The notes: a model not told the origin generated them from the letters alone. A stretch of 64,000 nucleotides of DNA from Trueperaceae bacterium (GCA_002707365.1 PAMQ01000008.1:3122-67121); one strand, 5' to 3'. Numbered from the stretch's first letter, positions 1 to 64,000 are shown. Program-made: numbers and translations.

Positions 1-507
1 CCTCATGGTGGGCGAGGTTCCATGCAGAACTTGGACGGGCTAATCCCGATTGCGTTTCCACATAATAGCTCTGTAACACCAATAGAAATCATGGAGATGC
101 AAGCACCACTACTAATACTGGAGAAGGAACTCCTACCTGACTCAGCAGGTCCCGGTAGGCGCCGTGGTGGAATTGGCCAAAGGATGACCTTCCGGAACAC
201 AGCTAATGTGACGTACAGTGCCAGAGTTAGGCCTGACAAGATTTTCTGCGCACCTCCGGGCCTTAACGGTGGTTCGATCGGAACTACCGGAGAGGTGCGA
301 TTCAACGGGGAGTTGATTGAGCGGTTCCCCATTCTTCCGTTCGCACCAGGGGATGAAATAGAAATGCGAATGCCAGGAGGAGCCGGATTCGGTGATGTTC
401 GGTTGCGGGAGAAAGAATTAGTACTAAGGGATATTGAGCTTGGTTATGTTACTAGAGAAGGGGCAGCTAAAGACTACGGCCTGATAATAGACGTGCCGGA
501 GTCTTGA
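1..507 (+). CDS. hyuB: Hydantoinase B/oxoprolinase family protein, C-terminal part (5' truncated by window)
   Basis: The reading frame is open from base 1, so only the last ~168 residues are present. They match the C-terminal part of the two complete HyuB proteins in this window: an HGG-RG segment, an 'FPHNSSVTP' segment, a 'PDSAGPGRRRGGIGQ' glycine/arginine-rich loop and a late 'GGAGFGDV' motif. HyuB is the beta subunit of ATP-dependent N-methylhydantoinase/5-oxoprolinase-type enzymes, which open cyclic amides or ureides. A second hyuB follows after a 26-bp gap, so the two are probably co-transcribed. A HyuA partner, if present, must lie upstream of the window. Confidence 0.9.
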   Translation, partial: PHGGRGSMQNLDGLIPIAFPHNSSVTPIEIMEMQAPLLILEKELLPDSAGPGRRRGGIGQRMTFRNTANVTYSARVRPDKIFCAPPGLNGGSIGTTGEVRFNGELIERFPILPFAPGDEIEMRMPGGAGFGDVRLREKELVLRDIELGYVTREGAAKDYGLIIDVPES

Positions 508-533
508 ATGCCCGCGACAGGTGGGGAGTGAAC

Positions 534-2240
534 ATGGGAATAGATCCGATTAGCCTCGAAGTGATGTGGCAGCGGCTTGTTGCGATTGCAGACGAGATCG
601 ACACAGCGACAATCCGAACTTCTTTCTCAACAATTGTTGGCGAAAGTCACGATTTTGGTTGCGCGATTCTTGATGCTAATGGCGCGGGACTTGCGCAGGC
701 ACAGTGGAGTCCGCCGCAGTTTTGCACTATGCTCCCCCGTACTGCTAGTTTGTTGTTTGAAAGATTCCCGATAGATACACTTAGTGAAGGTGATGTGCTT
801 TGCACTAATGACCCGTGGATCGGTAGCACTCATTTGCCGGATTACAACCTGATCTCGCCGGTATTTCACAAAGGCAAGGTGGCAGCGTTCTTAGGCACAG
901 TGGCTCACGTATCTGACGTGGGTGGTCATCTAGGTGACCTTGAGGCCTCCGACATGTTTATGGAGGGTACACGGGTGATGCCTAACCTGTTCTATCGACG
1001 GGGAGAAGTAGACCCGATAATTGAGGAATTCATTGCAGCGAACTGCCGTGTACCCGAGATGGTTCTGGGTGACCTACACGCCATTGTAGGTACTCATCGG
1101 ATTGGTGCTAGGCGTTTACAGGAGTTCATGGACGACTATGGATTGGATAACATTACGCCCCTTTCAGACGCTATTCTTGGACGCTCTGAAAATGCATTAA
1201 GAGAGGCTATTGCGGAACTTCCTGATGGGGTGGCAAATTACGAGTTGACTGCCGACGGTTATTTGGAACCGTTCACCCTTAAACTTTCCATCGAAATTAG
1301 TGGTTCCGAAATCTTAATGGATTTCACAGGGAGCTCGCCCCAGCAGAATCACTCTGCAATCAACGCTGCTTTTAACATCAGCTACTCTACAGCGGTCTAT
1401 CCGATCAAATGCATTCTCGCCCCAAGGATTCCAAATAATGATGGTCTGGTTCGCCCAATTCAGATCACTGCTCCTGAAGGCTCCATTGTCAACTGTACTT
1501 TTCCAGCACCTGTCAAAGCCCGAGCTAAAGTAATCAAACATATACCTCCGCTAATCTTCGGGGCATTAACCCCGTTATTACCTGGAAAGACTATTGCTGC
1601 TGGCGGGGGAATTTTTCCGTTCCACTTTGTGGGAGAAGACGAGAAATTTCCGAAGTTTGCTGTTCACATGTTGCCCCACGGTGGTCTTGGTGCAACTAAG
1701 GAGGCAGATGGTTTGCTGCCCGCAGCTTACCCACACAATAGTACAGTTACACCTACTGAGATTATTGAGAGACAGTGTCCAGCGGTAATGATTTGCAAGA
1801 AAATCATTCCAGATTCAGGAGGACCCGGGCGGAGGCGAGGAGGCCCAGGTCAAGAAATAACACTACGGTGTACAGCTAAAAAGCCTGTGCTGCTTACCAT
1901 TCGACCGGACCTGATGAAATTTCCGGCACCAGGTCTTGAAGAGGGCGGTGAAGGTTCCCGAGGCGAAGTCCTGCTAAATGGCGACAGGCTCGAACGCTTC
2001 GTTCCAATCCCGTGGCACCCTGGGGATCTAATTACACTGCGTGTCCCGGGTGGTGGTGGGTACGGCGACCCCCGGCAGCGAGAAAAAGAACGCGTTCTAG
2101 AAGATGTTGCCCTAGGTCTTGTCACAACGGAGGCGGCACGAGAAGTTTACGGTCTTGATATTGACGTTGACCCACAAACAATACGACTCGAGGCAATTCG
2201 TGATCATGTAGCCAGACAAGCTGAGAGGGGTCATGGCTGA
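534..2240 (+). CDS. hyuB: Hydantoinase B/oxoprolinase family protein (HyuB)
   Basis: A 568-aa, full-length HyuB-type subunit. The N-terminus 'ISLEVMWQRLVAIADEID' is typical of the family. So are the 'ATNDPW'-like 'CTNDPWIGSTHLPDYNLI' stretch, 'VAHVSDVGGHLG', and the 'PDSGGPGRRRGGPGQ' loop near the C-terminus. I chose ATG 534 because GGGGAG lies just upstream; a longer TTG start at 504 would overlap the previous gene. Predicted role: one subunit of an ATP-dependent hydantoin/oxoproline-type hydrolase. Its last 8 bases overlap the next gene (ATGGCTGA), which indicates translational coupling with the cyclic amidohydrolase. Two HyuB genes in tandem without a visible HyuA is unusual. Confidence 0.92.
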   Translation: MGIDPISLEVMWQRLVAIADEIDTATIRTSFSTIVGESHDFGCAILDANGAGLAQAQWSPPQFCTMLPRTASLLFERFPIDTLSEGDVLCTNDPWIGSTHLPDYNLISPVFHKGKVAAFLGTVAHVSDVGGHLGDLEASDMFMEGTRVMPNLFYRRGEVDPIIEEFIAANCRVPEMVLGDLHAIVGTHRIGARRLQEFMDDYGLDNITPLSDAILGRSENALREAIAELPDGVANYELTADGYLEPFTLKLSIEISGSEILMDFTGSSPQQNHSAINAAFNISYSTAVYPIKCILAPRIPNNDGLVRPIQITAPEGSIVNCTFPAPVKARAKVIKHIPPLIFGALTPLLPGKTIAAGGGIFPFHFVGEDEKFPKFAVHMLPHGGLGATKEADGLLPAAYPHNSTVTPTEIIERQCPAVMICKKIIPDSGGPGRRRGGPGQEITLRCTAKKPVLLTIRPDLMKFPAPGLEEGGEGSRGEVLLNGDRLERFVPIPWHPGDLITLRVPGGGGYGDPRQREKERVLEDVALGLVTTEAAREVYGLDIDVDPQTIRLEAIRDHVARQAERGHG

Positions 2241-3621
2241 CCTCGCGATTGTCAACGGTAAGTTAGCCCCTACCGCTCCTAATGCCGATCCAGAAGCTGG
2301 TACGCTGCTAATCAACGGTGGTCGCATAGAAGCTGTGCTGCCTCCCGAAGAGTACGTGGCTGCCGATCAAATTTTTGACGCCGAAGGACTCCTGGTTCTT
2401 CCTGGTGCTATAGATATTCACTTTCACTGCCGCGCTCCAAGCTTTCCAGAGCGGGGAGACTTTGGTTCCGAATCTAAAGCAGCAGCTGCAGGTGGCGTGA
2501 CAACAATATTCGAGATGCCAATATCTAAACCTTGTGCCTCGACGACAGAGGTATGGTTAGCTCGACGCGACTTAGCTGCAAGCCACGCACACGTCAATAT
2601 AGGACTTTACGGAGCGCCTGGTAGATTGGATCGGAAAGAAATAGAGGGCATGGCAGCAGCAGGAGCCATCGCCTTCAAACTATTTACCACCGAAGCCGTC
2701 AAAGGCCGTGAAGACGAGTTTACAGGCCTTAGCGTTACAAACATTGATGAGATCTATCAGGCGCTCGAGTTGGTCCGTGATACCGGCCTACGCTGTGCTT
2801 TCCACGCGGAGGATCAGCGATTAATCGATATGTTTACTGCTCGGGCTAGAGGCCTTGAAGGACCAGACCATTTTCGCCACCTTCGTTCCCGGCCAAGTGT
2901 TGTAGAAACCACAGCTGCAGCACAGCTGATTGCGGTGGCAGAAACAATAGACACGCCTATTCACTTACCACACGTTAGCTCCAAATCAACCGTTGACGTT
3001 ATCCGACATGCAAAAGCCCGAGGCGCTAAAATTTCTGCTGAGACGTGCCCACACTATCTCCACTTCACCGAAGACATCTTGGAGAAAATTGGTCCTTATG
3101 GGAAGATTAATCCACCAATACGGCACGAAGAGGATCGCGAAGCCCTTTGGGAGGCTGTTCGTGAAGGGGTCATCGACGTAATAGCGACTGATCATGCGCC
3201 ATTCACCCCAGCTGAGAAGGAGGCCGCTTGGGGAGATATTCTTTCAGCACCCCCAGGTCATCCAGGTGTAGAGCAGTTAGTACCCCTCATGATGGATGAG
3301 GCTTTAAGTGGTCGCCTTGACTTGTTCCATGTGGTGGAACTAATAAGTACTCGACCAGCAGAACTTTTTGGTCTTTACCCCAACAAGGGTGTATTGCGGG
3401 CTGGCGCTGATGCCGATCTGACAATATATGATCCTCAGTCTAGAAAAATCATTAATCGACAAGATGGTTTTAGTCGGGGGGCTGATTGCAACCGACTATA
3501 TGATGGTATGGAGATTCAAGGTGAGGTGGCTGCCACGATAGTTGGTGGCAAGACTGTTTATCATGGCGGTGAGATTAAGGGTAGTCCTGGGGATGGCGCA
3601 ATAGTCCAACCCTGCAACTAA
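2233..3621 (+). CDS. Dihydroorotase/allantoinase/hydantoinase-type cyclic amidohydrolase
   Basis: A 462-aa member of the amidohydrolase superfamily, cyclic-amidase branch. The metal-site signatures are all visible: 'DIHFHCRAP' (HxH), 'GAIAFKLF' (the lysine usually carboxylated), 'LPHVSSKSTVDV' (His), 'ETCPHYL' (His) and 'IATDHAPF' (Asp). The 'HVSS...CPHYL' pattern resembles allantoinases and dihydroorotases more than D-hydantoinases, but the substrate cannot be fixed from sequence. It overlaps hyuB by 8 bp and is followed after 32 bp by the M24-fold gene, so it sits in a likely operon for cyclic ureides or imides. Expected to be cytoplasmic, with a binuclear metal centre. Confidence 0.9.
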   Translation: MADLAIVNGKLAPTAPNADPEAGTLLINGGRIEAVLPPEEYVAADQIFDAEGLLVLPGAIDIHFHCRAPSFPERGDFGSESKAAAAGGVTTIFEMPISKPCASTTEVWLARRDLAASHAHVNIGLYGAPGRLDRKEIEGMAAAGAIAFKLFTTEAVKGREDEFTGLSVTNIDEIYQALELVRDTGLRCAFHAEDQRLIDMFTARARGLEGPDHFRHLRSRPSVVETTAAAQLIAVAETIDTPIHLPHVSSKSTVDVIRHAKARGAKISAETCPHYLHFTEDILEKIGPYGKINPPIRHEEDREALWEAVREGVIDVIATDHAPFTPAEKEAAWGDILSAPPGHPGVEQLVPLMMDEALSGRLDLFHVVELISTRPAELFGLYPNKGVLRAGADADLTIYDPQSRKIINRQDGFSRGADCNRLYDGMEIQGEVAATIVGGKTVYHGGEIKGSPGDGAIVQPCN

Positions 3622-3653
3622 CAGTAATAAAGTCTAATTAAGGGGGAGTCAAA

Positions 3654-4820
3654 ATGACCAAGGCGGATCTTAATGAACGTGATAAGCGACTTCAGCGGAC
3701 CAGAGAAGCAATGGAGCGTGAAGGACTTGACGCGTTACTGGTAGCTGGTAAAGGACACTGGTGGACTGGTCGGGGTTATTGGCGTTACTTTACGAACTTT
3801 CATCTTTGGGGTCACGATGGTTTGTTATTGATCCCGAAGGAAGGTGAGCCGGCTTTCACCAATAATAGTCCTGCACTGGCAGCTCGTATTGCTCAAGAAG
3901 GTTGGGTGACCGAAAGTCGTGGGGATGTATACATAGTCCCACGTATGGCTGATTACATTCGTGAGAAGGGGCTTGCCACCAGCCGTATCGGCATTGCTGG
4001 ATTCCGCTTTATACTCTCCGCTGGTAGTTATGCCGAACTACAAAGGCTTCTCCCAGACGTAACTTTCGTCAGTGCAGACGACCTTATGGACAAGATCCGC
4101 TCTACAAAGAGTGAACTCGAAATAGTCCAAGAGCGTGAATTATGGACTATGGCGAAATCCGTAATGACAGGGTTTGGCGAGTTAGTCAAAGACGCTAAAG
4201 GAGTAAGCCAGCGGGAGTTGATTGCAGAAGCAACAAAACCTGTTTGGGCTGCAGGTTCCCGGGACTTATTAATTTTCATAGCTGAAGAACCGGGAACGGT
4301 TGAGGTGCCGGCTGATATTCCTCTAAGACTCGACGATAAACTGAGATTTCACCTGGAGATTTGTGGAGAGAGTGGTCACTGGTGTGAGATCACTATTAAC
4401 TGTGCATTCCAGCCACCGAATGATCTGGAGCGAAAACTCATTGAGGATGAACTCATTGCCTTCGAGGAGACTCGTAAGGTTGCCCGACCGGGTAATAGAC
4501 TTTCCGATGTGGCTGCTGCCTTCAATCGCGTAATGGTGCAACAAGGTTGGGACCTTGGTGAGGAAACCACACATTTCCATTTTCATGGTCAAGGAATGGA
4601 CACGATTGAACGGCCATGGTTTTCCCAGAAGGAACCCTGGGGACAGTCCCAGGACTGGCCGCTTGAGGCTGGCATGGTTTTTTCTTACCACCCCCGCCGT
4701 AACGTTGTTATGCCCGAAGGCAATTGGAGCTCAGGCCTAAATGAGGACATCCTGATAACTGAGAATGGTGCCGAACGCTTAAGTGTTGATTGGGAGCACC
4801 GCTGGCGTTCAATGGACTGA
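3654..4820 (+). CDS. M24 (creatinase/aminopeptidase P fold) family protein with altered metal site
   Basis: A 388-aa protein with an N-terminal creatinase-like domain (~1-150) and a C-terminal pita-bread domain (~155-388). It is recognised from the family order: 'STKSELEIVQERELW', 'ARPGNRLSDVAAAF', 'HFHGQGMDTIERPW' and 'NEDILITENGAERL'. Of the five usual metal ligands (D, D, H, E, E) I see E235 and E245 where the two Asp would be, H311 kept, H346 in place of the first Glu ('SYHPRRN') and E364 kept. It may therefore be a non-canonical dipeptidase or a creatinase-like C-N hydrolase; the catalytic His of creatinase is also not apparent. A GGGGGAG ribosome site precedes ATG 3654. Confidence 0.82.
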   Translation: MTKADLNERDKRLQRTREAMEREGLDALLVAGKGHWWTGRGYWRYFTNFHLWGHDGLLLIPKEGEPAFTNNSPALAARIAQEGWVTESRGDVYIVPRMADYIREKGLATSRIGIAGFRFILSAGSYAELQRLLPDVTFVSADDLMDKIRSTKSELEIVQERELWTMAKSVMTGFGELVKDAKGVSQRELIAEATKPVWAAGSRDLLIFIAEEPGTVEVPADIPLRLDDKLRFHLEICGESGHWCEITINCAFQPPNDLERKLIEDELIAFEETRKVARPGNRLSDVAAAFNRVMVQQGWDLGEETTHFHFHGQGMDTIERPWFSQKEPWGQSQDWPLEAGMVFSYHPRRNVVMPEGNWSSGLNEDILITENGAERLSVDWEHRWRSMD

Positions 4821-4847
4821 TGGGCAGGGTTGTACAAAGGAGAATCC

Positions 4848-6260
4848 ATGGAAAATGATAAATTCGTTGGTGTACAAATCAGTCCAGTTAGTTTCATTGA
4901 TGAGGGAGTTGATCAGGTCCTAGAGACGCTCCAAGAACGCGTTGGGGTAAATGTCTTGATGATTGGCACGGTTTCGTGGCTCGGTCTCAAGGTTGGACGT
5001 AGTATCTCCCACGAACTAGACGGTTTCCCTGATCACGGGGTAGCTGAGCCTTTCACCCTACAAGGCGGAGCCTATTTCAACCCAGATTCAGCCTATTACC
5101 GCAATACGCTCATCAATAATTACCGAGCCACGGATCCTGAGATGGCTGGTAAAGATGTTCTTGAGATGGTCATCCCTGCTGCTAAGGCAAGGGGCATGCA
5201 AGTCTACATTGAGTTAATGGAGCCCTTTTTTAAGTACGCAGGGCATGGATCCGCCAACACCGTTCAAATCCCAAATCTAGCACAGTGTTTAGAAGTTGAT
5301 TTTCTTGGCCGGCATGGTTCGGAACCTAGTACCAGCAACCCTGACTATCGCCTCTGGATTCATTCCATGATAGAGGATCAGTGCCGTAACTATGACATTG
5401 ATGGTGTCATGTGGTGTAACGAGCGGCGTAGTCCGCTTGACCAACTTATGGTGGGTGATGCCCCAGGTGACTTCAGTGAAGCCAGCCGACGAGAGGCCTT
5501 ACAACAGGGCATTGATGTTGAACGAGTCAGGAGTGCTTTCCGAGAAGCCTACGACTACTTCCAAAAAGTACGGGCTGGCGAGAACTTCGTAGATGGAGCG
5601 CTTATCGAGTTTTTACGGGTGCTTCTGCAGAACCCTGAGATACTAATTTGGGAGCGATTCTGGTTAGAGCGAAACAAGGATCTTGACCGGGAATTATACG
5701 GAATTGTGAAATGGATCAACCCAGACATCCAGTTCGGTCTTAACGTGTGGAACAGAAACCACTTCAACCCTTTTCGCAAGGCACAGTGGCCCTGGGACGA
5801 GCAGACGCAATACGCAGACTGGGTCAAGCCGATTACCTACCAACACCAGTCTGGCCTCATATACGTCAATGAGATGACTACTTTTCACGAAACCATACTC
5901 CGTGACTTTACTCCCGAAGAAATGACCCCGATCATGTACAAAGCCCTTGGCCTAGAGGAGGCGCCTTGGGATGAGGTTGTACAGACCGGTATGGATCCAG
6001 ATACCTACGTTTACGGCCAGTGTGCAGACGCAGTACGAGGCGTTAACGGTAAGATCCCAGTTTTCATGGGTCTGGGAGTAGATGCCCCACGGACCCGTGC
6101 TGATCAAGCGGTATGCACGCCAGATATCGTTTATCGTAGCGTCAAAGCCACGTATCGTGCTGGAGGTAAGGGCGTGATTTTTTCCCCCAACTATGCCAGC
6201 ATGAAGCTTACTAACTTAGATGGGGCAGCTAGTGCTCTGGAAGAGTTAGGACTCAAGTGA
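4848..6260 (+). CDS. Putative TIM-barrel glycoside-hydrolase-like protein, substrate unknown
   Basis: A 470-aa protein. I do not recognise a specific family. It reads like a (beta/alpha)8 barrel: an N-terminal 'VGVQISPVSFIDEG', 'GVNVLMIGTVSW', 'AKARGMQVYIELMEPFF', 'NYDIDGVMWCNERR' (an Asp/Glu-rich strand end typical of glycoside-hydrolase-like barrels), then 'PVFMGLGVDAPR' and 'GGKGVIFSPNYASM'. No signal peptide is visible. The start is ATG 4848 with AAAGGAG just upstream; a TTG at 4830 is less likely. It lies 27 bp after the M24 gene, which ties it to the ureide/amide operon. Candidate catalytic acids cannot be assigned with confidence. Confidence 0.72.
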   Translation: MENDKFVGVQISPVSFIDEGVDQVLETLQERVGVNVLMIGTVSWLGLKVGRSISHELDGFPDHGVAEPFTLQGGAYFNPDSAYYRNTLINNYRATDPEMAGKDVLEMVIPAAKARGMQVYIELMEPFFKYAGHGSANTVQIPNLAQCLEVDFLGRHGSEPSTSNPDYRLWIHSMIEDQCRNYDIDGVMWCNERRSPLDQLMVGDAPGDFSEASRREALQQGIDVERVRSAFREAYDYFQKVRAGENFVDGALIEFLRVLLQNPEILIWERFWLERNKDLDRELYGIVKWINPDIQFGLNVWNRNHFNPFRKAQWPWDEQTQYADWVKPITYQHQSGLIYVNEMTTFHETILRDFTPEEMTPIMYKALGLEEAPWDEVVQTGMDPDTYVYGQCADAVRGVNGKIPVFMGLGVDAPRTRADQAVCTPDIVYRSVKATYRAGGKGVIFSPNYASMKLTNLDGAASALEELGLK

Positions 6261-6381
6261 ACCCAAGGGAGGGCCACTCTGACAGCTTTCGTACGTTAGT
6301 TTACAGCGTAATAATTCGCACCCGACAAGTGACAACATAATCGGTATCAGATCCTAGTTGATCTAAGAAAGGGAGCATAAT

Positions 6382-7608
6382 ATGCCCGAACCCCCAGCAT
6401 GGCGTTACCAAAAAATTACTAAGCCAATGGTTGACATTCCATTGGGGCATCATGTGTTTCTTGGCAGGGTGTTGACTGGTATTGGTGATGAGGTTATTGA
6501 CGACGGTTTTATTGAGATCAAAGAGGATAAAATTGAAGCAGTTGGAATAGCCTCCGAATTAGGTTCTCGTGCTAAAGATGCTATTGATACCGGAGGCTCG
6601 ATCCTCCCGGGAATGTTTAATAGTCACGCGCACCTTGCTTGGGATGGTATTCACGACTTAGCTCGCCAGTCGATGGATGATTCGCCGGAAATCAGTGCTT
6701 ATAAGTCTGCAGGTAACATGCTGATTAGTTTGCGAGCCGGGATTACTACCGTCCGTGACCTTGGTATGAACACAGCAAACATTTTTTCTAAGCAAGCTGT
6801 GGAGCAAGGGATTTTCCCAGGTCCACGGTTGCTTATTACAGGTGAGGCAATCATACAGACTGGTGGTCACACCTATTGGTGCTGTCGGGAAGCAAGTGGT
6901 GCTGATGAAATGCGTCGAGCTGTACGGGAGCAGGTACGTGCCGGCGCAGACCTGATCAAGATTATGGCTTGTCACGATACGCTTGAGCTCACTGATGAAG
7001 AGTTAGACGCGGTAATTGACGAGAGTCACCGCAATGGCCTACCCATAACCGCGCACGCTACCCGGAATGATGCAATAGCACGAGTAGTGAGTGCTGGAAT
7101 AGATTGTGTAGAGCACGGTGGTGGCATGACCGACGACACCATACAACTGTTGCTACAACGAGGCGTTCCTATCGTCACTACTTTCGCTCCACTAGTTATG
7201 CAGAGTCAAGCGGAAATTGCGCGCCAGTACGGAATTCCTGAATGGAAGATTGAAGAACGACAACGGGCCGTAGCTGATTCTGGGCGCTACGAATCACTTG
7301 TAAAAGCTGCTAATGCTGGTGTAACAATTGGATTCGGTACGGATGCGGGTAGTCCAGTAGTACCGCACTCTGTAGTTGCACCTGAGATGAAATTCATGGT
7401 CAAACTCGGAGTGGTAAAGGACAACTATGGTGCTTTGCGTAGTGCTACAAGCGTAGCAGCCAACATCAATGGGCTTGAGCAAGAACTAGGCACACTTGAA
7501 GCTGGTAAGGTTGCGGATGTAGTTTTTGTGGAGGGGAATCCAATTGATAACCTGGATGCCCTAGAAAATGTCACGGCCACATTTGTAGCCGGTAAGCAAC
7601 TGTTCTAG
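6382..7608 (+). CDS. Amidohydrolase family protein (imidazolonepropionase/prolidase-like)
   Basis: A 408-aa metal-dependent hydrolase. Signatures: 'FNSHAHLAWDG' (HxH), 'GITTVRDLG', 'GADLIKIMACHD' (candidate bridging Lys), 'ITAHATRND' (His), 'DCVEHGGG' (His) and 'GFGTDAGSP' (Asp). This is the imidazolonepropionase/Xaa-Pro-dipeptidase-like branch. It is a paralogue of the minus-strand gene ending at 34579; both share the HAHLAWDG/HGHLGWDG and GFGTD(A/S)GSP blocks. An AAAGGGAG site precedes ATG 6382. It is 121 bp downstream of the TIM-barrel gene, so it could be the end of the same operon or have its own promoter. A strong hairpin follows at 7642-7681. Confidence 0.9.
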   Translation: MPEPPAWRYQKITKPMVDIPLGHHVFLGRVLTGIGDEVIDDGFIEIKEDKIEAVGIASELGSRAKDAIDTGGSILPGMFNSHAHLAWDGIHDLARQSMDDSPEISAYKSAGNMLISLRAGITTVRDLGMNTANIFSKQAVEQGIFPGPRLLITGEAIIQTGGHTYWCCREASGADEMRRAVREQVRAGADLIKIMACHDTLELTDEELDAVIDESHRNGLPITAHATRNDAIARVVSAGIDCVEHGGGMTDDTIQLLLQRGVPIVTTFAPLVMQSQAEIARQYGIPEWKIEERQRAVADSGRYESLVKAANAGVTIGFGTDAGSPVVPHSVVAPEMKFMVKLGVVKDNYGALRSATSVAANINGLEQELGTLEAGKVADVVFVEGNPIDNLDALENVTATFVAGKQLF

Positions 7609-7641
7609 GAGAACCTAGGAAACAGTAGACAGAGAATGCAG

Positions 7642-7681
7642 CCCAGATCCCCTAAGTAGACTAGTATTACGGGGATCTGGG
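7642..7681. terminator. Bidirectional terminator-like hairpin between convergent genes
   Basis: Perfect 11-bp stem CCCAGATCCCC / GGGGATCTGGG with an 18-nt loop; an outer A-T pair and G-T wobble can extend it. It lies 33 bp after the amidohydrolase stop and 81 bp from the end of the convergent aldolase gene. No long T-run follows on either strand, so it may be a hairpin end rather than a classical intrinsic terminator. Confidence 0.6.
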
Positions 7682-7762
7682 TTATAAGACTGAAACTCTA
7701 AAAAAAGATCCCAATTTTGGATGAAACTTTAAACTAAGGTTATTGTGAAAAAAAGACAGCCC

Positions 7763-8878
7763 TTACTGTCGGTCACGAGCCGTGTGTTGATTTACACCTG
7801 TTACATTACCTCCAGCGTCCACCCATAAGCTATAGGGGTACTTGATAGTTGTCGGGCAAATATGTCCCGGGACTGCTAAGAGATAGTCGCCTACCTGCGG
7901 TAATGTTTCAGGGTTAGCCTTGAATACCCCATGCTCTTCGTTTTGCGAAATGAGTCGGGCATTTGGTACCGATGGCAGAAAAACTCTTTGTTCTAAAGGT
8001 TTGTCTGGCGCAACAGCCTTGTTACCAAGATCAGTAGTGAAAAGAAGCTTCTCAGGGTAAGAATCGACTACCTGGGTTAATAGGAAAGCCGCCCACTTGA
8101 AGGGCATATCAGGAAGTAAAGAGGAGTAGCCTGCATCCCAATAAATTGCGGTACCTGGTGATCCCAATATAGCTTCTTCACGAGCGTAAAAAGGAAAAGA
8201 GAATGAACCCCCACCTACCACTATATCCACTGGCCAGCCTTTCCCAAGAAGGATGTTGCGAAATCTCTTAACCTCTTGAATGTGAGCTAAAGCCAGACCT
8301 TCGCGCTTTCCATAGTCGGGTTCGTGGTCATGACCATCGTATGCGTGCAGCCCGGCGGCCCGTGTATACGAACCTTCTTGCAACACTTTGTAAATTTCTT
8401 CAGCACGTTTTCCTATTGCGACCCCCGTTCGCAACATTCCAACATCTAGGTCTAATAAGGCACTAAGACAGAAACCGTGCTTCTTCCCCTCTTTGGCTAA
8501 TAAATCGACGTGTAATGGTTGGCTAACTATAGCGTGTACAGTCCTGTCAGAATAGGTTTTGCAGAGTTCTACAAAACGTTGAACCTTCCGCTTTTGTGCC
8601 AAGGGATATGTCAGTATCGCGAGTGAGGCCCCAGCTTTTAGCACCATCTCGAGTTCCGATAGAGTTGCCGTTTTGAAACCCGCGACTCCTGCTCTAAGTT
8701 GAAACTGGGTAACCTCCAATGATTTGTGAGTCTTAACATGAACGAGAAGATTGCCACCACCACAAGCAAGCCTACAGAGCGTGTCGATGTTGTTCATAAC
8801 AATATCCCGGTATACGAGCATTACTGGAGTTGAAACGCTCTCGGGATCAGCAAATTTTATGTCGTTCCACTCAATCAT
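7763..8878 (-). CDS. D-threonine aldolase / D-serine dehydratase-like PLP enzyme
   Basis: A 371-aa protein of the alanine-racemase-fold DSD1/D-threonine aldolase family. The N-terminal 'LVHVKTHKS' box carries the PLP-binding lysine. 'LLDLDVGMLRTGV', 'GLHAYDGHDH' and 'VVGGGSFSFPF' are typical phosphate- and PLP-contact loops. The C-terminal 'VPGHICPTT' supplies the His and Cys metal ligands of the family. Expected reaction: metal- and PLP-dependent cleavage or dehydration of a D-3-hydroxy amino acid. Together with a hydantoinase-like enzyme and an M55 D-aminopeptidase elsewhere in the window, it hints at D-amino-acid use. It appears to be a single gene; the ribosome site is weak. Confidence 0.86.
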   Translation of the reverse strand: MIEWNDIKFADPESVSTPVMLVYRDIVMNNIDTLCRLACGGGNLLVHVKTHKSLEVTQFQLRAGVAGFKTATLSELEMVLKAGASLAILTYPLAQKRKVQRFVELCKTYSDRTVHAIVSQPLHVDLLAKEGKKHGFCLSALLDLDVGMLRTGVAIGKRAEEIYKVLQEGSYTRAAGLHAYDGHDHEPDYGKREGLALAHIQEVKRFRNILLGKGWPVDIVVGGGSFSFPFYAREEAILGSPGTAIYWDAGYSSLLPDMPFKWAAFLLTQVVDSYPEKLLFTTDLGNKAVAPDKPLEQRVFLPSVPNARLISQNEEHGVFKANPETLPQVGDYLLAVPGHICPTTIKYPYSLWVDAGGNVTGVNQHTARDRQ

Positions 8879-9088
8879 TTTTCAAATCTCAACTCATCAT
8901 AGCGGCTATTGTTGTTGAGTGGGACAATGCCACCGTGATTTACGCTTTACCGCTGGTTCGACGCGGTCGTTGACGCATGAATAGGGCCTAATTGAGTTGA
9001 TAGTAGTGTCTTTCTAGGTTTCGACCGTAAAATAGTGGGCCTAATCTCTAACCAATACGAGAATTTAGTCTATTCTTCAATATAGGGT

Positions 9089-9730
9089 ATGGAGATGAAG
9101 CTCGAACATCTACGCAAGGAATACCTCAGTACCAGCCTAAATCGGGATGATCTGAGAGAGGATCCATATGATCAGTTTCAACACTGGTTTCAGCAAGCGC
9201 GGGCGGCAGACCTGATAGAACCGAATGCCATGAGCCTAGCTACTGTGGATCGTGATGGATCACCCTCAATTCGGACGGTCCTGTTAAAGACTGTGGATCA
9301 TGAAGGTTTTGTCTTCTTTACCAATAAGCAGAGTCAAAAGGCGCTGGATATTGCGAGTAACCCGTGTGTCGCACTATTGTTTCCATGGTTAGCTCTTGAG
9401 CGCCAGGTTAAAGTCATCGGAAAATCCGAGGCCGTGCCGAAGGAGCAGGCGAGAAGCTATTTTGCACGGCGCCCTCGTGGTAGCCAACTAGGGGCGTGGG
9501 TTTCCCACCAGAGCTCCGTAGTCTCTTCGCGCACTGAGCTTGAAGGGAGACTTCAGGAGTTGATAGATCAATTCGCAGACCGCGAGATTCCCTTGCCGGA
9601 TTTCTGGGGCGGCTATCGTGTTAAGCCCTATTCTTTCGAATTTTGGCAAGGCCGAAGCAACCGTCTGCACGACCGGTTCCGGTACACCCTGTCAGATGGC
9701 ACATGGTTAATTGATCGTCTTGCCCCTTGA
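9089..9730 (+). CDS. pdxH: Pyridoxamine 5'-phosphate oxidase
   Basis: A 213-aa FMN-dependent PNPOx, normal family length. Recognisable blocks are 'LRKEYLSTSLNRDDLREDP', 'PNAMSLATVDRDGSPSIRTVLLK' written here only in part, 'FFTNKQSQKALDI', 'RPRGSQLGAWVSHQSS', 'PDFWGGYRVKP' and the diagnostic C-terminus 'RLHDRFRYT...IDRLAP'. It makes pyridoxal 5'-phosphate, the cofactor needed by the neighbouring aldolase and the aminotransferases in this window. ATG 9089 is used; a second ATG at 9095 is also possible because no clear Shine-Dalgarno decides between them. Confidence 0.97.
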   Translation: MEMKLEHLRKEYLSTSLNRDDLREDPYDQFQHWFQQARAADLIEPNAMSLATVDRDGSPSIRTVLLKTVDHEGFVFFTNKQSQKALDIASNPCVALLFPWLALERQVKVIGKSEAVPKEQARSYFARRPRGSQLGAWVSHQSSVVSSRTELEGRLQELIDQFADREIPLPDFWGGYRVKPYSFEFWQGRSNRLHDRFRYTLSDGTWLIDRLAP

Positions 9731-9756
9731 GGCGTTACAGATTGTTCACATAAAAG

Positions 9757-10866
9757 CTAGTTGAGTGTGTCTTCGTCGTCAGTGAGCCACTCAAGGTCGA
9801 ATCGGGTGAGAGCTAAACCTTCATAGTTTCTACCCTCGCCACGGTCGAACAAGCAGCAGATAATTCGGTCGCGTGTAATACAGAGGTCGGAGTAACCTGA
9901 ATGATCATTGTGTAGTAATTTCCCGGCGTTCCAAGTTTGCCCCTCGTCGTAGCTGATCCGTACGGTCATGCGTTCCCGTCTAGTAGAGCTAGCTGCATTG
10001 GAAAAAACCATTCGGTTCTTACCGTGAGTTGCTTCGTTAGTCAGGCGGAGTGCGCTTCCCTGACAAATCGGGTCGGGAAGATCAGGATGGTAGCCAGTTT
10101 CTACGAAAGTAACGCCGCCGTCAACACTTCGACCATAAGCTCGGCGTCGTTCACCAACATAGTTGCGGCAGTTGAGGTAAAGGCTGCCATCTGAAGTCTC
10201 AACAGCTACTGATTCATTGGTACCAGCCTGGGCGATAGCACCAATGTTCCAACTCACACCATGGTCATCGCTATAAACTACGTGCGAGCGACCTAACTTT
10301 GATAAGACCGCAATTGATGATTCTACGTCGTGATACCCGGAGGCAGTGCCTTCAACATGGTCGCAAGGCGCTATGAGCCTTCCGTTCTGAAGTTGAATGC
10401 CATGACAAGGTCCTGTGGCGTACCACGTCCAAGATGGGCGTTTAACTTGCTTGGTGATTTCTGTGGGTTCAGCCCAGGTTTCGCCATCGTCATTACTTGA
10501 GGTTATCCAGACTGTACGTGGTGCTTTACCCTCAATAATTAGGTCTTCTGGACCGTCTGCGAAGTTTTTGCAAAAAAGTAACCAGATTGTACCGGTATCT
10601 TTATCTACTATGGGACAGGGGTTACCGTCCGTGTCAGGTCCTGTACGTACCATTACTCGTAAAGGGCTCCAGGTGCAACCATTATCGTTACTTTTCTTGT
10701 AAACAATGTCGATATCCCCAGAATCACCACCCATTACAGTCGGATCGCTGTTTCGTCCTTCACAAATCGCTAGGATAGCGCCATTATTCGTAGTGACCAA
10801 GACAGGGGTGGTGAATGCGCGGTAACCTTCCTGACCGTATTTGAAGAGCAGGGTTTGCTCGTACAT
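9757..10866 (-). CDS. GH33 exo-alpha-sialidase (BNR/Asp-box protein)
   Basis: A 369-aa six-bladed propeller sialidase. Five Asp-box-like repeats are visible: SNDNGCTW (~59-66), SNDDGETW, YSDDHGVSW, SVDGGVTF and SYDEGQTW. The 'CEGRNSD...GDSGDIDIVYK' segment and 'CRNYVGERRRAYGRS' fit the active-site environment of bacterial neuraminidases. The usual FRIP box is altered to 'YRAFTTPV'. There is no signal peptide, so it would act in the cytoplasm on imported sialosides. AGGAGG lies just upstream of ATG 10866, and a promoter-like pair sits at 11008-11035. It converges with pdxH, 26 bp between stops. Confidence 0.9.
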   Translation of the reverse strand: MYEQTLLFKYGQEGYRAFTTPVLVTTNNGAILAICEGRNSDPTVMGGDSGDIDIVYKKSNDNGCTWSPLRVMVRTGPDTDGNPCPIVDKDTGTIWLLFCKNFADGPEDLIIEGKAPRTVWITSSNDDGETWAEPTEITKQVKRPSWTWYATGPCHGIQLQNGRLIAPCDHVEGTASGYHDVESSIAVLSKLGRSHVVYSDDHGVSWNIGAIAQAGTNESVAVETSDGSLYLNCRNYVGERRRAYGRSVDGGVTFVETGYHPDLPDPICQGSALRLTNEATHGKNRMVFSNAASSTRRERMTVRISYDEGQTWNAGKLLHNDHSGYSDLCITRDRIICCLFDRGEGRNYEGLALTRFDLEWLTDDEDTLN

Positions 10867-11007
10867 TTTAAATCCTCCTGTTCCGGCTAGTCATTGTGGG
10901 GTTAAGCTTAACCTTTCCCACCGTACATCGGTTTCCCTTTAGGGGCAGCGTACGAATCATTCGATTTCGGGTGTATAGGTTGTTAATACACTATAATTGA
11001 GAGCACC

Positions 11008-11035
11008 ATTATAGTTTCAGTATAGGTTTATCAAA
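11008..11035 (-). promoter_or_regulatory. Candidate sigma70-type promoter for the sialidase gene
   Basis: Read on the minus strand: TTTGAT (11035-11030), 16-nt spacer, TATAAT (11013-11008). It lies about 140 bases upstream of the sialidase ATG. The -10 is a consensus match, the -35 only partial. No experimental support. Confidence 0.4.
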
Positions 11036-11152
11036 GTTAGGTTCTGAGAAAGCTACTGAAGACTCTTCATCTTTTAAGGCACCATCAAACGTAGTCAAGT
11101 AATAACCTTAGATTTCAAAGAACTTGGAACTTTCTGCTACCATGACTTGGTA

Positions 11153-11482
11153 ATGAAGCTACTTTTAACAATTATTCAGGATCCAGATTCAAACAAACTT
11201 CAAGAGGTCCTGACGGAACGAGGATTAGGCGTCACGAAGTTGTCGTCTACTGGTGGGTTTTTACGTCAGGGAAACTCTACTTTCTTGATTGGCGTTGAGG
11301 ATGACCAAGTACTAGAGGTACGAGAGCTAATCGCTTCCACTTGTCGAGAGCGGAGTGAACTAATGATTCCTGGGGCTGCGATGGCTGATTTGGAGGGAGT
11401 ATATGCCGCTCAAGCCACCGAGGTAACCCAAGGAGGAGCAATAATTTTTACGCTGAATGTAGATGATTTTATCAAAGTGTAA
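11153..11482 (+). CDS. darA: Cyclic-di-AMP receptor, PII-like (DUF970/DarA family)
   Basis: A 109-aa small signalling protein with the DarA (YaaQ) pattern: 'MKLLLTIIQDPDSNKLQEVL', 'GLGVTKLSSTGGFLRQGNST' (the nucleotide-binding T-loop region), 'LIGVEDDQVLEV' and a C-terminal 'GGAIIFTLNVDDF'. DarA-type proteins form PII-like trimers that bind cyclic di-AMP in Bacillota and others. It is the only obvious signalling gene in the window. ATG 11153 is taken as the start; a TTG two codons upstream is possible, and no good ribosome site is seen, so the mRNA may be nearly leaderless. Confidence 0.93.
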   Translation: MKLLLTIIQDPDSNKLQEVLTERGLGVTKLSSTGGFLRQGNSTFLIGVEDDQVLEVRELIASTCRERSELMIPGAAMADLEGVYAAQATEVTQGGAIIFTLNVDDFIKV

Positions 11483-11634
11483 AAGACGATTAACCTAGAC
11501 AATCCGTGGGTAAGACTTGCATCTCTTGGGAACCCTTAGGCCAACGGACTTTTTAGTTCTTGAAGGAGGCCCAATGAATTTGTCCCTCTCTTAGGTAGTC
11601 CCTTTTTCCAACTTATCGGCCTATCAAGACTGTA

Positions 11635-11663
11635 AAGGTTCAAAAGTACCGCTTCTGAACCTT
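11635..11663. terminator. Hairpin between convergent darA and amidohydrolase genes
   Basis: AAGGTTCAAAAG (11635-11646) pairs with CTTCTGAACCTT (11652-11663) with one mismatch and a 5-nt loop. It lies 150 bp beyond the darA stop and 73 bp beyond the stop of the minus-strand amidohydrolase. No T-run follows, so terminator function is tentative. Confidence 0.4.
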
Positions 11664-11735
11664 CTGTTATTACAAACGGTATATCACCTTTACAAGATCA
11701 CACCTGTCAGCACCACCAAATGTAGAGTTTTGCTA

Positions 11736-13196
11736 TTAGCGCATCTCAAAGGTAGGTGGAAAGAATTCATCAACATTACTACCCCTCCGGTCCCACCCAG
11801 CGAGCGTCTCACGGACCTTTCGGGAAACCTTTTGGGAAGCACGACTAATTTCAGCTTCGTCAACCATTGGACAATGAAAGTTGTCAACAACTAAGCGTCC
11901 ACCACTAAAGACCTGTTTCACATCGGCCATGGAGGCGTAGTAAACAAGGCTGCGGATAGGGTCGTCCTGGGCACTTAGGGCAGGCCGGTCCAGGTCCACG
12001 ACTGTGATGTCAGCTCGAGAACCTGGTGAGAGGCGCCCTATGTCATCACGCCTTAAGAATCTGGCCGCGTTGACAGTGACGGCGTTATAAACCTCTCGGG
12101 CAGTGGCCGTACGAGCGTTTGTGTGAGCTACCTTACCCATAATTGCGCCAAAACGCATTTCTCTTAATATGTCATCTGGTTGAGTATCAGTTCCTAAGCA
12201 AACATTTATACCTGCATCATTGTACCGGGAAATAGAATTGAGATAACTACCCCGCATTGAATAAATCCAGGGGCAGTTGGTCACCGTAATTCCGTGTTCT
12301 GCAAGAGTAGCTAGCTCTCCATCACTCATAGTTCCATCGGGGTCCCGGCCTAGCAACGCGTGCGTGAGCATTACCTCGGGCCCAAGGAAGCCGATACTGT
12401 CTAGGTATTCTACTGGGGTTTTGCCGCCATGGCGATCGGCGATAAGGCGTAATTCGTTTTCGGATTGAGCGAAGTGCATGCGTATACCTACCCCAAGCTT
12501 AGCAGCAGCATCTTTAGTGGCTTGTAGAAGCTCTGGGCTTACTTGGTCAGTGGTATATGGAAATAACAGGCCATGTACTCTACCTCCGTAGCCACCGTCA
12601 TGTTTTTCGATAAACGCAATATTGCGTTCTAGCCCTTGGAAACCACGTTCTTCATCCCAGACCCACCCGGGTGAGCCGTCAGGCTCTACGAACTGCGCAC
12701 CAGCACGAAAATGGTGCGACAAATAGGCGCGTAAGCCAAACCGCACGGCGGTCTCTACGTAGATTTCTGGTTCCCAAATGGGGTCGTTGAAGCGCTTAAA
12801 AACCATCGCCGTGATTCCGCAAAAGGTAGTTACCCCAGATCGGAGCATCGACAGAAAAGTATGCTCCGCGCCGGCACGGATCTCGTCAGGAGAAAAAACA
12901 GGAGGCTCTCCTTCCTCTATCACCCAACTTTTTGGTCTATACATGCCGCTTCGTTTACCCAAATCGAGGAGAGGCGGGTGAATTCCGACGTCCATCAGTG
13001 CATGCATGTCAATCAATCCAGGTGATACTAGACAGCGCGAAGCGTCAATCACGCGGTCAACGTTGCCTTCGTAGCCCTGGCCAACAAAGAGGACATTGTC
13101 CTCTTCGAACACCACCTCGCCGTTTTTATACACAACGTGTTCCTTAGAAACTTCGTTGTAACCCACCACGTAGCGCCCGTCTATTTTTGTTTTCAT
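11736..13196 (-). CDS. ATZ/TRZ-like amidohydrolase (deaminase family) with modified HxH motif
   Basis: A 486-aa protein. A small beta-domain (1-60 and the C-terminus) surrounds a metal-dependent hydrolase barrel: 'VSPGLIDMHALMD', 'RSGVTTFCGIT', 'GIRMHFAQSENE' (His), 'LTHALLGRDPDG' (His), 'VCLGTDTQPDD' (Asp) and 'LSPGSRADITVVDLD'. This is the guanine/cytosine-deaminase, chlorohydrolase-like branch. The family HxH after strand 1 reads H65-A-L67, so the second His is missing; the same change occurs in the paralogue at 36231-37694. Substrate unknown. GGGGGTAGG precedes ATG 13196. It is divergent from the DegT aminotransferase across a palindrome-containing promoter region. Confidence 0.85.
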   Translation of the reverse strand: MKTKIDGRYVVGYNEVSKEHVVYKNGEVVFEEDNVLFVGQGYEGNVDRVIDASRCLVSPGLIDMHALMDVGIHPPLLDLGKRSGMYRPKSWVIEEGEPPVFSPDEIRAGAEHTFLSMLRSGVTTFCGITAMVFKRFNDPIWEPEIYVETAVRFGLRAYLSHHFRAGAQFVEPDGSPGWVWDEERGFQGLERNIAFIEKHDGGYGGRVHGLLFPYTTDQVSPELLQATKDAAAKLGVGIRMHFAQSENELRLIADRHGGKTPVEYLDSIGFLGPEVMLTHALLGRDPDGTMSDGELATLAEHGITVTNCPWIYSMRGSYLNSISRYNDAGINVCLGTDTQPDDILREMRFGAIMGKVAHTNARTATAREVYNAVTVNAARFLRRDDIGRLSPGSRADITVVDLDRPALSAQDDPIRSLVYYASMADVKQVFSGGRLVVDNFHCPMVDEAEISRASQKVSRKVRETLAGWDRRGSNVDEFFPPTFEMR

Positions 13197-13220
13197 AACC
13201 TACCCCCGGTCAGGTTTATG

Positions 13221-13251
13221 CCTTCCAAATACCGTAGGTATTCGGGGAAGG
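13221..13251. promoter_or_regulatory. Interrupted inverted repeat in divergent promoter (operator candidate)
   Basis: CCTTCC-A-AATACC / GTA / GGTATT-CGG-GGAAGG: two perfect 6-bp arm pairs arranged symmetrically. It lies between the divergent amidohydrolase (start 13196) and aminotransferase (start 13312) genes, upstream of a TATAAT box. The regulator is not encoded nearby. Confidence 0.5.
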
Positions 13252-13286
13252 ACTATATTTAGTGTTCGTGATTGCCGACACTACCA

Positions 13287-13292
13287 TATAAT
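13287..13292 (+). promoter_or_regulatory. Candidate -10 box upstream of DegT aminotransferase
   Basis: A consensus TATAAT lies 19 bp before the GTG start. AAGGAGA sits between it and GTG 13312, implying a very short leader. The only -35-like element (TTCGTG, 16 bp upstream) is poor. Confidence 0.4.
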
Positions 13293-13311
13293 TGGGTTTA
13301 AGGAGATACTC

Positions 13312-14454
13312 GTGGCTATGAGAATAAGGATGTACGACAATATTGCCCAATATCTGAGTGACAAAGAGGCAATTGACGCTGCCGTTCTTTCGGTACTGGA
13401 ATCTGGTGAGTTAGTGATGGGGCCAGACGTTCGAGCTCTCGAAGAGGAGTTTGCGGCTTATTGTGGGACTAATTACGCGGTGGGCGTGACTTCCGGAACA
13501 TCTGCCCTACTGCTGGCACTTCGGGCACTTGGGATCGGTGAGGGTGACGAGGTAATAACAGTGGCAAATTCAGATATACCCACCAGCCAGGCCGTTACTT
13601 TGACGGGCGCCAAAGTAGTTTGGGTTGATATCGAACCGATAGGTTGCAATATGGACCCAGATCAAATTGAGGCAGCCATAACACCAAAGACTAAGGCTAT
13701 TTTACCCGTGCACTTACATGGGGTGCCGGCAGACCTCGACCCCATCCTTAAGATTTCTGAAAAGTACGATGTTGCGGTAGTGGATGATGCGGCGCTAGCC
13801 GCAGGGGCTCGATATCGTGGGAATCGCATTGGTTCCCTAGGTAGTCTCACAGCATTTAGTACAGCCCCAGGGAAAATACTAGGTGGTATTGGTAGTGGTG
13901 GGCTCATCACAACTGAAGATCGTTCTCTTTACAATCGACTAAATACTTTACGACACTATGGAAGAGAGGACCCGCCCTATCGTGACAAACAATCCATGGG
14001 TCCGAAGTGGCCTTCAGACACGATAGAGATTGGTTATAACGAACGGATTGACTCAATCCAAGCCGCGGTTTTGAGAATCCGTCTGCCCCAGCTTGATGAG
14101 CTTTCTGTCAGGCGCCGGGAAATTGCGGAGATTTACTCAAAAGGTTTCGAAAAAGTAGGCGTAAGGTACCAGCAGCCCCCACCAGATAGCGAGGCTGTAT
14201 GGCGTGTATTCACGGTCCTATTACCTGATCGTGACCGAGTTCATGCTGGTCTCCATGCTGTTGGTATCGAATCGTCACTTGCTTACGTCCCAGCTGATCA
14301 CCTTGATGTCTGTTATCGTGATTTAGGTTATAGACCTGGTAGTCTCCCGGAAACAGAAGTTTTCTGCAATGAACTGCTGGCACTCCCTTGTCATCCTTAC
14401 ATGAGTAATGCGGAAATAGATGAGGTACTAACGACAGTGGTCGAGTTGCTCTAA
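13312..14454 (+). CDS. DegT/DnrJ/EryC1/StrS-family aminotransferase
   Basis: A 380-aa PLP enzyme of the sugar/cyclitol aminotransferase family. 'VGVTSGTSALLLALRALGI' is the phosphate-binding region, 'AVVDDAALAAGARY' carries the PLP-ring Asp (the usual Gln of EDAAQ is Leu here), and 'AFSTAPGKILGGIGSGG' contains the Schiff-base lysine, about K188. 'DPPYRDKQSMGPKW' and 'IGYNERIDSIQAAVL' follow the family pattern. Substrate unknown; no sugar-nucleotide pathway genes are nearby. The start is GTG 13312 with AAGGAGA 8 bases upstream. Only 4 bp separate its stop from the next hydantoinase-B start, an unusual gene pairing. Confidence 0.9.
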   Translation: MAMRIRMYDNIAQYLSDKEAIDAAVLSVLESGELVMGPDVRALEEEFAAYCGTNYAVGVTSGTSALLLALRALGIGEGDEVITVANSDIPTSQAVTLTGAKVVWVDIEPIGCNMDPDQIEAAITPKTKAILPVHLHGVPADLDPILKISEKYDVAVVDDAALAAGARYRGNRIGSLGSLTAFSTAPGKILGGIGSGGLITTEDRSLYNRLNTLRHYGREDPPYRDKQSMGPKWPSDTIEIGYNERIDSIQAAVLRIRLPQLDELSVRRREIAEIYSKGFEKVGVRYQQPPPDSEAVWRVFTVLLPDRDRVHAGLHAVGIESSLAYVPADHLDVCYRDLGYRPGSLPETEVFCNELLALPCHPYMSNAEIDEVLTTVVELL

Positions 14455-14458
14455 AAAA

Positions 14459-16111
14459 ATGGGTACCCGTATAGATGGAATTGAACTTGAGATCCTTTGG
14501 CAGCGGCTAATTGCCATTATGGATGAAGTCGACACTATTATTGTTAAGACCACCTTCTCAACTATCCTGCGAGAGAGTCGAGATTTTGCCTGCATACTAG
14601 CTGACCCTAGCGGCCTTTCTCTTTGTCAGTCCCAGCTTAGTACAGCTAACTTCTCTGCTGTTTTTCCTCTCACGGCCGCAAAATTGTTGGAGCGTTATCC
14701 TATCGATACTCTGAAGCCAGGGGATGTTCTTGCCACCAATGACCCTTGGTTCGGTACTGGCCATCTGCCTGACTACATATTGCTGGTTCCCATTTTCTGG
14801 CGCGGTCGAGTAGTTGCTTGTATGGGAACGGTTTCACACATGTCTGATGTGGGCGGGCACCCGGGCGAGATCGAGGGTGAGGATGTATTTAGTGAGGGAT
14901 TGAGAATGCGTCCTTTTAAGCTTTACGAACAAGGGGAAGAAAACCCACTGGCTTTTGATGTAATTGGTGCCAACTGTCGTGCGCCAAATCTCCTGCTCGG
15001 AGATCTTCGGGCTATGGCTGGCGCGCTTCGTATAGGCTCGGAGCGGGGACGAGAATTTCTCCAGGATCAGGAGGCCGATGACTTTGACGCGCTAGCCGCT
15101 ACAATCAGTGACCGTTCCGAACAAGCTATGCGTAGAGCTATTGATTCTCTTCCTGATGGCGCATATGAGTACGGTCTTGACATTGACGGTTATATAGAGC
15201 CTATCCATCTCCACGTGACAGTGAACATTCAGGGTTCGGAAGCAATCGTTGACTACACAGGCACTTCATTAGAATCTCGCCATGGGGCAATAAATTCTTC
15301 TTACCACAGCACTCGCGCCTCGAGCGTCTATGCGTTTAAATGTGCCTTGGTACCTGAGGTCCCAAACAACGAAGCACTTTTTCGTCCTATTCGCATTGTG
15401 GCCCCCAAGGGCTCAATTCTCAACGCCCAGTTTCCCATTGCCGTTAAGGCCCGGGCAAAGACTACGAATAATGTCAACCAGGTGATTTCCGGAGCTCTTT
15501 GGTCGGTCTTCGGTAATCGTGTTCAAGCTAGTAATGGTGCTATTTGGCCTTTGGTGCTGAAGGGGGAAGAAAAAGACTTAGGCCGCTACATTGTTGATAT
15601 GCTCCCTCACGGCGGTCGCGGAGGACTCCCTTCCATGGATGGCATGGTTCCCGTTGCTTATCCGAACAACAGCACTATTACTCCTTGCGAGGTGCTTGAG
15701 TCGCAGGCGCCGATTCTTTTTTGTCGTAAGGAACTACGTCCTGATAGTGGCGGAGCAGGTCGCTATCGCGGTGGCCTGGGTCAAATTGTAGTTTTTAAGC
15801 ATGTTGGGAAAGAAGCAGGAATTTTTAGTCTGACTCCAGACCGCATAACCACCTTGCCACAGGGCTTGGATGGTGGTGGCCCTGGGGAGATTGGGGCAGT
15901 TTATATAAATGGCAGAAAGACTTTCCTTTTTCCCGCAATAGACCTTCATCCCAACGACATTGTGGAGTTACATATTGCAGGTGGTGGGGGGTTTGGCCCA
16001 CCTTCAGAACGTTCCCTGCAGGCTATCCAGCACGATATTAGTATGGGTTACGTTAGTCTCGAGCGAGCACGACATGATTACCAACTCACCAGGGAGCTGA
16101 CGCCAGAGTAA
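14459..16111 (+). CDS. hyuB: Hydantoinase B/oxoprolinase family protein (third HyuB)
   Basis: A 550-aa complete HyuB-type protein, similar throughout to the one at 534-2240: 'ELEILWQRLIAIMDEVDT', 'ATNDPWFGTGHLPDYIL', 'VSHMSDVGGHPGEIEG', 'MLPHGGRGGLPSMDG', 'YPNNSTITP', 'RPDSGGAGRYRGGLGQ' and 'AGGGGFGPP'. It starts 4 bp after the aminotransferase stop and must be translated from that transcript; the spacer is A-rich and shows no strong Shine-Dalgarno. No HyuA gene is present. It is the last gene before the GC-rich block. Expected role: subunit of an amide/imide-ring hydrolase, possibly acting on a product of the aminotransferase partner. Confidence 0.93.
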   Translation: MGTRIDGIELEILWQRLIAIMDEVDTIIVKTTFSTILRESRDFACILADPSGLSLCQSQLSTANFSAVFPLTAAKLLERYPIDTLKPGDVLATNDPWFGTGHLPDYILLVPIFWRGRVVACMGTVSHMSDVGGHPGEIEGEDVFSEGLRMRPFKLYEQGEENPLAFDVIGANCRAPNLLLGDLRAMAGALRIGSERGREFLQDQEADDFDALAATISDRSEQAMRRAIDSLPDGAYEYGLDIDGYIEPIHLHVTVNIQGSEAIVDYTGTSLESRHGAINSSYHSTRASSVYAFKCALVPEVPNNEALFRPIRIVAPKGSILNAQFPIAVKARAKTTNNVNQVISGALWSVFGNRVQASNGAIWPLVLKGEEKDLGRYIVDMLPHGGRGGLPSMDGMVPVAYPNNSTITPCEVLESQAPILFCRKELRPDSGGAGRYRGGLGQIVVFKHVGKEAGIFSLTPDRITTLPQGLDGGGPGEIGAVYINGRKTFLFPAIDLHPNDIVELHIAGGGGFGPPSERSLQAIQHDISMGYVSLERARHDYQLTRELTPE

Positions 16112-16514
16112 CTAACACATCATGCTAATGCTAAGGACGGCTTAAGGGTTGGGGTATCAATTTCCTAACGAAAAAAAGAAGAAGCTTCGCAAAAGAATAC
16201 CGCCTATAATTTATGAGAATGAATTATTCTGTTCATCTTGCGTCTTTCACCCAAGATTATCGTTTTAGATAGTAATTAAATTGAGTACTGATACGAAGGA
16301 ATACGCTGTGTTTAGCAAATACTTAGGTGGTTTAGACTAAATCCCTGACAGTTCCCACTTAGTCCTTCACATAGGAGTTTTTGATTCCGTCACATAAACG
16401 CACTAATGATTTCCTACGCAATCGTAAAGCTTATTCTAAGTAAAGCCGAAACGGGTCTATCCCCAGGAAGAGTTCAGGACGTTTAGTAAATCCTAGAAAG
16501 GATTCAATCTTATG
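16112..16514. other. AT-rich intergenic junction before GC-rich island
   Basis: 403 bp with no supported gene. It holds the left copy of a 17-bp direct repeat (16213-16229) whose near-identical partner lies at 27245-27261. Base composition changes abruptly from AT-rich to GC-rich at about 16510, next to the stop codon of the membrane-protein gene. Confidence 0.6.
16213..16229 (+). repeat. Left copy of 17-bp direct repeat flanking the GC-rich island
   Basis: ATGAGAATGAATTATTC. The copy at 27245-27261 differs at one base (G for the 13th base). The two copies bracket the compositionally distinct block. Could be an insertion scar or attachment repeat, or chance in AT-rich DNA. Confidence 0.4.
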
Positions 16515-16913
16515 CTAGAGAAGCCGCACGTTCAGGATCGTCAGCAGCAGCAGCAGGGTCACCGCGTGAATCCAGGTGTTAGCGACGAACACTCGTCGCC
16601 AGGTCTTGGTGTGGTCATGCACCGTGGTCCACATGGGCCAGGCCACCAGCAGCACGAGGGTGGTGATCACAAGGTAGAAGGGGGCGAAGAAGGCGAGCAG
16701 GGAATAGAGGGCGGTTGGTTCAGGGCTGATCTGCACAGCGATGCTTTCAGCCACCCGTCCCCAGGTACTTTTGATGAGGCCCGACCACAGTGGGCGGGAA
16801 AGAACGAATACCGCCAAGCCGGCCACCAGCAGCAACAGGTGGGCTCCGAACAGTCGCAGGAACAGGACGATGGCGTTCACGCGTCGACCCAGTTTCCTAG
16901 AAGTTTTTACCAT
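16515..16913 (-). CDS. Small multi-pass membrane protein, unknown function
   Basis: A 132-aa hydrophobic protein with about three to four membrane segments: ~14-37 ('AIVLFLRLFGAHLLLLVAGL'), ~67-92 and ~108-130, with a basic N-terminus (KTSRKLGRR). I do not recognise the family. It has the high GC content of the island and is divergent from the first GH32 gene, so it appears to belong to the acquired block. A Leu run near the C-terminus is encoded by a CTG repeat. A plus-strand reading frame also spans this stretch, but its protein is Gln/His-rich low-complexity and is less credible. Confidence 0.6.
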   Translation of the reverse strand: MVKTSRKLGRRVNAIVLFLRLFGAHLLLLVAGLAVFVLSRPLWSGLIKSTWGRVAESIAVQISPEPTALYSLLAFFAPFYLVITTLVLLVAWPMWTTVHDHTKTWRRVFVANTWIHAVTLLLLLTILNVRLL

Positions 16914-17019
16914 GGCTCTCGAAAATCCTTTCCGTCGGGTGTATGTGTTCCGCGCGATCCGAGTCTACCAGTGGTGGTAAGGGGTGGGCTACTGGAGAAG
17001 GCTTCCATCCGGGAAGTCC

Positions 17020-17025
17020 TATACT
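17020..17025 (+). promoter_or_regulatory. Candidate -10 box of first GH32 gene
   Basis: TATACT, 58 bp upstream of ATG 17084. The same hexamer occurs upstream of the second GH32 gene (25640-25645). No convincing -35 box in either case. Confidence 0.3.
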
Positions 17026-17083
17026 CGGTGGGGTGGCTTGGTGTGGGAAAACCCGACACTGTCACCGATGATGGGAGGCAGTC

Positions 17084-18685
17084 ATGTTGAGGCGATCGAT
17101 CACGGTGGACCGGCAATATCTTGTCCTCCCGGTAGCTAAGGGTCCCATGTCTGGGCACCTGCGGCTTCGGGACGAATCGGGAACAGTCCGGGAGTTCGAC
17201 ATCCGGCTTGCGGATGGGGCTGGTGATTATCAGGTATTCAGTGACCTTGAGCCTTACCGGGGTGCGAAGCTCACTGTCGAGTACGAGGGTGACACCGCCG
17301 CGTCTCTCGACGGGATCTTTCTCGCTGACGAGCCCGTCGATCCGGGGGAGATCTACCGAGAGCGTTTGCGTCCCCAGTTCCACTTCTCTTCGCGGAGGGG
17401 TTGGAATAACGACCCCAACGGCTTGTTTTACTACGGAGGCGAATATCACCTCCTCTACCAGCATAATCCCTACAGTACCGATTGGGGCAATCTGCATTGG
17501 GGTCACGCTGTCAGCACCGATCTGGTGCAGTGGACCGAGCTGCCGGTCGCACTCTACCCGGACGCGCTGGGCACCATGTCCACCGGCTCGTCGGTGGTGG
17601 ATTACGAAAACACCAGTGGGCTCGGGAGCGACGAGGGACCGGCCATTGTCGCCGTCTATACGGCTGGGCATGCGGATTGGGTAGACGAGTTCACGCAGTG
17701 CGTCGCCTTCAGTACCGACGGCGGTCGCAGCTGGACTAAGTACGACGGCAATCCGGTAATGGGGCACATTATTGGTAAGAATCGCGACCCTAAGGTCATC
17801 TGGCACCCCGAGACTGAGCGCTGGATCATGCCGCTCTACATGGACCAGTCCGACTACGCTATCTTCGCCTCCCCCAACCTGCTCGAGTGGGAGCACGTGA
17901 GCGACTTCACGCTGCGCGGCGCGACCGAGTGCCCAGAGCTTTTCCCGCTACCGGTCGATGGCGACGAGGACGACCGGCGCTGGGTCTTCTGGGGAGCGAA
18001 CAGTACCTACGCAGTCGGGAGTTTCGATGGGACTGCGTTCCGGCCTGAACAATCGCTTCGGATGCTGCAGCCCGATGGTTGCGCCTACGCAGCTCAGACC
18101 TGGGGAGAGAATCCCGATGATGACCGGCTGTTGCAGATGGCGTGGTTCCGCCAGGTCATGCCTGGCATGCCGTTCGGCCAGTTCATGACTATCCCCTGGA
18201 GCCTCGGGTTGATCCGGCGGGATGACGGGATCGTGCTCACCGCCGACCCTGTGCAGGAACTCGAGGTCCTGTGGGAAGAGCAGTGGCAGGAGCGGGACGT
18301 CGAGCTTACGGCGGGTACCGAGCTCGAGGCGGGGTTAGGTGGTGAACTCCTCGACCTCGAGGTCGACATCGACCTGGGTGAGGCGGACTCCGCCGGAGTC
18401 GTGGTTCGCGGCGTCCCTGTCTGGTACGACCGAAGTCTGGGAGCACTCTTCTGTGGTAGTTATACGGCCCTTATGACGGTTCCGTTGAGGTCGCTAAGGC
18501 TTCGGATCCTGGCTGATCGCACCTCGATCGAGGTGTTCGCTGATGGCGGCACGACTCTTGTGGCGGCTGGTGTGGTACTTCGGCCCGAGGACCAGGAGGT
18601 CCGACTCTTCGCCCGTGGTGGATCGGCTCTAGTGCGTAAAGTGCGCGTCTCGCGTCTGCGAACCGCGTGGCCGTTCGGGGGCTAA
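17084..18685 (+). CDS. GH32 beta-fructosidase (levanase/fructan hydrolase type)
   Basis: A 533-aa protein with a ~95-residue N-terminal beta domain, a GH32 five-bladed propeller (~97-390) and a C-terminal beta-sandwich (~400-525). All three catalytic motifs are intact: 'WNNDPNG' (nucleophile D110), 'RDP' at 234-236 (transition-state stabiliser D235) and 'TECPELF' (acid/base E282). It has no signal peptide, so it would hydrolyse imported sucrose, inulin- or levan-type oligosaccharides inside the cell. GGGAGG precedes ATG 17084. It converges with the ABC transporter genes. Codon use is strongly GC-rich, unlike the genes before 16500. Confidence 0.93.
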   Translation: MLRRSITVDRQYLVLPVAKGPMSGHLRLRDESGTVREFDIRLADGAGDYQVFSDLEPYRGAKLTVEYEGDTAASLDGIFLADEPVDPGEIYRERLRPQFHFSSRRGWNNDPNGLFYYGGEYHLLYQHNPYSTDWGNLHWGHAVSTDLVQWTELPVALYPDALGTMSTGSSVVDYENTSGLGSDEGPAIVAVYTAGHADWVDEFTQCVAFSTDGGRSWTKYDGNPVMGHIIGKNRDPKVIWHPETERWIMPLYMDQSDYAIFASPNLLEWEHVSDFTLRGATECPELFPLPVDGDEDDRRWVFWGANSTYAVGSFDGTAFRPEQSLRMLQPDGCAYAAQTWGENPDDDRLLQMAWFRQVMPGMPFGQFMTIPWSLGLIRRDDGIVLTADPVQELEVLWEEQWQERDVELTAGTELEAGLGGELLDLEVDIDLGEADSAGVVVRGVPVWYDRSLGALFCGSYTALMTVPLRSLRLRILADRTSIEVFADGGTTLVAAGVVLRPEDQEVRLFARGGSALVRKVRVSRLRTAWPFGG

Positions 18686-18711
18686 CGACTCTCTTTGGAG
18701 CTTTCTAACGG

Positions 18712-18735
18712 ACCGCCGTCGTCTCGGCTGGCGGT
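18712..18735. terminator. Hairpin between convergent GH32 and ABC transporter genes
   Basis: ACCGCC (18712-18717) pairs with GGCGGT (18730-18735) across a 12-nt loop, 27 bp after the GH32 stop and 45 bp from the end of the minus-strand ATPase gene. No T-run, so termination is tentative. Confidence 0.35.
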
Positions 18736-18779
18736 GTGTAGCTAACCTGGCTCTCCCATACCGTCCTCGTGCCACGGGT

Positions 18780-19934
18780 TCAGCCGGTTTCGTCAGCCGG
18801 ACTCTCTTTGAGTTTCGTTGTTGTGGGTGCAATTCCCTCGGGGTTCTTCGTTTTACTGGTGGGGGTTGCTTGGGCACTCCTGGGGTCGTTCTTCCGCCCC
18901 AGCCCCAGTGCTTTGCTCACCAGTGCTATGCCCTTGAGGTCGAGCTCGTCGGCCAGGTGGCAGGCCACGAAGTGCCCTTCGCTAATCGCTCGCAGCTCGG
19001 GTTCCTGCTCGCGGCAGACTGCCTCGGCGTAGCGGCAGCGAGTGTGGTACACGCAGCCGCCCGGCAGGTCACTCGGGTCGGGTGGAGAGCCTTCGAGTAC
19101 GATCCGGTCGCGGCGGTGGCGCACCGTGAGGCGGGGAACCGCCGACTGGAGTGCTTCGGTGTAAGGGTGGGCTGGGTTGCGCAGTAGCTCCTCGCGCGGC
19201 GCGTACTCAACAAGCTTTCCGACATACATCACGCCGATGCGGTCGGCGACGTAGCGGATCACGCCCATGTCGTGGGAGATGAATAAGTACGAGAGCCCAA
19301 GTTCGTTCTGCAGATCCTGGAGCAGGTTGAGGATCTGCGCCTGGACCGAGACGTCGAGGGCGAAGACGGGTTCGTCAGCCACGATGAATTTGGGTCTCAC
19401 TGATAGCGCTCGGGCGATGCCGATACGCTGTCGCTGCCCGCCGCTGAAGCTGTGGGGGTAGCGCCGTAGGTGCTCTCGCCGCAGGCCCACCTGTATCAGC
19501 AACTCCTCGGCCCGCTGCTCCCGCTCCTTGTGGGAGCCGATGTTGTTGCACACTAGTGGCTCGATGACGTTGTCGAGGACCGTCATGCGTTCGTTCAGGG
19601 AGGCGAACGGGTCCTGGAAGATCATTTGCATGTTGGCCCGCACGTCCCGCATCTCGCGGCGGGGCAGGGAGAGGACTGGAAGCCTCCTGCCGCCCTCGTG
19701 GAAGTAGATCTCGCCGCCCGTGGGTTCGTATAGCCGGAGGATAGAGCGACCCAAGGTGGTCTTGCCGCAGCCGCTTTCGCCGACGAGACCTACGGTCTCC
19801 CGATGGCCGATGTCGAGGCTGACCCCGTTGACCGCCTTGATGTAGCCGACCGTCCTTCGCAGAAAGCCCTTTTGAATCGGGAAGAACTGCTGTAGGTCCC
19901 GGATCTCGACGAGTTTATTATTGTTCTCAGTCAT
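18780..19934 (-). CDS. Opp/Dpp-family ABC transporter ATP-binding protein (DppF/OppF type)
   Basis: A 384-aa ATPase: Walker A 'GESGCGKTT', signature '[15 protein letters not shown]', Walker B '[12 protein letters not shown]' (the common VSALD reads VFALD), and the C-terminal oligopeptide-transporter extension '[16 protein letters not shown]' with clustered Cys that bind an Fe-S cluster in some homologues. It is the last gene of a five-gene operon, 30 bp after the DppD-type ATPase. It energises import by the permease pair 21042-23222. GC-rich codon use marks it as part of the island. A ~50-residue hydrophilic C-terminal tail extends beyond the usual family end. Confidence 0.94.
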
Positions 19935-19964
19935 GTCCAGCCGCCCTCCGAGGGCTCTCGCCCC

Positions 19965-21029
19965 TCACGTTCCGTCCAGCTGTGCTGGTGGCAGTTCGGC
20001 AACCAAATCCGCCTCGCTGTAGAGGTAGCATTTGACGGTGTGGCCCGGCTCGACCTCAATGACCGGTACTTCCCGCGGTTGGTCGCAGATGCCGGGCATG
20101 AACTCGGAGCAGCGCGAAGCGAAGACGCACCCGGGCGGCAGGTCGCGCGGGCTAGGCACCACCCCGGGGATGGGCACTAGCCTCTCCAACTCTCCCTCCA
20201 CATTGGGGATCGAGCGCCACAGGCCCTGGGTATAGGGGTGCAGCGGATTCTCAAAGATATCGTCGGTGTTCCCCAGCTCGACCCGCTTGCCGAGGTACAT
20301 CACTGCGATGCGATCAGCCATCTCGGATACTACTGCCAGGTTGTGGGAGATAAGTAGGATTGCCATGTCAGTGTCGTCCTGGAGACTAACCAGCAGCTCG
20401 AGGATCTGTGCTTCGATAGTGACGTCGAGCGAGGTGGTCGGCTCATCGGCGATGAGTAGCTTAGGCCCGCAGCTGATCGCCATCGCGATCATCGCGCGCT
20501 GCCGCATTCCGCCCGAGAACTCGTGCGGGTAAGCGTCGATCCGTAACTCGGGGTTGGGTATGCCGACCTGGTCCAGCAGCTCGATGGCGAGATTTCTGAC
20601 TTCGTTCTTCGTCATGCCCGGGTTGTGTATCTGGATTGCTTCCATGATCTGGTTACCGATAGTGTGCAGCGGCCCGAACGAGGTCATCGGCTCCTGGAAG
20701 ATCATGCCGATGTCGCCCCCACGGATAGTGCGCATCATCTCCGTGCGGGGATCGATCTTGGCCAGGTCCACCGGTGCGCCGTCATCCGGGTGGAACAGGA
20801 TCTCGCCGTCGACGATTTTCCCGGGCGGTGATGGGATCAGTCTCAGGATCGAGTGGGCGGTGACTGACTTGCCACAGCCGCTCTCGCCGATTATGCCCAA
20901 GGTTTCCCCGCGGTGCAGGGTCAGATCGAGGCCGTCGACCGCACGTATCACGCCAGTGTCGAGCATGAAATGGGTCCGCAGGCCTCTGATGTCTAACAGT
21001 GGTTCTTGGGGACCGGGAGTGTTTCTCAT
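19965..21029 (-). CDS. Opp/Dpp-family ABC transporter ATP-binding protein (DppD/OppD type)
   Basis: A 354-aa ATPase: Walker A 'GESGCGKSVTA', Q-loop 'GMIFQEPMTSFGPLHTIG', signature 'FSGGMRQRAMIAMAI', Walker B 'LLIADEPTTSLDVT' and the family C-terminal 'PPGCVFASRCSEFMPGICDQP' cysteine cluster. It pairs with the 18780-19934 ATPase to form the heterodimeric motor. It sits 12 bp downstream of the DppC-type permease, within the same operon. Confidence 0.95.
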   Translation of the reverse strand: MRNTPGPQEPLLDIRGLRTHFMLDTGVIRAVDGLDLTLHRGETLGIIGESGCGKSVTAHSILRLIPSPPGKIVDGEILFHPDDGAPVDLAKIDPRTEMMRTIRGGDIGMIFQEPMTSFGPLHTIGNQIMEAIQIHNPGMTKNEVRNLAIELLDQVGIPNPELRIDAYPHEFSGGMRQRAMIAMAISCGPKLLIADEPTTSLDVTIEAQILELLVSLQDDTDMAILLISHNLAVVSEMADRIAVMYLGKRVELGNTDDIFENPLHPYTQGLWRSIPNVEGELERLVPIPGVVPSPRDLPPGCVFASRCSEFMPGICDQPREVPVIEVEPGHTVKCYLYSEADLVAELPPAQLDGT

Positions 21030-21041
21030 CCGTCGCCTCCC

Positions 21042-22220
21042 CTATCTCTGGGCGTACGGGTCAGCCGCGTCGCGCAACCCGTCGCCAATGAAGTTGAACA
21101 AAAGGATGGCCACCACCACGAAGGCTGCGGGGATAAGTAACCAGGGGAGGTTGGCCAGCACCGTCACGTCCTGCGCGTCCTGCAGCAGCGTGCCCCAGCT
21201 CACTGCCGGCGGCCGGATGCCGAGGCCCAGGAAGCTCAGGGCCGTCTCGCCGAGGATCATCTGGGGGATTGCTAGGGTGACGTGGACAATCAGGTAGCTG
21301 ACAAAGGCTGGTAGCAGGTGACGGAAGATGATTCGATGATCGGTCGCTCCGGCGGCCTTGGCGGCTAGGGCGAACTCCTCCTCGCGGAGGCTGATGATCT
21401 TGCCCCGGACCACCCGAGCTAGCCCCGTCCAGCCGCGAATCGCGAGAATCACTGTGATCGCGAAGTAGATGTTGATGGTCCCCCAGTCTCGCGGCAGGGC
21501 AGCCGACAGGGCGATCCAGATGGGGATGTCAGGGATGCTGATGAGCACCTCGATGAGCCGCTGGATCGCCTCGTCTACGACGCCACCATAGTAGCCGGAG
21601 ATGCCCCCCAGGATGCTGCCGAGGATGAAGGTGAGAATGACTCCGCCGAAGCCGATGAATAGCGAAATCCGCCCAGCGAAGAAGATCCTTGAGAAGACGT
21701 CGCGGCCGAGCCGATCCGAGCCGAACAGAAACAGCGGCACCGACCGGTCCTCAAGGCCGAACAACTTTACGTTCATGGGGATCAACCCGAGTAGCTTGAA
21801 CTCCTCGGTGCGAACGAAGAAGCGGATGGGGTGTGCTTGGGAACGGTCCTCCGCGTACTCGTACTTGAAGGTCGCCCGATTGAGCTCCCGGGTGGTCTGA
21901 TAGACGAACGGCCGGACTAGCCTACCCTGTTCGTTAATGAGACGTATTGTCGTCGGGGGTGTGTCGTTGAAGTTTTTGAGCCGTTCCAGAGGGGCATACG
22001 GGACTACGAAGTCGGCGAAGATCGACAGTAGGTAGAGGGCGGCCAGCAGGAACACCGCGAGGAGTGCCAGCCGGTGTTTTTTGAAGGCGTGCCACACGAG
22101 CTGGCGTTGGGAGGCGAAGTAGAGTCTCTCCTGAACCTGTTGCGCTCGGGCCTGCCGGCGTTGCACATAGTTCCGAAACGTCCTCGAGAGGAACGACGCC
22201 GGCCTCGATTGGGTGTCCAT
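21042..22220 (-). CDS. Opp/Dpp-family ABC permease (DppC type) with long periplasmic insertion
   Basis: A 392-aa inner-membrane permease. An N-terminal hydrophobic segment (~48-70) is followed by a ~110-residue extracytoplasmic insertion ('PPTTIRLINEQGRLVRPF', 'RFFVRTEEFKLLGLIPMN') before 'LFGSDRLGRDVFSRI'. The EAA loop is 'EEEFALAAKAAGATDHRIIF'. From family knowledge, this insertion is typical of the oligosaccharide-transporting members rather than peptide transporters of ~300 aa. That supports sugar as the cargo and agrees with the flanking GH32 genes. Only 3 bp separate it from the upstream permease gene. Confidence 0.93.
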   Translation of the reverse strand: MDTQSRPASFLSRTFRNYVQRRQARAQQVQERLYFASQRQLVWHAFKKHRLALLAVFLLAALYLLSIFADFVVPYAPLERLKNFNDTPPTTIRLINEQGRLVRPFVYQTTRELNRATFKYEYAEDRSQAHPIRFFVRTEEFKLLGLIPMNVKLFGLEDRSVPLFLFGSDRLGRDVFSRIFFAGRISLFIGFGGVILTFILGSILGGISGYYGGVVDEAIQRLIEVLISIPDIPIWIALSAALPRDWGTINIYFAITVILAIRGWTGLARVVRGKIISLREEEFALAAKAAGATDHRIIFRHLLPAFVSYLIVHVTLAIPQMILGETALSFLGLGIRPPAVSWGTLLQDAQDVTVLANLPWLLIPAAFVVVAILLFNFIGDGLRDAADPYAQR

Positions 22221-22223
22221 GCG

Positions 22224-23222
22224 TTACCCCGTAGTCCGTTCGAAGCGGATTCGTGGGTCGACCCATGCCAGCAGGATGTCGGACAGCAGGGTGCCGATGA
22301 CGGTGAGGGCACTGAGGATCATTACGATGCTGCCGACCAGGAACATGTCCTCGCCCAGCGCTGCGGCCAACAGTACCGGGCCGAGCGTCTCGAGCCCCAG
22401 CACTTGGGAAACGATGATTTCGCCGCTCACGATGAAGGGCAAGGTCCAGCCGATGGTGCTGACTAGGGGGTTTATGGCCATACGGACGGGGTACTTAAGG
22501 ATCAACTGGTTCTCCCGCATGCCTTTGGCGCGGGCAGTTGTGACGTACTGCTTCTTGATCTCGTCAAGCAGCGTCGCCCGCAAGATCCTGATCAGTGCAG
22601 CGGTGCCGGCCACCGCGATGACCAGCACCGGTAGCCACACGTTCTTGAGCAGGTCGATCCACCTAGCTAGTGACCATGGCGCGTTCTTGAATTCGAACGA
22701 GAATAGGCCTGTGATTGCGTGCCCAGTGCCCACGAACACAAAGTAGGCGAGTCCCAGCGCAAGCAGGAAGTTGGGCAGCGCCAGCCCGATGAAGCCGAGG
22801 GTAGTGGCGAAGTAGTCCCCGATCGAGTACTGCCGCAAGGCAGAGAAGATGCCGATGGGAATAGCGATTATCCAGGTCACTAGCAGAGACACGAAGGTGA
22901 TTGTGATTGACATCGGCAGGCGCTCGAGGATGATGTCGGTGACCGGGCGGTTGTAGATGAACGAGCGCCCCATTTCACCTTTCAAGAGAAAGTTCTTCAT
23001 CCATACCAGGTACTGAGCTACGGGGTGTCGGTCTAGGCCGTACTGGCGATAGAGCGCCTCTATTTGTCCGTCATCCATGGCGAAACCACGCTCCTCGAGG
23101 TTCTGGACGTAGGTCTCGACGTAGCTTCCCGGTGGTAGCAGGATGATCACGAAGGAGATGACTGAGATCAAAAACAGCAGCGGAATGACAATGCCGATGC
23201 GGCGGAAGATAAACGCTTTCAT
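22224..23222 (-). CDS. Opp/Dpp-family ABC permease (DppB type)
   Basis: A 332-aa permease with about six membrane segments. An N-terminal 'FIFRRIGIVIPLLFLISVI' is followed by 'YGLDRHPVAQYLVWMKNFLLKGEMG' (written only in part here) and the coupling EAA loop 'VTTARAKGMRENQLILKYPV'. It is the first permease of the transporter; the solute-binding protein lies upstream beyond a palindrome. AAGGGT lies about 9 bases before ATG 23222. A 15-bp tandem repeat occupies the leader (23247-23276). Confidence 0.94.
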   Translation of the reverse strand: MKAFIFRRIGIVIPLLFLISVISFVIILLPPGSYVETYVQNLEERGFAMDDGQIEALYRQYGLDRHPVAQYLVWMKNFLLKGEMGRSFIYNRPVTDIILERLPMSITITFVSLLVTWIIAIPIGIFSALRQYSIGDYFATTLGFIGLALPNFLLALGLAYFVFVGTGHAITGLFSFEFKNAPWSLARWIDLLKNVWLPVLVIAVAGTAALIRILRATLLDEIKKQYVTTARAKGMRENQLILKYPVRMAINPLVSTIGWTLPFIVSGEIIVSQVLGLETLGPVLLAAALGEDMFLVGSIVMILSALTVIGTLLSDILLAWVDPRIRFERTTG

Positions 23223-23246
23223 GTCTTCGACCCTTGGCTCACACTA

Positions 23247-23276
23247 AGCTCTCCTGTCCTGAGCTCTCCTGTCCTG
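23247..23276 (+). repeat. Two tandem copies of a 15-bp unit upstream of permease gene
   Basis: AGCTCTCCTGTCCTG occurs twice head-to-tail. On the coding (minus) strand each unit contains CAGGAGAG, a Shine-Dalgarno-like sequence, but 25-55 bases from the permease ATG, too far to act directly. Confidence 0.75.
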
Positions 23277-23338
23277 ATGCGCGTCCTGAACATTATACAG
23301 GAGGCGCACTTCAGCCTTATGTGTTAGTCGATCCCAAA

Positions 23339-23372
23339 TATTGAGGGCGGGGAACGTTCCCCGCCCTCAATA
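23339..23372 (-). terminator. Perfect 34-nt palindrome between binding-protein and permease genes
   Basis: Each arm is 17 nt: TATTGAGGGCGGGGAAC followed directly by its reverse complement. In RNA it would form a very stable GC-rich hairpin 61 bp after the binding-protein stop and ~115 bp before the permease start. Such hairpins commonly protect the mRNA 3' end or partly terminate, raising binding protein over permease. There is no long T-run. Confidence 0.7.
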
Positions 23373-23432
23373 CATGTCGTTTTGTTTCGCAGTGGACGCT
23401 CTTAAGAACGTCTACCGAACTTATTTAGAACC

Positions 23433-25376
23433 CTACTGGGGGGTCCGGAAGAAGAGCTGTTCCATCCCGTAGTCAAGCGCACGGTCGTAGGGGTAGCCCT
23501 CCTTGATAACGTTGCCAAGGTCGGCATTGTAGAGCGTCGGCACTGTCATCTTGCCTACTGGCCAGATGGTGGCGTAGTTATCGCCGAACCACTGCACCAC
23601 GTTAGCCCACAGCGCTTCTCCTTCGGGAGTTTGTGGCGGGATTGTCTTGCGGGCCACATGGAGGTCGAAGAACTCCTGTAGGTAAGCGGGGGGTTGACGG
23701 CCGGAAGCACCCTGAGTGGCGATGTAGAGCGCCGACATCGGGGCCCAGTGGCCCTTGGCGCCCGGCAGGTAATCCTCGGAGATGCCGGGGGCCCAGATGG
23801 GTTCATCACTCCAGTGGATAGTCGACATTAGCTCGTTGGCGTCCATCCGCTGGCCGAACAGAGAGTTGCCGATTACATCGAAGGCAACGCGGATACCGAC
23901 GTCCTCGAAGTAGACCTTGAGCAGCTCACCCAGGTTAATGAAGTCAGGTGAGATCTCGGCGGTGGTGATCACCATCTCGAAGCGGTCGCCGTTCGGGTCA
24001 GTGCGGAAGCCGTCAGCGTCGCGGCCGGTCATGCCGATCTCGTCGAGCAGCTCTCCAGCTGTTTCAGGATCGAACTCGACGTCCGTGTAGCCCTCCAGCT
24101 GGTAGTAGCCGAAGTACATGTTCTCGTTGACGTCTTCCTTGTCGATCGCCAGTGACAGCGCCTTGCCGAAGCGCGAATCGGAGACAAGCTGCTGCCAGGG
24201 GTTAGCAGTTATTCCTTCGGTCTCATAGCCGAAGTCGTGGTTGAGGAAGAGGATTGGCGGATTGTTGATCGAGCCGTGCAGAACCGTAGCGATGCCGGAG
24301 CGCTCAGCGTTCTCGGCGTAGAGCGGCATCTCCTTGAGCTGCGCGTAGGAAGTCATTACGTCGTAGTCACCAGCGATAGCCTTAAGAATGATGGTGGAGA
24401 GCTCGTTCGAGACTTCCGACTCGAGCCGGTCGACGTAAGGCAGCTGGGTGCCGTTGACGTCAACCTTCCAGTAGTAGGGGTTGCGAACCATGACTATGCC
24501 CGTGGTGTCGGCTGATTCAATGATCCAAGGGGCCAGGGTGGGCACACCGATGGCGTGCTCACGGAAGAACTCCCAGTGCGGCATGTCCTTCAGGATGACC
24601 AGGTTCTCCCAGGTGTCTATCTCCAGGTCGTCGAGTATCGGCTGGATGTCGTCCATGGAGCTGTAGTCGGCGTGGAACTGCTTTATGAAGTGGGCCGGCT
24701 TGAACAGCAGGGTGTAGTCGGGGATCCAGGAGGCGAGCTCCGCCAAGAACTGGCCATAGGGCTGGTCGAAGGTGATGGTGAAGCTCAGCTCGTCGTGTAT
24801 GGTCAGCTCACCCACGCTTTGTGAGGGGTCACCCAGGGCATTAAGCTTGACCGGGATTGCCGGATAGATGCGCTCGTCGTGGTACAGCTCAAAGGTCATC
24901 CGCACGTCTTCGGTGGTGACGGGTTCGCCGTCGGACCACTTGAGGCCCTCGCGAATGGTGAGAGTGTACTCGCTGTAATCTTCGTTGATCTCGTAGCTAC
25001 TGACGATGCCAGGTGCGGGATCCTTGGTGCTCTGGTCGGGCGCTCTAAGGATGGTCATGCCCAACGCCAAGAAGGCCTCGTGGATGGTGCCGTTAAGGTT
25101 AGGCAAGCGGATGGTGCCGCCGTAGTTGCCGGGTTCGAAGTCGAGCCACTTTTCGGAGTTGAGCACCCCAGGGCCGACGATGAACGGCTCGACCGGGACG
25201 CGGTCCGCGATGGGGGGCAGCTCGCCTGACGCAACATGGTCGGCGAACATGGGTACCTCATTTAAAGTGGCCGGAACGTCGTAACGTTGCGAGTCGACGA
25301 CCGTCTGGGCCATCGTCAGCGTTACTACGAGCACCGTTACGATCGAGACAAGTAATCTTGTGAAGCTGGTTGACAT
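23433..25376 (-). CDS. Family-5 extracellular solute-binding protein (oligosaccharide-type)
   Basis: A 647-aa secreted protein. A signal peptide 'TSFTRLLVSIVTVLVVTLTM' ends at about AQ and has no lipobox cysteine. 'GGTIRLPNLNGTIHEAFL', 'TIREGLKWSDGEPVTTEDV' and 'FGKALSLAIDKEDVNENMYF' are SBP family 5 landmarks. The length exceeds the ~530-570 aa usual for peptide-binding members and resembles carbohydrate-binding ones. I chose ATG 25376, with AAAGGTG 7 bases upstream, over a far-upstream start at 25538 that adds an unlikely 54-residue leader. It heads the transporter operon and is divergent from the second GH32 gene. Confidence 0.93.
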   Translation of the reverse strand: MSTSFTRLLVSIVTVLVVTLTMAQTVVDSQRYDVPATLNEVPMFADHVASGELPPIADRVPVEPFIVGPGVLNSEKWLDFEPGNYGGTIRLPNLNGTIHEAFLALGMTILRAPDQSTKDPAPGIVSSYEINEDYSEYTLTIREGLKWSDGEPVTTEDVRMTFELYHDERIYPAIPVKLNALGDPSQSVGELTIHDELSFTITFDQPYGQFLAELASWIPDYTLLFKPAHFIKQFHADYSSMDDIQPILDDLEIDTWENLVILKDMPHWEFFREHAIGVPTLAPWIIESADTTGIVMVRNPYYWKVDVNGTQLPYVDRLESEVSNELSTIILKAIAGDYDVMTSYAQLKEMPLYAENAERSGIATVLHGSINNPPILFLNHDFGYETEGITANPWQQLVSDSRFGKALSLAIDKEDVNENMYFGYYQLEGYTDVEFDPETAGELLDEIGMTGRDADGFRTDPNGDRFEMVITTAEISPDFINLGELLKVYFEDVGIRVAFDVIGNSLFGQRMDANELMSTIHWSDEPIWAPGISEDYLPGAKGHWAPMSALYIATQGASGRQPPAYLQEFFDLHVARKTIPPQTPEGEALWANVVQWFGDNYATIWPVGKMTVPTLYNADLGNVIKEGYPYDRALDYGMEQLFFRTPQ

Positions 25377-25694
25377 TATATGCACCTTTCTTTTAGGAAA
25401 CTCAGGAGGGTGAAATCTAGTTAATGGTCCAGTGGCACCTATTGTGGCTCCATCTAGCAGTGAACCAGCCTTTAGAGAATCTAGCCTCCTCATTAAGAAC
25501 TTTAGTTGCCTAAATGTATTGGCACTCAGTATGTACATAGAAATAGATGTGAAGTCAATTAAAGGCTCGAGAGCCTTACGACAGCAATCAAGTGGAAATT
25601 TAAACCGGGGGCAGGAAGTTAGGATTTATCCGGGGGCGATATACTAGCGGAGGCTGGCGCCACGCGGAGCGCCAATGGCCCCGAGGGAGGCGCT
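25377..25694. other. Divergent promoter region inside the GC-rich island
   Basis: 318 bp between the divergent binding-protein and GH32 genes. It is more AT-rich than the island genes. It contains a 16-nt inverted repeat (25562-25577), a TATACT box (25640-25645) and two copies of CCGGGGGC (near 25605 and 25630). It probably controls both the transporter operon and the second GH32 gene. Confidence 0.5.
25562..25577. promoter_or_regulatory. Inverted repeat, operator candidate of the fructan island
   Basis: AAGGCTC-GA-GAGCCTT: perfect 7-bp arms around a 2-nt centre, midway between the divergent start codons at 25376 and 25695. The size suits a dimeric LacI- or GntR-like repressor, but no such gene is in the window. 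Confidence 0.45.
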
Positions 25695-27191
25695 ATGGAT
25701 CCTGTCGAGAATTACCGTGACGCGGTCACAAGCCGGGATCGGGAGGTTTACGGGCCAGCTGCGCTTGCACTCAGGCGCTGGATGGCGGCCAACGATCCAC
25801 ACTGGCCCCGCTACCATCTGCTCGGTCCCGAGAGCTGGACCAACGACGCCAATGGGCCGATCTACTACCAGGGGCGCTACCACATGTTCTACCAGTTCGA
25901 CCCCATCGTCAACGGCCGCCAAAGTGCCCGCACTTGGGCCCACGCCGTCAGCGACGATCTGGTCCACTGGAAGGACTGGCCCGTCGCCCTATGGCCCGAC
26001 ACGCCCTACGACCGTAACGGCGTCTACTCCGGCAATACCTTCGTCCTCAACGACGGCAGCCTCGGCGCCCTCTACACCGGCAACGTCGATGGCCACCGCG
26101 AGACGTATGGGATCTTCGCCCGCAGTGCAGACGCCGGCCTCACCTGGACCAAGAAAAGCGTCATGGATGATAGTGAGCGGCCCAACCCCGATTCACCCGT
26201 CCACTGGGACGGCCAGGTGTGGCGCGATGGCGACCTCTGGCACCAGCTCATCGGCGGCACCACCGGAGGCAATGAGCCCCGTGGCGCCGCCTGGCTGTGG
26301 GCCTCGCCCAATCTCGAACACTGGACCCTTCAGGGGAACATAGCTCCAACCATCGAGAGCAACGGCTTCTGGGAGCTGCCCTACCTGATTCCACTGGGCG
26401 GCCGGCACGTACTGATGGTGGGGCAGGGCAACCCCTACTGGATCGGTAGTTACGACCGGAAAAAAACGCTCTTCACACCCGACGGTAAGGAACCCCACCA
26501 GTTCGACACAGGCAATTACTACGCCGTGAACCCCCACATGGTCGACGATAAGGGGCCCGCCGGGAGCGAGCGGAGGCTGTTACACGCCTGGGTCACTGGG
26601 CCGCCCTCAACCACGGATACTGTCCCCTACTGGCAGGGCGCCCTAGCGCTGCCGCGAGTGCTTACGCTCGAGGGCGATCGGGTGCGGCAGGAGCCAATCC
26701 CGGAGCTGCAGAGTCTGCGGGGCCGGCACCAACGGTTCGAGGGTTCAGTTATGACGGATCAGCTACGGAACATCCGGGGTGACGCCCTGGAACTCCGGGC
26801 GACCTTCATCAATAACGGCACGGACAGGTTCGGACTGAAGCTGCGGGTCTCCGACGACGGCAGCGACTTCGTCAGGGTGTTCTACGACCCGGACCGCAGA
26901 GACTTCGGCGTGGACGGTCCAACCGTGGAGCGCAATGCCCGAGATTTCCAGGAGGGTCTTTTGGGCGTCAAATTAGGGAGGCAGGCGTCGTTTCTCGAGC
27001 CGGGCGCACCCGTGACGCTGCACGTTTTCCTTGACCGATCGATTGTAGAGGTGTTCGTCAACGGCTGTGCCTATACCGCCCGTGCGTTCTCCGACCCCGC
27101 AGCTCTAGGGGTTGACCTCTGGTTCGAGCGCGACTCAGCTAAGCTCGACTCCCTAGACGTGTGGGAGCTGAGTTCCATCTGGGAGAACTGA
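25695..27191 (+). CDS. GH32 family glycoside hydrolase with divergent active-site motifs
   Basis: A 498-aa GH32 protein: propeller (~35-340) plus C-terminal beta-sandwich ending 'HVFLDRSIVEVFVNG'. The three catalytic acids appear retained but their motifs are changed. The NDPNG box is 'WTNDANGP' (D51), the RDP box aligns with W-D-G in 'HWDGQVWRDGD' (about D172), and the EC box is 'WELPYLIP' (E227). It may have different linkage specificity, or transfructosylase rather than invertase activity. No signal peptide. GAGGGAGG precedes ATG 25695. It shares high-GC codon use with the transporter and the first GH32 gene. Confidence 0.9.
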   Translation: MDPVENYRDAVTSRDREVYGPAALALRRWMAANDPHWPRYHLLGPESWTNDANGPIYYQGRYHMFYQFDPIVNGRQSARTWAHAVSDDLVHWKDWPVALWPDTPYDRNGVYSGNTFVLNDGSLGALYTGNVDGHRETYGIFARSADAGLTWTKKSVMDDSERPNPDSPVHWDGQVWRDGDLWHQLIGGTTGGNEPRGAAWLWASPNLEHWTLQGNIAPTIESNGFWELPYLIPLGGRHVLMVGQGNPYWIGSYDRKKTLFTPDGKEPHQFDTGNYYAVNPHMVDDKGPAGSERRLLHAWVTGPPSTTDTVPYWQGALALPRVLTLEGDRVRQEPIPELQSLRGRHQRFEGSVMTDQLRNIRGDALELRATFINNGTDRFGLKLRVSDDGSDFVRVFYDPDRRDFGVDGPTVERNARDFQEGLLGVKLGRQASFLEPGAPVTLHVFLDRSIVEVFVNGCAYTARAFSDPAALGVDLWFERDSAKLDSLDVWELSSIWEN

Positions 27192-27244
27192 AGCGGAGAT
27201 CGGGGTCGAACGGAACGAAAAGACGGGAGCCAATGTCTGATCTG

Positions 27245-27261
27245 ATGAGAATGAATGATTC
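27245..27261 (+). repeat. Right copy of 17-bp direct repeat flanking the GC-rich island
   Basis: ATGAGAATGAATGATTC, 16 of 17 identical to 16213-16229. It lies 54 bp after the last island gene and overlaps the stop codon of the minus-strand AtzG-like gene, just where base composition returns to the flanking value. Confidence 0.4.
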
Positions 27262-27451
27262 ACGTTTCAGTATCAGGTGTGAATCTGTACGGTGGCTCTT
27301 CTGTCCCAAGTTCGCTGAAATGGTTTTCAGCTAGTGCCTTGCGCGTCTTCTTTAACGTGTCAGCTATTGCTAGTAAATCTTGGTCATCAAGTGCCAGGCC
27401 GAGACGCTTTGTTTCAGAACGAAGCCATTCAAACGAAAGTTTATTTTCCAT
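27260..27451 (-). CDS. AtzG-like small amidase subunit (DUF4089 type)
   Basis: A 63-aa protein, mostly helical: 'SFEWLRSETKRLGLALDDQD', a central amphipathic helix, then a C-terminal 'EEPPYRFTPDTE'. The pattern of a short helical protein ending in an E-P-x-F-x-P-like tail next to an amidase matches AtzG/GatC-like partners of amidase-signature enzymes (AtzE type). It overlaps the amidase stop by 11 bp, so translation is coupled. Expected role: stabilising subunit of the amidase. Confidence 0.72.
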   Translation of the reverse strand: MENKLSFEWLRSETKRLGLALDDQDLLAIADTLKKTRKALAENHFSELGTEEPPYRFTPDTET

Positions 27452-28838
27452 TAGAATCCTCTAATCCCGGTGGTTTTGCTTGATGCCACTCGGTGGCCAG
27501 TTCGTACGCGTGACCCACACGAAACATGGTTTTCTCTTGGAAAGGCTTTGCGATTATCTGTAGACCAATGGGCAGACCTTCACTGTCAAATCCACAGGGC
27601 ATGGTAAGGGCTGGATAACCCGAAAGGTTGAAATGTCGGGTGGCCCAGCTAGTGTCAGGGGGGCCCTGAACCTGCGTATCTACCGTGAAGGCAGTGTGGG
27701 GCAGAGTGGGTGTGATAAAAGCATCTACTGTACTTAATCCCTTAAATAGTTCCGTATTCCAGGTTGCTCTTATTTGAGCAGCTTGTTCTACTTCAGCAGC
27801 GGTATAGAACGCCCCAGCGGCGATACGCCGGCGAGCTTTGGGGCCATATTCGGATCCGTAGGTTTTAAGGTTTTGAGCGTGCCGCCCAAAAGCCTCAGAC
27901 ATAACTAGCACGTTAGTTGGCGCCGCAAGATTGGCTGCTGAAGGTAGGATGATTTCATGAAGTTCCGCCCCTAGCTCTTCTAGCTGTCGCAAGGCCGCTA
28001 GGGTTGCCTGTTCTATCTCGGGCTGTAAATTCTCAAAGAAATAGGGTTTTGCGAAGCCGATGCGCATACCAGCCAAGTCTGGTTTAAGTTCTTCAGCGAA
28101 GCTTGGGACTGGTCTTTTGGAACTATTTGGATCGAGAGTATCAAAACCCGACATTGCTTCTAGTAAAAGAGCAGCATCTTTGATGGTTCGGGCCATTGGG
28201 CCGATGTTATCCATACTCCAGCTGAGTGGAATTAACCCGTGACGACTAACACGACCGTAGGTGGGCTTGACCCCTACGATGCCACACATTGAGGCTGGGG
28301 CGCGGATTGAGCCGCCAGTGTCAGAACCTGTTGCTGCAATAGCTAATCCGGCTGCAAGAGCTGCGGCGGAGCCTCCGCTTGAGGCCCCACTAAAACGCTC
28401 TGGATTCCAGGGGTTACGACTGGGTCCGTACACGTCCATATCACCACAGGCGAATTCAGTTGTGTTGGTCTTACCAAGCAAAATCATTCCCTTGCTAGCC
28501 AGTTTCGCTACTACGGTAGCGTCCTCGTTAGGGACGAAGTTGGTCAGAGTTTTGGAGTGAGCTGTAGTTCTAACGCCCTTAGTCCAAATGTTGTCCTTAT
28601 GCACGATAGGTATACCGTGTAATGGATTGCTAGGTCCGTTCTCGAGAATATCTTTTTCAGCTTTAAGCGCTTCTTTCAATGCTGATTCTGAGCAGATAGT
28701 TATGTATGTGCCAAGTCGGGCGTTGAGTCGTTCTATATCGCTAATCAGAGCATTAACAATTTCTATAGGTGAGATCTGTCGACTGGCAATAAGACCGGCT
28801 AGCGAGGTCAAAGATTGGAAACCAAGGGTCCGTCTCAT
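27441..28838 (-). CDS. Amidase-signature family hydrolase (AtzE/GatA-like)
   Basis: A 465-aa amidase with the Ser-cisSer-Lys triad: Lys in 'GIPIVHKDN' (about K81), the cis-Ser in 'GASSGGSAAALA' (about S154) and the nucleophile in 'GSDTGGSIRAPA' (about S177). Its likely small subunit follows in an 11-bp overlap, and a complete Opp/Dpp permease pair and binding protein lie immediately upstream on the same strand. That suggests it cleaves an imported amide, carbamoyl compound or peptide-like molecule. A tRNA amidotransferase role is less likely because no GatB is near. Confidence 0.93.
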   Translation of the reverse strand: MRRTLGFQSLTSLAGLIASRQISPIEIVNALISDIERLNARLGTYITICSESALKEALKAEKDILENGPSNPLHGIPIVHKDNIWTKGVRTTAHSKTLTNFVPNEDATVVAKLASKGMILLGKTNTTEFACGDMDVYGPSRNPWNPERFSGASSGGSAAALAAGLAIAATGSDTGGSIRAPASMCGIVGVKPTYGRVSRHGLIPLSWSMDNIGPMARTIKDAALLLEAMSGFDTLDPNSSKRPVPSFAEELKPDLAGMRIGFAKPYFFENLQPEIEQATLAALRQLEELGAELHEIILPSAANLAAPTNVLVMSEAFGRHAQNLKTYGSEYGPKARRRIAAGAFYTAAEVEQAAQIRATWNTELFKGLSTVDAFITPTLPHTAFTVDTQVQGPPDTSWATRHFNLSGYPALTMPCGFDSEGLPIGLQIIAKPFQEKTMFRVGHAYELATEWHQAKPPGLEDSNGK

Positions 28839-28878
28839 TCGTATAATCGCAGGCTCTGTCCCATTTTAGTGAGCATAA

Positions 28879-29772
28879 TTAGTGCAGCCTTGGATCGAAT
28901 ACATCGCGTAGGCCGTCACCGAGTAGGTTCAGTGCCATAACTGTGACCATGATGGCCAGACCAGGGAAGAAAGTCAACCACCAAGCTAGCGACATGAAAC
29001 CACGTCCTTGAGCCAGCATTAATCCCCATTCAGGAGTGGGTGCTTGGGCCCCAAGGCCGAGGAAGCTTAGAGCGCTTCCAGCGAGGATGGCTATGCCTGT
29101 ACCAAGAGCGCCAATTACTATGTTGGGAGCAATGATGTTAGGGAGGATGTGGCGAAACATGATGATCCTATTAGGAGCACCAACGGCTTCAGCAGCTTGA
29201 ACGTAGAGGTTTTCTTTTGCTGAGAGTACCTCTGCACGGGTTACTCGGGCATAGGCCGGGATTGAGGCGATACCGACAGCTATCATGGCATTGGTAAGTC
29301 CGGGTCCAAGGGCGAACACGAAGATCAAAGCTAGGATCAGTGAGGGAAATGCCAATAAGATGTCTACTATGCGCATTAGGACAGCTTCTATCCGTCCGCC
29401 TAGGTATCCGGCTAGGCTGCCGATGATCACGCCGAGCGACATCGCGATAGTGACGGCTACTAATCCTAGGCGGAGTGAGACTCGGGACCCGTAGATGATG
29501 CGTGACAACATGTCTCGTCCAAGAGTATCGGTTCCCATCCAGTGTTCTGCTGAGGGAGGTAGTAGGGTATCCCACGGCGCTATAGCTAGTGGGTCATAAG
29601 GGGCAATTGCAGGTGCGAAGACGGCACAGATGATGAGTAGTAACATCATTAACGCGCCAAGGGTTCCGCCACGATGTTGCAAAAATCGCCGTAGGAGCCT
29701 TCGGGCTGGGCTGTTGTTCCGGCGTCGTACTGCGGGGTCTTTTTGGGGGGCTGTAGTTGCGCTTGCTGTTAT
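28879..29772 (-). CDS. Opp/Dpp-family ABC permease (DppC type), apparent ATA start
   Basis: About 297 aa with six membrane segments: 'LMMLLLIICAVFAPAIAPYDP', 'HWMGTDTLGRDMLSRIIYG' and the EAA loop 'VQAAEAVGAPNRIIMFRHIL'. The frame has no ATG, GTG or TTG start upstream of TTG 29682. Yet the conserved basic N-terminus 'RRNNSPARRLLRRF' typical of DppC proteins is encoded upstream of it. GGGGGTGA lies about 6 bases before ATA 29772, which would give an N-terminus (M)TASATTAPQKDP. So translation may start at ATA, or an ATG has been lost by mutation or sequence error. The conservative start is TTG 29682. The previous gene's stop is 43 bp upstream. Confidence 0.85.
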   Translation of the reverse strand: MTASATTAPQKDPAVRRRNNSPARRLLRRFLQHRGGTLGALMMLLLIICAVFAPAIAPYDPLAIAPWDTLLPPSAEHWMGTDTLGRDMLSRIIYGSRVSLRLGLVAVTIAMSLGVIIGSLAGYLGGRIEAVLMRIVDILLAFPSLILALIFVFALGPGLTNAMIAVGIASIPAYARVTRAEVLSAKENLYVQAAEAVGAPNRIIMFRHILPNIIAPNIVIGALGTGIAILAGSALSFLGLGAQAPTPEWGLMLAQGRGFMSLAWWLTFFPGLAIMVTVMALNLLGDGLRDVFDPRLH

Positions 29773-29815
29773 GTCTTCACCCCCTGTGAGACCTTAGTTC
29801 TTTGGAATTCGGTTT

Positions 29816-30739
29816 TCATGTGTAACGAATCCGAGGGTCTAGAAGGGAGTAAGAGAGATCTACGAGGAGATTGGCTAGAACAAAAGATAGTGCAGCTAAC
29901 ATCACGGCTCCCTGGACTAAAACAAAATCAAGGCTTTGGATGGCATCAGCGGCCATGAAGCCGATCCCTTGGCGACCAAAAACTGTTTCGACTACTACCG
30001 AACCACCGAGAAGAGCGCCGAATTGTAGGCCCACGATGGTTAGTACCGATGCCATCGAGTTCCGCATACCGTGTTTAACGATTACGGTGATACGTCTCAA
30101 TCCCTTGGAGCTAGCGGTTCTCATGAAGTCGTTATTCATAACCTCTAAAAGACTTGATCGGGTCACTCGGGCGATAACGGCTATACCGCTAAACCCAAGA
30201 GTCACGGCCGGAAGGATGAGGTGATTGAATCCTCCAGTGCCTGCAGCAGGCAGCCAGCCCAAATGCAAGCTAAATAGCATGATTAGAAGCAAACCAAGCC
30301 AAAAATTCGGCATAGATACGCCAACAAGAGCTATTAACATCCCAATTGCGTCGGCCCAGGACCCACGCTTGATAGCAGATAAAACCCCGAGAGGTACTCC
30401 AAAAAGAAAAGCGATTCCGAGAGCGGAGAAGGTTAACTCGAGTGTGGCAGGTAGTTGGTTGCCAATTTGCTCTTTAACTGCGCGTTCTGTGACGATTGAG
30501 TCGCCTAAGTCAAATCGGACTAATTTGCTTACAAATCTCCCGTATTGCACTAGGAAAGGATCATCGAGGCCGTATTGGTCACGAAGACGTTGCAGCGTCT
30601 CGCCCGATGCCCCTGTTTCGGAAAGCATCCGGTCGACCGCGTCGCCAGGAATAACATAAAGTGCCCCAAACACTAAAAACGATACCCCAAAGACTACAGG
30701 GATTAGGATTAATAATCGGCGGATGATATAAGCCCACAT
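29816..30739 (-). CDS. Opp/Dpp-family ABC permease (DppB type)
   Basis: A 307-aa permease: 'YIIRRLLILIPVVFGVSFL', 'YGLDDPFLVQYGRFVSKLV', and the EAA loop 'RTASSKGLRRITVIVKHGMR'. It is the normal length for peptide-type DppB proteins and pairs with the downstream DppC-type permease. No ATPase genes accompany this transporter in the operon, so it may share the ATPases at 18780-21029 or use others encoded elsewhere. A palindrome at 30787-30816 separates it from the binding-protein gene. Confidence 0.94.
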   Translation of the reverse strand: MWAYIIRRLLILIPVVFGVSFLVFGALYVIPGDAVDRMLSETGASGETLQRLRDQYGLDDPFLVQYGRFVSKLVRFDLGDSIVTERAVKEQIGNQLPATLELTFSALGIAFLFGVPLGVLSAIKRGSWADAIGMLIALVGVSMPNFWLGLLLIMLFSLHLGWLPAAGTGGFNHLILPAVTLGFSGIAVIARVTRSSLLEVMNNDFMRTASSKGLRRITVIVKHGMRNSMASVLTIVGLQFGALLGGSVVVETVFGRQGIGFMAADAIQSLDFVLVQGAVMLAALSFVLANLLVDLSYSLLDPRIRYT

Positions 30740-30786
30740 GGAATGACTTCAGGAAATATTAGACATTGGACAAAATTCGTCCCAAG

Positions 30787-30816
30787 TTGGGGACAGGATA
30801 ATTATCCTGTCCCCAA
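30787..30816 (-). terminator. Perfect 30-nt palindrome between binding-protein and permease genes
   Basis: Arms of 15 nt, TTGGGGACAGGATAA followed directly by its reverse complement, 46 bp after the binding-protein stop. The arrangement matches that at 23339-23372 in the other transporter operon, with an unrelated sequence. It likely works as an mRNA-stabilising hairpin or attenuator. Confidence 0.7.
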
Positions 30817-30862
30817 GCCGGGTAGCTTTTCTGGTAACTAACAAGGTCGAATTGACTCTATG

Positions 30863-32443
30863 CTAGTTCTTGGTGGCGTCGTAGAAGTAAGGCGCTTCAC
30901 CGTAGACTTCGTACAGTTTGATGCCTTGGACTTCGTTGCGGAAAGCATTGATCTGCTGTTGGTAAACCGTCGGAATGACGATCGCTTCTTCAAGCATGAT
31001 CGTTTGGACCTGTTCAATGATCCGACCACGCTCTGCCAGGTCAGCTTCGGTTTCAGCCGCAACTAGCAGTTCATCAACGTTAGCCATTGGGTAATGAGTG
31101 AAATTCCAACCACTGCCAATGTTTTCGCTGTGGAACAGAGTACGAAGGAAACCGCCGTCCTTAAAGATCCAGGTCAAGTGAGCGATATTGTGGTCGCCAG
31201 CCTGACGGGCTTTCTGGATAGCACCAGTATCGAGCTCGAGGATCTTAACATCCATGCCGATTGGCCGTAAGGTTGCTTGAAGAAGCTCGATTACACGAGT
31301 GGTTTCAGGGTTTGGGAAGCCGACGTACTGCAGTACCGCGTCGTTGCCATCTTTTTCGCGGATTCCATCTCCATTGGAGTCTGCCCAGCCAGCCTCATCA
31401 AGGAGGTTAGCAGCAGTTTCCAGGTTGAAGTCGTACATGTCGGAGAGATCAACGAAGCTTGGGTTGGGGGCAGACATTGCGGAACCAAGGTGGGGCTCCC
31501 AAGCGTTAAAGTAACCGACTCTACTGACGACGCTAGGGTCGACAGCGTGTTGCAGGGCTTTACGGACAGCAATATCATCAGTTGGTGATTTGGTGCCGTT
31601 AACGACTAGGATTACGCCGGTTCCAGGCAAAACCACACTCTCGACATAGATGTCGCTATTAGCTTCTAATTCAGCAACACTTTGTGGAGGAATGCGCATT
31701 GCAGCGTCTACTTCACCAGTAGTTACTGCGATGACGCGTGACTGGTTCTCCGGGATTGTACGGAAGACTATACCTTCGATGTGAGCTGGCCCACTGTGTT
31801 GCGCGCGGGGGTACTCCCAGGCGTAGTCGTCGTTGCGTGCGAGAACTATACGGTCGCGCTCGATCCATTCGACAAAGCGGAAAGGTCCAGTACCAACTGG
31901 TGCCCGAGCAAAACCTTCGGGGTCAGCTTCAAGTGCGGTGGGTGAGTGGGGTCCGCCAGCTCGCCAATCAGAAAGTCCAAACCAGAATGCTGGGTGGGGA
32001 TCAGCGAAAGTCACGCGGGCGGTAAGGTTATCGATAATTTCGGTGCCTTGGTAAGAAGCTAGATCACCGATTGCCGCGCGACTCTTAGTATCAGGATTGA
32101 CGATCCTGTCAAAGTTGTATTGGACTGCAGCGGCATTGAGTGGAGTGCCGTCGTGGAATGTTACACCGTCGCGAAGTTTAATGGTGTAAGTGCGTGCGTC
32201 GTCTGACATAGTGACTTCTTCAGCTAGCCACGGCAGGTACTCGCCATCCTCGGTGAGATAAAGGTACGTATCGAATATGTTGGAGGCAACCACGATGTCA
32301 TAACGGGAAGAACCTTTATGTAAATCAAGCATGCCAGCTTCACGATTCACAGCATAGGTAATCGTTTGTGAAAAAACGAAGCTAATCCCGGATAAGACGA
32401 CTAGGGCTGCTAAGACCGACAATAAAACATTTTTAAACCGCAT
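30863..32443 (-). CDS. Family-5 extracellular solute-binding protein (peptide/amide type)
   Basis: A 526-aa secreted protein. The signal peptide 'RFKNVLLSVLAALVVLSGI' continues to about FSQ and has no lipobox. 'LAEEVTMSDDARTYTIKLRD', 'DGVTFHDGTPLNAAAVQYNF' and 'GTGPFRFVEWIERDRIVL' are SBP family 5 hallmarks. Length is typical of dipeptide/oligopeptide-binding proteins. AAAGGGAG precedes ATG 32443. It heads an operon with two permeases, an amidase and the AtzG-like subunit, so the ligand is probably an amide- or peptide-like compound. Confidence 0.94.
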   Translation of the reverse strand: MRFKNVLLSVLAALVVLSGISFVFSQTITYAVNREAGMLDLHKGSSRYDIVVASNIFDTYLYLTEDGEYLPWLAEEVTMSDDARTYTIKLRDGVTFHDGTPLNAAAVQYNFDRIVNPDTKSRAAIGDLASYQGTEIIDNLTARVTFADPHPAFWFGLSDWRAGGPHSPTALEADPEGFARAPVGTGPFRFVEWIERDRIVLARNDDYAWEYPRAQHSGPAHIEGIVFRTIPENQSRVIAVTTGEVDAAMRIPPQSVAELEANSDIYVESVVLPGTGVILVVNGTKSPTDDIAVRKALQHAVDPSVVSRVGYFNAWEPHLGSAMSAPNPSFVDLSDMYDFNLETAANLLDEAGWADSNGDGIREKDGNDAVLQYVGFPNPETTRVIELLQATLRPIGMDVKILELDTGAIQKARQAGDHNIAHLTWIFKDGGFLRTLFHSENIGSGWNFTHYPMANVDELLVAAETEADLAERGRIIEQVQTIMLEEAIVIPTVYQQQINAFRNEVQGIKLYEVYGEAPYFYDATKN

Positions 32444-32641
32444 TCTTTCAGCTCCCTTTCTAGAAAGTACTTAAGGCTAGAAACCTAAAGTTTGTTTGCA
32501 CACTGCTAATTGGTGTGAGTGTTAGTACAGGGCACCTTAATAAGGTTCTGTACCTTTTTATTACTCCTTTCGTAATTGTAGAAGCCCCATTTTAGCATTT
32601 CCTTCTTAATGAGTCACCTTTCACGCTAAATTTGGTTCTTG

Positions 32642-33709
32642 TTACCAGGAAGTTGCTGAGAAGGAATTAAGTAATTTAAGGGTATTTTGAAGATCTCGCT
32701 CGTCAACGGTTTCAATAGGACTGTGAGTATAGCGAGTCGGGTAGGCCAGCATGGCAGTTGGAATATCATTGCTAATGAACTGTTTTCCGTCGCTCGAGAA
32801 TTGTAAAAATACTAGGTGTTGCACAGGAATTTCATCGCGGTCTGCTACGGATGCAAGCCGACTGAGGATGTGGCGATCGTAGTGGACCGCAACGTCTTTG
32901 TGCCCAAGTAGCGGGCCTCGACCTAATTCAGAGGGGACATGTAGAGTTCCGACCCCAGGAATGTCGCCGGCAAGACCAACCTCCATTGCGATGGCAAGGT
33001 CGTAGCCTTGGACAGCTCCTGCACCAACCATTCCGACTTCTTCTTGGACGGTTGAAGCGAACCAAAGTTCGTATTGAAGGGCGTCTCTATCTAAGGTATC
33101 GAGCCAGTGTGTCATGATCGCTAAAGACGCCCTATCGTCCATTGCTTTACCGACAATGTTGTGTCCCACCCGCCGGGGTGTCACGTCGGCGACTACTGGG
33201 TTACCAGGGTGTACACCCCAGGAGAGCGCTTCATCCTTATTACGGGCTCCTATGTCTAGAAAAATATCAGCCCAATCTATACTGTTATTGGCTCGCTTTT
33301 CTTTGGTCATTACGTGGCCTGTGATGGTACCGACCGTACCCGGAATATTTCCCTTTGGAGTCATTACTTGGCATGGTTGAGCGACGAATGCATGATGGGG
33401 CGGATTCAGTTCACTGCCGCCTGTACCTGAGGTGAGTCGAAGATGGCCGTGATCGTCAATACTCTTAACTCGGAAACTGATTTCGTCTACGTGTGCTGCT
33501 ATGAGTAGCTTTTTGCCACTACCCCCGACGCGAGCGAAGAGGTTGTTTATGCGGTCTCGACTAGTTTCGCATCCAGCCTCGCGCCATCGTTTCTCCAACC
33601 AGTCCTGGGCATCATCTTCGTACCCTGAAGGACCCAGCATTTCGGTCAGCGTTTTGACTAGCTCGAATAGTTTCGGGTCGTATTCTTTGTTGCGTGTTTG
33701 ATTAGCCAC
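32642..33709 (-). CDS. M42 family metallo-aminopeptidase
   Basis: A 355-aa co-catalytic zinc peptidase. Metal and catalytic residues are visible in order: 'LIAAHVDEISF' (H, D), 'KAMDDRASLA' (bridging D), 'STVQEEVGMVGA' (catalytic E and ligand E), 'AMEVGLAGDIPG' and 'TRYTHSPIETV' (H). M42 enzymes form large tetrahedral complexes that trim peptides in the cytoplasm. The start is GTG 33709 with GGGGAGGA upstream; it overlaps the M55 stop by 8 bp, so the two are translationally coupled. It is preceded by the M55 and amidohydrolase genes in one operon. Confidence 0.94.
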   Translation of the reverse strand: MANQTRNKEYDPKLFELVKTLTEMLGPSGYEDDAQDWLEKRWREAGCETSRDRINNLFARVGGSGKKLLIAAHVDEISFRVKSIDDHGHLRLTSGTGGSELNPPHHAFVAQPCQVMTPKGNIPGTVGTITGHVMTKEKRANNSIDWADIFLDIGARNKDEALSWGVHPGNPVVADVTPRRVGHNIVGKAMDDRASLAIMTHWLDTLDRDALQYELWFASTVQEEVGMVGAGAVQGYDLAIAMEVGLAGDIPGVGTLHVPSELGRGPLLGHKDVAVHYDRHILSRLASVADRDEIPVQHLVFLQFSSDGKQFISNDIPTAMLAYPTRYTHSPIETVDERDLQNTLKLLNSFSATSW

Positions 33710-34544
33710 CGATCCATCCTCCCCAAGCAGGTTGCCATAACTCTACAAGTGTGTTGTAGGCAGCGTATGCGGTTTCCATATCTTCGCTCTTGTATTCGAC
33801 TGTGTCATCATCAACCAAAGTTACGCCAGATGCGCGGGCAGCTGATTCGGCCGATCCTGATTCTTTGAATTGGAGTCGAGTGACAACGGGGTTAGTGACT
33901 GGGAATGGTTTAACCTGCGGAGCCTTTTTTACTGCTATCGCGGCGCCCTGTCTAATCAGGTTTCTGGCTCTTTCAGGATGTAGGCATTGGGCACTGTAGC
34001 GCCCAATGGCTTCTTTAACTACGACTCCCTCAATCTCATTTAGTTCGGCTTGAGCCTCGGCTATGGTTTTGTCATCTCCAGTTACAAGCGTTATCGGAAC
34101 ACCGAAGTGGCCTGCTAGGCGGGCGTTAAGGCCTATTTCCCCTACTAGGTGACTGTTGATCCATAGGTTAGCTACAGCCTGTCCATTGGTCGTGTGGCTA
34201 ATTACGCCTGCTGAACCGTGACGGGTGTGATACCCAACCATCAAAACAGCGTCAAAGGATGAATCTAGTCCTTCGAGTTGACCAAGGCGGCGGGGTGAGC
34301 CGATGATGACTTCAGCACGTGGATCTAGGTCTTCCAGAACAAAATTTCTCATTCCGTTCCCACCGTGTGAATCACTAATGAGTACGTGTGTTGCTCCGCC
34401 TTCGAAAGCTCCGCGGATAGCTGCATCAGCCTCGCCCGTCATGAGTCGGCGAGCTGTCTCGTAGTCATAACCCTTAGGGTTTGTGTGTTCACGGTGTAGG
34501 ACCCCAGAGCACCCCTCCATGTCCACCGAGATGTAAACGCGCAT
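33702..34544 (-). CDS. M55 family peptidase (D-aminopeptidase DppA-like)
   Basis: A 280-aa zinc peptidase: 'MRVYISVDMEGCSGVLHREH' (metal ligands D8 and E10), 'VLISDSHGGNGMRN', 'AVLMVGYHTRHGSAG' (catalytic His region) and 'VTGDD' follow the DppA pattern. DppA from Bacillus is a decameric D-aminopeptidase. With an M42 peptidase next door it would release D- and L-amino acids from short peptides, perhaps cell-wall-derived. ATG 34544; it lies 34 bp downstream of the amidohydrolase. Confidence 0.93.
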   Translation of the reverse strand: MRVYISVDMEGCSGVLHREHTNPKGYDYETARRLMTGEADAAIRGAFEGGATHVLISDSHGGNGMRNFVLEDLDPRAEVIIGSPRRLGQLEGLDSSFDAVLMVGYHTRHGSAGVISHTTNGQAVANLWINSHLVGEIGLNARLAGHFGVPITLVTGDDKTIAEAQAELNEIEGVVVKEAIGRYSAQCLHPERARNLIRQGAAIAVKKAPQVKPFPVTNPVVTRLQFKESGSAESAARASGVTLVDDDTVEYKSEDMETAYAAYNTLVELWQPAWGGWIGG

Positions 34545-34578
34545 TCCTTAATCTCCTTTCGCGAGCAGGCTCAAAAGC

Positions 34579-35781
34579 TTAAGCACCGATACTGGCAAAG
34601 GTTTGAAAGTCACGTGGATCGGGCAAACGGGCACTCCCGTTTTGGACGGTTGCTTGGCCGTTCGTGAATACTGTTTCCACCTTTTCGATTACAGAGAGGT
34701 CAGCTTCTAGGTCGCCATCTAGGATGACCACATCGGCCTGAAGTCCCGATTTAAGACTACCTGTCTGGTCGTCGATGCGTAGGCACCGTGCAGAGTTATG
34801 AGTGGCGGCTTGAAGTACTTGCTCTTTGGTGTCGAAAATCCCGAACTCGAGTAGCGATTCCATTTCTGCGAGGATGGCATCATGTGGTACTACAGGGCTG
34901 CCTGAATCGGTTCCGAATCCGAATGGTACGCCTGCTTTTCTGGCTCGTACCAGCCCCTCGTTTCTACCGCTGTTAGCAAGTTGATTCTTACGTCGTTCGA
35001 TCACGCTGTCTTTCATTCCCCATTCGGCTCCGTTACGAGCTTGTAGCACTACGGGTGACAGAGTTGGCACAATCCAAATTCCTTGTTCTACGATTTGGCT
35101 CAGAAGCTCTTCCGAATAGTTGCCGCCGTGCTCAATGCAATCAACACCAGCTCTTACGGCTCGGTCAGCCCAATCACCTGCGTCGGTAGTTGCTGGCAGG
35201 CCTTCCTCGTGAGCTTGTGCTACCGCAGCATCAATTTCTTCTTGGCTGTAACTGTGGGCCATTACTTTGATCCAATCGGCTCCAGCTCGGGCCTGTTCAC
35301 GCACTGCCCGCCGGACCTCGTCGACGCCGTCCGCCTGGCGGTTTCCCCACCATATGTGACCTCCAGTGCGACAGACTGCTCTACCACAGGCATAAACAGT
35401 TGGCCCTGGCAGGAGTCCGTCTTGAACTGCTTGGCGGGCATAAAGACCCGTGTCGTGACCACAACCGACATTGCGGAATGTGGTGACGCCCGCCTCAACA
35501 GCGGCCTTGAGTCCACGGGCCACTTTTAAATAGGCCATTGGACCGTCATGTCGCGTCTGAGCTTCGAGGTCAGAAAAGCCGTCCCAACCCAAGTGCCCGT
35601 GCAAGTTCATTAGTCCCGGGATAAGGGTTTTCCCGGTAGCGTCAAGGACGGTGTCGTTTGTTTCGTTGGGTCCACCATCTACACTAGAGATTGTTTTGCC
35701 TTCGATGCAGATACTGCCGTTTTGAACAAAACGGCCCTCCCGACTGTCGAAGCGCTTACCGCCGCGGATAATCGTGGCCAT
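34579..35781 (-). CDS. Amidohydrolase family protein (imidazolonepropionase/prolidase-like)
   Basis: A 400-aa paralogue of the 6382-7608 protein: 'NLHGHLGWDGFSDL' (HxH), 'AGVTTFRNVGCG', 'GADWIKVMAHSYS', 'ATTDAGDWADRAV', 'DCIEHGGNYSEE' and 'GFGTDSGSPVVPHDA'. The His usually found in 'ITAHA' reads T-T-D-A here, so one of the usual ligands may be absent or shifted. Probably hydrolyses a peptide-like or cyclic amide substrate. It is the first gene of the operon with the M55 and M42 peptidases; AAAGGAG precedes ATG 35781. Confidence 0.9.
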   Translation of the reverse strand: MATIIRGGKRFDSREGRFVQNGSICIEGKTISSVDGGPNETNDTVLDATGKTLIPGLMNLHGHLGWDGFSDLEAQTRHDGPMAYLKVARGLKAAVEAGVTTFRNVGCGHDTGLYARQAVQDGLLPGPTVYACGRAVCRTGGHIWWGNRQADGVDEVRRAVREQARAGADWIKVMAHSYSQEEIDAAVAQAHEEGLPATTDAGDWADRAVRAGVDCIEHGGNYSEELLSQIVEQGIWIVPTLSPVVLQARNGAEWGMKDSVIERRKNQLANSGRNEGLVRARKAGVPFGFGTDSGSPVVPHDAILAEMESLLEFGIFDTKEQVLQAATHNSARCLRIDDQTGSLKSGLQADVVILDGDLEADLSVIEKVETVFTNGQATVQNGSARLPDPRDFQTFASIGA

Positions 35782-36230
35782 CTGTTGCTCCTTTCTTAAC
35801 TCTTTTCTTATCTAGGTGTATTTTTTGGTGCGCTGAGCATTTGCCTGACGCACGTATTGTTTTCGAGGGGCTCATGCTACCATGTGCGTTTTCCGGGGTT
35901 TAAATTACGACATTTAAGAATTCCCCGGCCTTCCAGTAGGTGGGGGTTTTATGGGTTTTGAAAGTCGGCCAATTACTTTGTTAAATTCCAACAATCCCAT
36001 ATTTAATAACTGTGAACCTGAACGGTTCTGTGAATCATCAATAAGCACCAAAAAATGTCAATAAAAAAGGTGGTGTAATTAGTAGATTACTGATTCTTGC
36101 TTGGGGTTTCAGCGAAAAACGGATTTTTCATTACCTTAGTTGCAGTTTTCAAGCTCTCCATCACAGTGAGCATCTGGATCGTGAGAGACAAATTAGACTT
36201 GTCCCTCACGATCTATCTGTTAGTCCCGTC
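35782..36230. other. Intergenic region with one hairpin
   Basis: 449 bp, AT-rich, no supported ORF. It should contain the promoter of the amidohydrolase-M55-M42 operon. The end next to the interrupted amidohydrolase holds a hairpin (36177-36213). Confidence 0.5.
36177..36213 (-). terminator. Hairpin downstream of interrupted amidohydrolase
   Basis: GATCGTGAGAGACAA (36177-36191) pairs with TTGTCCCTCACGATC (36199-36213) with one mismatch and a 7-nt loop, 18 bp after the gene's stop. No T-run. Likely the 3' end of the 40969-36231 transcript. Confidence 0.55.
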
Positions 36231-37694
36231 TCAGGTTTTTCTTATTGGAAAAGCTGGTGGGTAGAGGTCATCAATATTACGGCCTTCAGGGTCTCGAGCT
36301 TCGAGCTCTAGTTTGTATCTTTGCCAAGCTTGATGGGCGTCATGTTGTAGTTGAGCTTCAGCGAGCCCAACTACGTGGCTGTTTTCAACAACGGTCCGAC
36401 CGTCGACCACCACTGTTTCAGTATCTACACCATTAGCGTAGTGAATCAAAGCCGTTATGGGGTCATCCACCACACCAATGTGTAGTCCCCGCAAATCAAA
36501 CACTGAAATATCTGCACGAGCACCTGCAACTAGTCGGCCAATATCGCTACGTCCCAAAGCCTTTGCTCCACCTAGAGTGGCAGAATTGAATACTTCAGCA
36601 GCATTTCACGAGGTAGGGTCAGCGTCAGCAACTTTGGACATGGTTGTAACCATGCGCATTTCCGCTACTAGATCAGGGGGGACTGTGTCAGTACCCAGCG
36701 CGACATTAACGCCTGCGTCAACGTAACGTTGGAATGAGCGAAGAAAAATCCCTTGTCGAGAGAAGACCACAGGTGTGTGTCCTACGTTCGTACCTGAATC
36801 TGCCAGGAGTTTGAGGTCATCCTCGTACTGGCCTTCACCAATTTCTGGGTGGCCACGAAGATAGATCGCATGTGTAAGTGTCAATTCTGGACCTAGAACT
36901 TCAAGATTAGCCAGGCGTTCTACAGGACTCATGCCTAATTCCTTAAGGTTACTGATTGTTTCGTGAGGGTACTGTGCAAAATGAGAACGAACCGGAACTC
37001 CTAGCTCACGGGCTGTGGAGCTTGCAGCTTTGAACAGCTCATCTGAACAGGTCTCGCTAGTGTAGGGGAAAAGGAAACCCTTAAGCGTGTCATCGTTAAG
37101 GCCACGAAGTTCTTCGATGAGGGCGACGGCACGTTCTAACCCCTCGAGGCCCTCTTTTGGGTTGGGAATCACGTGGGTTTTCCCATTTTCTTCAAAGCGG
37201 CTATGGTCCTGAAAATTATGCGCCAAGTAGGCGCGAGCACCAAGTTCTCGGGAGGCCTCGGCCAGCAGTTTTGGTTCGATTTCGGGATCGGCGTAGCGTT
37301 TGCTGGCCATCGTAGTTACGTTGCAAAAAGTTGTAGAGCCATGTCGCAGTAATCCCGCCACTGCGAATCGAGCGGAAGTACGGTAATCTGCTTCGTCCCA
37401 AACCAACTTTTTACTTTCGAACCAGGCTCTCGACTTTGGAAAGCCAACCTTACCCACGTCTATTCGGAGTGGTTGCAGGTCGATGTTGCCTATGCAGTGT
37501 AAATTAATGAGGCCTGGTGAAATAAGACGACCTTCCGCTTGGATGGTTCTGGATACTTTTGGGCAAGATGGATCGTTAGGGAAGCCTACGAAAGTAATGG
37601 TGTTACCTTCGTAAACTACACATCCACCATCTAGAATTTCATGATTTTTGCCGTCAAAAGCAACTACGAAGCCACCCTGGATTTTAACGCTCAT
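36231..37694 (-). pseudogene. ATZ/TRZ-like amidohydrolase interrupted by one in-frame TGA
   Basis: The frame encodes 487 codons, matching the 486-aa paralogue at 11736-13196, but TGA at 36608-36606 splits it into 362 and ~124 residues. On both sides the two proteins align without gaps: 'KVADADPTS' stop 'NAAEVFNSATLGGAKALGRS', against 'KVAHTNARTATAREVYNAVT'. Other landmarks: 'ISPGLINLHCIGNID', 'VRSHFAQYPHE', 'LTHAIYLRG', 'VALGTDTVPPD'. As in the paralogue, the HxH motif lacks its second His (H66-C-I68). It may be a recent pseudogene, a sequencing error, or a readthrough product. ATG 37694 has GGAG upstream. Last gene of a four-gene operon. Confidence 0.85.
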
Positions 37695-37713
37695 AAGCTC
37701 ACACTCCGTTTTC

Positions 37714-38847
37714 TTATAGGCTTCGCGAGAACGATGCTAGCCGGTCTAGGCCTTCTTCGATAAGGGGTGATTTTTGCATCAATGAACCTCGCATAATGGT
37801 GGGTCCTGCGTTCCCCATCAAGACTTTTCCCTCTTCACGAAGTCGGTTTGAGAACTCTGCAGCTGAGAGGCCGGTGTCAGAAATGTCGAAAGCAACGTAG
37901 TAGGCGCCTTGCAGCTCACAGTAAGGAAAGCCCATCTGGTCCAGGGCCGTTGTCCAAACCCCACGCCTACGTTCGTATTCTTGAAGGATAGGTTCAAACC
38001 AGTCACGAGGGTGCTCGAGTGCGACTGTGGCCCCAGCCTGCGCTACTGATGTAGCACAAATAGTCATAGCGTGATGGAAAGGCATGAACGCGTCGATCAA
38101 TTCCTCGCGCGCAGCAACGTACCCAACTCTCAGGCCCGTAAGTGCATAACCTTTGGACAGGCTATTAAGGACAATAGTGCGCTCTCGCATTCCGGGAAAT
38201 GATGCAAGACTCACGTGTTTGTGTTCTCCATAAACGTAATGTTCGTAAATTTCATCAGATAACACTAGAAGATTATTTCTAACTGCCACTTCAGCTATTC
38301 CCCGTAATGTTTCCTCTGGGATGACAGTGCCCGTTGGATTGCATGGCGTAACAATAATAAGCATGCGTGTTTTTGGCGTGATTGATGCTTCTAGGGCATC
38401 AGGGTCAATAGTGAAGTTCGAATCGATAGTGGTTGGTACTGTGACTAGTTCAGCTCCTAGCATCCTAGCTACGTCCGAGTAATTGCCGTAGTGCGGAGTG
38501 GGAATCAGTGCGTTTTCACCTGGGTCGAGCGTCCCCATCAATACTGAGACAAGTGCCTCCTGAGCTCCGCTGGTAACCATAATTTCATTGTCTGGATTAA
38601 AAGTGAGCTGGTTCTCTCGTTTAAGTTTCGTGGCGGCCGCTTGCCGCAATTCAGGGGATCCTGCCCAGGCTGTGTAAGAAGCTTTTTTTGCGTCAATTGC
38701 TTCTCGCATTGCTTCGAAGATGAATTCTGGTGGTTCGAAGTCGGGGGTACCGCTGCTAAGACCAATCAATCCCGGTACGGCGACTGATGTCTGGCGTCCT
38801 AGGGGTATAGTCTTCACGCGTTGGGCAATATGTTTGGTTATATCCAT
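37714..38847 (-). CDS. Class I/II PLP-dependent aminotransferase (aspartate aminotransferase-like)
   Basis: A 377-aa fold-type I enzyme: 'VTSGAQEALVSVLMGTLDPG', 'IIVTPCNPTGTVIPEE' (the NPTG motif), 'LLVLSDEIYEHYVYGEHKH' (D and Y contacting PLP), 'VLNSLSKGYALTGLRVGYV' (Schiff-base Lys and the Arg of the phosphate clamp). Likely a cytoplasmic amino-acid transaminase using 2-oxoglutarate or pyruvate. AAGGAGG precedes ATG 38847. It lies 12 bp after a Gfo/Idh oxidoreductase and 19 bp before the interrupted amidohydrolase, in one operon. Confidence 0.94.
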   Translation of the reverse strand: MDITKHIAQRVKTIPLGRQTSVAVPGLIGLSSGTPDFEPPEFIFEAMREAIDAKKASYTAWAGSPELRQAAATKLKRENQLTFNPDNEIMVTSGAQEALVSVLMGTLDPGENALIPTPHYGNYSDVARMLGAELVTVPTTIDSNFTIDPDALEASITPKTRMLIIVTPCNPTGTVIPEETLRGIAEVAVRNNLLVLSDEIYEHYVYGEHKHVSLASFPGMRERTIVLNSLSKGYALTGLRVGYVAAREELIDAFMPFHHAMTICATSVAQAGATVALEHPRDWFEPILQEYERRRGVWTTALDQMGFPYCELQGAYYVAFDISDTGLSAAEFSNRLREEGKVLMGNAGPTIMRGSLMQKSPLIEEGLDRLASFSRSL

Positions 38848-38859
38848 AATGTCTCCTCC

Positions 38860-39927
38860 TTAAAGATCTATCCAGCGACGCTCAGTCGAGGAGCGTCTGA
38901 CGGCATCCATTACTTCTTGGCAACGTAGACCATCCTCAAACGTTGCACCCCAATTGAGATTACGGTGTTCACTAATTGCACTAATCAGTTCCCGCATCAA
39001 ACTTACAACTGATACGTTCCAAATACCGGAGCCAACACCTTCAAGTCCTTCGTTAGGATCGGAGACGGATTGGTCTTGGAAATCCTCTCCAGCTTTTGCC
39101 ACTAAGAGCTTCTCGTCGTTGTCAGAGAGAAAAATCGTTCCCTCACTGCCGAAGATTTGTGTTGAGCTACCAACACCATGTCGGGCTGCGCCGCTGATCA
39201 AGACAGTGGCGAGTGCACCAGATTCCATTTTTAGCGTGAAACGGGTGAAATCATCGGCTGTCGCCGTCCAGGCGTTACCGCTTGCTTTGTCGATTCGGTT
39301 AGGAACCATAGTCTCGACAACACCATTTGCAGAAACGACGTTGCCTAACCAAAAACGGATCAAGTCTATTTGGTGGGAACCACTTGCGCCCATACGCCCG
39401 CCGCCACGTTCTTCAAGCATCCACCAGTCACCCTCAGACTTTGAACTAGGGTCACTTAGGGCTGCTGAGATGTTGACGATGTTGAGGTGCTTAACTTTGC
39501 CAATAGCGCCGCCCTCAATCAGCTCTTGGATTTTACGGCGATTGGGGTTGAAGCGGAGTTCATGGTCAATCATGTGGATGCGGCCTAGTGAGTCTGCTTT
39601 TTCCAGCATGGCGGCTGACTCTTCAGAGTTCATCGCCATGGGCTTATCACACAACACATGAGCTCCTGATTCTAGTGCTGCTAGAGCCATTGGTGCGTGA
39701 GTGTCAGTTGGCGTAGCGATACATACTAAATCCAAATCATGGCTTGCCAGCATAGCCTGCCAATCGTCGTAGGCTTCTGGTACTCCGAACTCATCACCAG
39801 CAGATTTGGCACTCTCTAGCCTTTGACTGGCTATAGCCACGACTTCTGCCTCGTTTATAGTTGCCAATGCTGGTAGAAAAGCCGCCCGGGCGAAACTTGC
39901 TCCGATCACACCTACCTTAATACTCAT
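38860..39927 (-). CDS. Gfo/Idh/MocA family oxidoreductase
   Basis: A 355-aa NAD(P)-dependent dehydrogenase: Rossmann start 'IKVGVIGASFARAAFLPAL', 'VCIATPTDTHAPMALAALES', and the catalytic EKP-type box as 'LCDKPMAMN'. A C-terminal alpha/beta domain has 'EERGGGRMGASGSHQIDLIR'. ATG 39927 with AAGGAAAC just upstream is the start; a frame extension to 40014 would run into the upstream gene. It is 19 bp downstream of another family member. Probable substrate: a sugar, inositol-like or other polyol derivative. Confidence 0.93.
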   Translation of the reverse strand: MSIKVGVIGASFARAAFLPALATINEAEVVAIASQRLESAKSAGDEFGVPEAYDDWQAMLASHDLDLVCIATPTDTHAPMALAALESGAHVLCDKPMAMNSEESAAMLEKADSLGRIHMIDHELRFNPNRRKIQELIEGGAIGKVKHLNIVNISAALSDPSSKSEGDWWMLEERGGGRMGASGSHQIDLIRFWLGNVVSANGVVETMVPNRIDKASGNAWTATADDFTRFTLKMESGALATVLISGAARHGVGSSTQIFGSEGTIFLSDNDEKLLVAKAGEDFQDQSVSDPNEGLEGVGSGIWNVSVVSLMRELISAISEHRNLNWGATFEDGLRCQEVMDAVRRSSTERRWIDL

Positions 39928-39946
39928 GGTTGTTTCCTTCCTATAC

Positions 39947-40969
39947 TCATATTTTGGCAGGCTGATCGATTTTGATCCTTCTGCCTTCACGCGCTGATTG
40001 TATGCACGCCTCAACCATTGCTAACGACCCTAGGTGGTCTTTGCCACTGCATTCGATTGGTGCTCCCTGCGAAGCCTGAAGAAATGCTGTCAGCAAACTA
40101 CTCAGGTCAGTAACCCATGGTTCGGACGGCGGCAACTCTACTGGTGTGAGTTCTTTATCCATGCGCTTTGCTTGGTACAAGTCACCGAACATATCGCGTT
40201 GGACTATAACCCCGTTACTGCCATCTGTACGCCATTCGAAATTGAGTTCTTGCCAACCACCAACCCAGGTGCCTTGATAGTTAATTTCGAAGCCACCTTC
40301 GAATTCAAATAAGGCCGACACATTGGTGTCGTCTGCGTACATCGTCCAAGACGGGTTCCAGCTTCGGCAGTATACCGCTACTGCTTCCCGTTGGTATACA
40401 AAGCGCATTAGGTCGAAGTGGTGAATCGATTGTTCCCACAACATTGGTTGCAACATACTAATTGGATACCGATTGAGTCTTTGGGCGTGCCCGTTGCGCC
40501 AACGTTCGTAGGTGAAGCGACAGAATCCTAGTTGCCCAGCAGCATCTTTTTCTAGAAGACGTCGGTATTTCTGGGTAACTGGTAAGTACCGGAAGTTTAG
40601 GCCTATCATTAAAGGAATCCCCGCTTTCTCAGCCTGTTGAACATAGTCAATTGCGAGTTCAAGATTGAGGGCTAAAGGTTTCTCAACAAGTAAGGGTAGT
40701 CTATGTTTACAAGCTGCGGCGATATCCATTTCGCGGGAATCTGGAGGTGTTGCGAGAATAGTCGCATCGATGTCCTCTATGGTTTCGAGCGCCTCGGTTA
40801 GAGACGCGAATGATGGTTGATTCCCAAATCGATGTTGAGCTTGTTCTAGAGAGGTTGGGTCAGGATCAACGTAGCAAATCAAATCGCAGTCGGGATTGCG
40901 TTGGATCGTATCAGCCCAGGCGTGGCCGCGCGCTCCAAGTCCAGCCAAAACAAGGCGCAGTTTCTTCAC
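39947..40969 (-). CDS. Gfo/Idh/MocA family oxidoreductase
   Basis: A 340-aa protein with Rossmann motif 'LRLVLAGLGARGHAWADT', 'ATILATPPDSREMDIAAACK', 'LLVEKPLALNL' (catalytic EKP) and 'EQSIHHFDLMRFVY' (the conserved His-Asp helix of the catalytic domain). The start is GTG 40969. It is the first gene of the 40969-36231 operon and lies next to a second family member, an arrangement often seen for two-step oxidation/epimerisation of sugars. Confidence 0.94.
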   Translation of the reverse strand: MKKLRLVLAGLGARGHAWADTIQRNPDCDLICYVDPDPTSLEQAQHRFGNQPSFASLTEALETIEDIDATILATPPDSREMDIAAACKHRLPLLVEKPLALNLELAIDYVQQAEKAGIPLMIGLNFRYLPVTQKYRRLLEKDAAGQLGFCRFTYERWRNGHAQRLNRYPISMLQPMLWEQSIHHFDLMRFVYQREAVAVYCRSWNPSWTMYADDTNVSALFEFEGGFEINYQGTWVGGWQELNFEWRTDGSNGVIVQRDMFGDLYQAKRMDKELTPVELPPSEPWVTDLSSLLTAFLQASQGAPIECSGKDHLGSLAMVEACIQSAREGRRIKIDQPAKI

Positions 40970-41240
40970 AAGTCACCTGTCCTTGGGAGCTTAGTAAAGT
41001 AATCAGGGCTTAGGGCATCACAAGTGGATGGGGTTTTCCTAATGGGCCGATTCGTAGTGTCATCGTCGTTCTCAAGATGTCTTAATGAGTAGGGTAAAAC
41101 CTTAATTTCTCCAGATGATAATGGTGCTTTATTACCGTTCATCTTTTCACGCTGAAAGGTTGACCTGTTAACGGCATAATAGGTTGTCAGGCTACCACTA
41201 TTAATGGAGGTTTCGCTGATCGGAAGGGCTCTCCGTACGG

Positions 41241-41255
41241 GTCAATATTATTGAC
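41241..41255. repeat. Short palindrome overlapping the sulfatase stop codon
   Basis: GTCAATA-T-TATTGAC, perfect 7-bp arms with a single central base; the sulfatase stop codon lies inside. Function unknown, possibly chance. Confidence 0.35.
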
Positions 41256-42567
41256 GTTTTAGGTCTGCGGTTGCCATCTGGTGGTAAGGGGTAATGACTG
41301 GACCACGCAAGATGGGATCGTCAACGTCTTCGAGCCATTTCAGAAGTAGGTCGTCTAGGTTTTCTCGCACTGCGCGATAGCATGGGTCTATCCCCAGATT
41401 ATTTAGCTCTTGAGGGTCGGCAGCCAGGTCATACATTTCAACCACAGGGCGTTCCTGCAGGGGTCCTGTACCAGGGATATGTGATTTGAACCCTTCTTTT
41501 GGTGCTATTGGCATGCGACTCGGAGTGAAGTTCCTAATGAGTTTAAATTTATCACTCCGAACGCTACGCGATTCGGTCCATCGTTGAGCTGCGTGCATCA
41601 TGCCGAAAGTAATTTCTCTGGCCGGTAAGGCTTTTTCGTCGCGGAAGAAAGAAGCAAAACTCTTGCCTTGTACATTCTCAGGAATTGGGAGGTTAGCTAA
41701 ATCTAGGAGCGTTGGCAAAATATCAATATTGCTAGTTTGCCAGTTACACACTGTCCCACCACTTACCCCTCCTTCAGGCCAGCGCATTAGTAGAGCTGTT
41801 TTTAGTCCACCATCGTATAGCTGCCATTTACACCTGGGGAGTTCGACACCGTGATCGCTAGTGAAAACTACTATTGTATTTTTATCAAGGCCGGTAGAAG
41901 CAAGCTTCTTTAGTATTTGGCCAACAGCTTTGTCTAGGTAACTGATTGCTCCTTGGAGGCCCGAAATGTACTTATTGGTGATTGTTCCATGTGCCGAGTG
42001 TGACTTGATCTCAACGCCGTTGGAATCGTCTGGCTCAGCCCCACTCCAGTCAAATGGAGTGTGAGTTTCGAACATGCCGATTTGGGCATAAAACGGGGAG
42101 TCGGTGTCTTTGCATTCCTCTAAGAATTCGGTAACGGCTTCAGCAGTTTCAACGGCTGAAACGATTCGTTCACCTGTGATCAAATGGAACCAACCAGATT
42201 CCTTTAGAGGTTGTTCCTGAAACCCAAGATTGTCATCAGGGGGTGCTTCGTGTTGGTGGTTGAATAGAACGGTACGGTAGCCGTGTGAATGGAGGAGATG
42301 TGAAAGGTGCTTCTCGCCAGAGTTGAGTCGCCAGCTGTATGGTTCTTGGATAAGGCTCATCAGACCGTTGCTTTGAGGGTACCTACCCGTCATCATTGCG
42401 CCCCGACTTGGTGTGCAAACTGGGGATGTACAGTATGCGTTTGAGAATAAATATCCGTCGTTAGCAAAGGCATCAAGGTGGGGAGTGTTCAATGTAGGGT
42501 GTTGGTAACAACCGAGCCAATCTCCCATGTCGTGACTAGTTATGAAAATGATATTAGGTTGTCCCAC
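41248..42567 (-). CDS. Sulfatase (formylglycine-dependent, family S1)
   Basis: A 439-aa sulfatase. 'PNIIFITSHDMGDW' gives the N-terminal metal Asp, 'SPVCTPSRGAMMTGRYP' contains the C-x-P-S-R formylglycine motif (C51), and 'TIVVFTSDHGVELPR' gives the Asp-His metal ligands. 'PHLDAFANDGYLFSNAYC' and 'RDEKALPAREITFG' also fit. There is no signal peptide, so it would act in the cytoplasm on imported sulfated sugars. It requires a formylglycine-generating or anaerobic maturase not seen in this window. It is monocistronic and near carbohydrate dehydrogenases. Confidence 0.94.
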   Translation of the reverse strand: MGQPNIIFITSHDMGDWLGCYQHPTLNTPHLDAFANDGYLFSNAYCTSPVCTPSRGAMMTGRYPQSNGLMSLIQEPYSWRLNSGEKHLSHLLHSHGYRTVLFNHQHEAPPDDNLGFQEQPLKESGWFHLITGERIVSAVETAEAVTEFLEECKDTDSPFYAQIGMFETHTPFDWSGAEPDDSNGVEIKSHSAHGTITNKYISGLQGAISYLDKAVGQILKKLASTGLDKNTIVVFTSDHGVELPRCKWQLYDGGLKTALLMRWPEGGVSGGTVCNWQTSNIDILPTLLDLANLPIPENVQGKSFASFFRDEKALPAREITFGMMHAAQRWTESRSVRSDKFKLIRNFTPSRMPIAPKEGFKSHIPGTGPLQERPVVEMYDLAADPQELNNLGIDPCYRAVRENLDDLLLKWLEDVDDPILRGPVITPYHQMATADLKRQ

Positions 42568-42843
42568 AAATTCCTCCCGCTCTTCTAGTACTGGATATAC
42601 GTTACCAGTGGTGGCTTAAAAAGACCCTGGTTTGATCCAATAGTTTTGCCATCTAGCCAGTGGTATCGACAGCAACTATTGCCCGGAAGTAATTCACTGT
42701 TTAATGCGCTTAGGCCATGGTGCGTTCCAGGCAATTGTAGGACTTTTCTCTTAAAAAATTGTATACAGGGGTGTGTTCCAAGCGAATCAGAGATTTAGGA
42801 TCCCGGTCCAGGGAAGTCCTTATGACACTTTGGAGGAGTCACA

Positions 42844-43842
42844 GTGGAAAACACCCAAGTTTGCCTAAAAAGTCACCCGCAAGGAATGGTTGATCTAGCT
42901 GATTTTGAGTTACGTACCGTTCCAACGCCGACTCCTCGAGAAGGTCAGTTGCTAATTAAGAACCTATTCTTATCAGTTGACCCTTACATGCGGGGACGAA
43001 TGAATGCAGCCAAGACTTACGCTGCTAACTTCCCTGTAGGTGAGGTTATTCCGGGAAGGACTGTTGGACAAGTGGTTTCCTCCCGCCATCCGGTATTTGC
43101 AGAGGGTGACACCGTTCTCACAGGTTTAGGTTGGGAGAACTTCTCGCTATCGGATGGGGATGGCCTTCGTAAGTTACCTGCAGACGCGGAACACCTCTCA
43201 ACCTACTTAGGTGTTCTTGGTATGCCTGGCTTTACCGGTTACTACGGGTTACTACACGTTGGAAAACCAAAACCTGGCGAAACGGTTTACGTTTCTGGAG
43301 CTGCTGGGGCTGTTGGCAGCGTAGTTGGCCATATTGCGAAGCTCGCAGGTTGCCGCGTCGTTGGCAGTGCTGGTGGGCCAAACAAGGTTGCGCACCTACG
43401 GGAACTTGGTTTCGACGAGACTATCGATTATCGGGTGGCCGGAAATATGCGCCACGCGGTTGCAAAGGCATGTCCCGAGGGGATAGATGTTTATTTCGAT
43501 AATGTAGGTGGTGATACGTTAGAGGCGGCAATCGCTAACATGAACCAATACGGCCGTATCGTTGCTTGCGGTGGGATTTCGCTCTATAACGATGCCGAGC
43601 CGAGACCAGGACCCAACAACATGTTCCTTGTCATTGGACGCCGCCTTACGATCCAAGGTTTCATTGTAAGTGATCACGTGCAGCATCAGGAGGCCTTTGA
43701 ACGTGACATGACACGGTGGTTGTCTGAAGGTCATGTACGTTTCGATGAGACGGTAAGTGAAGGCATTGAAAGTGCCCCCCAAGCTTTCATAAACTTGTTC
43801 ACTGGCGAAAAATTAGGGAAACAGATTGTCAAACTAACTTAG
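42844..43842 (+). CDS. NADP-dependent MDR oxidoreductase (CurA/leukotriene-B4 dehydrogenase-like)
   Basis: A 332-aa zinc-free medium-chain reductase: 'LFLSVDPYMRGRMNAAKTY', 'IPGRTVGQVVSSRHPVF', 'LGVLGMPGFTGYYGLLHVGK', nucleotide loop 'VSGAAGAVGSVVGHIAKLAG' and 'FDNVGGDTLEAAIANMNQYG'. The Cys zinc ligands of classical alcohol dehydrogenases are absent. It probably reduces alpha,beta-unsaturated ketones or aldehydes with NADPH. The start is GTG 42844 with GGAGGAG 9 bases upstream. A single gene, divergent from the sulfatase. Confidence 0.94.
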   Translation: MENTQVCLKSHPQGMVDLADFELRTVPTPTPREGQLLIKNLFLSVDPYMRGRMNAAKTYAANFPVGEVIPGRTVGQVVSSRHPVFAEGDTVLTGLGWENFSLSDGDGLRKLPADAEHLSTYLGVLGMPGFTGYYGLLHVGKPKPGETVYVSGAAGAVGSVVGHIAKLAGCRVVGSAGGPNKVAHLRELGFDETIDYRVAGNMRHAVAKACPEGIDVYFDNVGGDTLEAAIANMNQYGRIVACGGISLYNDAEPRPGPNNMFLVIGRRLTIQGFIVSDHVQHQEAFERDMTRWLSEGHVRFDETVSEGIESAPQAFINLFTGEKLGKQIVKLT

Positions 43843-43930
43843 CCTGAATTAGCAGTAGCGTTTTACGCACTATGGCTCGGAAGCCGGTATTTCCGGGTCC
43901 CGATATTATCTATATTCTTTGCTTTTGCCT

Positions 43931-44929
43931 TCAGTCTAAAAGCTTGTGGTTGAAGTTAATTTCGTTAATTTGCGAAACATTAATTTTACGAACTAATTCT
44001 TCAGTTAGTCGTGAATCTGGAAAGGTGGGACCACTGATTTTAGCCCGGCCTACAGCCATTGCGGTTGCATACCGAGCAGTTTCCTGCAGAGACCAATTTT
44101 GCTGACAGCCAAACAGGTAACCCGCTACTAATGCATCCCCACAGCCAGTGGTGCTTAGTGCTTGCACCTCCGGGGGTTTAGTGAACAACATTGTCCCTCG
44201 GGCATCTAGGAACAGTACACCTTCTTTTCCTAGCGAAAGGATCACCTCTTTTGCTCCCTGCTCACTAATGTTTCGCACAGCATTCACTGCGTCACCAAAG
44301 GTTAAGAGGGGTTTCCCTAAAAGCTCCTCGGCCTCCCGTTGATTAGGTTTTACTAAATCCGGGCCAGCAGTGAGGGCCAACTTCAATGGTTCGCTCGAAC
44401 TGTCGACAGCTACCTTGGCCCCTTGGCTCTGGATGTTTTCAACCAAGTCACGGTATGTTTCGAGTGGTGCGCCGGGAGGTAGGCTCCCTGATAAGACCAC
44501 TGTGTCGCCGGCAACTAAACCGTCCATAATGAGTGTTGAGCAGGTAGTGAGCTCCGTAATCTCAAGGCGACCACCTCGGCCGTTAAACTCAGTCATCTCA
44601 CCGCTATTATCATCAGTAACCTTGGTGTTTATCCTTGAAAACCCTTCGATCTCTACTATCAATAATTCGAATGGTACATCGCCCAACATGCCTCTCATGA
44701 CTTCGCCCAACGGTCCACCAAGAGGTACTATCGCAGTTGAAATGATGCCCTGAGCAGATAGGGCTGCAGCTACGTTAAGTCCCTTTCCGCTAGCCTCTAA
44801 GTAACTGCTAGTCTCACGGTTAAGGACGCCTAAGCGCGGTTGCGTGAAAAACATATTGAGGTCAAGCGCGGGGTTTAACGTTACTGTCCGTATCTTGATG
44901 ACCGCCGGGGCTGTAGCTTCAAGGTTCAA
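43931..44929 (-). CDS. PfkB-family sugar kinase (1-phosphofructokinase/tagatose-6-P kinase-like)
   Basis: A 332-aa ribokinase-fold kinase: 'TVTLNPALDLNMFF', 'ASGKGLNVAAALSAQG' (GKG-NVA substrate motif), 'VVLSGSLPPGAP', 'LVKPNQREAEELLG' and the catalytic 'STTGCGDALVAGYL' (D265). This order is typical of FruK/LacC-type kinases, which phosphorylate fructose-1-P or tagatose-6-P. The start appears to be TTG 44929, with AAAGGTAA upstream, giving an 11-bp overlap with the Zn-dehydrogenase. It is the last gene of the sugar-alcohol operon 47182-43931 and could use fructose-type intermediates. Confidence 0.9.
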   Translation of the reverse strand: MNLEATAPAVIKIRTVTLNPALDLNMFFTQPRLGVLNRETSSYLEASGKGLNVAAALSAQGIISTAIVPLGGPLGEVMRGMLGDVPFELLIVEIEGFSRINTKVTDDNSGEMTEFNGRGGRLEITELTTCSTLIMDGLVAGDTVVLSGSLPPGAPLETYRDLVENIQSQGAKVAVDSSSEPLKLALTAGPDLVKPNQREAEELLGKPLLTFGDAVNAVRNISEQGAKEVILSLGKEGVLFLDARGTMLFTKPPEVQALSTTGCGDALVAGYLFGCQQNWSLQETARYATAMAVGRAKISGPTFPDSRLTEELVRKINVSQINEINFNHKLLD

Positions 44930-46022
44930 GTGTTACCTTTACCGAAGAACTACCCGAGGAGACGAGATTTATTCCCTGCTGGAACTCACTTAAAGGTAAA
45001 CGGTGAGTGACGATTTCTTCCATCGGCAGAATCCCCTTTTCTAGCATTCGGATTGCAATGGGATAACAGTATGGCCCTAGATGAGATCCATGTATATTGA
45101 GTTCTTTAGTGTCCCCTATAATGGTCCAGTCAATAGTAACAGGCTCACGCATAACGCTAAATTCCACAAAGGTCCCGAGTTTACGGATCATCTGAAGACC
45201 CTGCTCTACTGCGGCAGGATGACCGGTAGCCTCAATGTAAACGTCGCAACCGTAACCGCCGGTAAGGTCGAGAACTTCGTTAATAGAATCAGTTGATCCT
45301 GGATTTATACCCAGGTCGGCACCGCACCGCTTGGCCAAATCAAGACGGTCATTACTGAGGTCAAGCGCGATTATTTTCTCAGGGTTCTTCATTTTAGCTG
45401 CTGCGATCATGCCGAGTCCAAGTGGGCCGCATCCGGCAATCACCACAGTGTCGCCAAACTCTATTTCGCCGCGTTCTACTGCGTGTATCGAGCAGGAGAG
45501 AGGTTCGATGAATGCAGCATGGTGGGTAGGGAGGTTCTTAGGGACCTTGTAGCTAATTGCATTAGCTGGGAAGACCATGTAAGCTGCCCAGGAACCCTGG
45601 GCAGCTTGACGAAAACCATAAATGTCGTGCACCTGGCACATCCAATACTGGCCTCTTTGGCAATATCGACACTGCCAACAGGGGACGATTTGTTCGCTTA
45701 CTGCGTAATCACCTATCTCGAGTCCAGAGTTTGTATTACCACCTTCCCCGAATGCCACTACCTCGCCTACGAACTCGTGACCTGGAACGACTGGTGCTTG
45801 ACAGAAACCTGTTCGGTGTTCATCGCCCCAAAAAAGAGGTGCGCCCGAGTAACACTTGATGTCGCTAGCGCATATTCCTGTGCTTTTTACCCGGATTAAT
45901 ATTTCGCCTGATTCTGGTTGTGGTACTGGGCGTTCTTCAAGCCGATAGTCTTCTGGGCCGTAACAAACAACCGCTTCCATAGACTGTGGTAATTCTAAAG
46001 GACTACTGTCATAGTCAATCAT
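44919..46022 (-). CDS. Zinc-dependent alcohol dehydrogenase (sugar-alcohol/threonine dehydrogenase-like)
   Basis: A 367-aa MDR enzyme with catalytic zinc ligands C51 ('CASDIKCYSG') and H82-E83 ('PGHEFVG'), structural zinc cysteines at 115, 118, 121 and 129 ('CWQCRYCQRGQYWMC'), and nucleotide loop 'VVIAGCGPLGLGMIAAAK'. It resembles sorbitol, galactitol or tetritol dehydrogenases. It overlaps the Fe-ADH stop by ATGA and the kinase start by 11 bp, so the three genes are translationally coupled. Confidence 0.94.
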   Translation of the reverse strand: MIDYDSSPLELPQSMEAVVCYGPEDYRLEERPVPQPESGEILIRVKSTGICASDIKCYSGAPLFWGDEHRTGFCQAPVVPGHEFVGEVVAFGEGGNTNSGLEIGDYAVSEQIVPCWQCRYCQRGQYWMCQVHDIYGFRQAAQGSWAAYMVFPANAISYKVPKNLPTHHAAFIEPLSCSIHAVERGEIEFGDTVVIAGCGPLGLGMIAAAKMKNPEKIIALDLSNDRLDLAKRCGADLGINPGSTDSINEVLDLTGGYGCDVYIEATGHPAAVEQGLQMIRKLGTFVEFSVMREPVTIDWTIIGDTKELNIHGSHLGPYCYPIAIRMLEKGILPMEEIVTHRLPLSEFQQGINLVSSGSSSVKVTLEP

Positions 46023-47182
46023 AGTGCCGCCTCAAGAATGTTTATCAGGGTGTCGCGTGGAAGATCAATGGGGTTACCCTTCATGCTGCTAGAGTCAGTA
46101 CTTTGCTCAACGATTTCTGGTATGTCATGAGACGTGAGGCCATAAGTCGATAGTGGAGGAATGTTGAGATCGCTGGCCAAGTCAGTCAGCCACGCGATAC
46201 CATCCGAGGCAGTAGCATTTGCGCTTCTAGTTAGTATTTGCGCCGCTTCGTGGTACCGGGCTATCGAAGGATGGTCTTTTTCTTGTGTGATTAGCGCTTC
46301 GAGATTAGCTCGGCTCACGTGTGATACAAGTGCCGCACAGATAGCGCCATGAGGCGCTTCTGTTCGCCCGCCGAGTGGTCCCGCTAAACCATGTACTGCG
46401 CCGAGTTTGGCATTTGCTAGAGCTAGTCCGCCGAATAAGCTTGCTAGTGACATTCCTTCACGCGCCTCTATGTCATCCCCAGAAAAATAGGCTTTCCTAA
46501 GTGAACTAGATCACCGCTCTAATCCCTTTCTACACAAAGCGTCAGTAAGTGGATTAGCAAAATTTGTTACGAATGGTTCCAGAAGTTGAGTAAGAGCGTC
46601 CATGCCGGTCGAAGCCGTCAAATCTGGTGGATTAGAAATGGTTAACTGTGGATCAACAATGGCTGCCCGTGGCAGCATAGCGTCGCTTCTGAGGCTTACC
46701 TTTGTCCTATGTTTTATCGAAGTTATAACTGCGTTCTTAGTGACTTCAGCCCCGGTACCCGCGGTGGTCGGAAGAGCTAGAAATGGAAGGGGCGCCAAGC
46801 TGGGTTTGTGCCCACGACCTACCACCTCAAGGTAATCAAGAGTTTCACCCTCATTCGGAGCTAAAGCCGCAATTGCTTTTCCCGCATCAATTGCGCTTCC
46901 TCCACCAACCGCGATTATGATGTCGTACCCGTTACTGCGAGTTTTAACTAATCCGGCATCGATCTGTTTTACGCTAGGTTCACCTTTTACTTGGAAGTTT
47001 TCGACCTCAAGCCCCCCTATCTGCATGTCATGGATTAAAAACCGCACTCGTTCTGGGGAAGAACCAGTTACCAAAAGAACTTTGCGGCCGAGACGTCGTG
47101 CAATTGCCGTAGTCTCGCGAGAGCTGCCCGGGCCGAATATGATTTTCGTAGCGGTAGAAAAACTAAAAACCGTTATCGTCTC
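46019..47182 (-). pseudogene. Iron-containing alcohol dehydrogenase, interrupted and lacking a start codon
   Basis: The frame spans ~387 codons, the normal length for Fe-ADH. Landmarks: 'FSTATKIIFGPGSSRET', 'IIIAVGGGSAIDAGKAIAAL', 'FLALPTTAGTGAEVTKNAVI', 'TGMDALTQLLEPFVTNFANP', 'LGAVHGLAGPLGG'. TGA at 46513-46511 interrupts it between 'ALCRKGLER' and 'SSSLRKAYFSGDD', where relatives continue without a break. Upstream, the frame opens after a TAG at 47185 and contains no ATG, GTG or TTG before codon 37 (TTG 47074), though the conserved N-terminus is encoded. Two lesions suggest a decaying gene, or sequence errors. Downstream genes remain intact. Confidence 0.82.
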
Positions 47183-47369
47183 CTAAAAGCTGCAAAAACC
47201 GTTAATCCAAACCTACTATCCATGTAATCAATCCTATTACGTATACGTTCATTCAACGCAGTACTTTATTCTTGCGTTAGTTCCTTAGGTTTTTACTCCT
47301 AATGCCTACTCACTCGCCTTTTGGATTATTGTTTATGATGAATGGTACTTAGGACCGCAAATCAATCAG

Positions 47370-47402
47370 ACTATCCTACTCCGTTTGAAACGGTAGGATA
47401 GT
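47370..47402 (+). promoter_or_regulatory. Long inverted repeat overlapping the ribosome site of the aldo/keto reductase
   Basis: ACTATCCTA - CT bulge - CCGTTT - G - AAACGG - TAGGATAGT. The outer 9 bp and inner 6 bp are perfect. It ends 4 bp before ATG 47407 and contains the only Shine-Dalgarno-like sequence (TAGGATAG). Either a repressor operator or an RNA hairpin that hides the ribosome site. Confidence 0.65.
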
Positions 47403-47406
47403 TGTT

Positions 47407-48294
47407 ATGGAAACCCGAGAACTAGGACCATTTCAAGTCTCCACTGTCGGTTTAGGTTGTAATAATTTCGGTGGGCGTATAGACGCAAGCGCAACCGAAG
47501 CAGTTGTTGGAGCCTGCCTTGATGCCGAAATCAATTTCTTTGACACTGCTGATATTTACGGTGATAAACAGAGTGAGGTTCTACTCGGCCGAGCTCTTGG
47601 GAAACTTAGAGATGATGTAATTATTGCATCGAAGTTCGGTTATCTCGACGGAGCAGCTCCAGAAACAGCTAGAGAAGCCTGCCATGGGAGCTTAAAGCGT
47701 CTCGGTACCGACCGTATTGATCTCTATTACGTCCACAAGCCTGACCCGTCTGTCCCAATTGCTGAAACCTTAGGTGCTCTTAGTGAGTTAGTTCAGGAGG
47801 GTTCGGTTCGAGAGATAGCTTGCTCTAACTTCTCGCCCGAACAATTGCACGAGGCTGAGGAGACGGCGGAAGAAGTTCGCTTTATTGCCCTACAGAATGA
47901 ATATTCTTTGCTTCATCGTAACCCTGAAACTGAAGGAACATTAGATGTAAGTAATGAGCTAGACCTAGCTTTTGTGCCTTATTTCCCATTAGCGAGTGGT
48001 TTATTAACCGGGAAATACAGGTTGGACCAGGAAAAGCCAACGGGTACTCGCCTTGCTGACCGAGAGATTGAAAATGACAAATTGCAGATCGTGGAAAAGT
48101 TAATTACGTTCACCGAGTCAAGAGGACGCACCATCCTTGAGCTAGCCTTCTCTTGGCTTTTGATGAAGCCTGCGGTTACGTCTGTCATTGCGGGTGCAAC
48201 CCGGCCAGAACAAGTTCACGCAAATGCTGCAGCAGCCAGCTGGGTTCTATCAGCAGAAGAGATGGCCGAGGTTAACCAAATAATTCAGAACTAA
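47407..48294 (+). CDS. Aldo/keto reductase
   Basis: A 295-aa AKR barrel with the complete tetrad: D46 and Y51 in 'FFDTADIYGDKQSEVLLG', K76 in 'IIASKFGY' and H110 in 'DLYYVHKPDP'. 'SFSWLLMKPAVTSVIAGATR'-like C-terminal NADP-binding features are seen (SVIAGATRPEQV). Likely NADPH-dependent reduction of a carbonyl on a sugar or aldehyde. It is preceded directly by a 33-nt inverted repeat (47370-47402), and transcribed divergently from the sugar-alcohol operon. A Gfo/Idh gene follows 172 bp downstream. Confidence 0.94.
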   Translation: METRELGPFQVSTVGLGCNNFGGRIDASATEAVVGACLDAEINFFDTADIYGDKQSEVLLGRALGKLRDDVIIASKFGYLDGAAPETAREACHGSLKRLGTDRIDLYYVHKPDPSVPIAETLGALSELVQEGSVREIACSNFSPEQLHEAEETAEEVRFIALQNEYSLLHRNPETEGTLDVSNELDLAFVPYFPLASGLLTGKYRLDQEKPTGTRLADREIENDKLQIVEKLITFTESRGRTILELAFSWLLMKPAVTSVIAGATRPEQVHANAAAASWVLSAEEMAEVNQIIQN

Positions 48295-48466
48295 TACATG
48301 AACGGTAACGATACCTACCAGGAGAGAATAGTCATAGCCTCAGAACCAGAGACCAGAAGAATGATCTTGGTAAATCGACAGGGTTCACTACTTCGCGGAA
48401 AGTTCAGTGGATTAGCAACCTGTCAAAACATTGTGGTTGGAGCCAGTCAAAGAAAGGGTGACTTTT

Positions 48467-49504
48467 GTGGATCGACCGATTCGCATGCTTGTTGTTGGTG
48501 CCGGTAGAGGTTTACAGCACCTGCGTAGTTTTCAAAACCTACAAAATTCATTTGCAGTAGCAGGATTAGTAGATTTAAGTGAGGAACGCTTGCAGAAGGG
48601 CCTCGAAGATCACGATCTCGCAGAAACATTTGGCTTCACCTCTTTTCAAGATGCCCTAGCAAATTCCGGGTGTGATGGAGTGATGGTGGCCACTTGGGCC
48701 CGAGGTCACCACGATCTTATCGACCAAGCACTCGACGCGGGAAAACACGTGATGGTAGAAAAACCCTTCACTCTCGAGCTCAATGACGCAATGCGTCTTC
48801 TGGAAAAGGCCTCCCAAAAAGATTTGAAAATTGTTGTTACCCAACAATGGCGTTACTTGCCAGGCCAACGCACAGTCCGGAGACTCTTGGCTTCCGGTGA
48901 GTACGGAACGGTTCAAGCAGGACACTTGGCCTCGTACAAAGCGCGTGGTGGAGAGTATCCTGATTCGGAGCACTCACAGTTGTGGCAAATGACCATCCAT
49001 GAGATTGACTCGCTTATTTCAATGATGAACCAGCCTATAATCGAGGTATACGGTCACTCGTTCCAGCCGCCATCTACCACCTGGCAACGCGAATCGACCG
49101 CGACTGCTGAGCTTACTTTCCAAAATGGCTGTAGGATCGTTTTATTGTCTACCTCAGAAGCACGTGCCCACTCCTGTGAATTTCGTGTTGAGTGTGAACA
49201 CGCGGCATTAATCTACCGTAACTCCGCCGTTTTTGGGAGTGACGAATCGCTATTATTAGGTAAAGATTCGGCTTCTACTTTGACGACCGGGGATTTACCA
49301 TCGACTTATGAGAAGCTACCGATCGACGTGGGGCCCTCGGACATGGCTTCACTTGACAAGAAAGTGGCCGAAGGATTTGCCACTTGGGTTCAGGGAGGTC
49401 CTGAACCCGAAACCAGCGGACAAAAAAACCTCCAAGTTTTAGGTGTTCTCGATGCATTACTTCGCTCTGGAGCTAATGGGGAAGCTGCTACTGTGAGGGG
49501 TTAA
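48467..49504 (+). CDS. Gfo/Idh/MocA family oxidoreductase
   Basis: A 345-aa dehydrogenase: Rossmann 'RMLVVGAGRGLQHLRSF', 'GVMVATWARGHHDLIDQALD', 'MVEKPFTLELNDA' (EKP) and 'WQMTIHEIDSLISMM' in the catalytic domain. GTG 48467 is chosen because AAAGGGTGA lies 8 bases upstream; a TTG 12 codons earlier has no support. It is separated by 172 bp from the aldo/keto reductase and converges with another family member only 8 bp away. Confidence 0.9.
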   Translation: MDRPIRMLVVGAGRGLQHLRSFQNLQNSFAVAGLVDLSEERLQKGLEDHDLAETFGFTSFQDALANSGCDGVMVATWARGHHDLIDQALDAGKHVMVEKPFTLELNDAMRLLEKASQKDLKIVVTQQWRYLPGQRTVRRLLASGEYGTVQAGHLASYKARGGEYPDSEHSQLWQMTIHEIDSLISMMNQPIIEVYGHSFQPPSTTWQRESTATAELTFQNGCRIVLLSTSEARAHSCEFRVECEHAALIYRNSAVFGSDESLLLGKDSASTLTTGDLPSTYEKLPIDVGPSDMASLDKKVAEGFATWVQGGPEPETSGQKNLQVLGVLDALLRSGANGEAATVRG

Positions 49505-49512
49505 AAAAAGCC

Positions 49513-50658
49513 CTAACTTTGAGAAGAATTCCAAGTATCATAAGGATTGTCGCGATTCTCAAGTGGGAAAGAAACACGAGTGCGTAGTCTCTGTGATTCA
49601 TGCACAGCCATAACCATCTCCAAGGCGGCCCGTGAGTCACGAAGACTCGAAACATTACGAACATCTCTATCTTCCTCTATAGAAGCAATTAATTCCTTTG
49701 CTATCATGTGATTACTGAGGCGAGTATAGTCATCGCCAGTCCAGGGCTGTCCGTCCGGACCGTATTCCCACTCATTGAGATAAATCCGTTCCCAACTCCC
49801 ATTTTCCTCACCAGGAATCCAGAGGCCGTGAGGATATAGGTACATTTCTCCCCTTGGTGAGTTTCGGAGTGAGATAATGCCATTCAAACCGTATATCTCA
49901 AAACCAAACACTCTCGCACTAGATCTTTCGTGAAGGTCCCCAGGATAGGAATCGTAGTGTGCAGTTATGCCATTTTCGAAAACGTAATACGCTGTTACGC
50001 CATTTCCTGCCACAAGGCCTACGCCCTCTTTTTCCTCTCGGAAATCAACTGGGCTTACTTCACGACCGTCCTGAGTGACGTGACCATACGCCCACGAAAC
50101 ATTCGAGTTCGCAATGTACCTCATGCTGTCCATCATGTGGGTGCCTAAGACCGTCAGGTCCATTGCTCCAGCCCGGTGGTCCGATTTGCCATGGGCTCGC
50201 ATAGTATGAACTTGACCGATAGCACCCTCGTCAACCAAACGCTTTGCATGTTGTTCATATGCACAAGCTCGACGGTGTGCTACCACCATGCGCACCCCAT
50301 TTCGCTCGCACGCATCAACCATGACATCTGCTTCAGCTAACGTAGCGGCAAGGGGCTTCTCACAAAAGATGCCGCGTACACCAGATTCCGCCGCAGCAAC
50401 GACCATTTCAGCGTGGCAGTCAACCCAACGAGGTGCCACTACGACAAGATCTAGCCGTTCTCTCTCAAGCATCTGATGAAAGTCTAAGTATAAGTTCTCT
50501 AGCCCTAGGCGCTTGCCAGCGTCCTGAAGCCCTGTGCTGTTGTTGTCAGCAATAGCTACGACTTCAACATCAGGAATTCCTTCGAACGCTCGGTCAAGAC
50601 CGTGCCCGTAATCTCCGCCACCAGTCCTGCCGATAATGCCTGCACGGTATTTGGTCAT
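49513..50658 (-). CDS. Gfo/Idh/MocA family oxidoreductase
   Basis: A 381-aa protein: 'YRAGIIGRTGGGDYGHGLD', 'LVVVAPRWVDCHAEMVVAAA', 'GIFCEKPLAATLAEAD' (EKP), 'MVVAHRRACAYEQHAKRLV' and 'MDLTVLGTHMMDSMRYI'. The start is ATG 50658 with GAGGACG 7 bases upstream, rather than an upstream in-frame start at 50685. It is divergent from the ADP-ribosylglycohydrolase-like gene across ~190 bp that contain two inverted repeats, so both may be co-regulated. Confidence 0.92.
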   Translation of the reverse strand: MTKYRAGIIGRTGGGDYGHGLDRAFEGIPDVEVVAIADNNSTGLQDAGKRLGLENLYLDFHQMLERERLDLVVVAPRWVDCHAEMVVAAAESGVRGIFCEKPLAATLAEADVMVDACERNGVRMVVAHRRACAYEQHAKRLVDEGAIGQVHTMRAHGKSDHRAGAMDLTVLGTHMMDSMRYIANSNVSWAYGHVTQDGREVSPVDFREEKEGVGLVAGNGVTAYYVFENGITAHYDSYPGDLHERSSARVFGFEIYGLNGIISLRNSPRGEMYLYPHGLWIPGEENGSWERIYLNEWEYGPDGQPWTGDDYTRLSNHMIAKELIASIEEDRDVRNVSSLRDSRAALEMVMAVHESQRLRTRVSFPLENRDNPYDTWNSSQS

Positions 50659-50677
50659 TAGCGCGTCCTCGTTCCTG

Positions 50678-50692
50678 CCGTCCAAACGACGG
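50678..50692. promoter_or_regulatory. Inverted repeat near Gfo/Idh start
   Basis: CCGTC-CAAAC-GACGG, perfect 5-bp arms around a 5-nt centre, 20 bp upstream of ATG 50658 on the minus strand. Operator-sized. Confidence 0.35.
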
Positions 50693-50732
50693 TAATAGGG
50701 TTAGCCTAGAATAGCTTTCCAGAAGCAGTCAA

Positions 50733-50761
50733 GATGAGGCGGGGTTATGGCCAGCCTCATC
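50733..50761. promoter_or_regulatory. Inverted repeat in divergent promoter
   Basis: GATGAGGC (50733-50740) and GCCTCATC (50754-50761), perfect 8-bp arms with a 13-nt spacer, 90 bp upstream of ATG 50851 and 75 bp upstream of ATG 50658. Possible operator or leader hairpin. Confidence 0.45.
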
Positions 50762-50850
50762 CCATCAGTCAAAGTGATCTGATTGAGCTCTTCTTCCAAC
50801 AACACCGTTTCTCGTGTCAACATAGAACCATAGTTTAGGGAGTTGATTGC

Positions 50851-53007
50851 ATGTCTTTACCAGCCGACTATGTGGAACGAGTCTACGCCGGGGTGTTAGG
50901 GAAGCTAATAGGGGTCTACCTGGGTCGTCCGTTCGAGCAGTGGCCTCATGAAGTGATCCTCGAACAATTAGGGGAGATTGACTATTACGTTCACGAAAAA
51001 CTGGGTGTACCACTCATCGTTACAGATGATGACATCAGCGGGACGTTCACTTTTCTTCGTGCGTTGCCAGATTACGGTAATTCGCGCGATGTAACAGCTG
51101 CCCAGATCGGGCATACGTGGTTGAACTACCTTATTGAAGAGAAAACACACCTTTGGTGGGGTGGTATGGGGAATTCCACCGAACACACTGCGTACCTGCG
51201 GTTGAAGTCTGGCGTTGAGGCTCCCGCTAGTGGTTCAATGGAACTGAACGGAAAAGTAGTTGCTGAACAAATCGGGTCACAGATATTCATCGACGGATGG
51301 GCAATGGTCGCTCCGGGCGACCCTGACCTAGCAGTCGAACTTGCTGGTCGGGCGGCAACCGTGAGTCATGATGGCGAAGCCAAATACGGTGCGCAAGTAA
51401 TAGCAGCTATGGAGTCTCTCGCGTTCGTGGAGTCTAATATTGATAAGCTTATTGACTCTGCGCTCACCTATATTCCTGAGAATTCTGCCGTGGCTACAAT
51501 GATTCGCGAAATTCGGGAATGGCACGCTCAAGAGCCTGACTGGTACAAAGCACGTCTTCTACTACACGAGAGCTACGGGTATCACATTTACGGTGGTAAT
51601 TGCCATATGGTGCCCAATCACGGTTTGATTATTCTTTCACTTCTATATGGTGATGACGATTTTCAGAAGTCTCTTCGTATTGTCAACACCGCTGGATGGG
51701 ATACAGATTGTAACTCCGGTAATTTGGGTTGTTTGTTAGGAATTAAGAATGGGCTTGCAGCTCTAGATGTTGGCCCAGACTGGCGAGGTCCAGTAGCAGA
51801 TAGGATGTATCTCCCCGCTGCCGATGGGGGGAGAGTAATTACGGATGCCTTGGCAGAGTCATATCACATCGTCAACATAGGACGTGCATTAGAAGGAGAA
51901 GAGGCCCTTAGTCCTAAAAACGGAGCCCGCTTCCACTTCTCTTTACCCGGTTCAGTTCAAGGTTTCCAGGTTGAGGATACTGTCGAGTCTCGTGGTACAG
52001 CAATTGTTACAAACGTTGCTTTGGACGCACCAGAGGACTCACGAGGTCTCTCAATTGACTATGCTCGATTAACCACGGGACGTGTTGCCCGGGTATCAAC
52101 CCCGACATTCATACCGTCTAAAGAATTGGGCGACTACTTTAGTCAACGGGGTTATAAACTTCTTGCATCGCCAACAATTTACTCTGGCCAAACGATTCGA
52201 GCACGAGTCACAGCCGCAGCTGGTAATGAAGAAACAGCCAACGTTAGGCTCTACGTCCGCCATTATGATGAACAAGATGAGCTTGCTCTCCTAGGAGACA
52301 ATGTAACTGAAGTTTCAGCTGGTACAGGCGTTGATCTAGAGTGGAAGCTACCGAATACCGGTGGTTACCCGATCGCTTCAATCGGTGTGGAAATTTCAGG
52401 TGAAGGTGGGACATCGGGTACCGTGGTCTTAGACTACTTAGACTGGCAGGGTACTCCAGAGATTGTTCTAGATCGTCCGTACGAAAGGGACTTCTCGCGT
52501 AGAACTCGAGGAGCGGGACCAGTAATGTGGCAGCATGCCTGGGTTGATGGTACCGATAGCAACAACAAACAGTTTTGGCCTGATACCTACCGGCTATTGC
52601 AGAACCATGGTCGCGGTCTCCTAATGCAAGGCACTAGGGAATGGATTGACTATAAAGTGACCACTCGGATGACGCCCCACATGTTACGAACAGGTGGGAT
52701 AGGAGTTCGCGTACAAGGTATGCGCAGTTACTACGCACTGTTGTGTGACACCGACCGGTTTAGTCTTGTAAGGACCCACGAGGGCCAAGATACTGTTCTT
52801 GCAGAGACGGGTCCTGGTTGGGTATTGGGTCAAGAATACGAGTTTATCGTTAAGGTTGAAGGTGACCATCTCACGGCTCTTGTGGATGGGCAGGTCATAC
52901 TTGAGGCAACTGATCCAGAGGCACGCTTCGCAGGAGGGGGTATTGCTCTGATAGCGGAGGAGGGTCGTCTTGGATGCGACCACGTGGCTGTCGGACCAAT
53001 TAACTGA
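50851..53007 (+). CDS. ADP-ribosylglycohydrolase-family protein with C-terminal beta-sandwich domains
   Basis: A 718-aa two-part protein. Residues ~1-340 form an ADP-ribosylglycohydrolase-type helical domain: 'DYVERVYAGVLGKLIGVYLG', a 'TDDDISG' metal box (D59-D61) and 'NTAGWDTDCNSGNLGCLLG' (D284, D286). Residues ~350-718 look like two beta-sandwiches, the last resembling LamG/DUF1080 modules ('ALLCDTDRFSLVRTHEGQD', 'YEFIVKVEGDHLTALVDGQV'). Such tails usually bind or cleave glycans, so the head may act on a glycoside rather than ADP-ribosyl-protein. No signal peptide. GGGAG precedes ATG 50851. Confidence 0.87.
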   Translation: MSLPADYVERVYAGVLGKLIGVYLGRPFEQWPHEVILEQLGEIDYYVHEKLGVPLIVTDDDISGTFTFLRALPDYGNSRDVTAAQIGHTWLNYLIEEKTHLWWGGMGNSTEHTAYLRLKSGVEAPASGSMELNGKVVAEQIGSQIFIDGWAMVAPGDPDLAVELAGRAATVSHDGEAKYGAQVIAAMESLAFVESNIDKLIDSALTYIPENSAVATMIREIREWHAQEPDWYKARLLLHESYGYHIYGGNCHMVPNHGLIILSLLYGDDDFQKSLRIVNTAGWDTDCNSGNLGCLLGIKNGLAALDVGPDWRGPVADRMYLPAADGGRVITDALAESYHIVNIGRALEGEEALSPKNGARFHFSLPGSVQGFQVEDTVESRGTAIVTNVALDAPEDSRGLSIDYARLTTGRVARVSTPTFIPSKELGDYFSQRGYKLLASPTIYSGQTIRARVTAAAGNEETANVRLYVRHYDEQDELALLGDNVTEVSAGTGVDLEWKLPNTGGYPIASIGVEISGEGGTSGTVVLDYLDWQGTPEIVLDRPYERDFSRRTRGAGPVMWQHAWVDGTDSNNKQFWPDTYRLLQNHGRGLLMQGTREWIDYKVTTRMTPHMLRTGGIGVRVQGMRSYYALLCDTDRFSLVRTHEGQDTVLAETGPGWVLGQEYEFIVKVEGDHLTALVDGQVILEATDPEARFAGGGIALIAEEGRLGCDHVAVGPIN

Positions 53008-53022
53008 CTAACTGATCTATAT

Positions 53023-53799
53023 TTAAACGTCAAGAAGAAAGCGCGCCTCATTTGTGAGGCGCGCTCGAGTTTCAGGACGTAAATAAGCTCGCTGGTCTGT
53101 CTGTTGTTGATTTTCCCTTGCGGTGAAAGCAGAATGGTAAACCCGACGTGTACGATTCGAAAGGTTGGTCGTACCACCATGCCAGATTTGACCATTGAAA
53201 AACGCCACCGACCCTGCTGACCCCGTAATATAAACCTCATCAGGATGTTTGTTCATTACATTTTCCATTAGGTCTTGGGGGAAATGGGGTGATAGGTGGC
53301 TTCCCGGAACAACTCGTGTGGCCCCGTTATCCTCTGCGATGTCGTCAAGCATCCAAAGTGCATTAGTTTGCTGGGAGGCGCCGGCTAAACGAGACCCTTG
53401 AAAATCAGAATGCAGTGCTTGTTGACCAAACCCCGGCTTAGGGTCATGGCCATTAAGAGAAACCAATTTGAACGGTTTCTTAATCACGTGATATGCGGCG
53501 GATAGGACTATCGGATGAGTATAGATCAGGTCAAACACCTTGCCTTTATTAACAAGATCAGCTAGTCGTCTAACTTGGTCTGAACCTGGAGTGGGTGCTT
53601 CACTACCAGCGTTACTTCCTTCTTGCTTAAATAACGTTTCAAATGTGGTTCGTAAGTTTTCCAACCAAATAGGGTCGATTACATCTTCAAATACCGTGTA
53701 TCCCAATACGTCGAGTTCATGTCGGTGCTGTTCAGTAATACCCTTGTGTGTCGCGCCGTAGGTTTCCATTACTGATTTCATGATTTGGGCATCGTGCAT
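53023..53799 (-). CDS. Phytanoyl-CoA dioxygenase (PhyH) family protein
   Basis: A 258-aa non-haem Fe(II)/2-oxoglutarate oxygenase. Facial triad: H130-x-D132 in 'QQALHSDFQGS' and H207 in 'FFNGQIWHGGTTNLS', with R218 for 2-oxoglutarate. 'EDNGATRVVPGSHLSPHF' is a typical PhyH strand. It hydroxylates an unknown small molecule. Its last 14 codons overlap a strong hairpin (53040-53065) near the convergent ADP-ribosylglycohydrolase stop 16 bp away. It has a second family member at 56746-57597. Confidence 0.93.
   Translation of the reverse strand: MHDAQIMKSVMETYGATHKGITEQHRHELDVLGYTVFEDVIDPIWLENLRTTFETLFKQEGSNAGSEAPTPGSDQVRRLADLVNKGKVFDLIYTHPIVLSAAYHVIKKPFKLVSLNGHDPKPGFGQQALHSDFQGSRLAGASQQTNALWMLDDIAEDNGATRVVPGSHLSPHFPQDLMENVMNKHPDEVYITGSAGSVAFFNGQIWHGGTTNLSNRTRRVYHSAFTARENQQQTDQRAYLRPETRARLTNEARFLLDV
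53040..53065. terminator. Hairpin at convergent gene ends, inside the PhyH coding end
   Basis: AGCGCGCCTCA / TTTG / TGAGGCGCGCT: perfect 11-bp GC-rich stem with a 4-nt loop, 33 bp after the plus-strand stop. On the minus strand it is followed by TTTCTTCTTGACG, moderately T-rich. It codes for part of the PhyH C-terminus as well. Confidence 0.65.
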
Positions 53800-53889
53800 A
53801 CTGCCACTTTACCTCTTTGGCTTAGAGAATTAGGGATTTATTCGTTTCCTCCAGCTAGTTACGAATTTGCGGGTGACGAAGAATAGCTC

Positions 53890-53919
53890 AAAAAACAGGG
53901 GCTTATCAGGGTGCCCCTG
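53890..53919 (-). terminator. Rho-independent terminator of the SDR gene
   Basis: On the minus strand CAGGGGC (53919-53913), 10-nt loop, GCCCCTG (53902-53896), then TTTTTT (53895-53890). A classical intrinsic terminator 100 bp after the SDR stop at 54022. Confidence 0.8.
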
Positions 53920-54021
53920 AATTGGATTCAATTCAACCGACCTCATTACTTACGATTTTGCCGGAACAAAAATCCAAGGGGCCTAAATAATATAGGTGCA
54001 GTGATTACCAAAGTAGGCTTT

Positions 54022-54825
54022 CTATCTGGTTTCGAGGCCTACCCTTCCTCCGTCGATGAACAGCGTGGTACCTGTAACGAATGATGCGTCATCACTGGCT
54101 AGATAAGCGATACCAGCAGCAATTTCTTCGGGTCGCGCAAGCCGACGCATTATGCAGGTTTCGGCCTTCATCTCAAGTAGTTCCCGACGTCGCGTTACAG
54201 GATCAGGTGCCTTAGCGAAGTGGAATTCGGTTGCAGCCCAACCTGGTGCTACGTCGTTAACCCGTATGCCGTACTCGACCAGTTCGCACGCCATGGATTT
54301 TGTTGCCTGTGTCACCCCAGCTTTACCTGCATCGTAGACAAGAGCTCCTTTCCTGCCTCTATGACCACCATCTGAGGAAATGTTGACAATAGCACCACCG
54401 TTATTTTTTATGAGCGGGAGCGTAGCTTGCGCTACTAGCAGTGTTCCCCTTAGGTTTATGTTCATTAAGGACTCCCATGTTGTTAGGAAGTTTTCTACGG
54501 GTAGTTCTAGGCTCCCTGCCTCGGGTAGCCCAATACCCGCACTGTTGACTATTACATCAAGATGATCAACTAATTTTTCAGCTTCTTTTCCCATTGATAC
54601 TACAGATGCAGGATCGGCCACATCGCATTCGAGGACGTAGGCTCTTCCGCCACAAGCTTCTACCTTTTCTTTTTCTACAGTAGCGCCGCTTACATCACGA
54701 TCTACGAGTATTACTGTTTCCAGTCCCTCGTCAGCAAACCGTTGGACTGTTGCCCGGCCCATGCCAGCAGCAGCTCCTGTGATTAGGGCTGTTTTTCCTT
54801 CGAAGCGTCTACATTTTGATCCCAT
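54022..54825 (-). CDS. Short-chain dehydrogenase/reductase
   Basis: A 267-aa classical SDR: NAD(P) loop 'ALITGAAAGMGRATVQ', 'ECDVADPAS', 'VNSAGIG', catalytic Ser in 'IVNISSDGGHRG', and Y-x-x-x-K in 'LVYDAGKAGVTQ'; C-terminal 'DDASFVTGTTLFIDGGRVG'. The acidic residue after the beta-2 strand ('VILVDRD') suggests NAD preference. GGAGGG lies upstream of ATG 54825, and a clear terminator follows (53890-53919). It is divergent from a Gfo/Idh gene. Confidence 0.95.
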   Translation of the reverse strand: MGSKCRRFEGKTALITGAAAGMGRATVQRFADEGLETVILVDRDVSGATVEKEKVEACGGRAYVLECDVADPASVVSMGKEAEKLVDHLDVIVNSAGIGLPEAGSLELPVENFLTTWESLMNINLRGTLLVAQATLPLIKNNGGAIVNISSDGGHRGRKGALVYDAGKAGVTQATKSMACELVEYGIRVNDVAPGWAATEFHFAKAPDPVTRRRELLEMKAETCIMRRLARPEEIAAGIAYLASDDASFVTGTTLFIDGGRVGLETR

Positions 54826-55028
54826 GAGTATCCCTCCAAAATTTTGCTGTTCCTGGTAGCAAACCAGTTAGCTAGTAAGAACATGATGGCATCCAAACGC
54901 GCACTAGGGGTGAGAACAGTAGTGACTGAGATACGAAGAGGTGCTGCTGGAGCGTTGAGGGTTTTGCTTATGGATTGCTAAACCGGTTGTTGAGTTGCTG
55001 GTACCCTTGAAGGCATGGGTGTCGTTGA

Positions 55029-56048
55029 ATGTTGAAAGTTATACAGGTTGGTGTCGGGGGTTATGGAGCATGGTGGTTACCGACAGTTAGTGAGACTGAT
55101 GCCGTAACCCATGTAGGTCTGGTAGACGTTAATCTAGAGGCCCTTAGGGAAGCAAGGAAGGTTACTGGGATTTCTAAGGAGGCTTGCTTCGCAAGTGTAC
55201 AGGAAGCTGTTATATCGGTTGATGCTGACGCTCTTCTGTGTGTTGTGCCACCCGCACAACACGAGGAAGTGATTGGCATTGCTTTCGATGCGGGCCTACA
55301 TGTTCTTTCTGAGAAACCGATTGCTGACACTCCTGAGGCTGCTCAGAGAATACTCAATCGTGCCCAGCTCAGCGACCGCATCTTAATGATTTCTCAGAAA
55401 GCAAGATTCCATCCGTGGGTCCGTAAATTCAAAGAGCTAGTTACTGGTGGTGGCCTTGGACGAATGAGCCACGTAACACACTTTTTCAGGGCACCATACT
55501 ATTTTTGGGGAGAGTTCCGACACGCCATGGACGACCCGCTTTTCCTTGAAATGAGCATCCATCACTTTGATCTGATGCGAGCTCTTTTGGGTCGCGATGC
55601 CACAGAGGTATGGGCTACCACTTGGAATACTCCTTACAGTACTTTTTATGGTGACGTTACTGGTTTCGCCCACTTCATCATGCAAGACGATTTACCAGTT
55701 ACATATCATGCTGACGCTGTTGCTTCAGGAGATATGACCGATTGGTATGGTGAAATTCGTGCTGTTGGCGAAACTGGAACCCTGACAATGGTTTTCCCAG
55801 ATCTTTACATCGCTCGTAAGGGAGCCGATCATGAAGAACGCATAGCTCCCCGCGAGGCGGTGATGACGGTTAGCCAACCGCAGGAGGGTCAAAGGAGAGT
55901 GCTTGAGGAGTTTATAATGGCAGTAGCAGAAGGACGACAGCCCGAGAGTGACGTAATAGACAACATTAAGAGTCTAGCTATGGTCTTTGGTGCTATAGAG
56001 TCAAGTCGTGACCAGCAAGTTAAGTTTATTAAGGATTATCTGCCTTAA
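55029..56048 (+). CDS. Gfo/Idh/MocA family oxidoreductase
   Basis: A 339-aa dehydrogenase: Rossmann 'LKVIQVGVGGYGAWWLPT', 'ALLCVVPPAQHEEVIGIAFD', 'LSEKPIADTPE' (EKP) and 'EMSIHHFDLMRALLG'. It begins at ATG 55029 with only a distant GAAGG. It is followed after 12 bp by the cupin gene, probably in one operon. Likely acts on a sugar or polyol whose product is bound or modified by the cupin protein. Confidence 0.93.
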   Translation: MLKVIQVGVGGYGAWWLPTVSETDAVTHVGLVDVNLEALREARKVTGISKEACFASVQEAVISVDADALLCVVPPAQHEEVIGIAFDAGLHVLSEKPIADTPEAAQRILNRAQLSDRILMISQKARFHPWVRKFKELVTGGGLGRMSHVTHFFRAPYYFWGEFRHAMDDPLFLEMSIHHFDLMRALLGRDATEVWATTWNTPYSTFYGDVTGFAHFIMQDDLPVTYHADAVASGDMTDWYGEIRAVGETGTLTMVFPDLYIARKGADHEERIAPREAVMTVSQPQEGQRRVLEEFIMAVAEGRQPESDVIDNIKSLAMVFGAIESSRDQQVKFIKDYLP

Positions 56049-56060
56049 GGAGGAGAATTA

Positions 56061-56696
56061 ATGCCTATTCTGAAGAATGGTGAAGGTCAAGCCCCAGCTT
56101 GGTGCGAAATGGAGTACTACGAATTAGTAACTCTTGAACCCGATACAAAAAGGGATTTCTCGCGTCGTTCTCCTCGTGAGAAGATTATCGTTGTTGATGG
56201 CCATTGTGAGATCAGTTTTGGCGGTGCTGTTTTAACGGGGGAATACGGAACGAACGTTGATCTCAAAAGCTCAGATGATTTCTTCTCAGTTGCCACTAGG
56301 GACGTGTCAACAACAATAGTGTGGATGTGCGGTGATTGGGAAAGCGAGACGTCTTCCGGGATCTTTACGGATAGCCAAGGCGATCCACGTGATACTAAGG
56401 GCGATCCAGTCGACTACCCTAAAAACACTAGTTTCGACAGGCACTATCACGACTGTGATGAGTACTGGGTCATAATCGAGGGTTCCGGAGTGGTTGTGAG
56501 TGAAGGCAAACACTACGAAGTTGAACCTGGTGATTGCTTGGCTACGGGTATGGGCTTTCATCATGACATCGCGATCTCTAATGAACCAGAATTTAAGGGA
56601 GTGTGGTTTGAAACGGGACTAGAGGGCCGTAAGAGAAAAGGTCACCTCTGGGAGCACACGCACGGACCAGCCGTACCGCAGCTGGACCGTGTATAA
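56061..56696 (+). CDS. Cupin-domain protein (likely bicupin)
   Basis: A 211-aa protein. The C-terminal half has the cupin metal motifs: 'RHYHDCDEYWVIIEGSG' (H-x-H-x-E-like) and 'EPGDCLATGMGFHHDI' (G-D...H). The N-terminal half ('EKIIVVDGHCEISFGG') looks like a degenerate second cupin fold. Possible isomerase, dioxygenase or sugar-binding role; not assignable. AAGGAGGAG precedes ATG 56061, and it lies 12 bp after the Gfo/Idh gene. Confidence 0.85.
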   Translation: MPILKNGEGQAPAWCEMEYYELVTLEPDTKRDFSRRSPREKIIVVDGHCEISFGGAVLTGEYGTNVDLKSSDDFFSVATRDVSTTIVWMCGDWESETSSGIFTDSQGDPRDTKGDPVDYPKNTSFDRHYHDCDEYWVIIEGSGVVVSEGKHYEVEPGDCLATGMGFHHDIAISNEPEFKGVWFETGLEGRKRKGHLWEHTHGPAVPQLDRV

Positions 56697-56745
56697 CGTA
56701 GTCAGCCCTAGGTAGTTGAATGTTTGCTGCTTGATTGATTAGTGA

Positions 56746-57597
56746 TTAAGTGTCGTTACCCGAGTTCTTCGTGAGACGGTCATACTCGACCTCAGATGCT
56801 CTTTTCACCCCATGCTTTTCAGTCCAAGCTTCCAGAGCATCAGGTTTTACCCTAGATTCCTTGTCTTTCTCAGCTCCAACAAGCTGTCGGGCAATGGGAT
56901 CACTTACTTTGTCTAGCAACCATTGGGGTTGTAAGTCGTAGTCGAGTGGGCTAATCCACCCGTACGAATATCCCATCATGAGACATTTTCTGGGGATGCT
57001 GGTGCAGTTCTCACCAATACTGTGGAAAGTCCGGCTCTCAAAGAGATAAGCGTCCCCAGCTCTAAGTTCTAGAGCAACAGCACCGGTGGGGTCAGTCTGG
57101 TCCTCTGGAATTTCTAGCTTCCTAGTGAGGTTGTTGCTTTTAGGAAGTATAAGAGTGTTTCCGCTGGATTTTGTAGTGGTATCAGAGAGCTGATAGACAA
57201 CTTTGATTAGGACTCGCGGGTACCTGTGGGGTCCGAGGTCGAACGGACTTTCCATAAAGTCACGATGCCAGTTTCTGCTTGGTACTTCGTTGGCGCCGTC
57301 TGGATACTTGTAAATAATGTGGGATTTAGCCAATCGAAGGTTGAAGCTCAGCAGTTGTACTACTAATGGCAAGGTTGTTTCCCACTTCAGTAACTCCAGG
57401 AAAACTTCGTTCTCAGGTAAAACGTTGGCTAGGCTTGCCCGTCGTTTACCTGTTTCTAGGTATTTGCGTTCTACAACCTGATCGCAAGCGTCCGTAACAC
57501 GGGCTAACATATCTGCATCTAACGCTTCAGGCACAACTAGATACCCATTCTGGTCAAAAAACTTTCTCTGATCTTCACTGATTCTGGTGAATTTCAT
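56746..57597 (-). CDS. Phytanoyl-CoA dioxygenase (PhyH) family protein
   Basis: A 283-aa Fe(II)/2-oxoglutarate oxygenase: H111-x-D113 in 'SRNWHRDFMESPFD', H192 in 'LFESRTFHSIGENC' and R203 for 2-oxoglutarate. The N-terminal 'QRKFFDQNGYLVVPEALDAD' is the usual PhyH opening. It is not closely similar to the 53023-53799 protein outside these motifs. Substrate unknown. It is a single gene, divergent from the isocitrate dehydrogenase gene. Confidence 0.92.
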   Translation of the reverse strand: MKFTRISEDQRKFFDQNGYLVVPEALDADMLARVTDACDQVVERKYLETGKRRASLANVLPENEVFLELLKWETTLPLVVQLLSFNLRLAKSHIIYKYPDGANEVPSRNWHRDFMESPFDLGPHRYPRVLIKVVYQLSDTTTKSSGNTLILPKSNNLTRKLEIPEDQTDPTGAVALELRAGDAYLFESRTFHSIGENCTSIPRKCLMMGYSYGWISPLDYDLQPQWLLDKVSDPIARQLVGAEKDKESRVKPDALEAWTEKHGVKRASEVEYDRLTKNSGNDT

Positions 57598-57780
57598 GTC
57601 TTCTTTCTGCGAGAAAATTGTGAATACACAAGAACAGTATAAGCTGAGTAGGAACCCAACAGGGTTGCTATGTTCCGTAGTATTCTCTTATCGCGTCGTT
57701 ATTCGGGTACTCGCCTCCTGCGTTGGGTGTTCACGGATCATAGCGGTGATAGCAGATGAAAGGGTAATCTTGAGCGTTGT

Positions 57781-57810
57781 GCCCGCATCTAACCAAAGCG
57801 ATTTGCGGGC
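57781..57810 (+). promoter_or_regulatory. Leader hairpin directly before the icd ribosome site
   Basis: GCCCGCA (57781-57787) and TGCGGGC (57804-57810), perfect 7-bp arms with a 16-nt loop, ending 3 bases before the AGGAGGAA site of ATG 57823. Could modulate translation or be an operator. Confidence 0.45.
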
Positions 57811-57822
57811 CCAGGAGGAACA

Positions 57823-60078
57823 ATGGCCCCACTCGGTACCCCAAAAATTATCTATACTCGCGTTGATGAGGCGCCGGCTTTAGCGACCTATTCATTTTTG
57901 CCAATCTTACAAACTTTTATTCAAGCAGCAAATATTGAGCTCGAGATCCGTGACATTTCGCTGGCCGGGAGAATTCTAGCTCAGTTTGGTGACCACCTTC
58001 TCGCTGACCAAATAGTATCGGATGATCTGCATTATCTTGGAATGTTGGCTACTAAGCCGAACGCCAACATCGTAAAGTTACCGAACATTAGTGCGTCAAT
58101 GCCCCAGCTTAATGCAGCGATCGAAGAGTTACAGAATAAGGGCTATGCTATACCCGACTATCCCTACGAGCCAGAGAATGATGAAGAGTACGTTATTCGG
58201 GATCTCTACGATCGTGTAAAAGGTAGCGCTGTTAATCCGGTACTGAGAATGGGTAACAGTGATCGAAGGGCACCGCCTTCAGTCAAAACATACGCTCGTA
58301 CGCATCCGCACTCAATGGGCACATGGAGCACCGAATCAACTTCCCACGTGGCAACAATGTCATCAGGGGACTTCCGTCACAACGAGGTTTCAGCAACCGT
58401 AACTGAGACTGATACTGGTCCGGCTCGAATAGAACACATCACGATTAATGGCACTGTCACCACCCTGAAGGACGGAGTTGACCTTGAGTCTGGGGAAGTG
58501 ATCGACGTTAGTACCTTGAGTTGCACGTCACTCCGGTCTTTTCTCAATGAGCAATACACAGATGCAAAGGAGAAGGGATTGCTGTTCTCTGTTCATCTCA
58601 AAGCAACGATGATGAAGGTGAGCGATCCGATCCTTTTCGGACACGCGGTCTCTACTTACTTTGCAGATCTTTTTGATACATATCAAGACACCTTCCAGGA
58701 ATTAGATGTGAATCCGAACGAGGGCCTAGCAGCACTTTTCCGCAAACTCGAAGAATTGCCTGAAGACAAACAGGAAGAAATTGAGAACGCAATAAGGGTT
58801 GCTATGACAGATGGGCCTGACCTTGCAATGGTTGACTCTGATAAAGGCATCACCAATCTTCACGTACCAAGCGACGTAATTATCGATGCGTCTATGCCAG
58901 CTGCAATACGAAGTTCTGGGAAAATGTGGAATGCGAATGGTGCTTTACAGGACACTAAATTCGTTATTCCTGATAGCAGCTATGCTGGTGTCTACCAGGT
59001 AGTTATTGACGATTGCAAGGCTAACGGTAGTTACGATCCGGTCACGATGGGCTCTGTGCCTAATGTTGGATTAATGGCTCGTAAAGCTGAGGAATATGGA
59101 TCGCATGACAAGACCTTCGAAATAGAAGAAGCAGGTACAATTCGCGTTCTTGCCAATTCAGGCAGCATTCTTCTCGAGCGACCGGTTGAAGCTGGTGACC
59201 TCTTTCGGATGTCTCAAACAAAGGACGATTCTATTCGTGATTGGGTAAACCTTGCTGCTCGCCGCGGTCAAGCTACTGGTGCACCAATTGTTTTTTGGCT
59301 TGATGGAGATCGGCCCCATGACAAAGAGTTAATTTACAAGGTCAGAACCTACCTCAAGGAGCACGATAATCAAGACCTAGATGTTCATATTCTCTCACCT
59401 ATCGAGGCTACCTTCTTATCGTGTAAACGTATTCGTCAGGGACTTGACACTATTGCTGTTACAGGAAATGTACTACGTGACTACCTTACAGACTTATTCC
59501 CGATTCTAGAGGTTGGAACTAGTGCAAAGATGCTTTCGGTAGTTCCTCTCATGGCGGGCGGTGGTCTATTCGAGACTGGCGCGGGTGGTTCTGCGCCAAA
59601 GCACGTACAGCAGTTTGTACAAGAGGGACATCTCCGCTGGGATTCTCTTGGTGAGTTCTTAGCCATAGCTGCCTCTCTTGAACACCTAGCAGAAGTTTTC
59701 GATAATCCCTCGGCTAAGGTCTTAGCTGCTTCGTTAGATAGGGCTAATGCTCGTTATCTTAATGACAACCGTGGGCCGTCACGTAAAGTCAACGAAATCG
59801 ACACTCGTGGTAGCCACTATTTTCTTGCCCGTTACTGGGCAGAGGAGTTGGCCTCTCAACAAGAAAATACTAATCTCAACTCTCGATTTAAAGTCCTTGC
59901 TGACAGACTTGGTGCCCAAGGCGTGACTATCGAATCCGAGTTGTTGGCGGCGCAAGGCTCTCCTGTGGATCTTGGTGGTTATTACATGCCCGATGAGACC
60001 AAAGCCGTTATGTCGATGCGACCAAGCGTTACCTTAAACGCCGCACTACAAGAACTTAAAGGAGAACTGAAAATCTAG
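57823..60078 (+). CDS. icd: Monomeric NADP-dependent isocitrate dehydrogenase
   Basis: A 751-aa protein of the large monomeric IDH family (usual length ~740). Family markers: '[20 protein letters not shown]', '[20 protein letters not shown]', '[18 protein letters not shown]', 'HPHSMGTWS', '[19 protein letters not shown]', '[20 protein letters not shown]' and '[14 protein letters not shown]'. It catalyses oxidative decarboxylation of isocitrate to 2-oxoglutarate in the TCA cycle, supplying the co-substrate used by the neighbouring PhyH enzymes. AGGAGGAA precedes ATG 57823, with a small hairpin just upstream. Confidence 0.97.
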
Positions 60079-60091
60079 AAAAAGATCGGAC

Positions 60092-60110
60092 TGTTTCTCG
60101 AGAAGAAACA
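60092..60110 (+). terminator. Weak hairpin after icd
   Basis: TGTTTCT / CGAGA / AGAAACA, 7-bp AT-rich stem 13 bp after the icd stop, with no T-run. Weak terminator candidate. Confidence 0.35.
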
Positions 60111-60202
60111 ATTAATGAGTTGCACCCACTGTCCTCTTGACATAACTTTGGTGGTTGTTGATGATGCGTATATGCATGGTGGATAGGGGAAGGGAAAGAG
60201 CA

Positions 60203-60661
60203 GTGAGACAAAAAATAATTGTGTTGTTTTCTTTGGGTTTCATAATTGCGCTAGCAGCATGCGCCCCTAAGGAATTGGGGTCATCGAATAGATCCTACAA
60301 AGGTGAAAAGGATGCTTTGTACGCGGTTGTTCTTGAGGCGGCGTCAGCAGCATCTGTCGAGTTTAAGTCAGACAATTGGGTAGTATCACGCAACGAAATA
60401 GAAAATCATTTCTTGGAATTAAAAGCTAATATGTGTTGCCAGAAAAAGTTTATTGGTATTTCTTGGGGCAAGAACTATGAAACACTGTTATCGGTCAAGC
60501 TTACTCACATTAAAGAAAACAAAGATATTGCCCAGGAGAAAGGAACCAGAATTACTATCAAAGGAGGCCTCAATACCGCTGCCATGGCCAACAGAATATG
60601 GGAATTAATAGACGCAGAGTTCCCGAGGCTTAAGCCAGCCCGTCATAGACTCCCAAGTTAA
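60203..60661 (+). CDS. Small predicted lipoprotein, unknown function
   Basis: A 152-aa protein. I do not recognise the family. An N-terminal signal 'RQKIIVLFSLGFIIA' is followed by lipobox L-A-A-C, so Cys becomes the lipidated residue. The mature part is charged and mixed alpha/beta, with a C-C pair ('ANMCCQKK') and 'IWELIDAEF'. The start is GTG 60203 with AGGGAAAGAG upstream; ATGs at 60155-60164 would place 13-16 polar residues before the signal. It lies ~125 bp after icd and may have its own promoter. Confidence 0.72.
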   Translation: MRQKIIVLFSLGFIIALAACAPKELGSSNRSYKGEKDALYAVVLEAASAASVEFKSDNWVVSRNEIENHFLELKANMCCQKKFIGISWGKNYETLLSVKLTHIKENKDIAQEKGTRITIKGGLNTAAMANRIWELIDAEFPRLKPARHRLPS

Positions 60662-60836
60662 TACATTCAACCCCAACAACTAACCTTTTCTTTTGACATT
60701 CTTTTAGTATTTACCGAGAAGAGGCTTAAGAAATCCTTGACAGCTAACCTGTGTCAACTGAGGTGGTTGCAGAGTGTTTTGAGATGTGCAGTAAAGGCTA
60801 GAAATGCTGTCTTGGCAGGTGCTGACGCCCTGCATA

Positions 60837-62000
60837 TTAATTTGGTGCATCACCCCAATCTGGCACGATACACATCTCACCATTGCGTAGAGCCGACTCG
60901 TGTGCCACAACCCCAGCCGCCATATAGCGGACTGCTTCCCAGACGTTAATTTCCGGAGTGCGTCCTTTAGCCACAGCGTCCACGAATTCGTGCACTAAAT
61001 ACGCGTGAGATCCTCCGTGCCCACCATAAATACTAGATCCTTCACTTGAGATTAGGAGGGCCTTCTCTATTTCTCTAGGGAGAGGGTCACGCATTTCCTC
61101 AACCGTTAATGGTGTGCAGGTAGATTTATCAAGCCAGCAATTATCCCGAAATGTACCTTCCGTACCAAACACGCGCAAGGTTTCAACGCCAGGGTGACCG
61201 ATTTGCCGGTGCTCACAGATACGCATGGTTGCACCGTTACTCATATGGAAAAGAGCTGTCTCATTGCTGAATTCTTCTCCAAAGTAGTCATCCGGTTCAG
61301 GTGATAGGAAACCCCGAGCAGTGACCTCCAGTGCGTGTGCACCCATAACTGAAATTGGTCCGCTTATAGAATGGGTAGGGTAGTGCATTGGCGCACTTCC
61401 TGTGTCTCGTCCACCCGATTCCTGAGATATCCACTCCATGCCAGCCGCGCTTGCCAATCGCCGTTGTCGCACTTTGCGCAAATTGGATTTGTCCCAATCC
61501 ACATCATGCAAGTACTCTCCTTCTGAATAGACGAAATGACCAAAACAGCCTGCTTCAGACTGACGGCGGCAATACATTGTTTCTGGTCGGTAGAAGGTTG
61601 TCTCGCCTAACATGTATAGCTGTCCTGTTTGAGTACATGTGTTTACGAGTTTGTCGCACCACTCTAGAATTTCCTGACCGTCGGGTAGAGAAACCACAGG
61701 AACCGCACTATAAACATGTTTTCCGGCTTGCATGGCTCGTATAGCTTGACTGGCATGGAGCCATGGTTGGGTGAAAATAGCAAGCGCCTGCAGGTTACTT
61801 CGACAAATCTCTTCGAAAGAAGAGTATAGGTCTCGCGGAGCGAGTTTATTTTGCAGTGACGGCCTGTTTGAAAAGGCAGCCACACGCTCTGGCTCACGAT
61901 CACAAAGCGCAATACGCTCGACGAGTGGATGGGCATTAAAAAGTTCAACGAAACTCGACCCAAAGCTTCCAAGTCCTATAATCCCGATACTAATTCCCAC
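60837..62000 (-). CDS. Gfo/Idh/MocA family oxidoreductase lacking the EKP lysine
   Basis: A 387-aa protein: Rossmann 'ISIGIIGLGSFGSSFVELF', 'LAIFTQPWLHASQAIRAMQA', then 'GKHVYSAVPVVSLPDG'. The usual E-K-P box reads A-V-P, so the catalytic lysine is absent. The C-terminal domain keeps 'EWISQESGGRDTGSAPMHYP' and 'GGHGGSHAYLVHEFVDAV'. It may belong to a subfamily with another catalytic residue, or be a binding protein. The start is GTG 62000 with GGGGAGGAG upstream; an extension to 62045 has no ribosome site. Confidence 0.88.
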   Translation of the reverse strand: MGISIGIIGLGSFGSSFVELFNAHPLVERIALCDREPERVAAFSNRPSLQNKLAPRDLYSSFEEICRSNLQALAIFTQPWLHASQAIRAMQAGKHVYSAVPVVSLPDGQEILEWCDKLVNTCTQTGQLYMLGETTFYRPETMYCRRQSEAGCFGHFVYSEGEYLHDVDWDKSNLRKVRQRRLASAAGMEWISQESGGRDTGSAPMHYPTHSISGPISVMGAHALEVTARGFLSPEPDDYFGEEFSNETALFHMSNGATMRICEHRQIGHPGVETLRVFGTEGTFRDNCWLDKSTCTPLTVEEMRDPLPREIEKALLISSEGSSIYGGHGGSHAYLVHEFVDAVAKGRTPEINVWEAVRYMAAGVVAHESALRNGEMCIVPDWGDAPN

Positions 62001-62333
62001 GCTCTCCACTCCTCCCCTAGTCTCTACAAAACCAGTTAACGACAATAACGTATGGGGAGATAATAGCCTTCATTTATCAGAATAAAGTATGCCATCACTT
62101 TTATAAGGCATGGACATAACCTGTGGCATTTACGCAGTTACGGCTTTGCATAATATGTGTCTCCCGCTACTCGTTAAACAAATGTTTCGAATACGAGAAG
62201 TAGTTTTTCTTGGGTATTTCTCGGTCTTCAGATGGAAAAGATGACGCTGTGTGTTCTAGGGTGGTAAGAATCTGGTTACTCGAGATCCTGGTTGTCCGTA
62301 GTAGCCAAAATCTAAAACGCGGAGGAGAGGCCA
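62001..62333. other. Divergent intergenic region
   Basis: 333 bp, AT-rich, between a Gfo/Idh gene and the enolase-superfamily gene. No supported ORF. Short inverted elements are present (CTCGT...ACGAG around 62170-62200, with AAACA-AA-TGTTT inside), none strong enough to call. Confidence 0.45.
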
Positions 62334-63491
62334 ATGACGGAACCTACTATCACGCGACTCGAAGTTGTCATTTTCGAGCATGAGACTCAGGACATGGGTA
62401 CTGACTACAATGGGTTTAACCAAATATTTGAAAAGGGTTCGGTATTGAAGACTCGGCCTGCAGTCTTTCGGATTCACACGAGCGAAGGGATTACTGGTGA
62501 GTATCTTGCTGGTAACGGTGCTGCCCGGATTGAATCTATAGCTGACTACCTTCTGGGGAAGAATCCATTTGAGCGAGAGAAGATTTATAACGACTTAAAA
62601 CGAGGCTTGAGACACACAGACCGCACGGCTATGTGCCCGGTTGACGTTGCCTTGTGGGACTTTGCTGGAAAGTGTTTTAACGCCCCCATATACCAGCTGC
62701 TCGGCGGATATAAGAAGACGCTCCCAGCGTACGCTAGCACCCTTCATGGTGATGAGAACGGGGGCTTAGATTCGCCCGAGGCCTTCGCTGACTTTGCTGC
62801 CCAATGTAAGGATTTAGGGTACTCAGGCTTCAAGATCCACGGTTGGGGTGATGGGCCTATCAGCCGTGAGGTAGCTACGGTGCTTGCTACTCGGGACCGT
62901 GTTGGTAGCGCAATGGACCTAATGATTGATCCGGCGTGTGAGTACGAAACGTGGGCCGATGCTTTGCGGGTTGGTCGCGCCTGTGATGAGGCAGAGTTTT
63001 TCTGGCTGGAAGATCCTTACAAAGACGGTGGTGTGTCAATATTTGCTCACAATAAGCTCCGAAGCTTACTTAAAACCCCTCTACTTCAAACTGAACACGT
63101 CTTTGGGTTAGAGCATCATGTTGATTTCATTGTGAACGGCGGCACTGACTTTGTTCGAACGGGAGTTTACGAAGATGGTGGCATTACTGGAGCTATGAAA
63201 GTGGCGCATGCTGCTGAGGGTTTTGGTCTAGACGTCGAATTCCATTTCGGAGGTTTAGCGCATCGTCACTGTATTGCTGCGACGCGCAATACCAATTATT
63301 ATGAGCTCGGACTTGTTCACCCGAATGTGTTGCGCACTAAGCCACCTGTATACCCACCTGAATTTACAGACGAACTCGAGAACATTGACAGTGACGGCTG
63401 CGTAGCTGTTCCACAGGGACCAGGTCTTGGCGTGGATCTAGACTGGGATTACATCAAGGCTCACGAGATTGACCGTATCGTTCGTGAATAA
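62334..63491 (+). CDS. Mandelate racemase/muconate lactonizing-type enolase-superfamily enzyme
   Basis: A 385-aa protein with an N-terminal capping domain (~1-125) and a barrel. 'GYSGFKIHGWG' gives K167-x-H169. Metal ligands are D199 in 'LMIDPACEY', E226 in 'FFWLEDPYKDG' and E254 in 'LLQTEHVFG'; the catalytic His is H304 in 'VEFHFGGLAHRH'. This set fits acid-sugar dehydratases of the MR subgroup. GGAGGAGAGG precedes ATG 62334. It is followed by a TauD-like gene 45 bp downstream, probably in the same operon. Confidence 0.92.
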   Translation: MTEPTITRLEVVIFEHETQDMGTDYNGFNQIFEKGSVLKTRPAVFRIHTSEGITGEYLAGNGAARIESIADYLLGKNPFEREKIYNDLKRGLRHTDRTAMCPVDVALWDFAGKCFNAPIYQLLGGYKKTLPAYASTLHGDENGGLDSPEAFADFAAQCKDLGYSGFKIHGWGDGPISREVATVLATRDRVGSAMDLMIDPACEYETWADALRVGRACDEAEFFWLEDPYKDGGVSIFAHNKLRSLLKTPLLQTEHVFGLEHHVDFIVNGGTDFVRTGVYEDGGITGAMKVAHAAEGFGLDVEFHFGGLAHRHCIAATRNTNYYELGLVHPNVLRTKPPVYPPEFTDELENIDSDGCVAVPQGPGLGVDLDWDYIKAHEIDRIVRE

Positions 63492-63536
63492 TTAGGCCCT
63501 GGTACCACATAGTTTTAGAATATGGGGGAATTAGCA

Positions 63537-64000
63537 ATGAGCAGGGATTTCGATAAAGATTTTGCAGCTCGCTTACAGGAAGTTTTTGGTAGAGATGCGG
63601 GTTGTGAGGGGCCACTCGTACCTGCCGGTGGGGGCCGGCGTTTTGTCGGAATTGACTTAAGCCGTAACTTAGATCCTGGACAAGTGAACGTTTTGCTTGA
63701 TGGGCTTGCCCACTACGGTATTTTGAGCATACCGGGTCAGGACCTCAAGAAGTTCTCCCTAGCCCGGTTTGAACGATTTGCCAATCACTGGGGGGCGTTG
63801 GTGCCTCACCCTAATAACTTTCTTCGAGGCGGTAAATCAGCTCAATCAGATGGTGCTACTGACGGCGCCATCGAGTGGATTCCTTTTGCACGTCGTCGCT
63901 TCGCAGCCGTGAATACAGTTTTCCCAGGTCGCCTTGAATGCCTACCGCACGAGTCACCAGCTGTTCTAGTTGTTGCCAATTTCCAGGGTGATTCAAAAGG
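63537..64000 (+). CDS. TauD/TfdA-like Fe(II)/2-oxoglutarate dioxygenase, N-terminal part (truncated by window)
   Basis: An open frame from ATG 63537 to the window end, ~154 residues, with no stop. The N-terminal pattern 'LLDGLAHYGILSIPGQDLKK', 'FERFANHWGALVPHPNNF' and 'NTVFPGRLECLPHESP' resembles the TauD/TfdA opening (residue stretch where an enzyme 'acts as guardian' of alpha-KG binding). The iron-binding H-x-D and later His would lie near or beyond the cut. GGGGGAA lies 7 bases upstream. Probably co-transcribed with the enolase-superfamily gene. Confidence 0.7.
   Translation, partial: MSRDFDKDFAARLQEVFGRDAGCEGPLVPAGGGRRFVGIDLSRNLDPGQVNVLLDGLAHYGILSIPGQDLKKFSLARFERFANHWGALVPHPNNFLRGGKSAQSDGATDGAIEWIPFARRRFAAVNTVFPGRLECLPHESPAVLVVANFQGDSK

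Follow-up and report, generated by a model that had tools for sequence, protein, structure and literature searches.

A seven-gene row at a contig edge

The window, a stretch of 64,000 nucleotides (G000:C8:3122-67121) from a Trueperaceae (Deinococcota) assembly of 2.08 Mb that is 97% complete, opens inside a row of seven genes in the order HyuA-HyuB1-HyuB2-HYD-M24-barrel-AH7 (Table 1). Gene calls and Pfam matches placed all seven on the plus strand with gaps of about 9 to 121 bp, and the row ends at position 7608, facing a convergent gene at 7763-8878 on the opposite strand. Judged by this spacing, the seven genes would be cotranscribed as one apparent operon; a promoter scan returned promoter-like matches no more often than in shuffled sequences. 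A sequence-only reading of the window had described two tandem HyuB genes, an allantoinase-like hydrolase, an M24 protein, a barrel, and a further amidohydrolase, running in one direction with short gaps, and all of these were recovered where it had put them, down to the overlap of exactly 8 bp that joins HyuB2 to the allantoinase-like gene. HyuB1 contains three ambiguous bases, located at the window start or immediately ahead of it, and for HyuB2 an ATG near 534 matches relatives better than position 504, where the frame 504-2240 begins.

Table 1. Genes of the row and of a second HyuB locus, in window coordinates
Feature	Position	Strand	Evidence and remarks
HyuB1, 3' part	1..507	+	PF02538 8.8e-123; full gene G000:C8:1961-3628 = L005:1961-3628, 555 aa
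HyuB2, second metal-site (coupling) subunit	534..2240	+	PF02538 1.1e-130; 54% identical to HyuB1
HYD, hydantoinase/allantoinase/dihydroorotase-family cyclic amidase	2233..3621	+	PF01979
M24 (creatinase/prolidase fold) hydrolase	3654..4820	+	PF00557+PF01321
GHL10-like (beta/alpha)8 barrel	4848..6260 (alternative start 4830)	+	no curated family
AH7, prolidase-like metal-dependent amidohydrolase	6382..7608	+	NF051886, PDB relatives
Chlorohydrolase-family amidohydrolase	11736..13196	-	NF004801, 435 bits vs cut-off 416
DegT-type aminotransferase	13312..14454	+	PF01041; ends 4 bp before HyuB3
HyuB3, third HyuB in window, no adjacent HyuA	14459..16111	+	PF02538 1.2e-123; clade of HyuB1/2, 100/99

The same reading described the operon as lacking a visible HyuA, which holds only inside the window and is an artifact of where the window starts. 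Upstream, where it had suggested looking, the body of HyuA occupies G000:C8:1-1881 and stops 79 bp before HyuB1, with a Hydantoinase_A domain at C8:391-1269 within a 626-amino-acid frame that is open to the contig end. The assembly breaks within the gene: its N-terminus (...NYRFGFDIGGTFTDFVLID...WEELL) forms the left edge of contig C10, on the minus strand, and comparison with a complete 706-amino-acid HyuA from genome G101 puts the unassembled piece between C10 and C8 at about 26 codons, or about 80 bp. With body and N-terminus both located, a genuine absence of HyuA is ruled out. Contig C10 also carries a divergent arm that includes SBP5-OppB-OppC, an S9 peptidase, and a beta-lactamase-family (S12-like) hydrolase. 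G101 has a similar layout, with a divergent arm (enolase, Gfo/Idh, beta-lactamase-like, S9 peptidase) and HyuA; a GntR/FCD regulator comes after HyuA, close to where the contig stops. HyuB1 opens another G101 contig, and the two contigs presumably abut.

Active sites of the encoded proteins

HyuA and the HyuB subunits have the hallmarks of the ATP-dependent HyuAB/CapAB lactamase family, in which A and B subunits are encoded together, as they are here. The DxGGTxTD, DMGGT, and GxxPGP motifs of the family appear in HyuA as the phosphate motifs FDIGGTFTDF on the C10 edge and DMGGT in the C8 part (locus L005), which also holds the adenosine motif GADPGP. HyuB1 to HyuB4 all retain the Asp-His-Asp-His metal tetrad within the motifs ESxDF, HLPD, and (A/S)HxxDVGG (ESHDF, HLPD, and AHVSDVGG in HyuB2); these residues are the CapB ligands and are essential in caprolactamase (PMC8453981). 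The best PDB matches of HyuB2 were N-methylhydantoinase (7hk5) and CapB (6yra). Against a cut-off of 1000 bits for the NF050156/NF050157 equivalogs, HyuA lacking its N-terminus scored 447 with the CapA model, and HyuB1 and HyuB2 scored 177 and 187 with the CapB model. HyuB1 and HyuB2 are not halves of one split gene, as both are full length, are 54% identical, and fall in separate subclades.

Of the seven HyuB domains that the host genome encodes, two are fused to HyuA and five stand alone, compared to only one stand-alone HyuA. In a 40-row HyuB tree, the operon HyuBs and 10 of the 11 HyuBs without a neighboring HyuA formed one clade (100/99), and those paired with their own HyuA fell outside it. 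By coordinates, G101 carries four HyuBs of the operon clade for one matching HyuA, a ratio of 4:1 compared to 5:1 in the host, and G084 has five with only a HyuA fragment, beside an assembly gap. In the relatives G081 and G075, HyuB was seen without HyuA, but these assemblies are fragmented and their contigs break beside HyuB. The simplest reading is that several HyuBs share one HyuA, although it is possible that stand-alone HyuBs act alone, without any HyuA. One such gene, HyuB3, has a conserved setting: in a relative (L008) the chlorohydrolase-family gene (74% identity) lies in the same layout beside HyuB3 and the DegT-type aminotransferase (65% identity).

All expected metal ligands of a cyclic amidase, the HxH pair, carbamylated-lysine position, two histidines, and an aspartate, are present in HYD (DIHFH61, K149, FHAE190, LPHVS245, and ATDHA318), and the protein belongs to the same fold family as 1gkr, AllB, and ErtD. 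Its scores fell below every curated cut-off, at 301 of 358 for AllB (TIGR03178), 273 of 393 for D-hydantoinase (TIGR02033), and 315 of 650 for ErtD (NF058539). An ergothioneine pathway was rejected on this last score, which is the best match but only half its cut-off. The M24 protein (AF2 model pLDDT 82) matched prolidase, DoeA, and creatinase folds in Foldseek, but in our reading of its alignment to prolidase 5cdl and DoeA 6twk it carries E,E,H,H,E where canonical members have the metal ligands D,D,H,E,E, and these substitutions are invariant in five orthologues. The ligand residues rule out a canonical M24 peptidase. Creatinase and DoeA, the nonpeptidase branch of M24, share the pita-bread fold and the departure from the canonical peptidase metal site, but the E,E,H,H,E set differs from theirs, and the DoeA model (TIGR02993) gave 54 bits against a cut-off of 613. 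AH7, whose PDB relatives are Cc2672, prolidases, and ochratoxinase, scored 215 against a cut-off of 500 with the Xaa-Pro dipeptidase model NF051886.

The protein without a Pfam assignment had been called an unknown TIM barrel. Its AF2 model (pLDDT 87) is an eight-stranded (beta/alpha)8 barrel, closest by Foldseek to Cwp19, the PgaB GH domain, GH164, and GH42. It is a glycoside-hydrolase-like barrel of GHL10-like type without a curated family. Membership in an assigned GH family was rejected, as GHL10 (PF02638) matched at 17.7 bits, under the gathering cut-off of 27.9, and identity to any solved structure is about 10 to 15%. In common with GHL10, the PgaB GH domain, and Cwp19, the protein places an Asn-Glu pair at the end of strand 4 and an Asp after strand 7; these residues, N191-E192 and D412, are invariant in 44 sequences and may be catalytic. 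Its nearest named relatives belong to Trueperaceae, phylum Deinococcota, and only two homologues, both distant and annotated as hypothetical proteins, lie on plasmids.

Conservation of the row and a recurring module

The order HyuB1-HyuB2-HYD-M24-barrel is kept in three other Trueperaceae contigs (L007, L008, and L012) at 57 to 87% protein identity, and AH7 follows the barrel in the two of them where the contig continues. One of these relatives has HyuA as part of the row, on a contig that presumably abuts, and in another a fragment of the gene is left. Recurrence of the same order in three independent contigs shows that the arrangement is not due to chance. The Chloroflexi genome OHK40 encodes all seven orthologue types (HyuA, 64 and 59% identity; HyuB1, 70%; HyuB2, 67%; HYD, 43%; M24, 56%; barrel, 71%; AH7, 71%) in a different layout, and the co-occurrence of the same parts in another arrangement supports a functional set.

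Relatives of the barrel occur at 80 loci, with 63 to 87% identity, in seven phyla (Deinococcota, Pseudomonadota, Gemmatimonadota, Acidobacteriota, Chloroflexota, Actinomycetota, and Bacillota), and 67 of these loci have enough flanking sequence to survey. Of the 67, 65 have an AH7 match no more than 6 kb from the barrel gene; an aminotransferase is nearby in 63, HYD in 59, and Opp transporter ATPases in 58. In place of HyuAB, most of these loci carry DUF4438 (58/67) and Ldh_2 (59/67) genes. Many loci are close relatives, including 15 similar ones from marine Alphaproteobacteria, so these counts are not independent, yet the pattern recurs across phyla. DUF4438-type clusters of Alphaproteobacteria, Gemmatimonadota, and Acidobacteriota share orthologous barrel, AH7, and HYD genes with the operon, along with an aminotransferase and an M24-family member, but have two DUF4438 genes, Ldh_2, M32, and VOC where the operon has HyuA-HyuB-HyuB. 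In the tree, HyuB-type loci are not part of the main DUF4438 clade and branch close to the base, in an exact order that is weakly supported.

Barrel, AH7, aminotransferase, and HYD, often with a peptide-type ABC transporter, make up a conserved module of the seven phyla, to which HyuAB is a variable addition. Because most module-bearing loci lack HyuAB, ring opening by HyuAB is not obligatory for the module, and the core without HyuAB is found in cultivable Devosia, Neorhizobium, and Limimaricola. Our literature searches found no published description of a barrel-AH7-HYD module, no paper on DUF4438, and nothing relevant on a Trueperaceae hydantoinase or on hydroxyproline together with HyuAB.

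A putative route for cyclic amides

From gene content, motifs, folds, conservation, and the presence of HyuA, we infer a substrate, a set of reactions, and an order of steps. Peptidase-like neighbors (prolidase-type amidohydrolase, M24, M32 or S9), aminotransferases, and peptide-type ABC transporters favor a cyclic amide or peptide-like compound rather than a classical purine or pyrimidine ureide, and the GH-like barrel hints at a possible sugar or sugar-like component in it. We give roughly even odds to the operon degrading a small, peptide-like cyclic amide taken up from outside; this might be a lactam, an imide, or a cyclic dipeptide and might carry a sugar. The peptide-type ABC importer encoded in the divergent arm on C10 would take up the compound, after which HyuA would spend ATP to convert a ring amide to a phospho-lactim that the zinc-type site of HyuB hydrolyzes. 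This one HyuA probably serves HyuB1, HyuB2, and the remaining three stand-alone HyuBs of the genome, which would be distinguished by substrate or step. HYD, independent of ATP, could then open a second cyclic amide or imide, AH7 and M24 would cleave linear amide products, the barrel may remove or open a sugar-like or other acetal moiety, and aminotransferases would deaminate the products. CapAB of Pseudomonas jessenii and the 5-oxoprolinase/N-methylhydantoinase HyuAB enzymes have the same HyuA ATP-site motifs, HyuB metal site, and adjacent A and B genes, and the caprolactam route likewise places an aminotransferase step after ring opening. The operon differs from CapAB in having two HyuBs per HyuA and in its coupling to HYD, M24, a GH-like barrel, and AH7.

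Cyclic dipeptides are sensible substrates to consider first, because hydantoin-degrading bacteria cleave some diketopiperazines with enzymes and genes that are unidentified (PMC3852281), and because many genes annotated as 5-oxoprolinase have been suggested to encode possible lactamases or cyclic dipeptide hydrolases (PMC6061476).

Among the alternatives, a ureide or imide pathway acting on hydantoins, allantoin, dihydropyrimidines, or creatinine derivatives, in which HYD and HyuAB would be alternative hydantoinases and M24 would act in a creatinase-like step, appears unlikely, even though the nearest structure to HYD is the L-hydantoinase 1gkr, its best NCBIfam matches are hydantoin-5-propionate amidohydrolase and allantoinase, and the M24 protein resembles creatinase and DoeA in fold. 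No operon protein reached the curated cut-off for a known allantoinase, hydantoinase, caprolactamase, or ectoine hydrolase; Pfam searches of the seven genes revealed no creatininase or N-carbamoylase; and, unlike in hydantoinase and allantoinase systems, steps for N-carbamoyl amino acid hydrolysis or allantoate are missing from the context. Conserved neighbors are of the peptidase, aminotransferase, and peptide-transporter type. What endures of the proposal in the sequence-only reading is an apparent operon of catabolic C-N hydrolases, which turns out to have a genuine HyuAB set; a ureide or creatinine pathway is not specifically supported.

Less probable again is catabolism of a modified-proline peptide, in which M24, AH7, S9, and Ldh_2 would act at prolyl bonds or products of a glycosylated or cyclic proline or hydroxyproline peptide, enolases would dehydrate hydroxyproline-like acids, and the barrel would remove the sugar. 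AH7 is prolidase-like, S9 is the prolyl-oligopeptidase family, and the few named near-matches of the enolases include cis-3-hydroxyproline dehydratase, far under its cut-off. In Granulicella, a proline racemase/DHDPS-family set and aminopeptidase P neighbor a distant homologue of the barrel, but this homologue is only 33% identical; every link is at the family level, and the M24 of the window lacks canonical metal ligands. The least probable alternative is that HyuAB is an ATP-dependent carboxylase of the acetone/acetophenone type beside unrelated hydrolases, because CapA and CapB models clearly outscore the ApcC/ApcA and ApcD models that HyuA and HyuB also match (the carboxylases belong to the same superfamily [PMC8453981]), the order with C-N hydrolases is conserved in four genomes, and no gene for a small carboxylase subunit is seen in the operon.

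The recurring module and the design of many HyuBs for one HyuA are more interesting than the reported absence of HyuA. A shared HyuA, if confirmed, would alter the annotation of stand-alone HyuB genes. More speculatively, and with low confidence, the locus could represent an undescribed route that mineralizes cyclic dipeptides or glycosylated cyclic amides, in which one HyuA serves interchangeable HyuBs from several operons and works with a GHL10-like barrel/prolidase-like module found in seven phyla. Few of the enzymes that open cyclic dipeptides have been identified, and a conserved cluster that combines HyuA, several HyuBs, the ATP-independent HYD, and prolidase-like enzymes makes the question testable.

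Neighborhoods of the barrel and of HyuB

Locus L070 and some 60 loci like it, which come from marine and soil Alphaproteobacteria and also from Gemmatimonadota and Acidobacteriota, share a divergent, highly conserved cluster with the order VOC-aminotransferase-M32 / DUF4438-DUF4438-Ldh_2-M24-AH7-aminotransferase-barrel-HYD-OppDF (barrel, GHL10-like protein; AH7, prolidase-like amidohydrolase; HYD, hydantoinase/allantoinase-like amidase). On a Parabacteroides distasonis plasmid (L102), the order is SusCD pair, barrel homologue (32% identity), and glycerate kinase, a neighborhood fitting a sugar-related role for distant barrel members.

The clade of the tandem HyuB1 and HyuB2 also takes in three additional stand-alone HyuBs. 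Both GH32-like proteins flank an Opp operon.

Features of the window and other contigs of the source genome (G000)
Feature	Location	Remark
GH32-like (sucrose/fructan hydrolase-type) protein	window 17084-18685	by eye
GH32-like (sucrose/fructan hydrolase-type) protein	window 25695-27191	by eye
Stand-alone HyuB	window 14459-16111	no adjoining HyuA
Stand-alone HyuB	G000:C10:6287-7951	no adjoining HyuA
Stand-alone HyuB	G000:C4:28284-29909	no adjoining HyuA
SBP5-type binding-protein gene	L130:9184-10797 (G000:C10)	adjoins HyuB4; one in-frame stop codon
Second chlorohydrolase-type amidohydrolase	window 36606-37694	paralogue of 11736-13196
Two neighboring ORFs	window 46019-47074	resemble parts of a single iron-containing alcohol dehydrogenase (by eye)
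Amidase, Opp transporter, M42 and M55 peptidases, Xaa-Pro-dipeptidase-like amidohydrolase, aminotransferase	window 27441-38847	

Possibly damaged or split genes

The SBP5-type gene beside HyuB4, one of the genome's stand-alone HyuBs, is either decayed or affected by a sequence error. The second chlorohydrolase-type amidohydrolase is apparently truncated, its match covering only model positions 1 to 363 of 491, and the alcohol dehydrogenase-like ORF pair is perhaps frameshifted.

A possible second metabolic arm

Because homologues of several amidase-to-aminotransferase set members adjoin the barrel gene in another Trueperaceae locus (L010), this set may represent a second arm of the metabolism encoded by the barrel operon.
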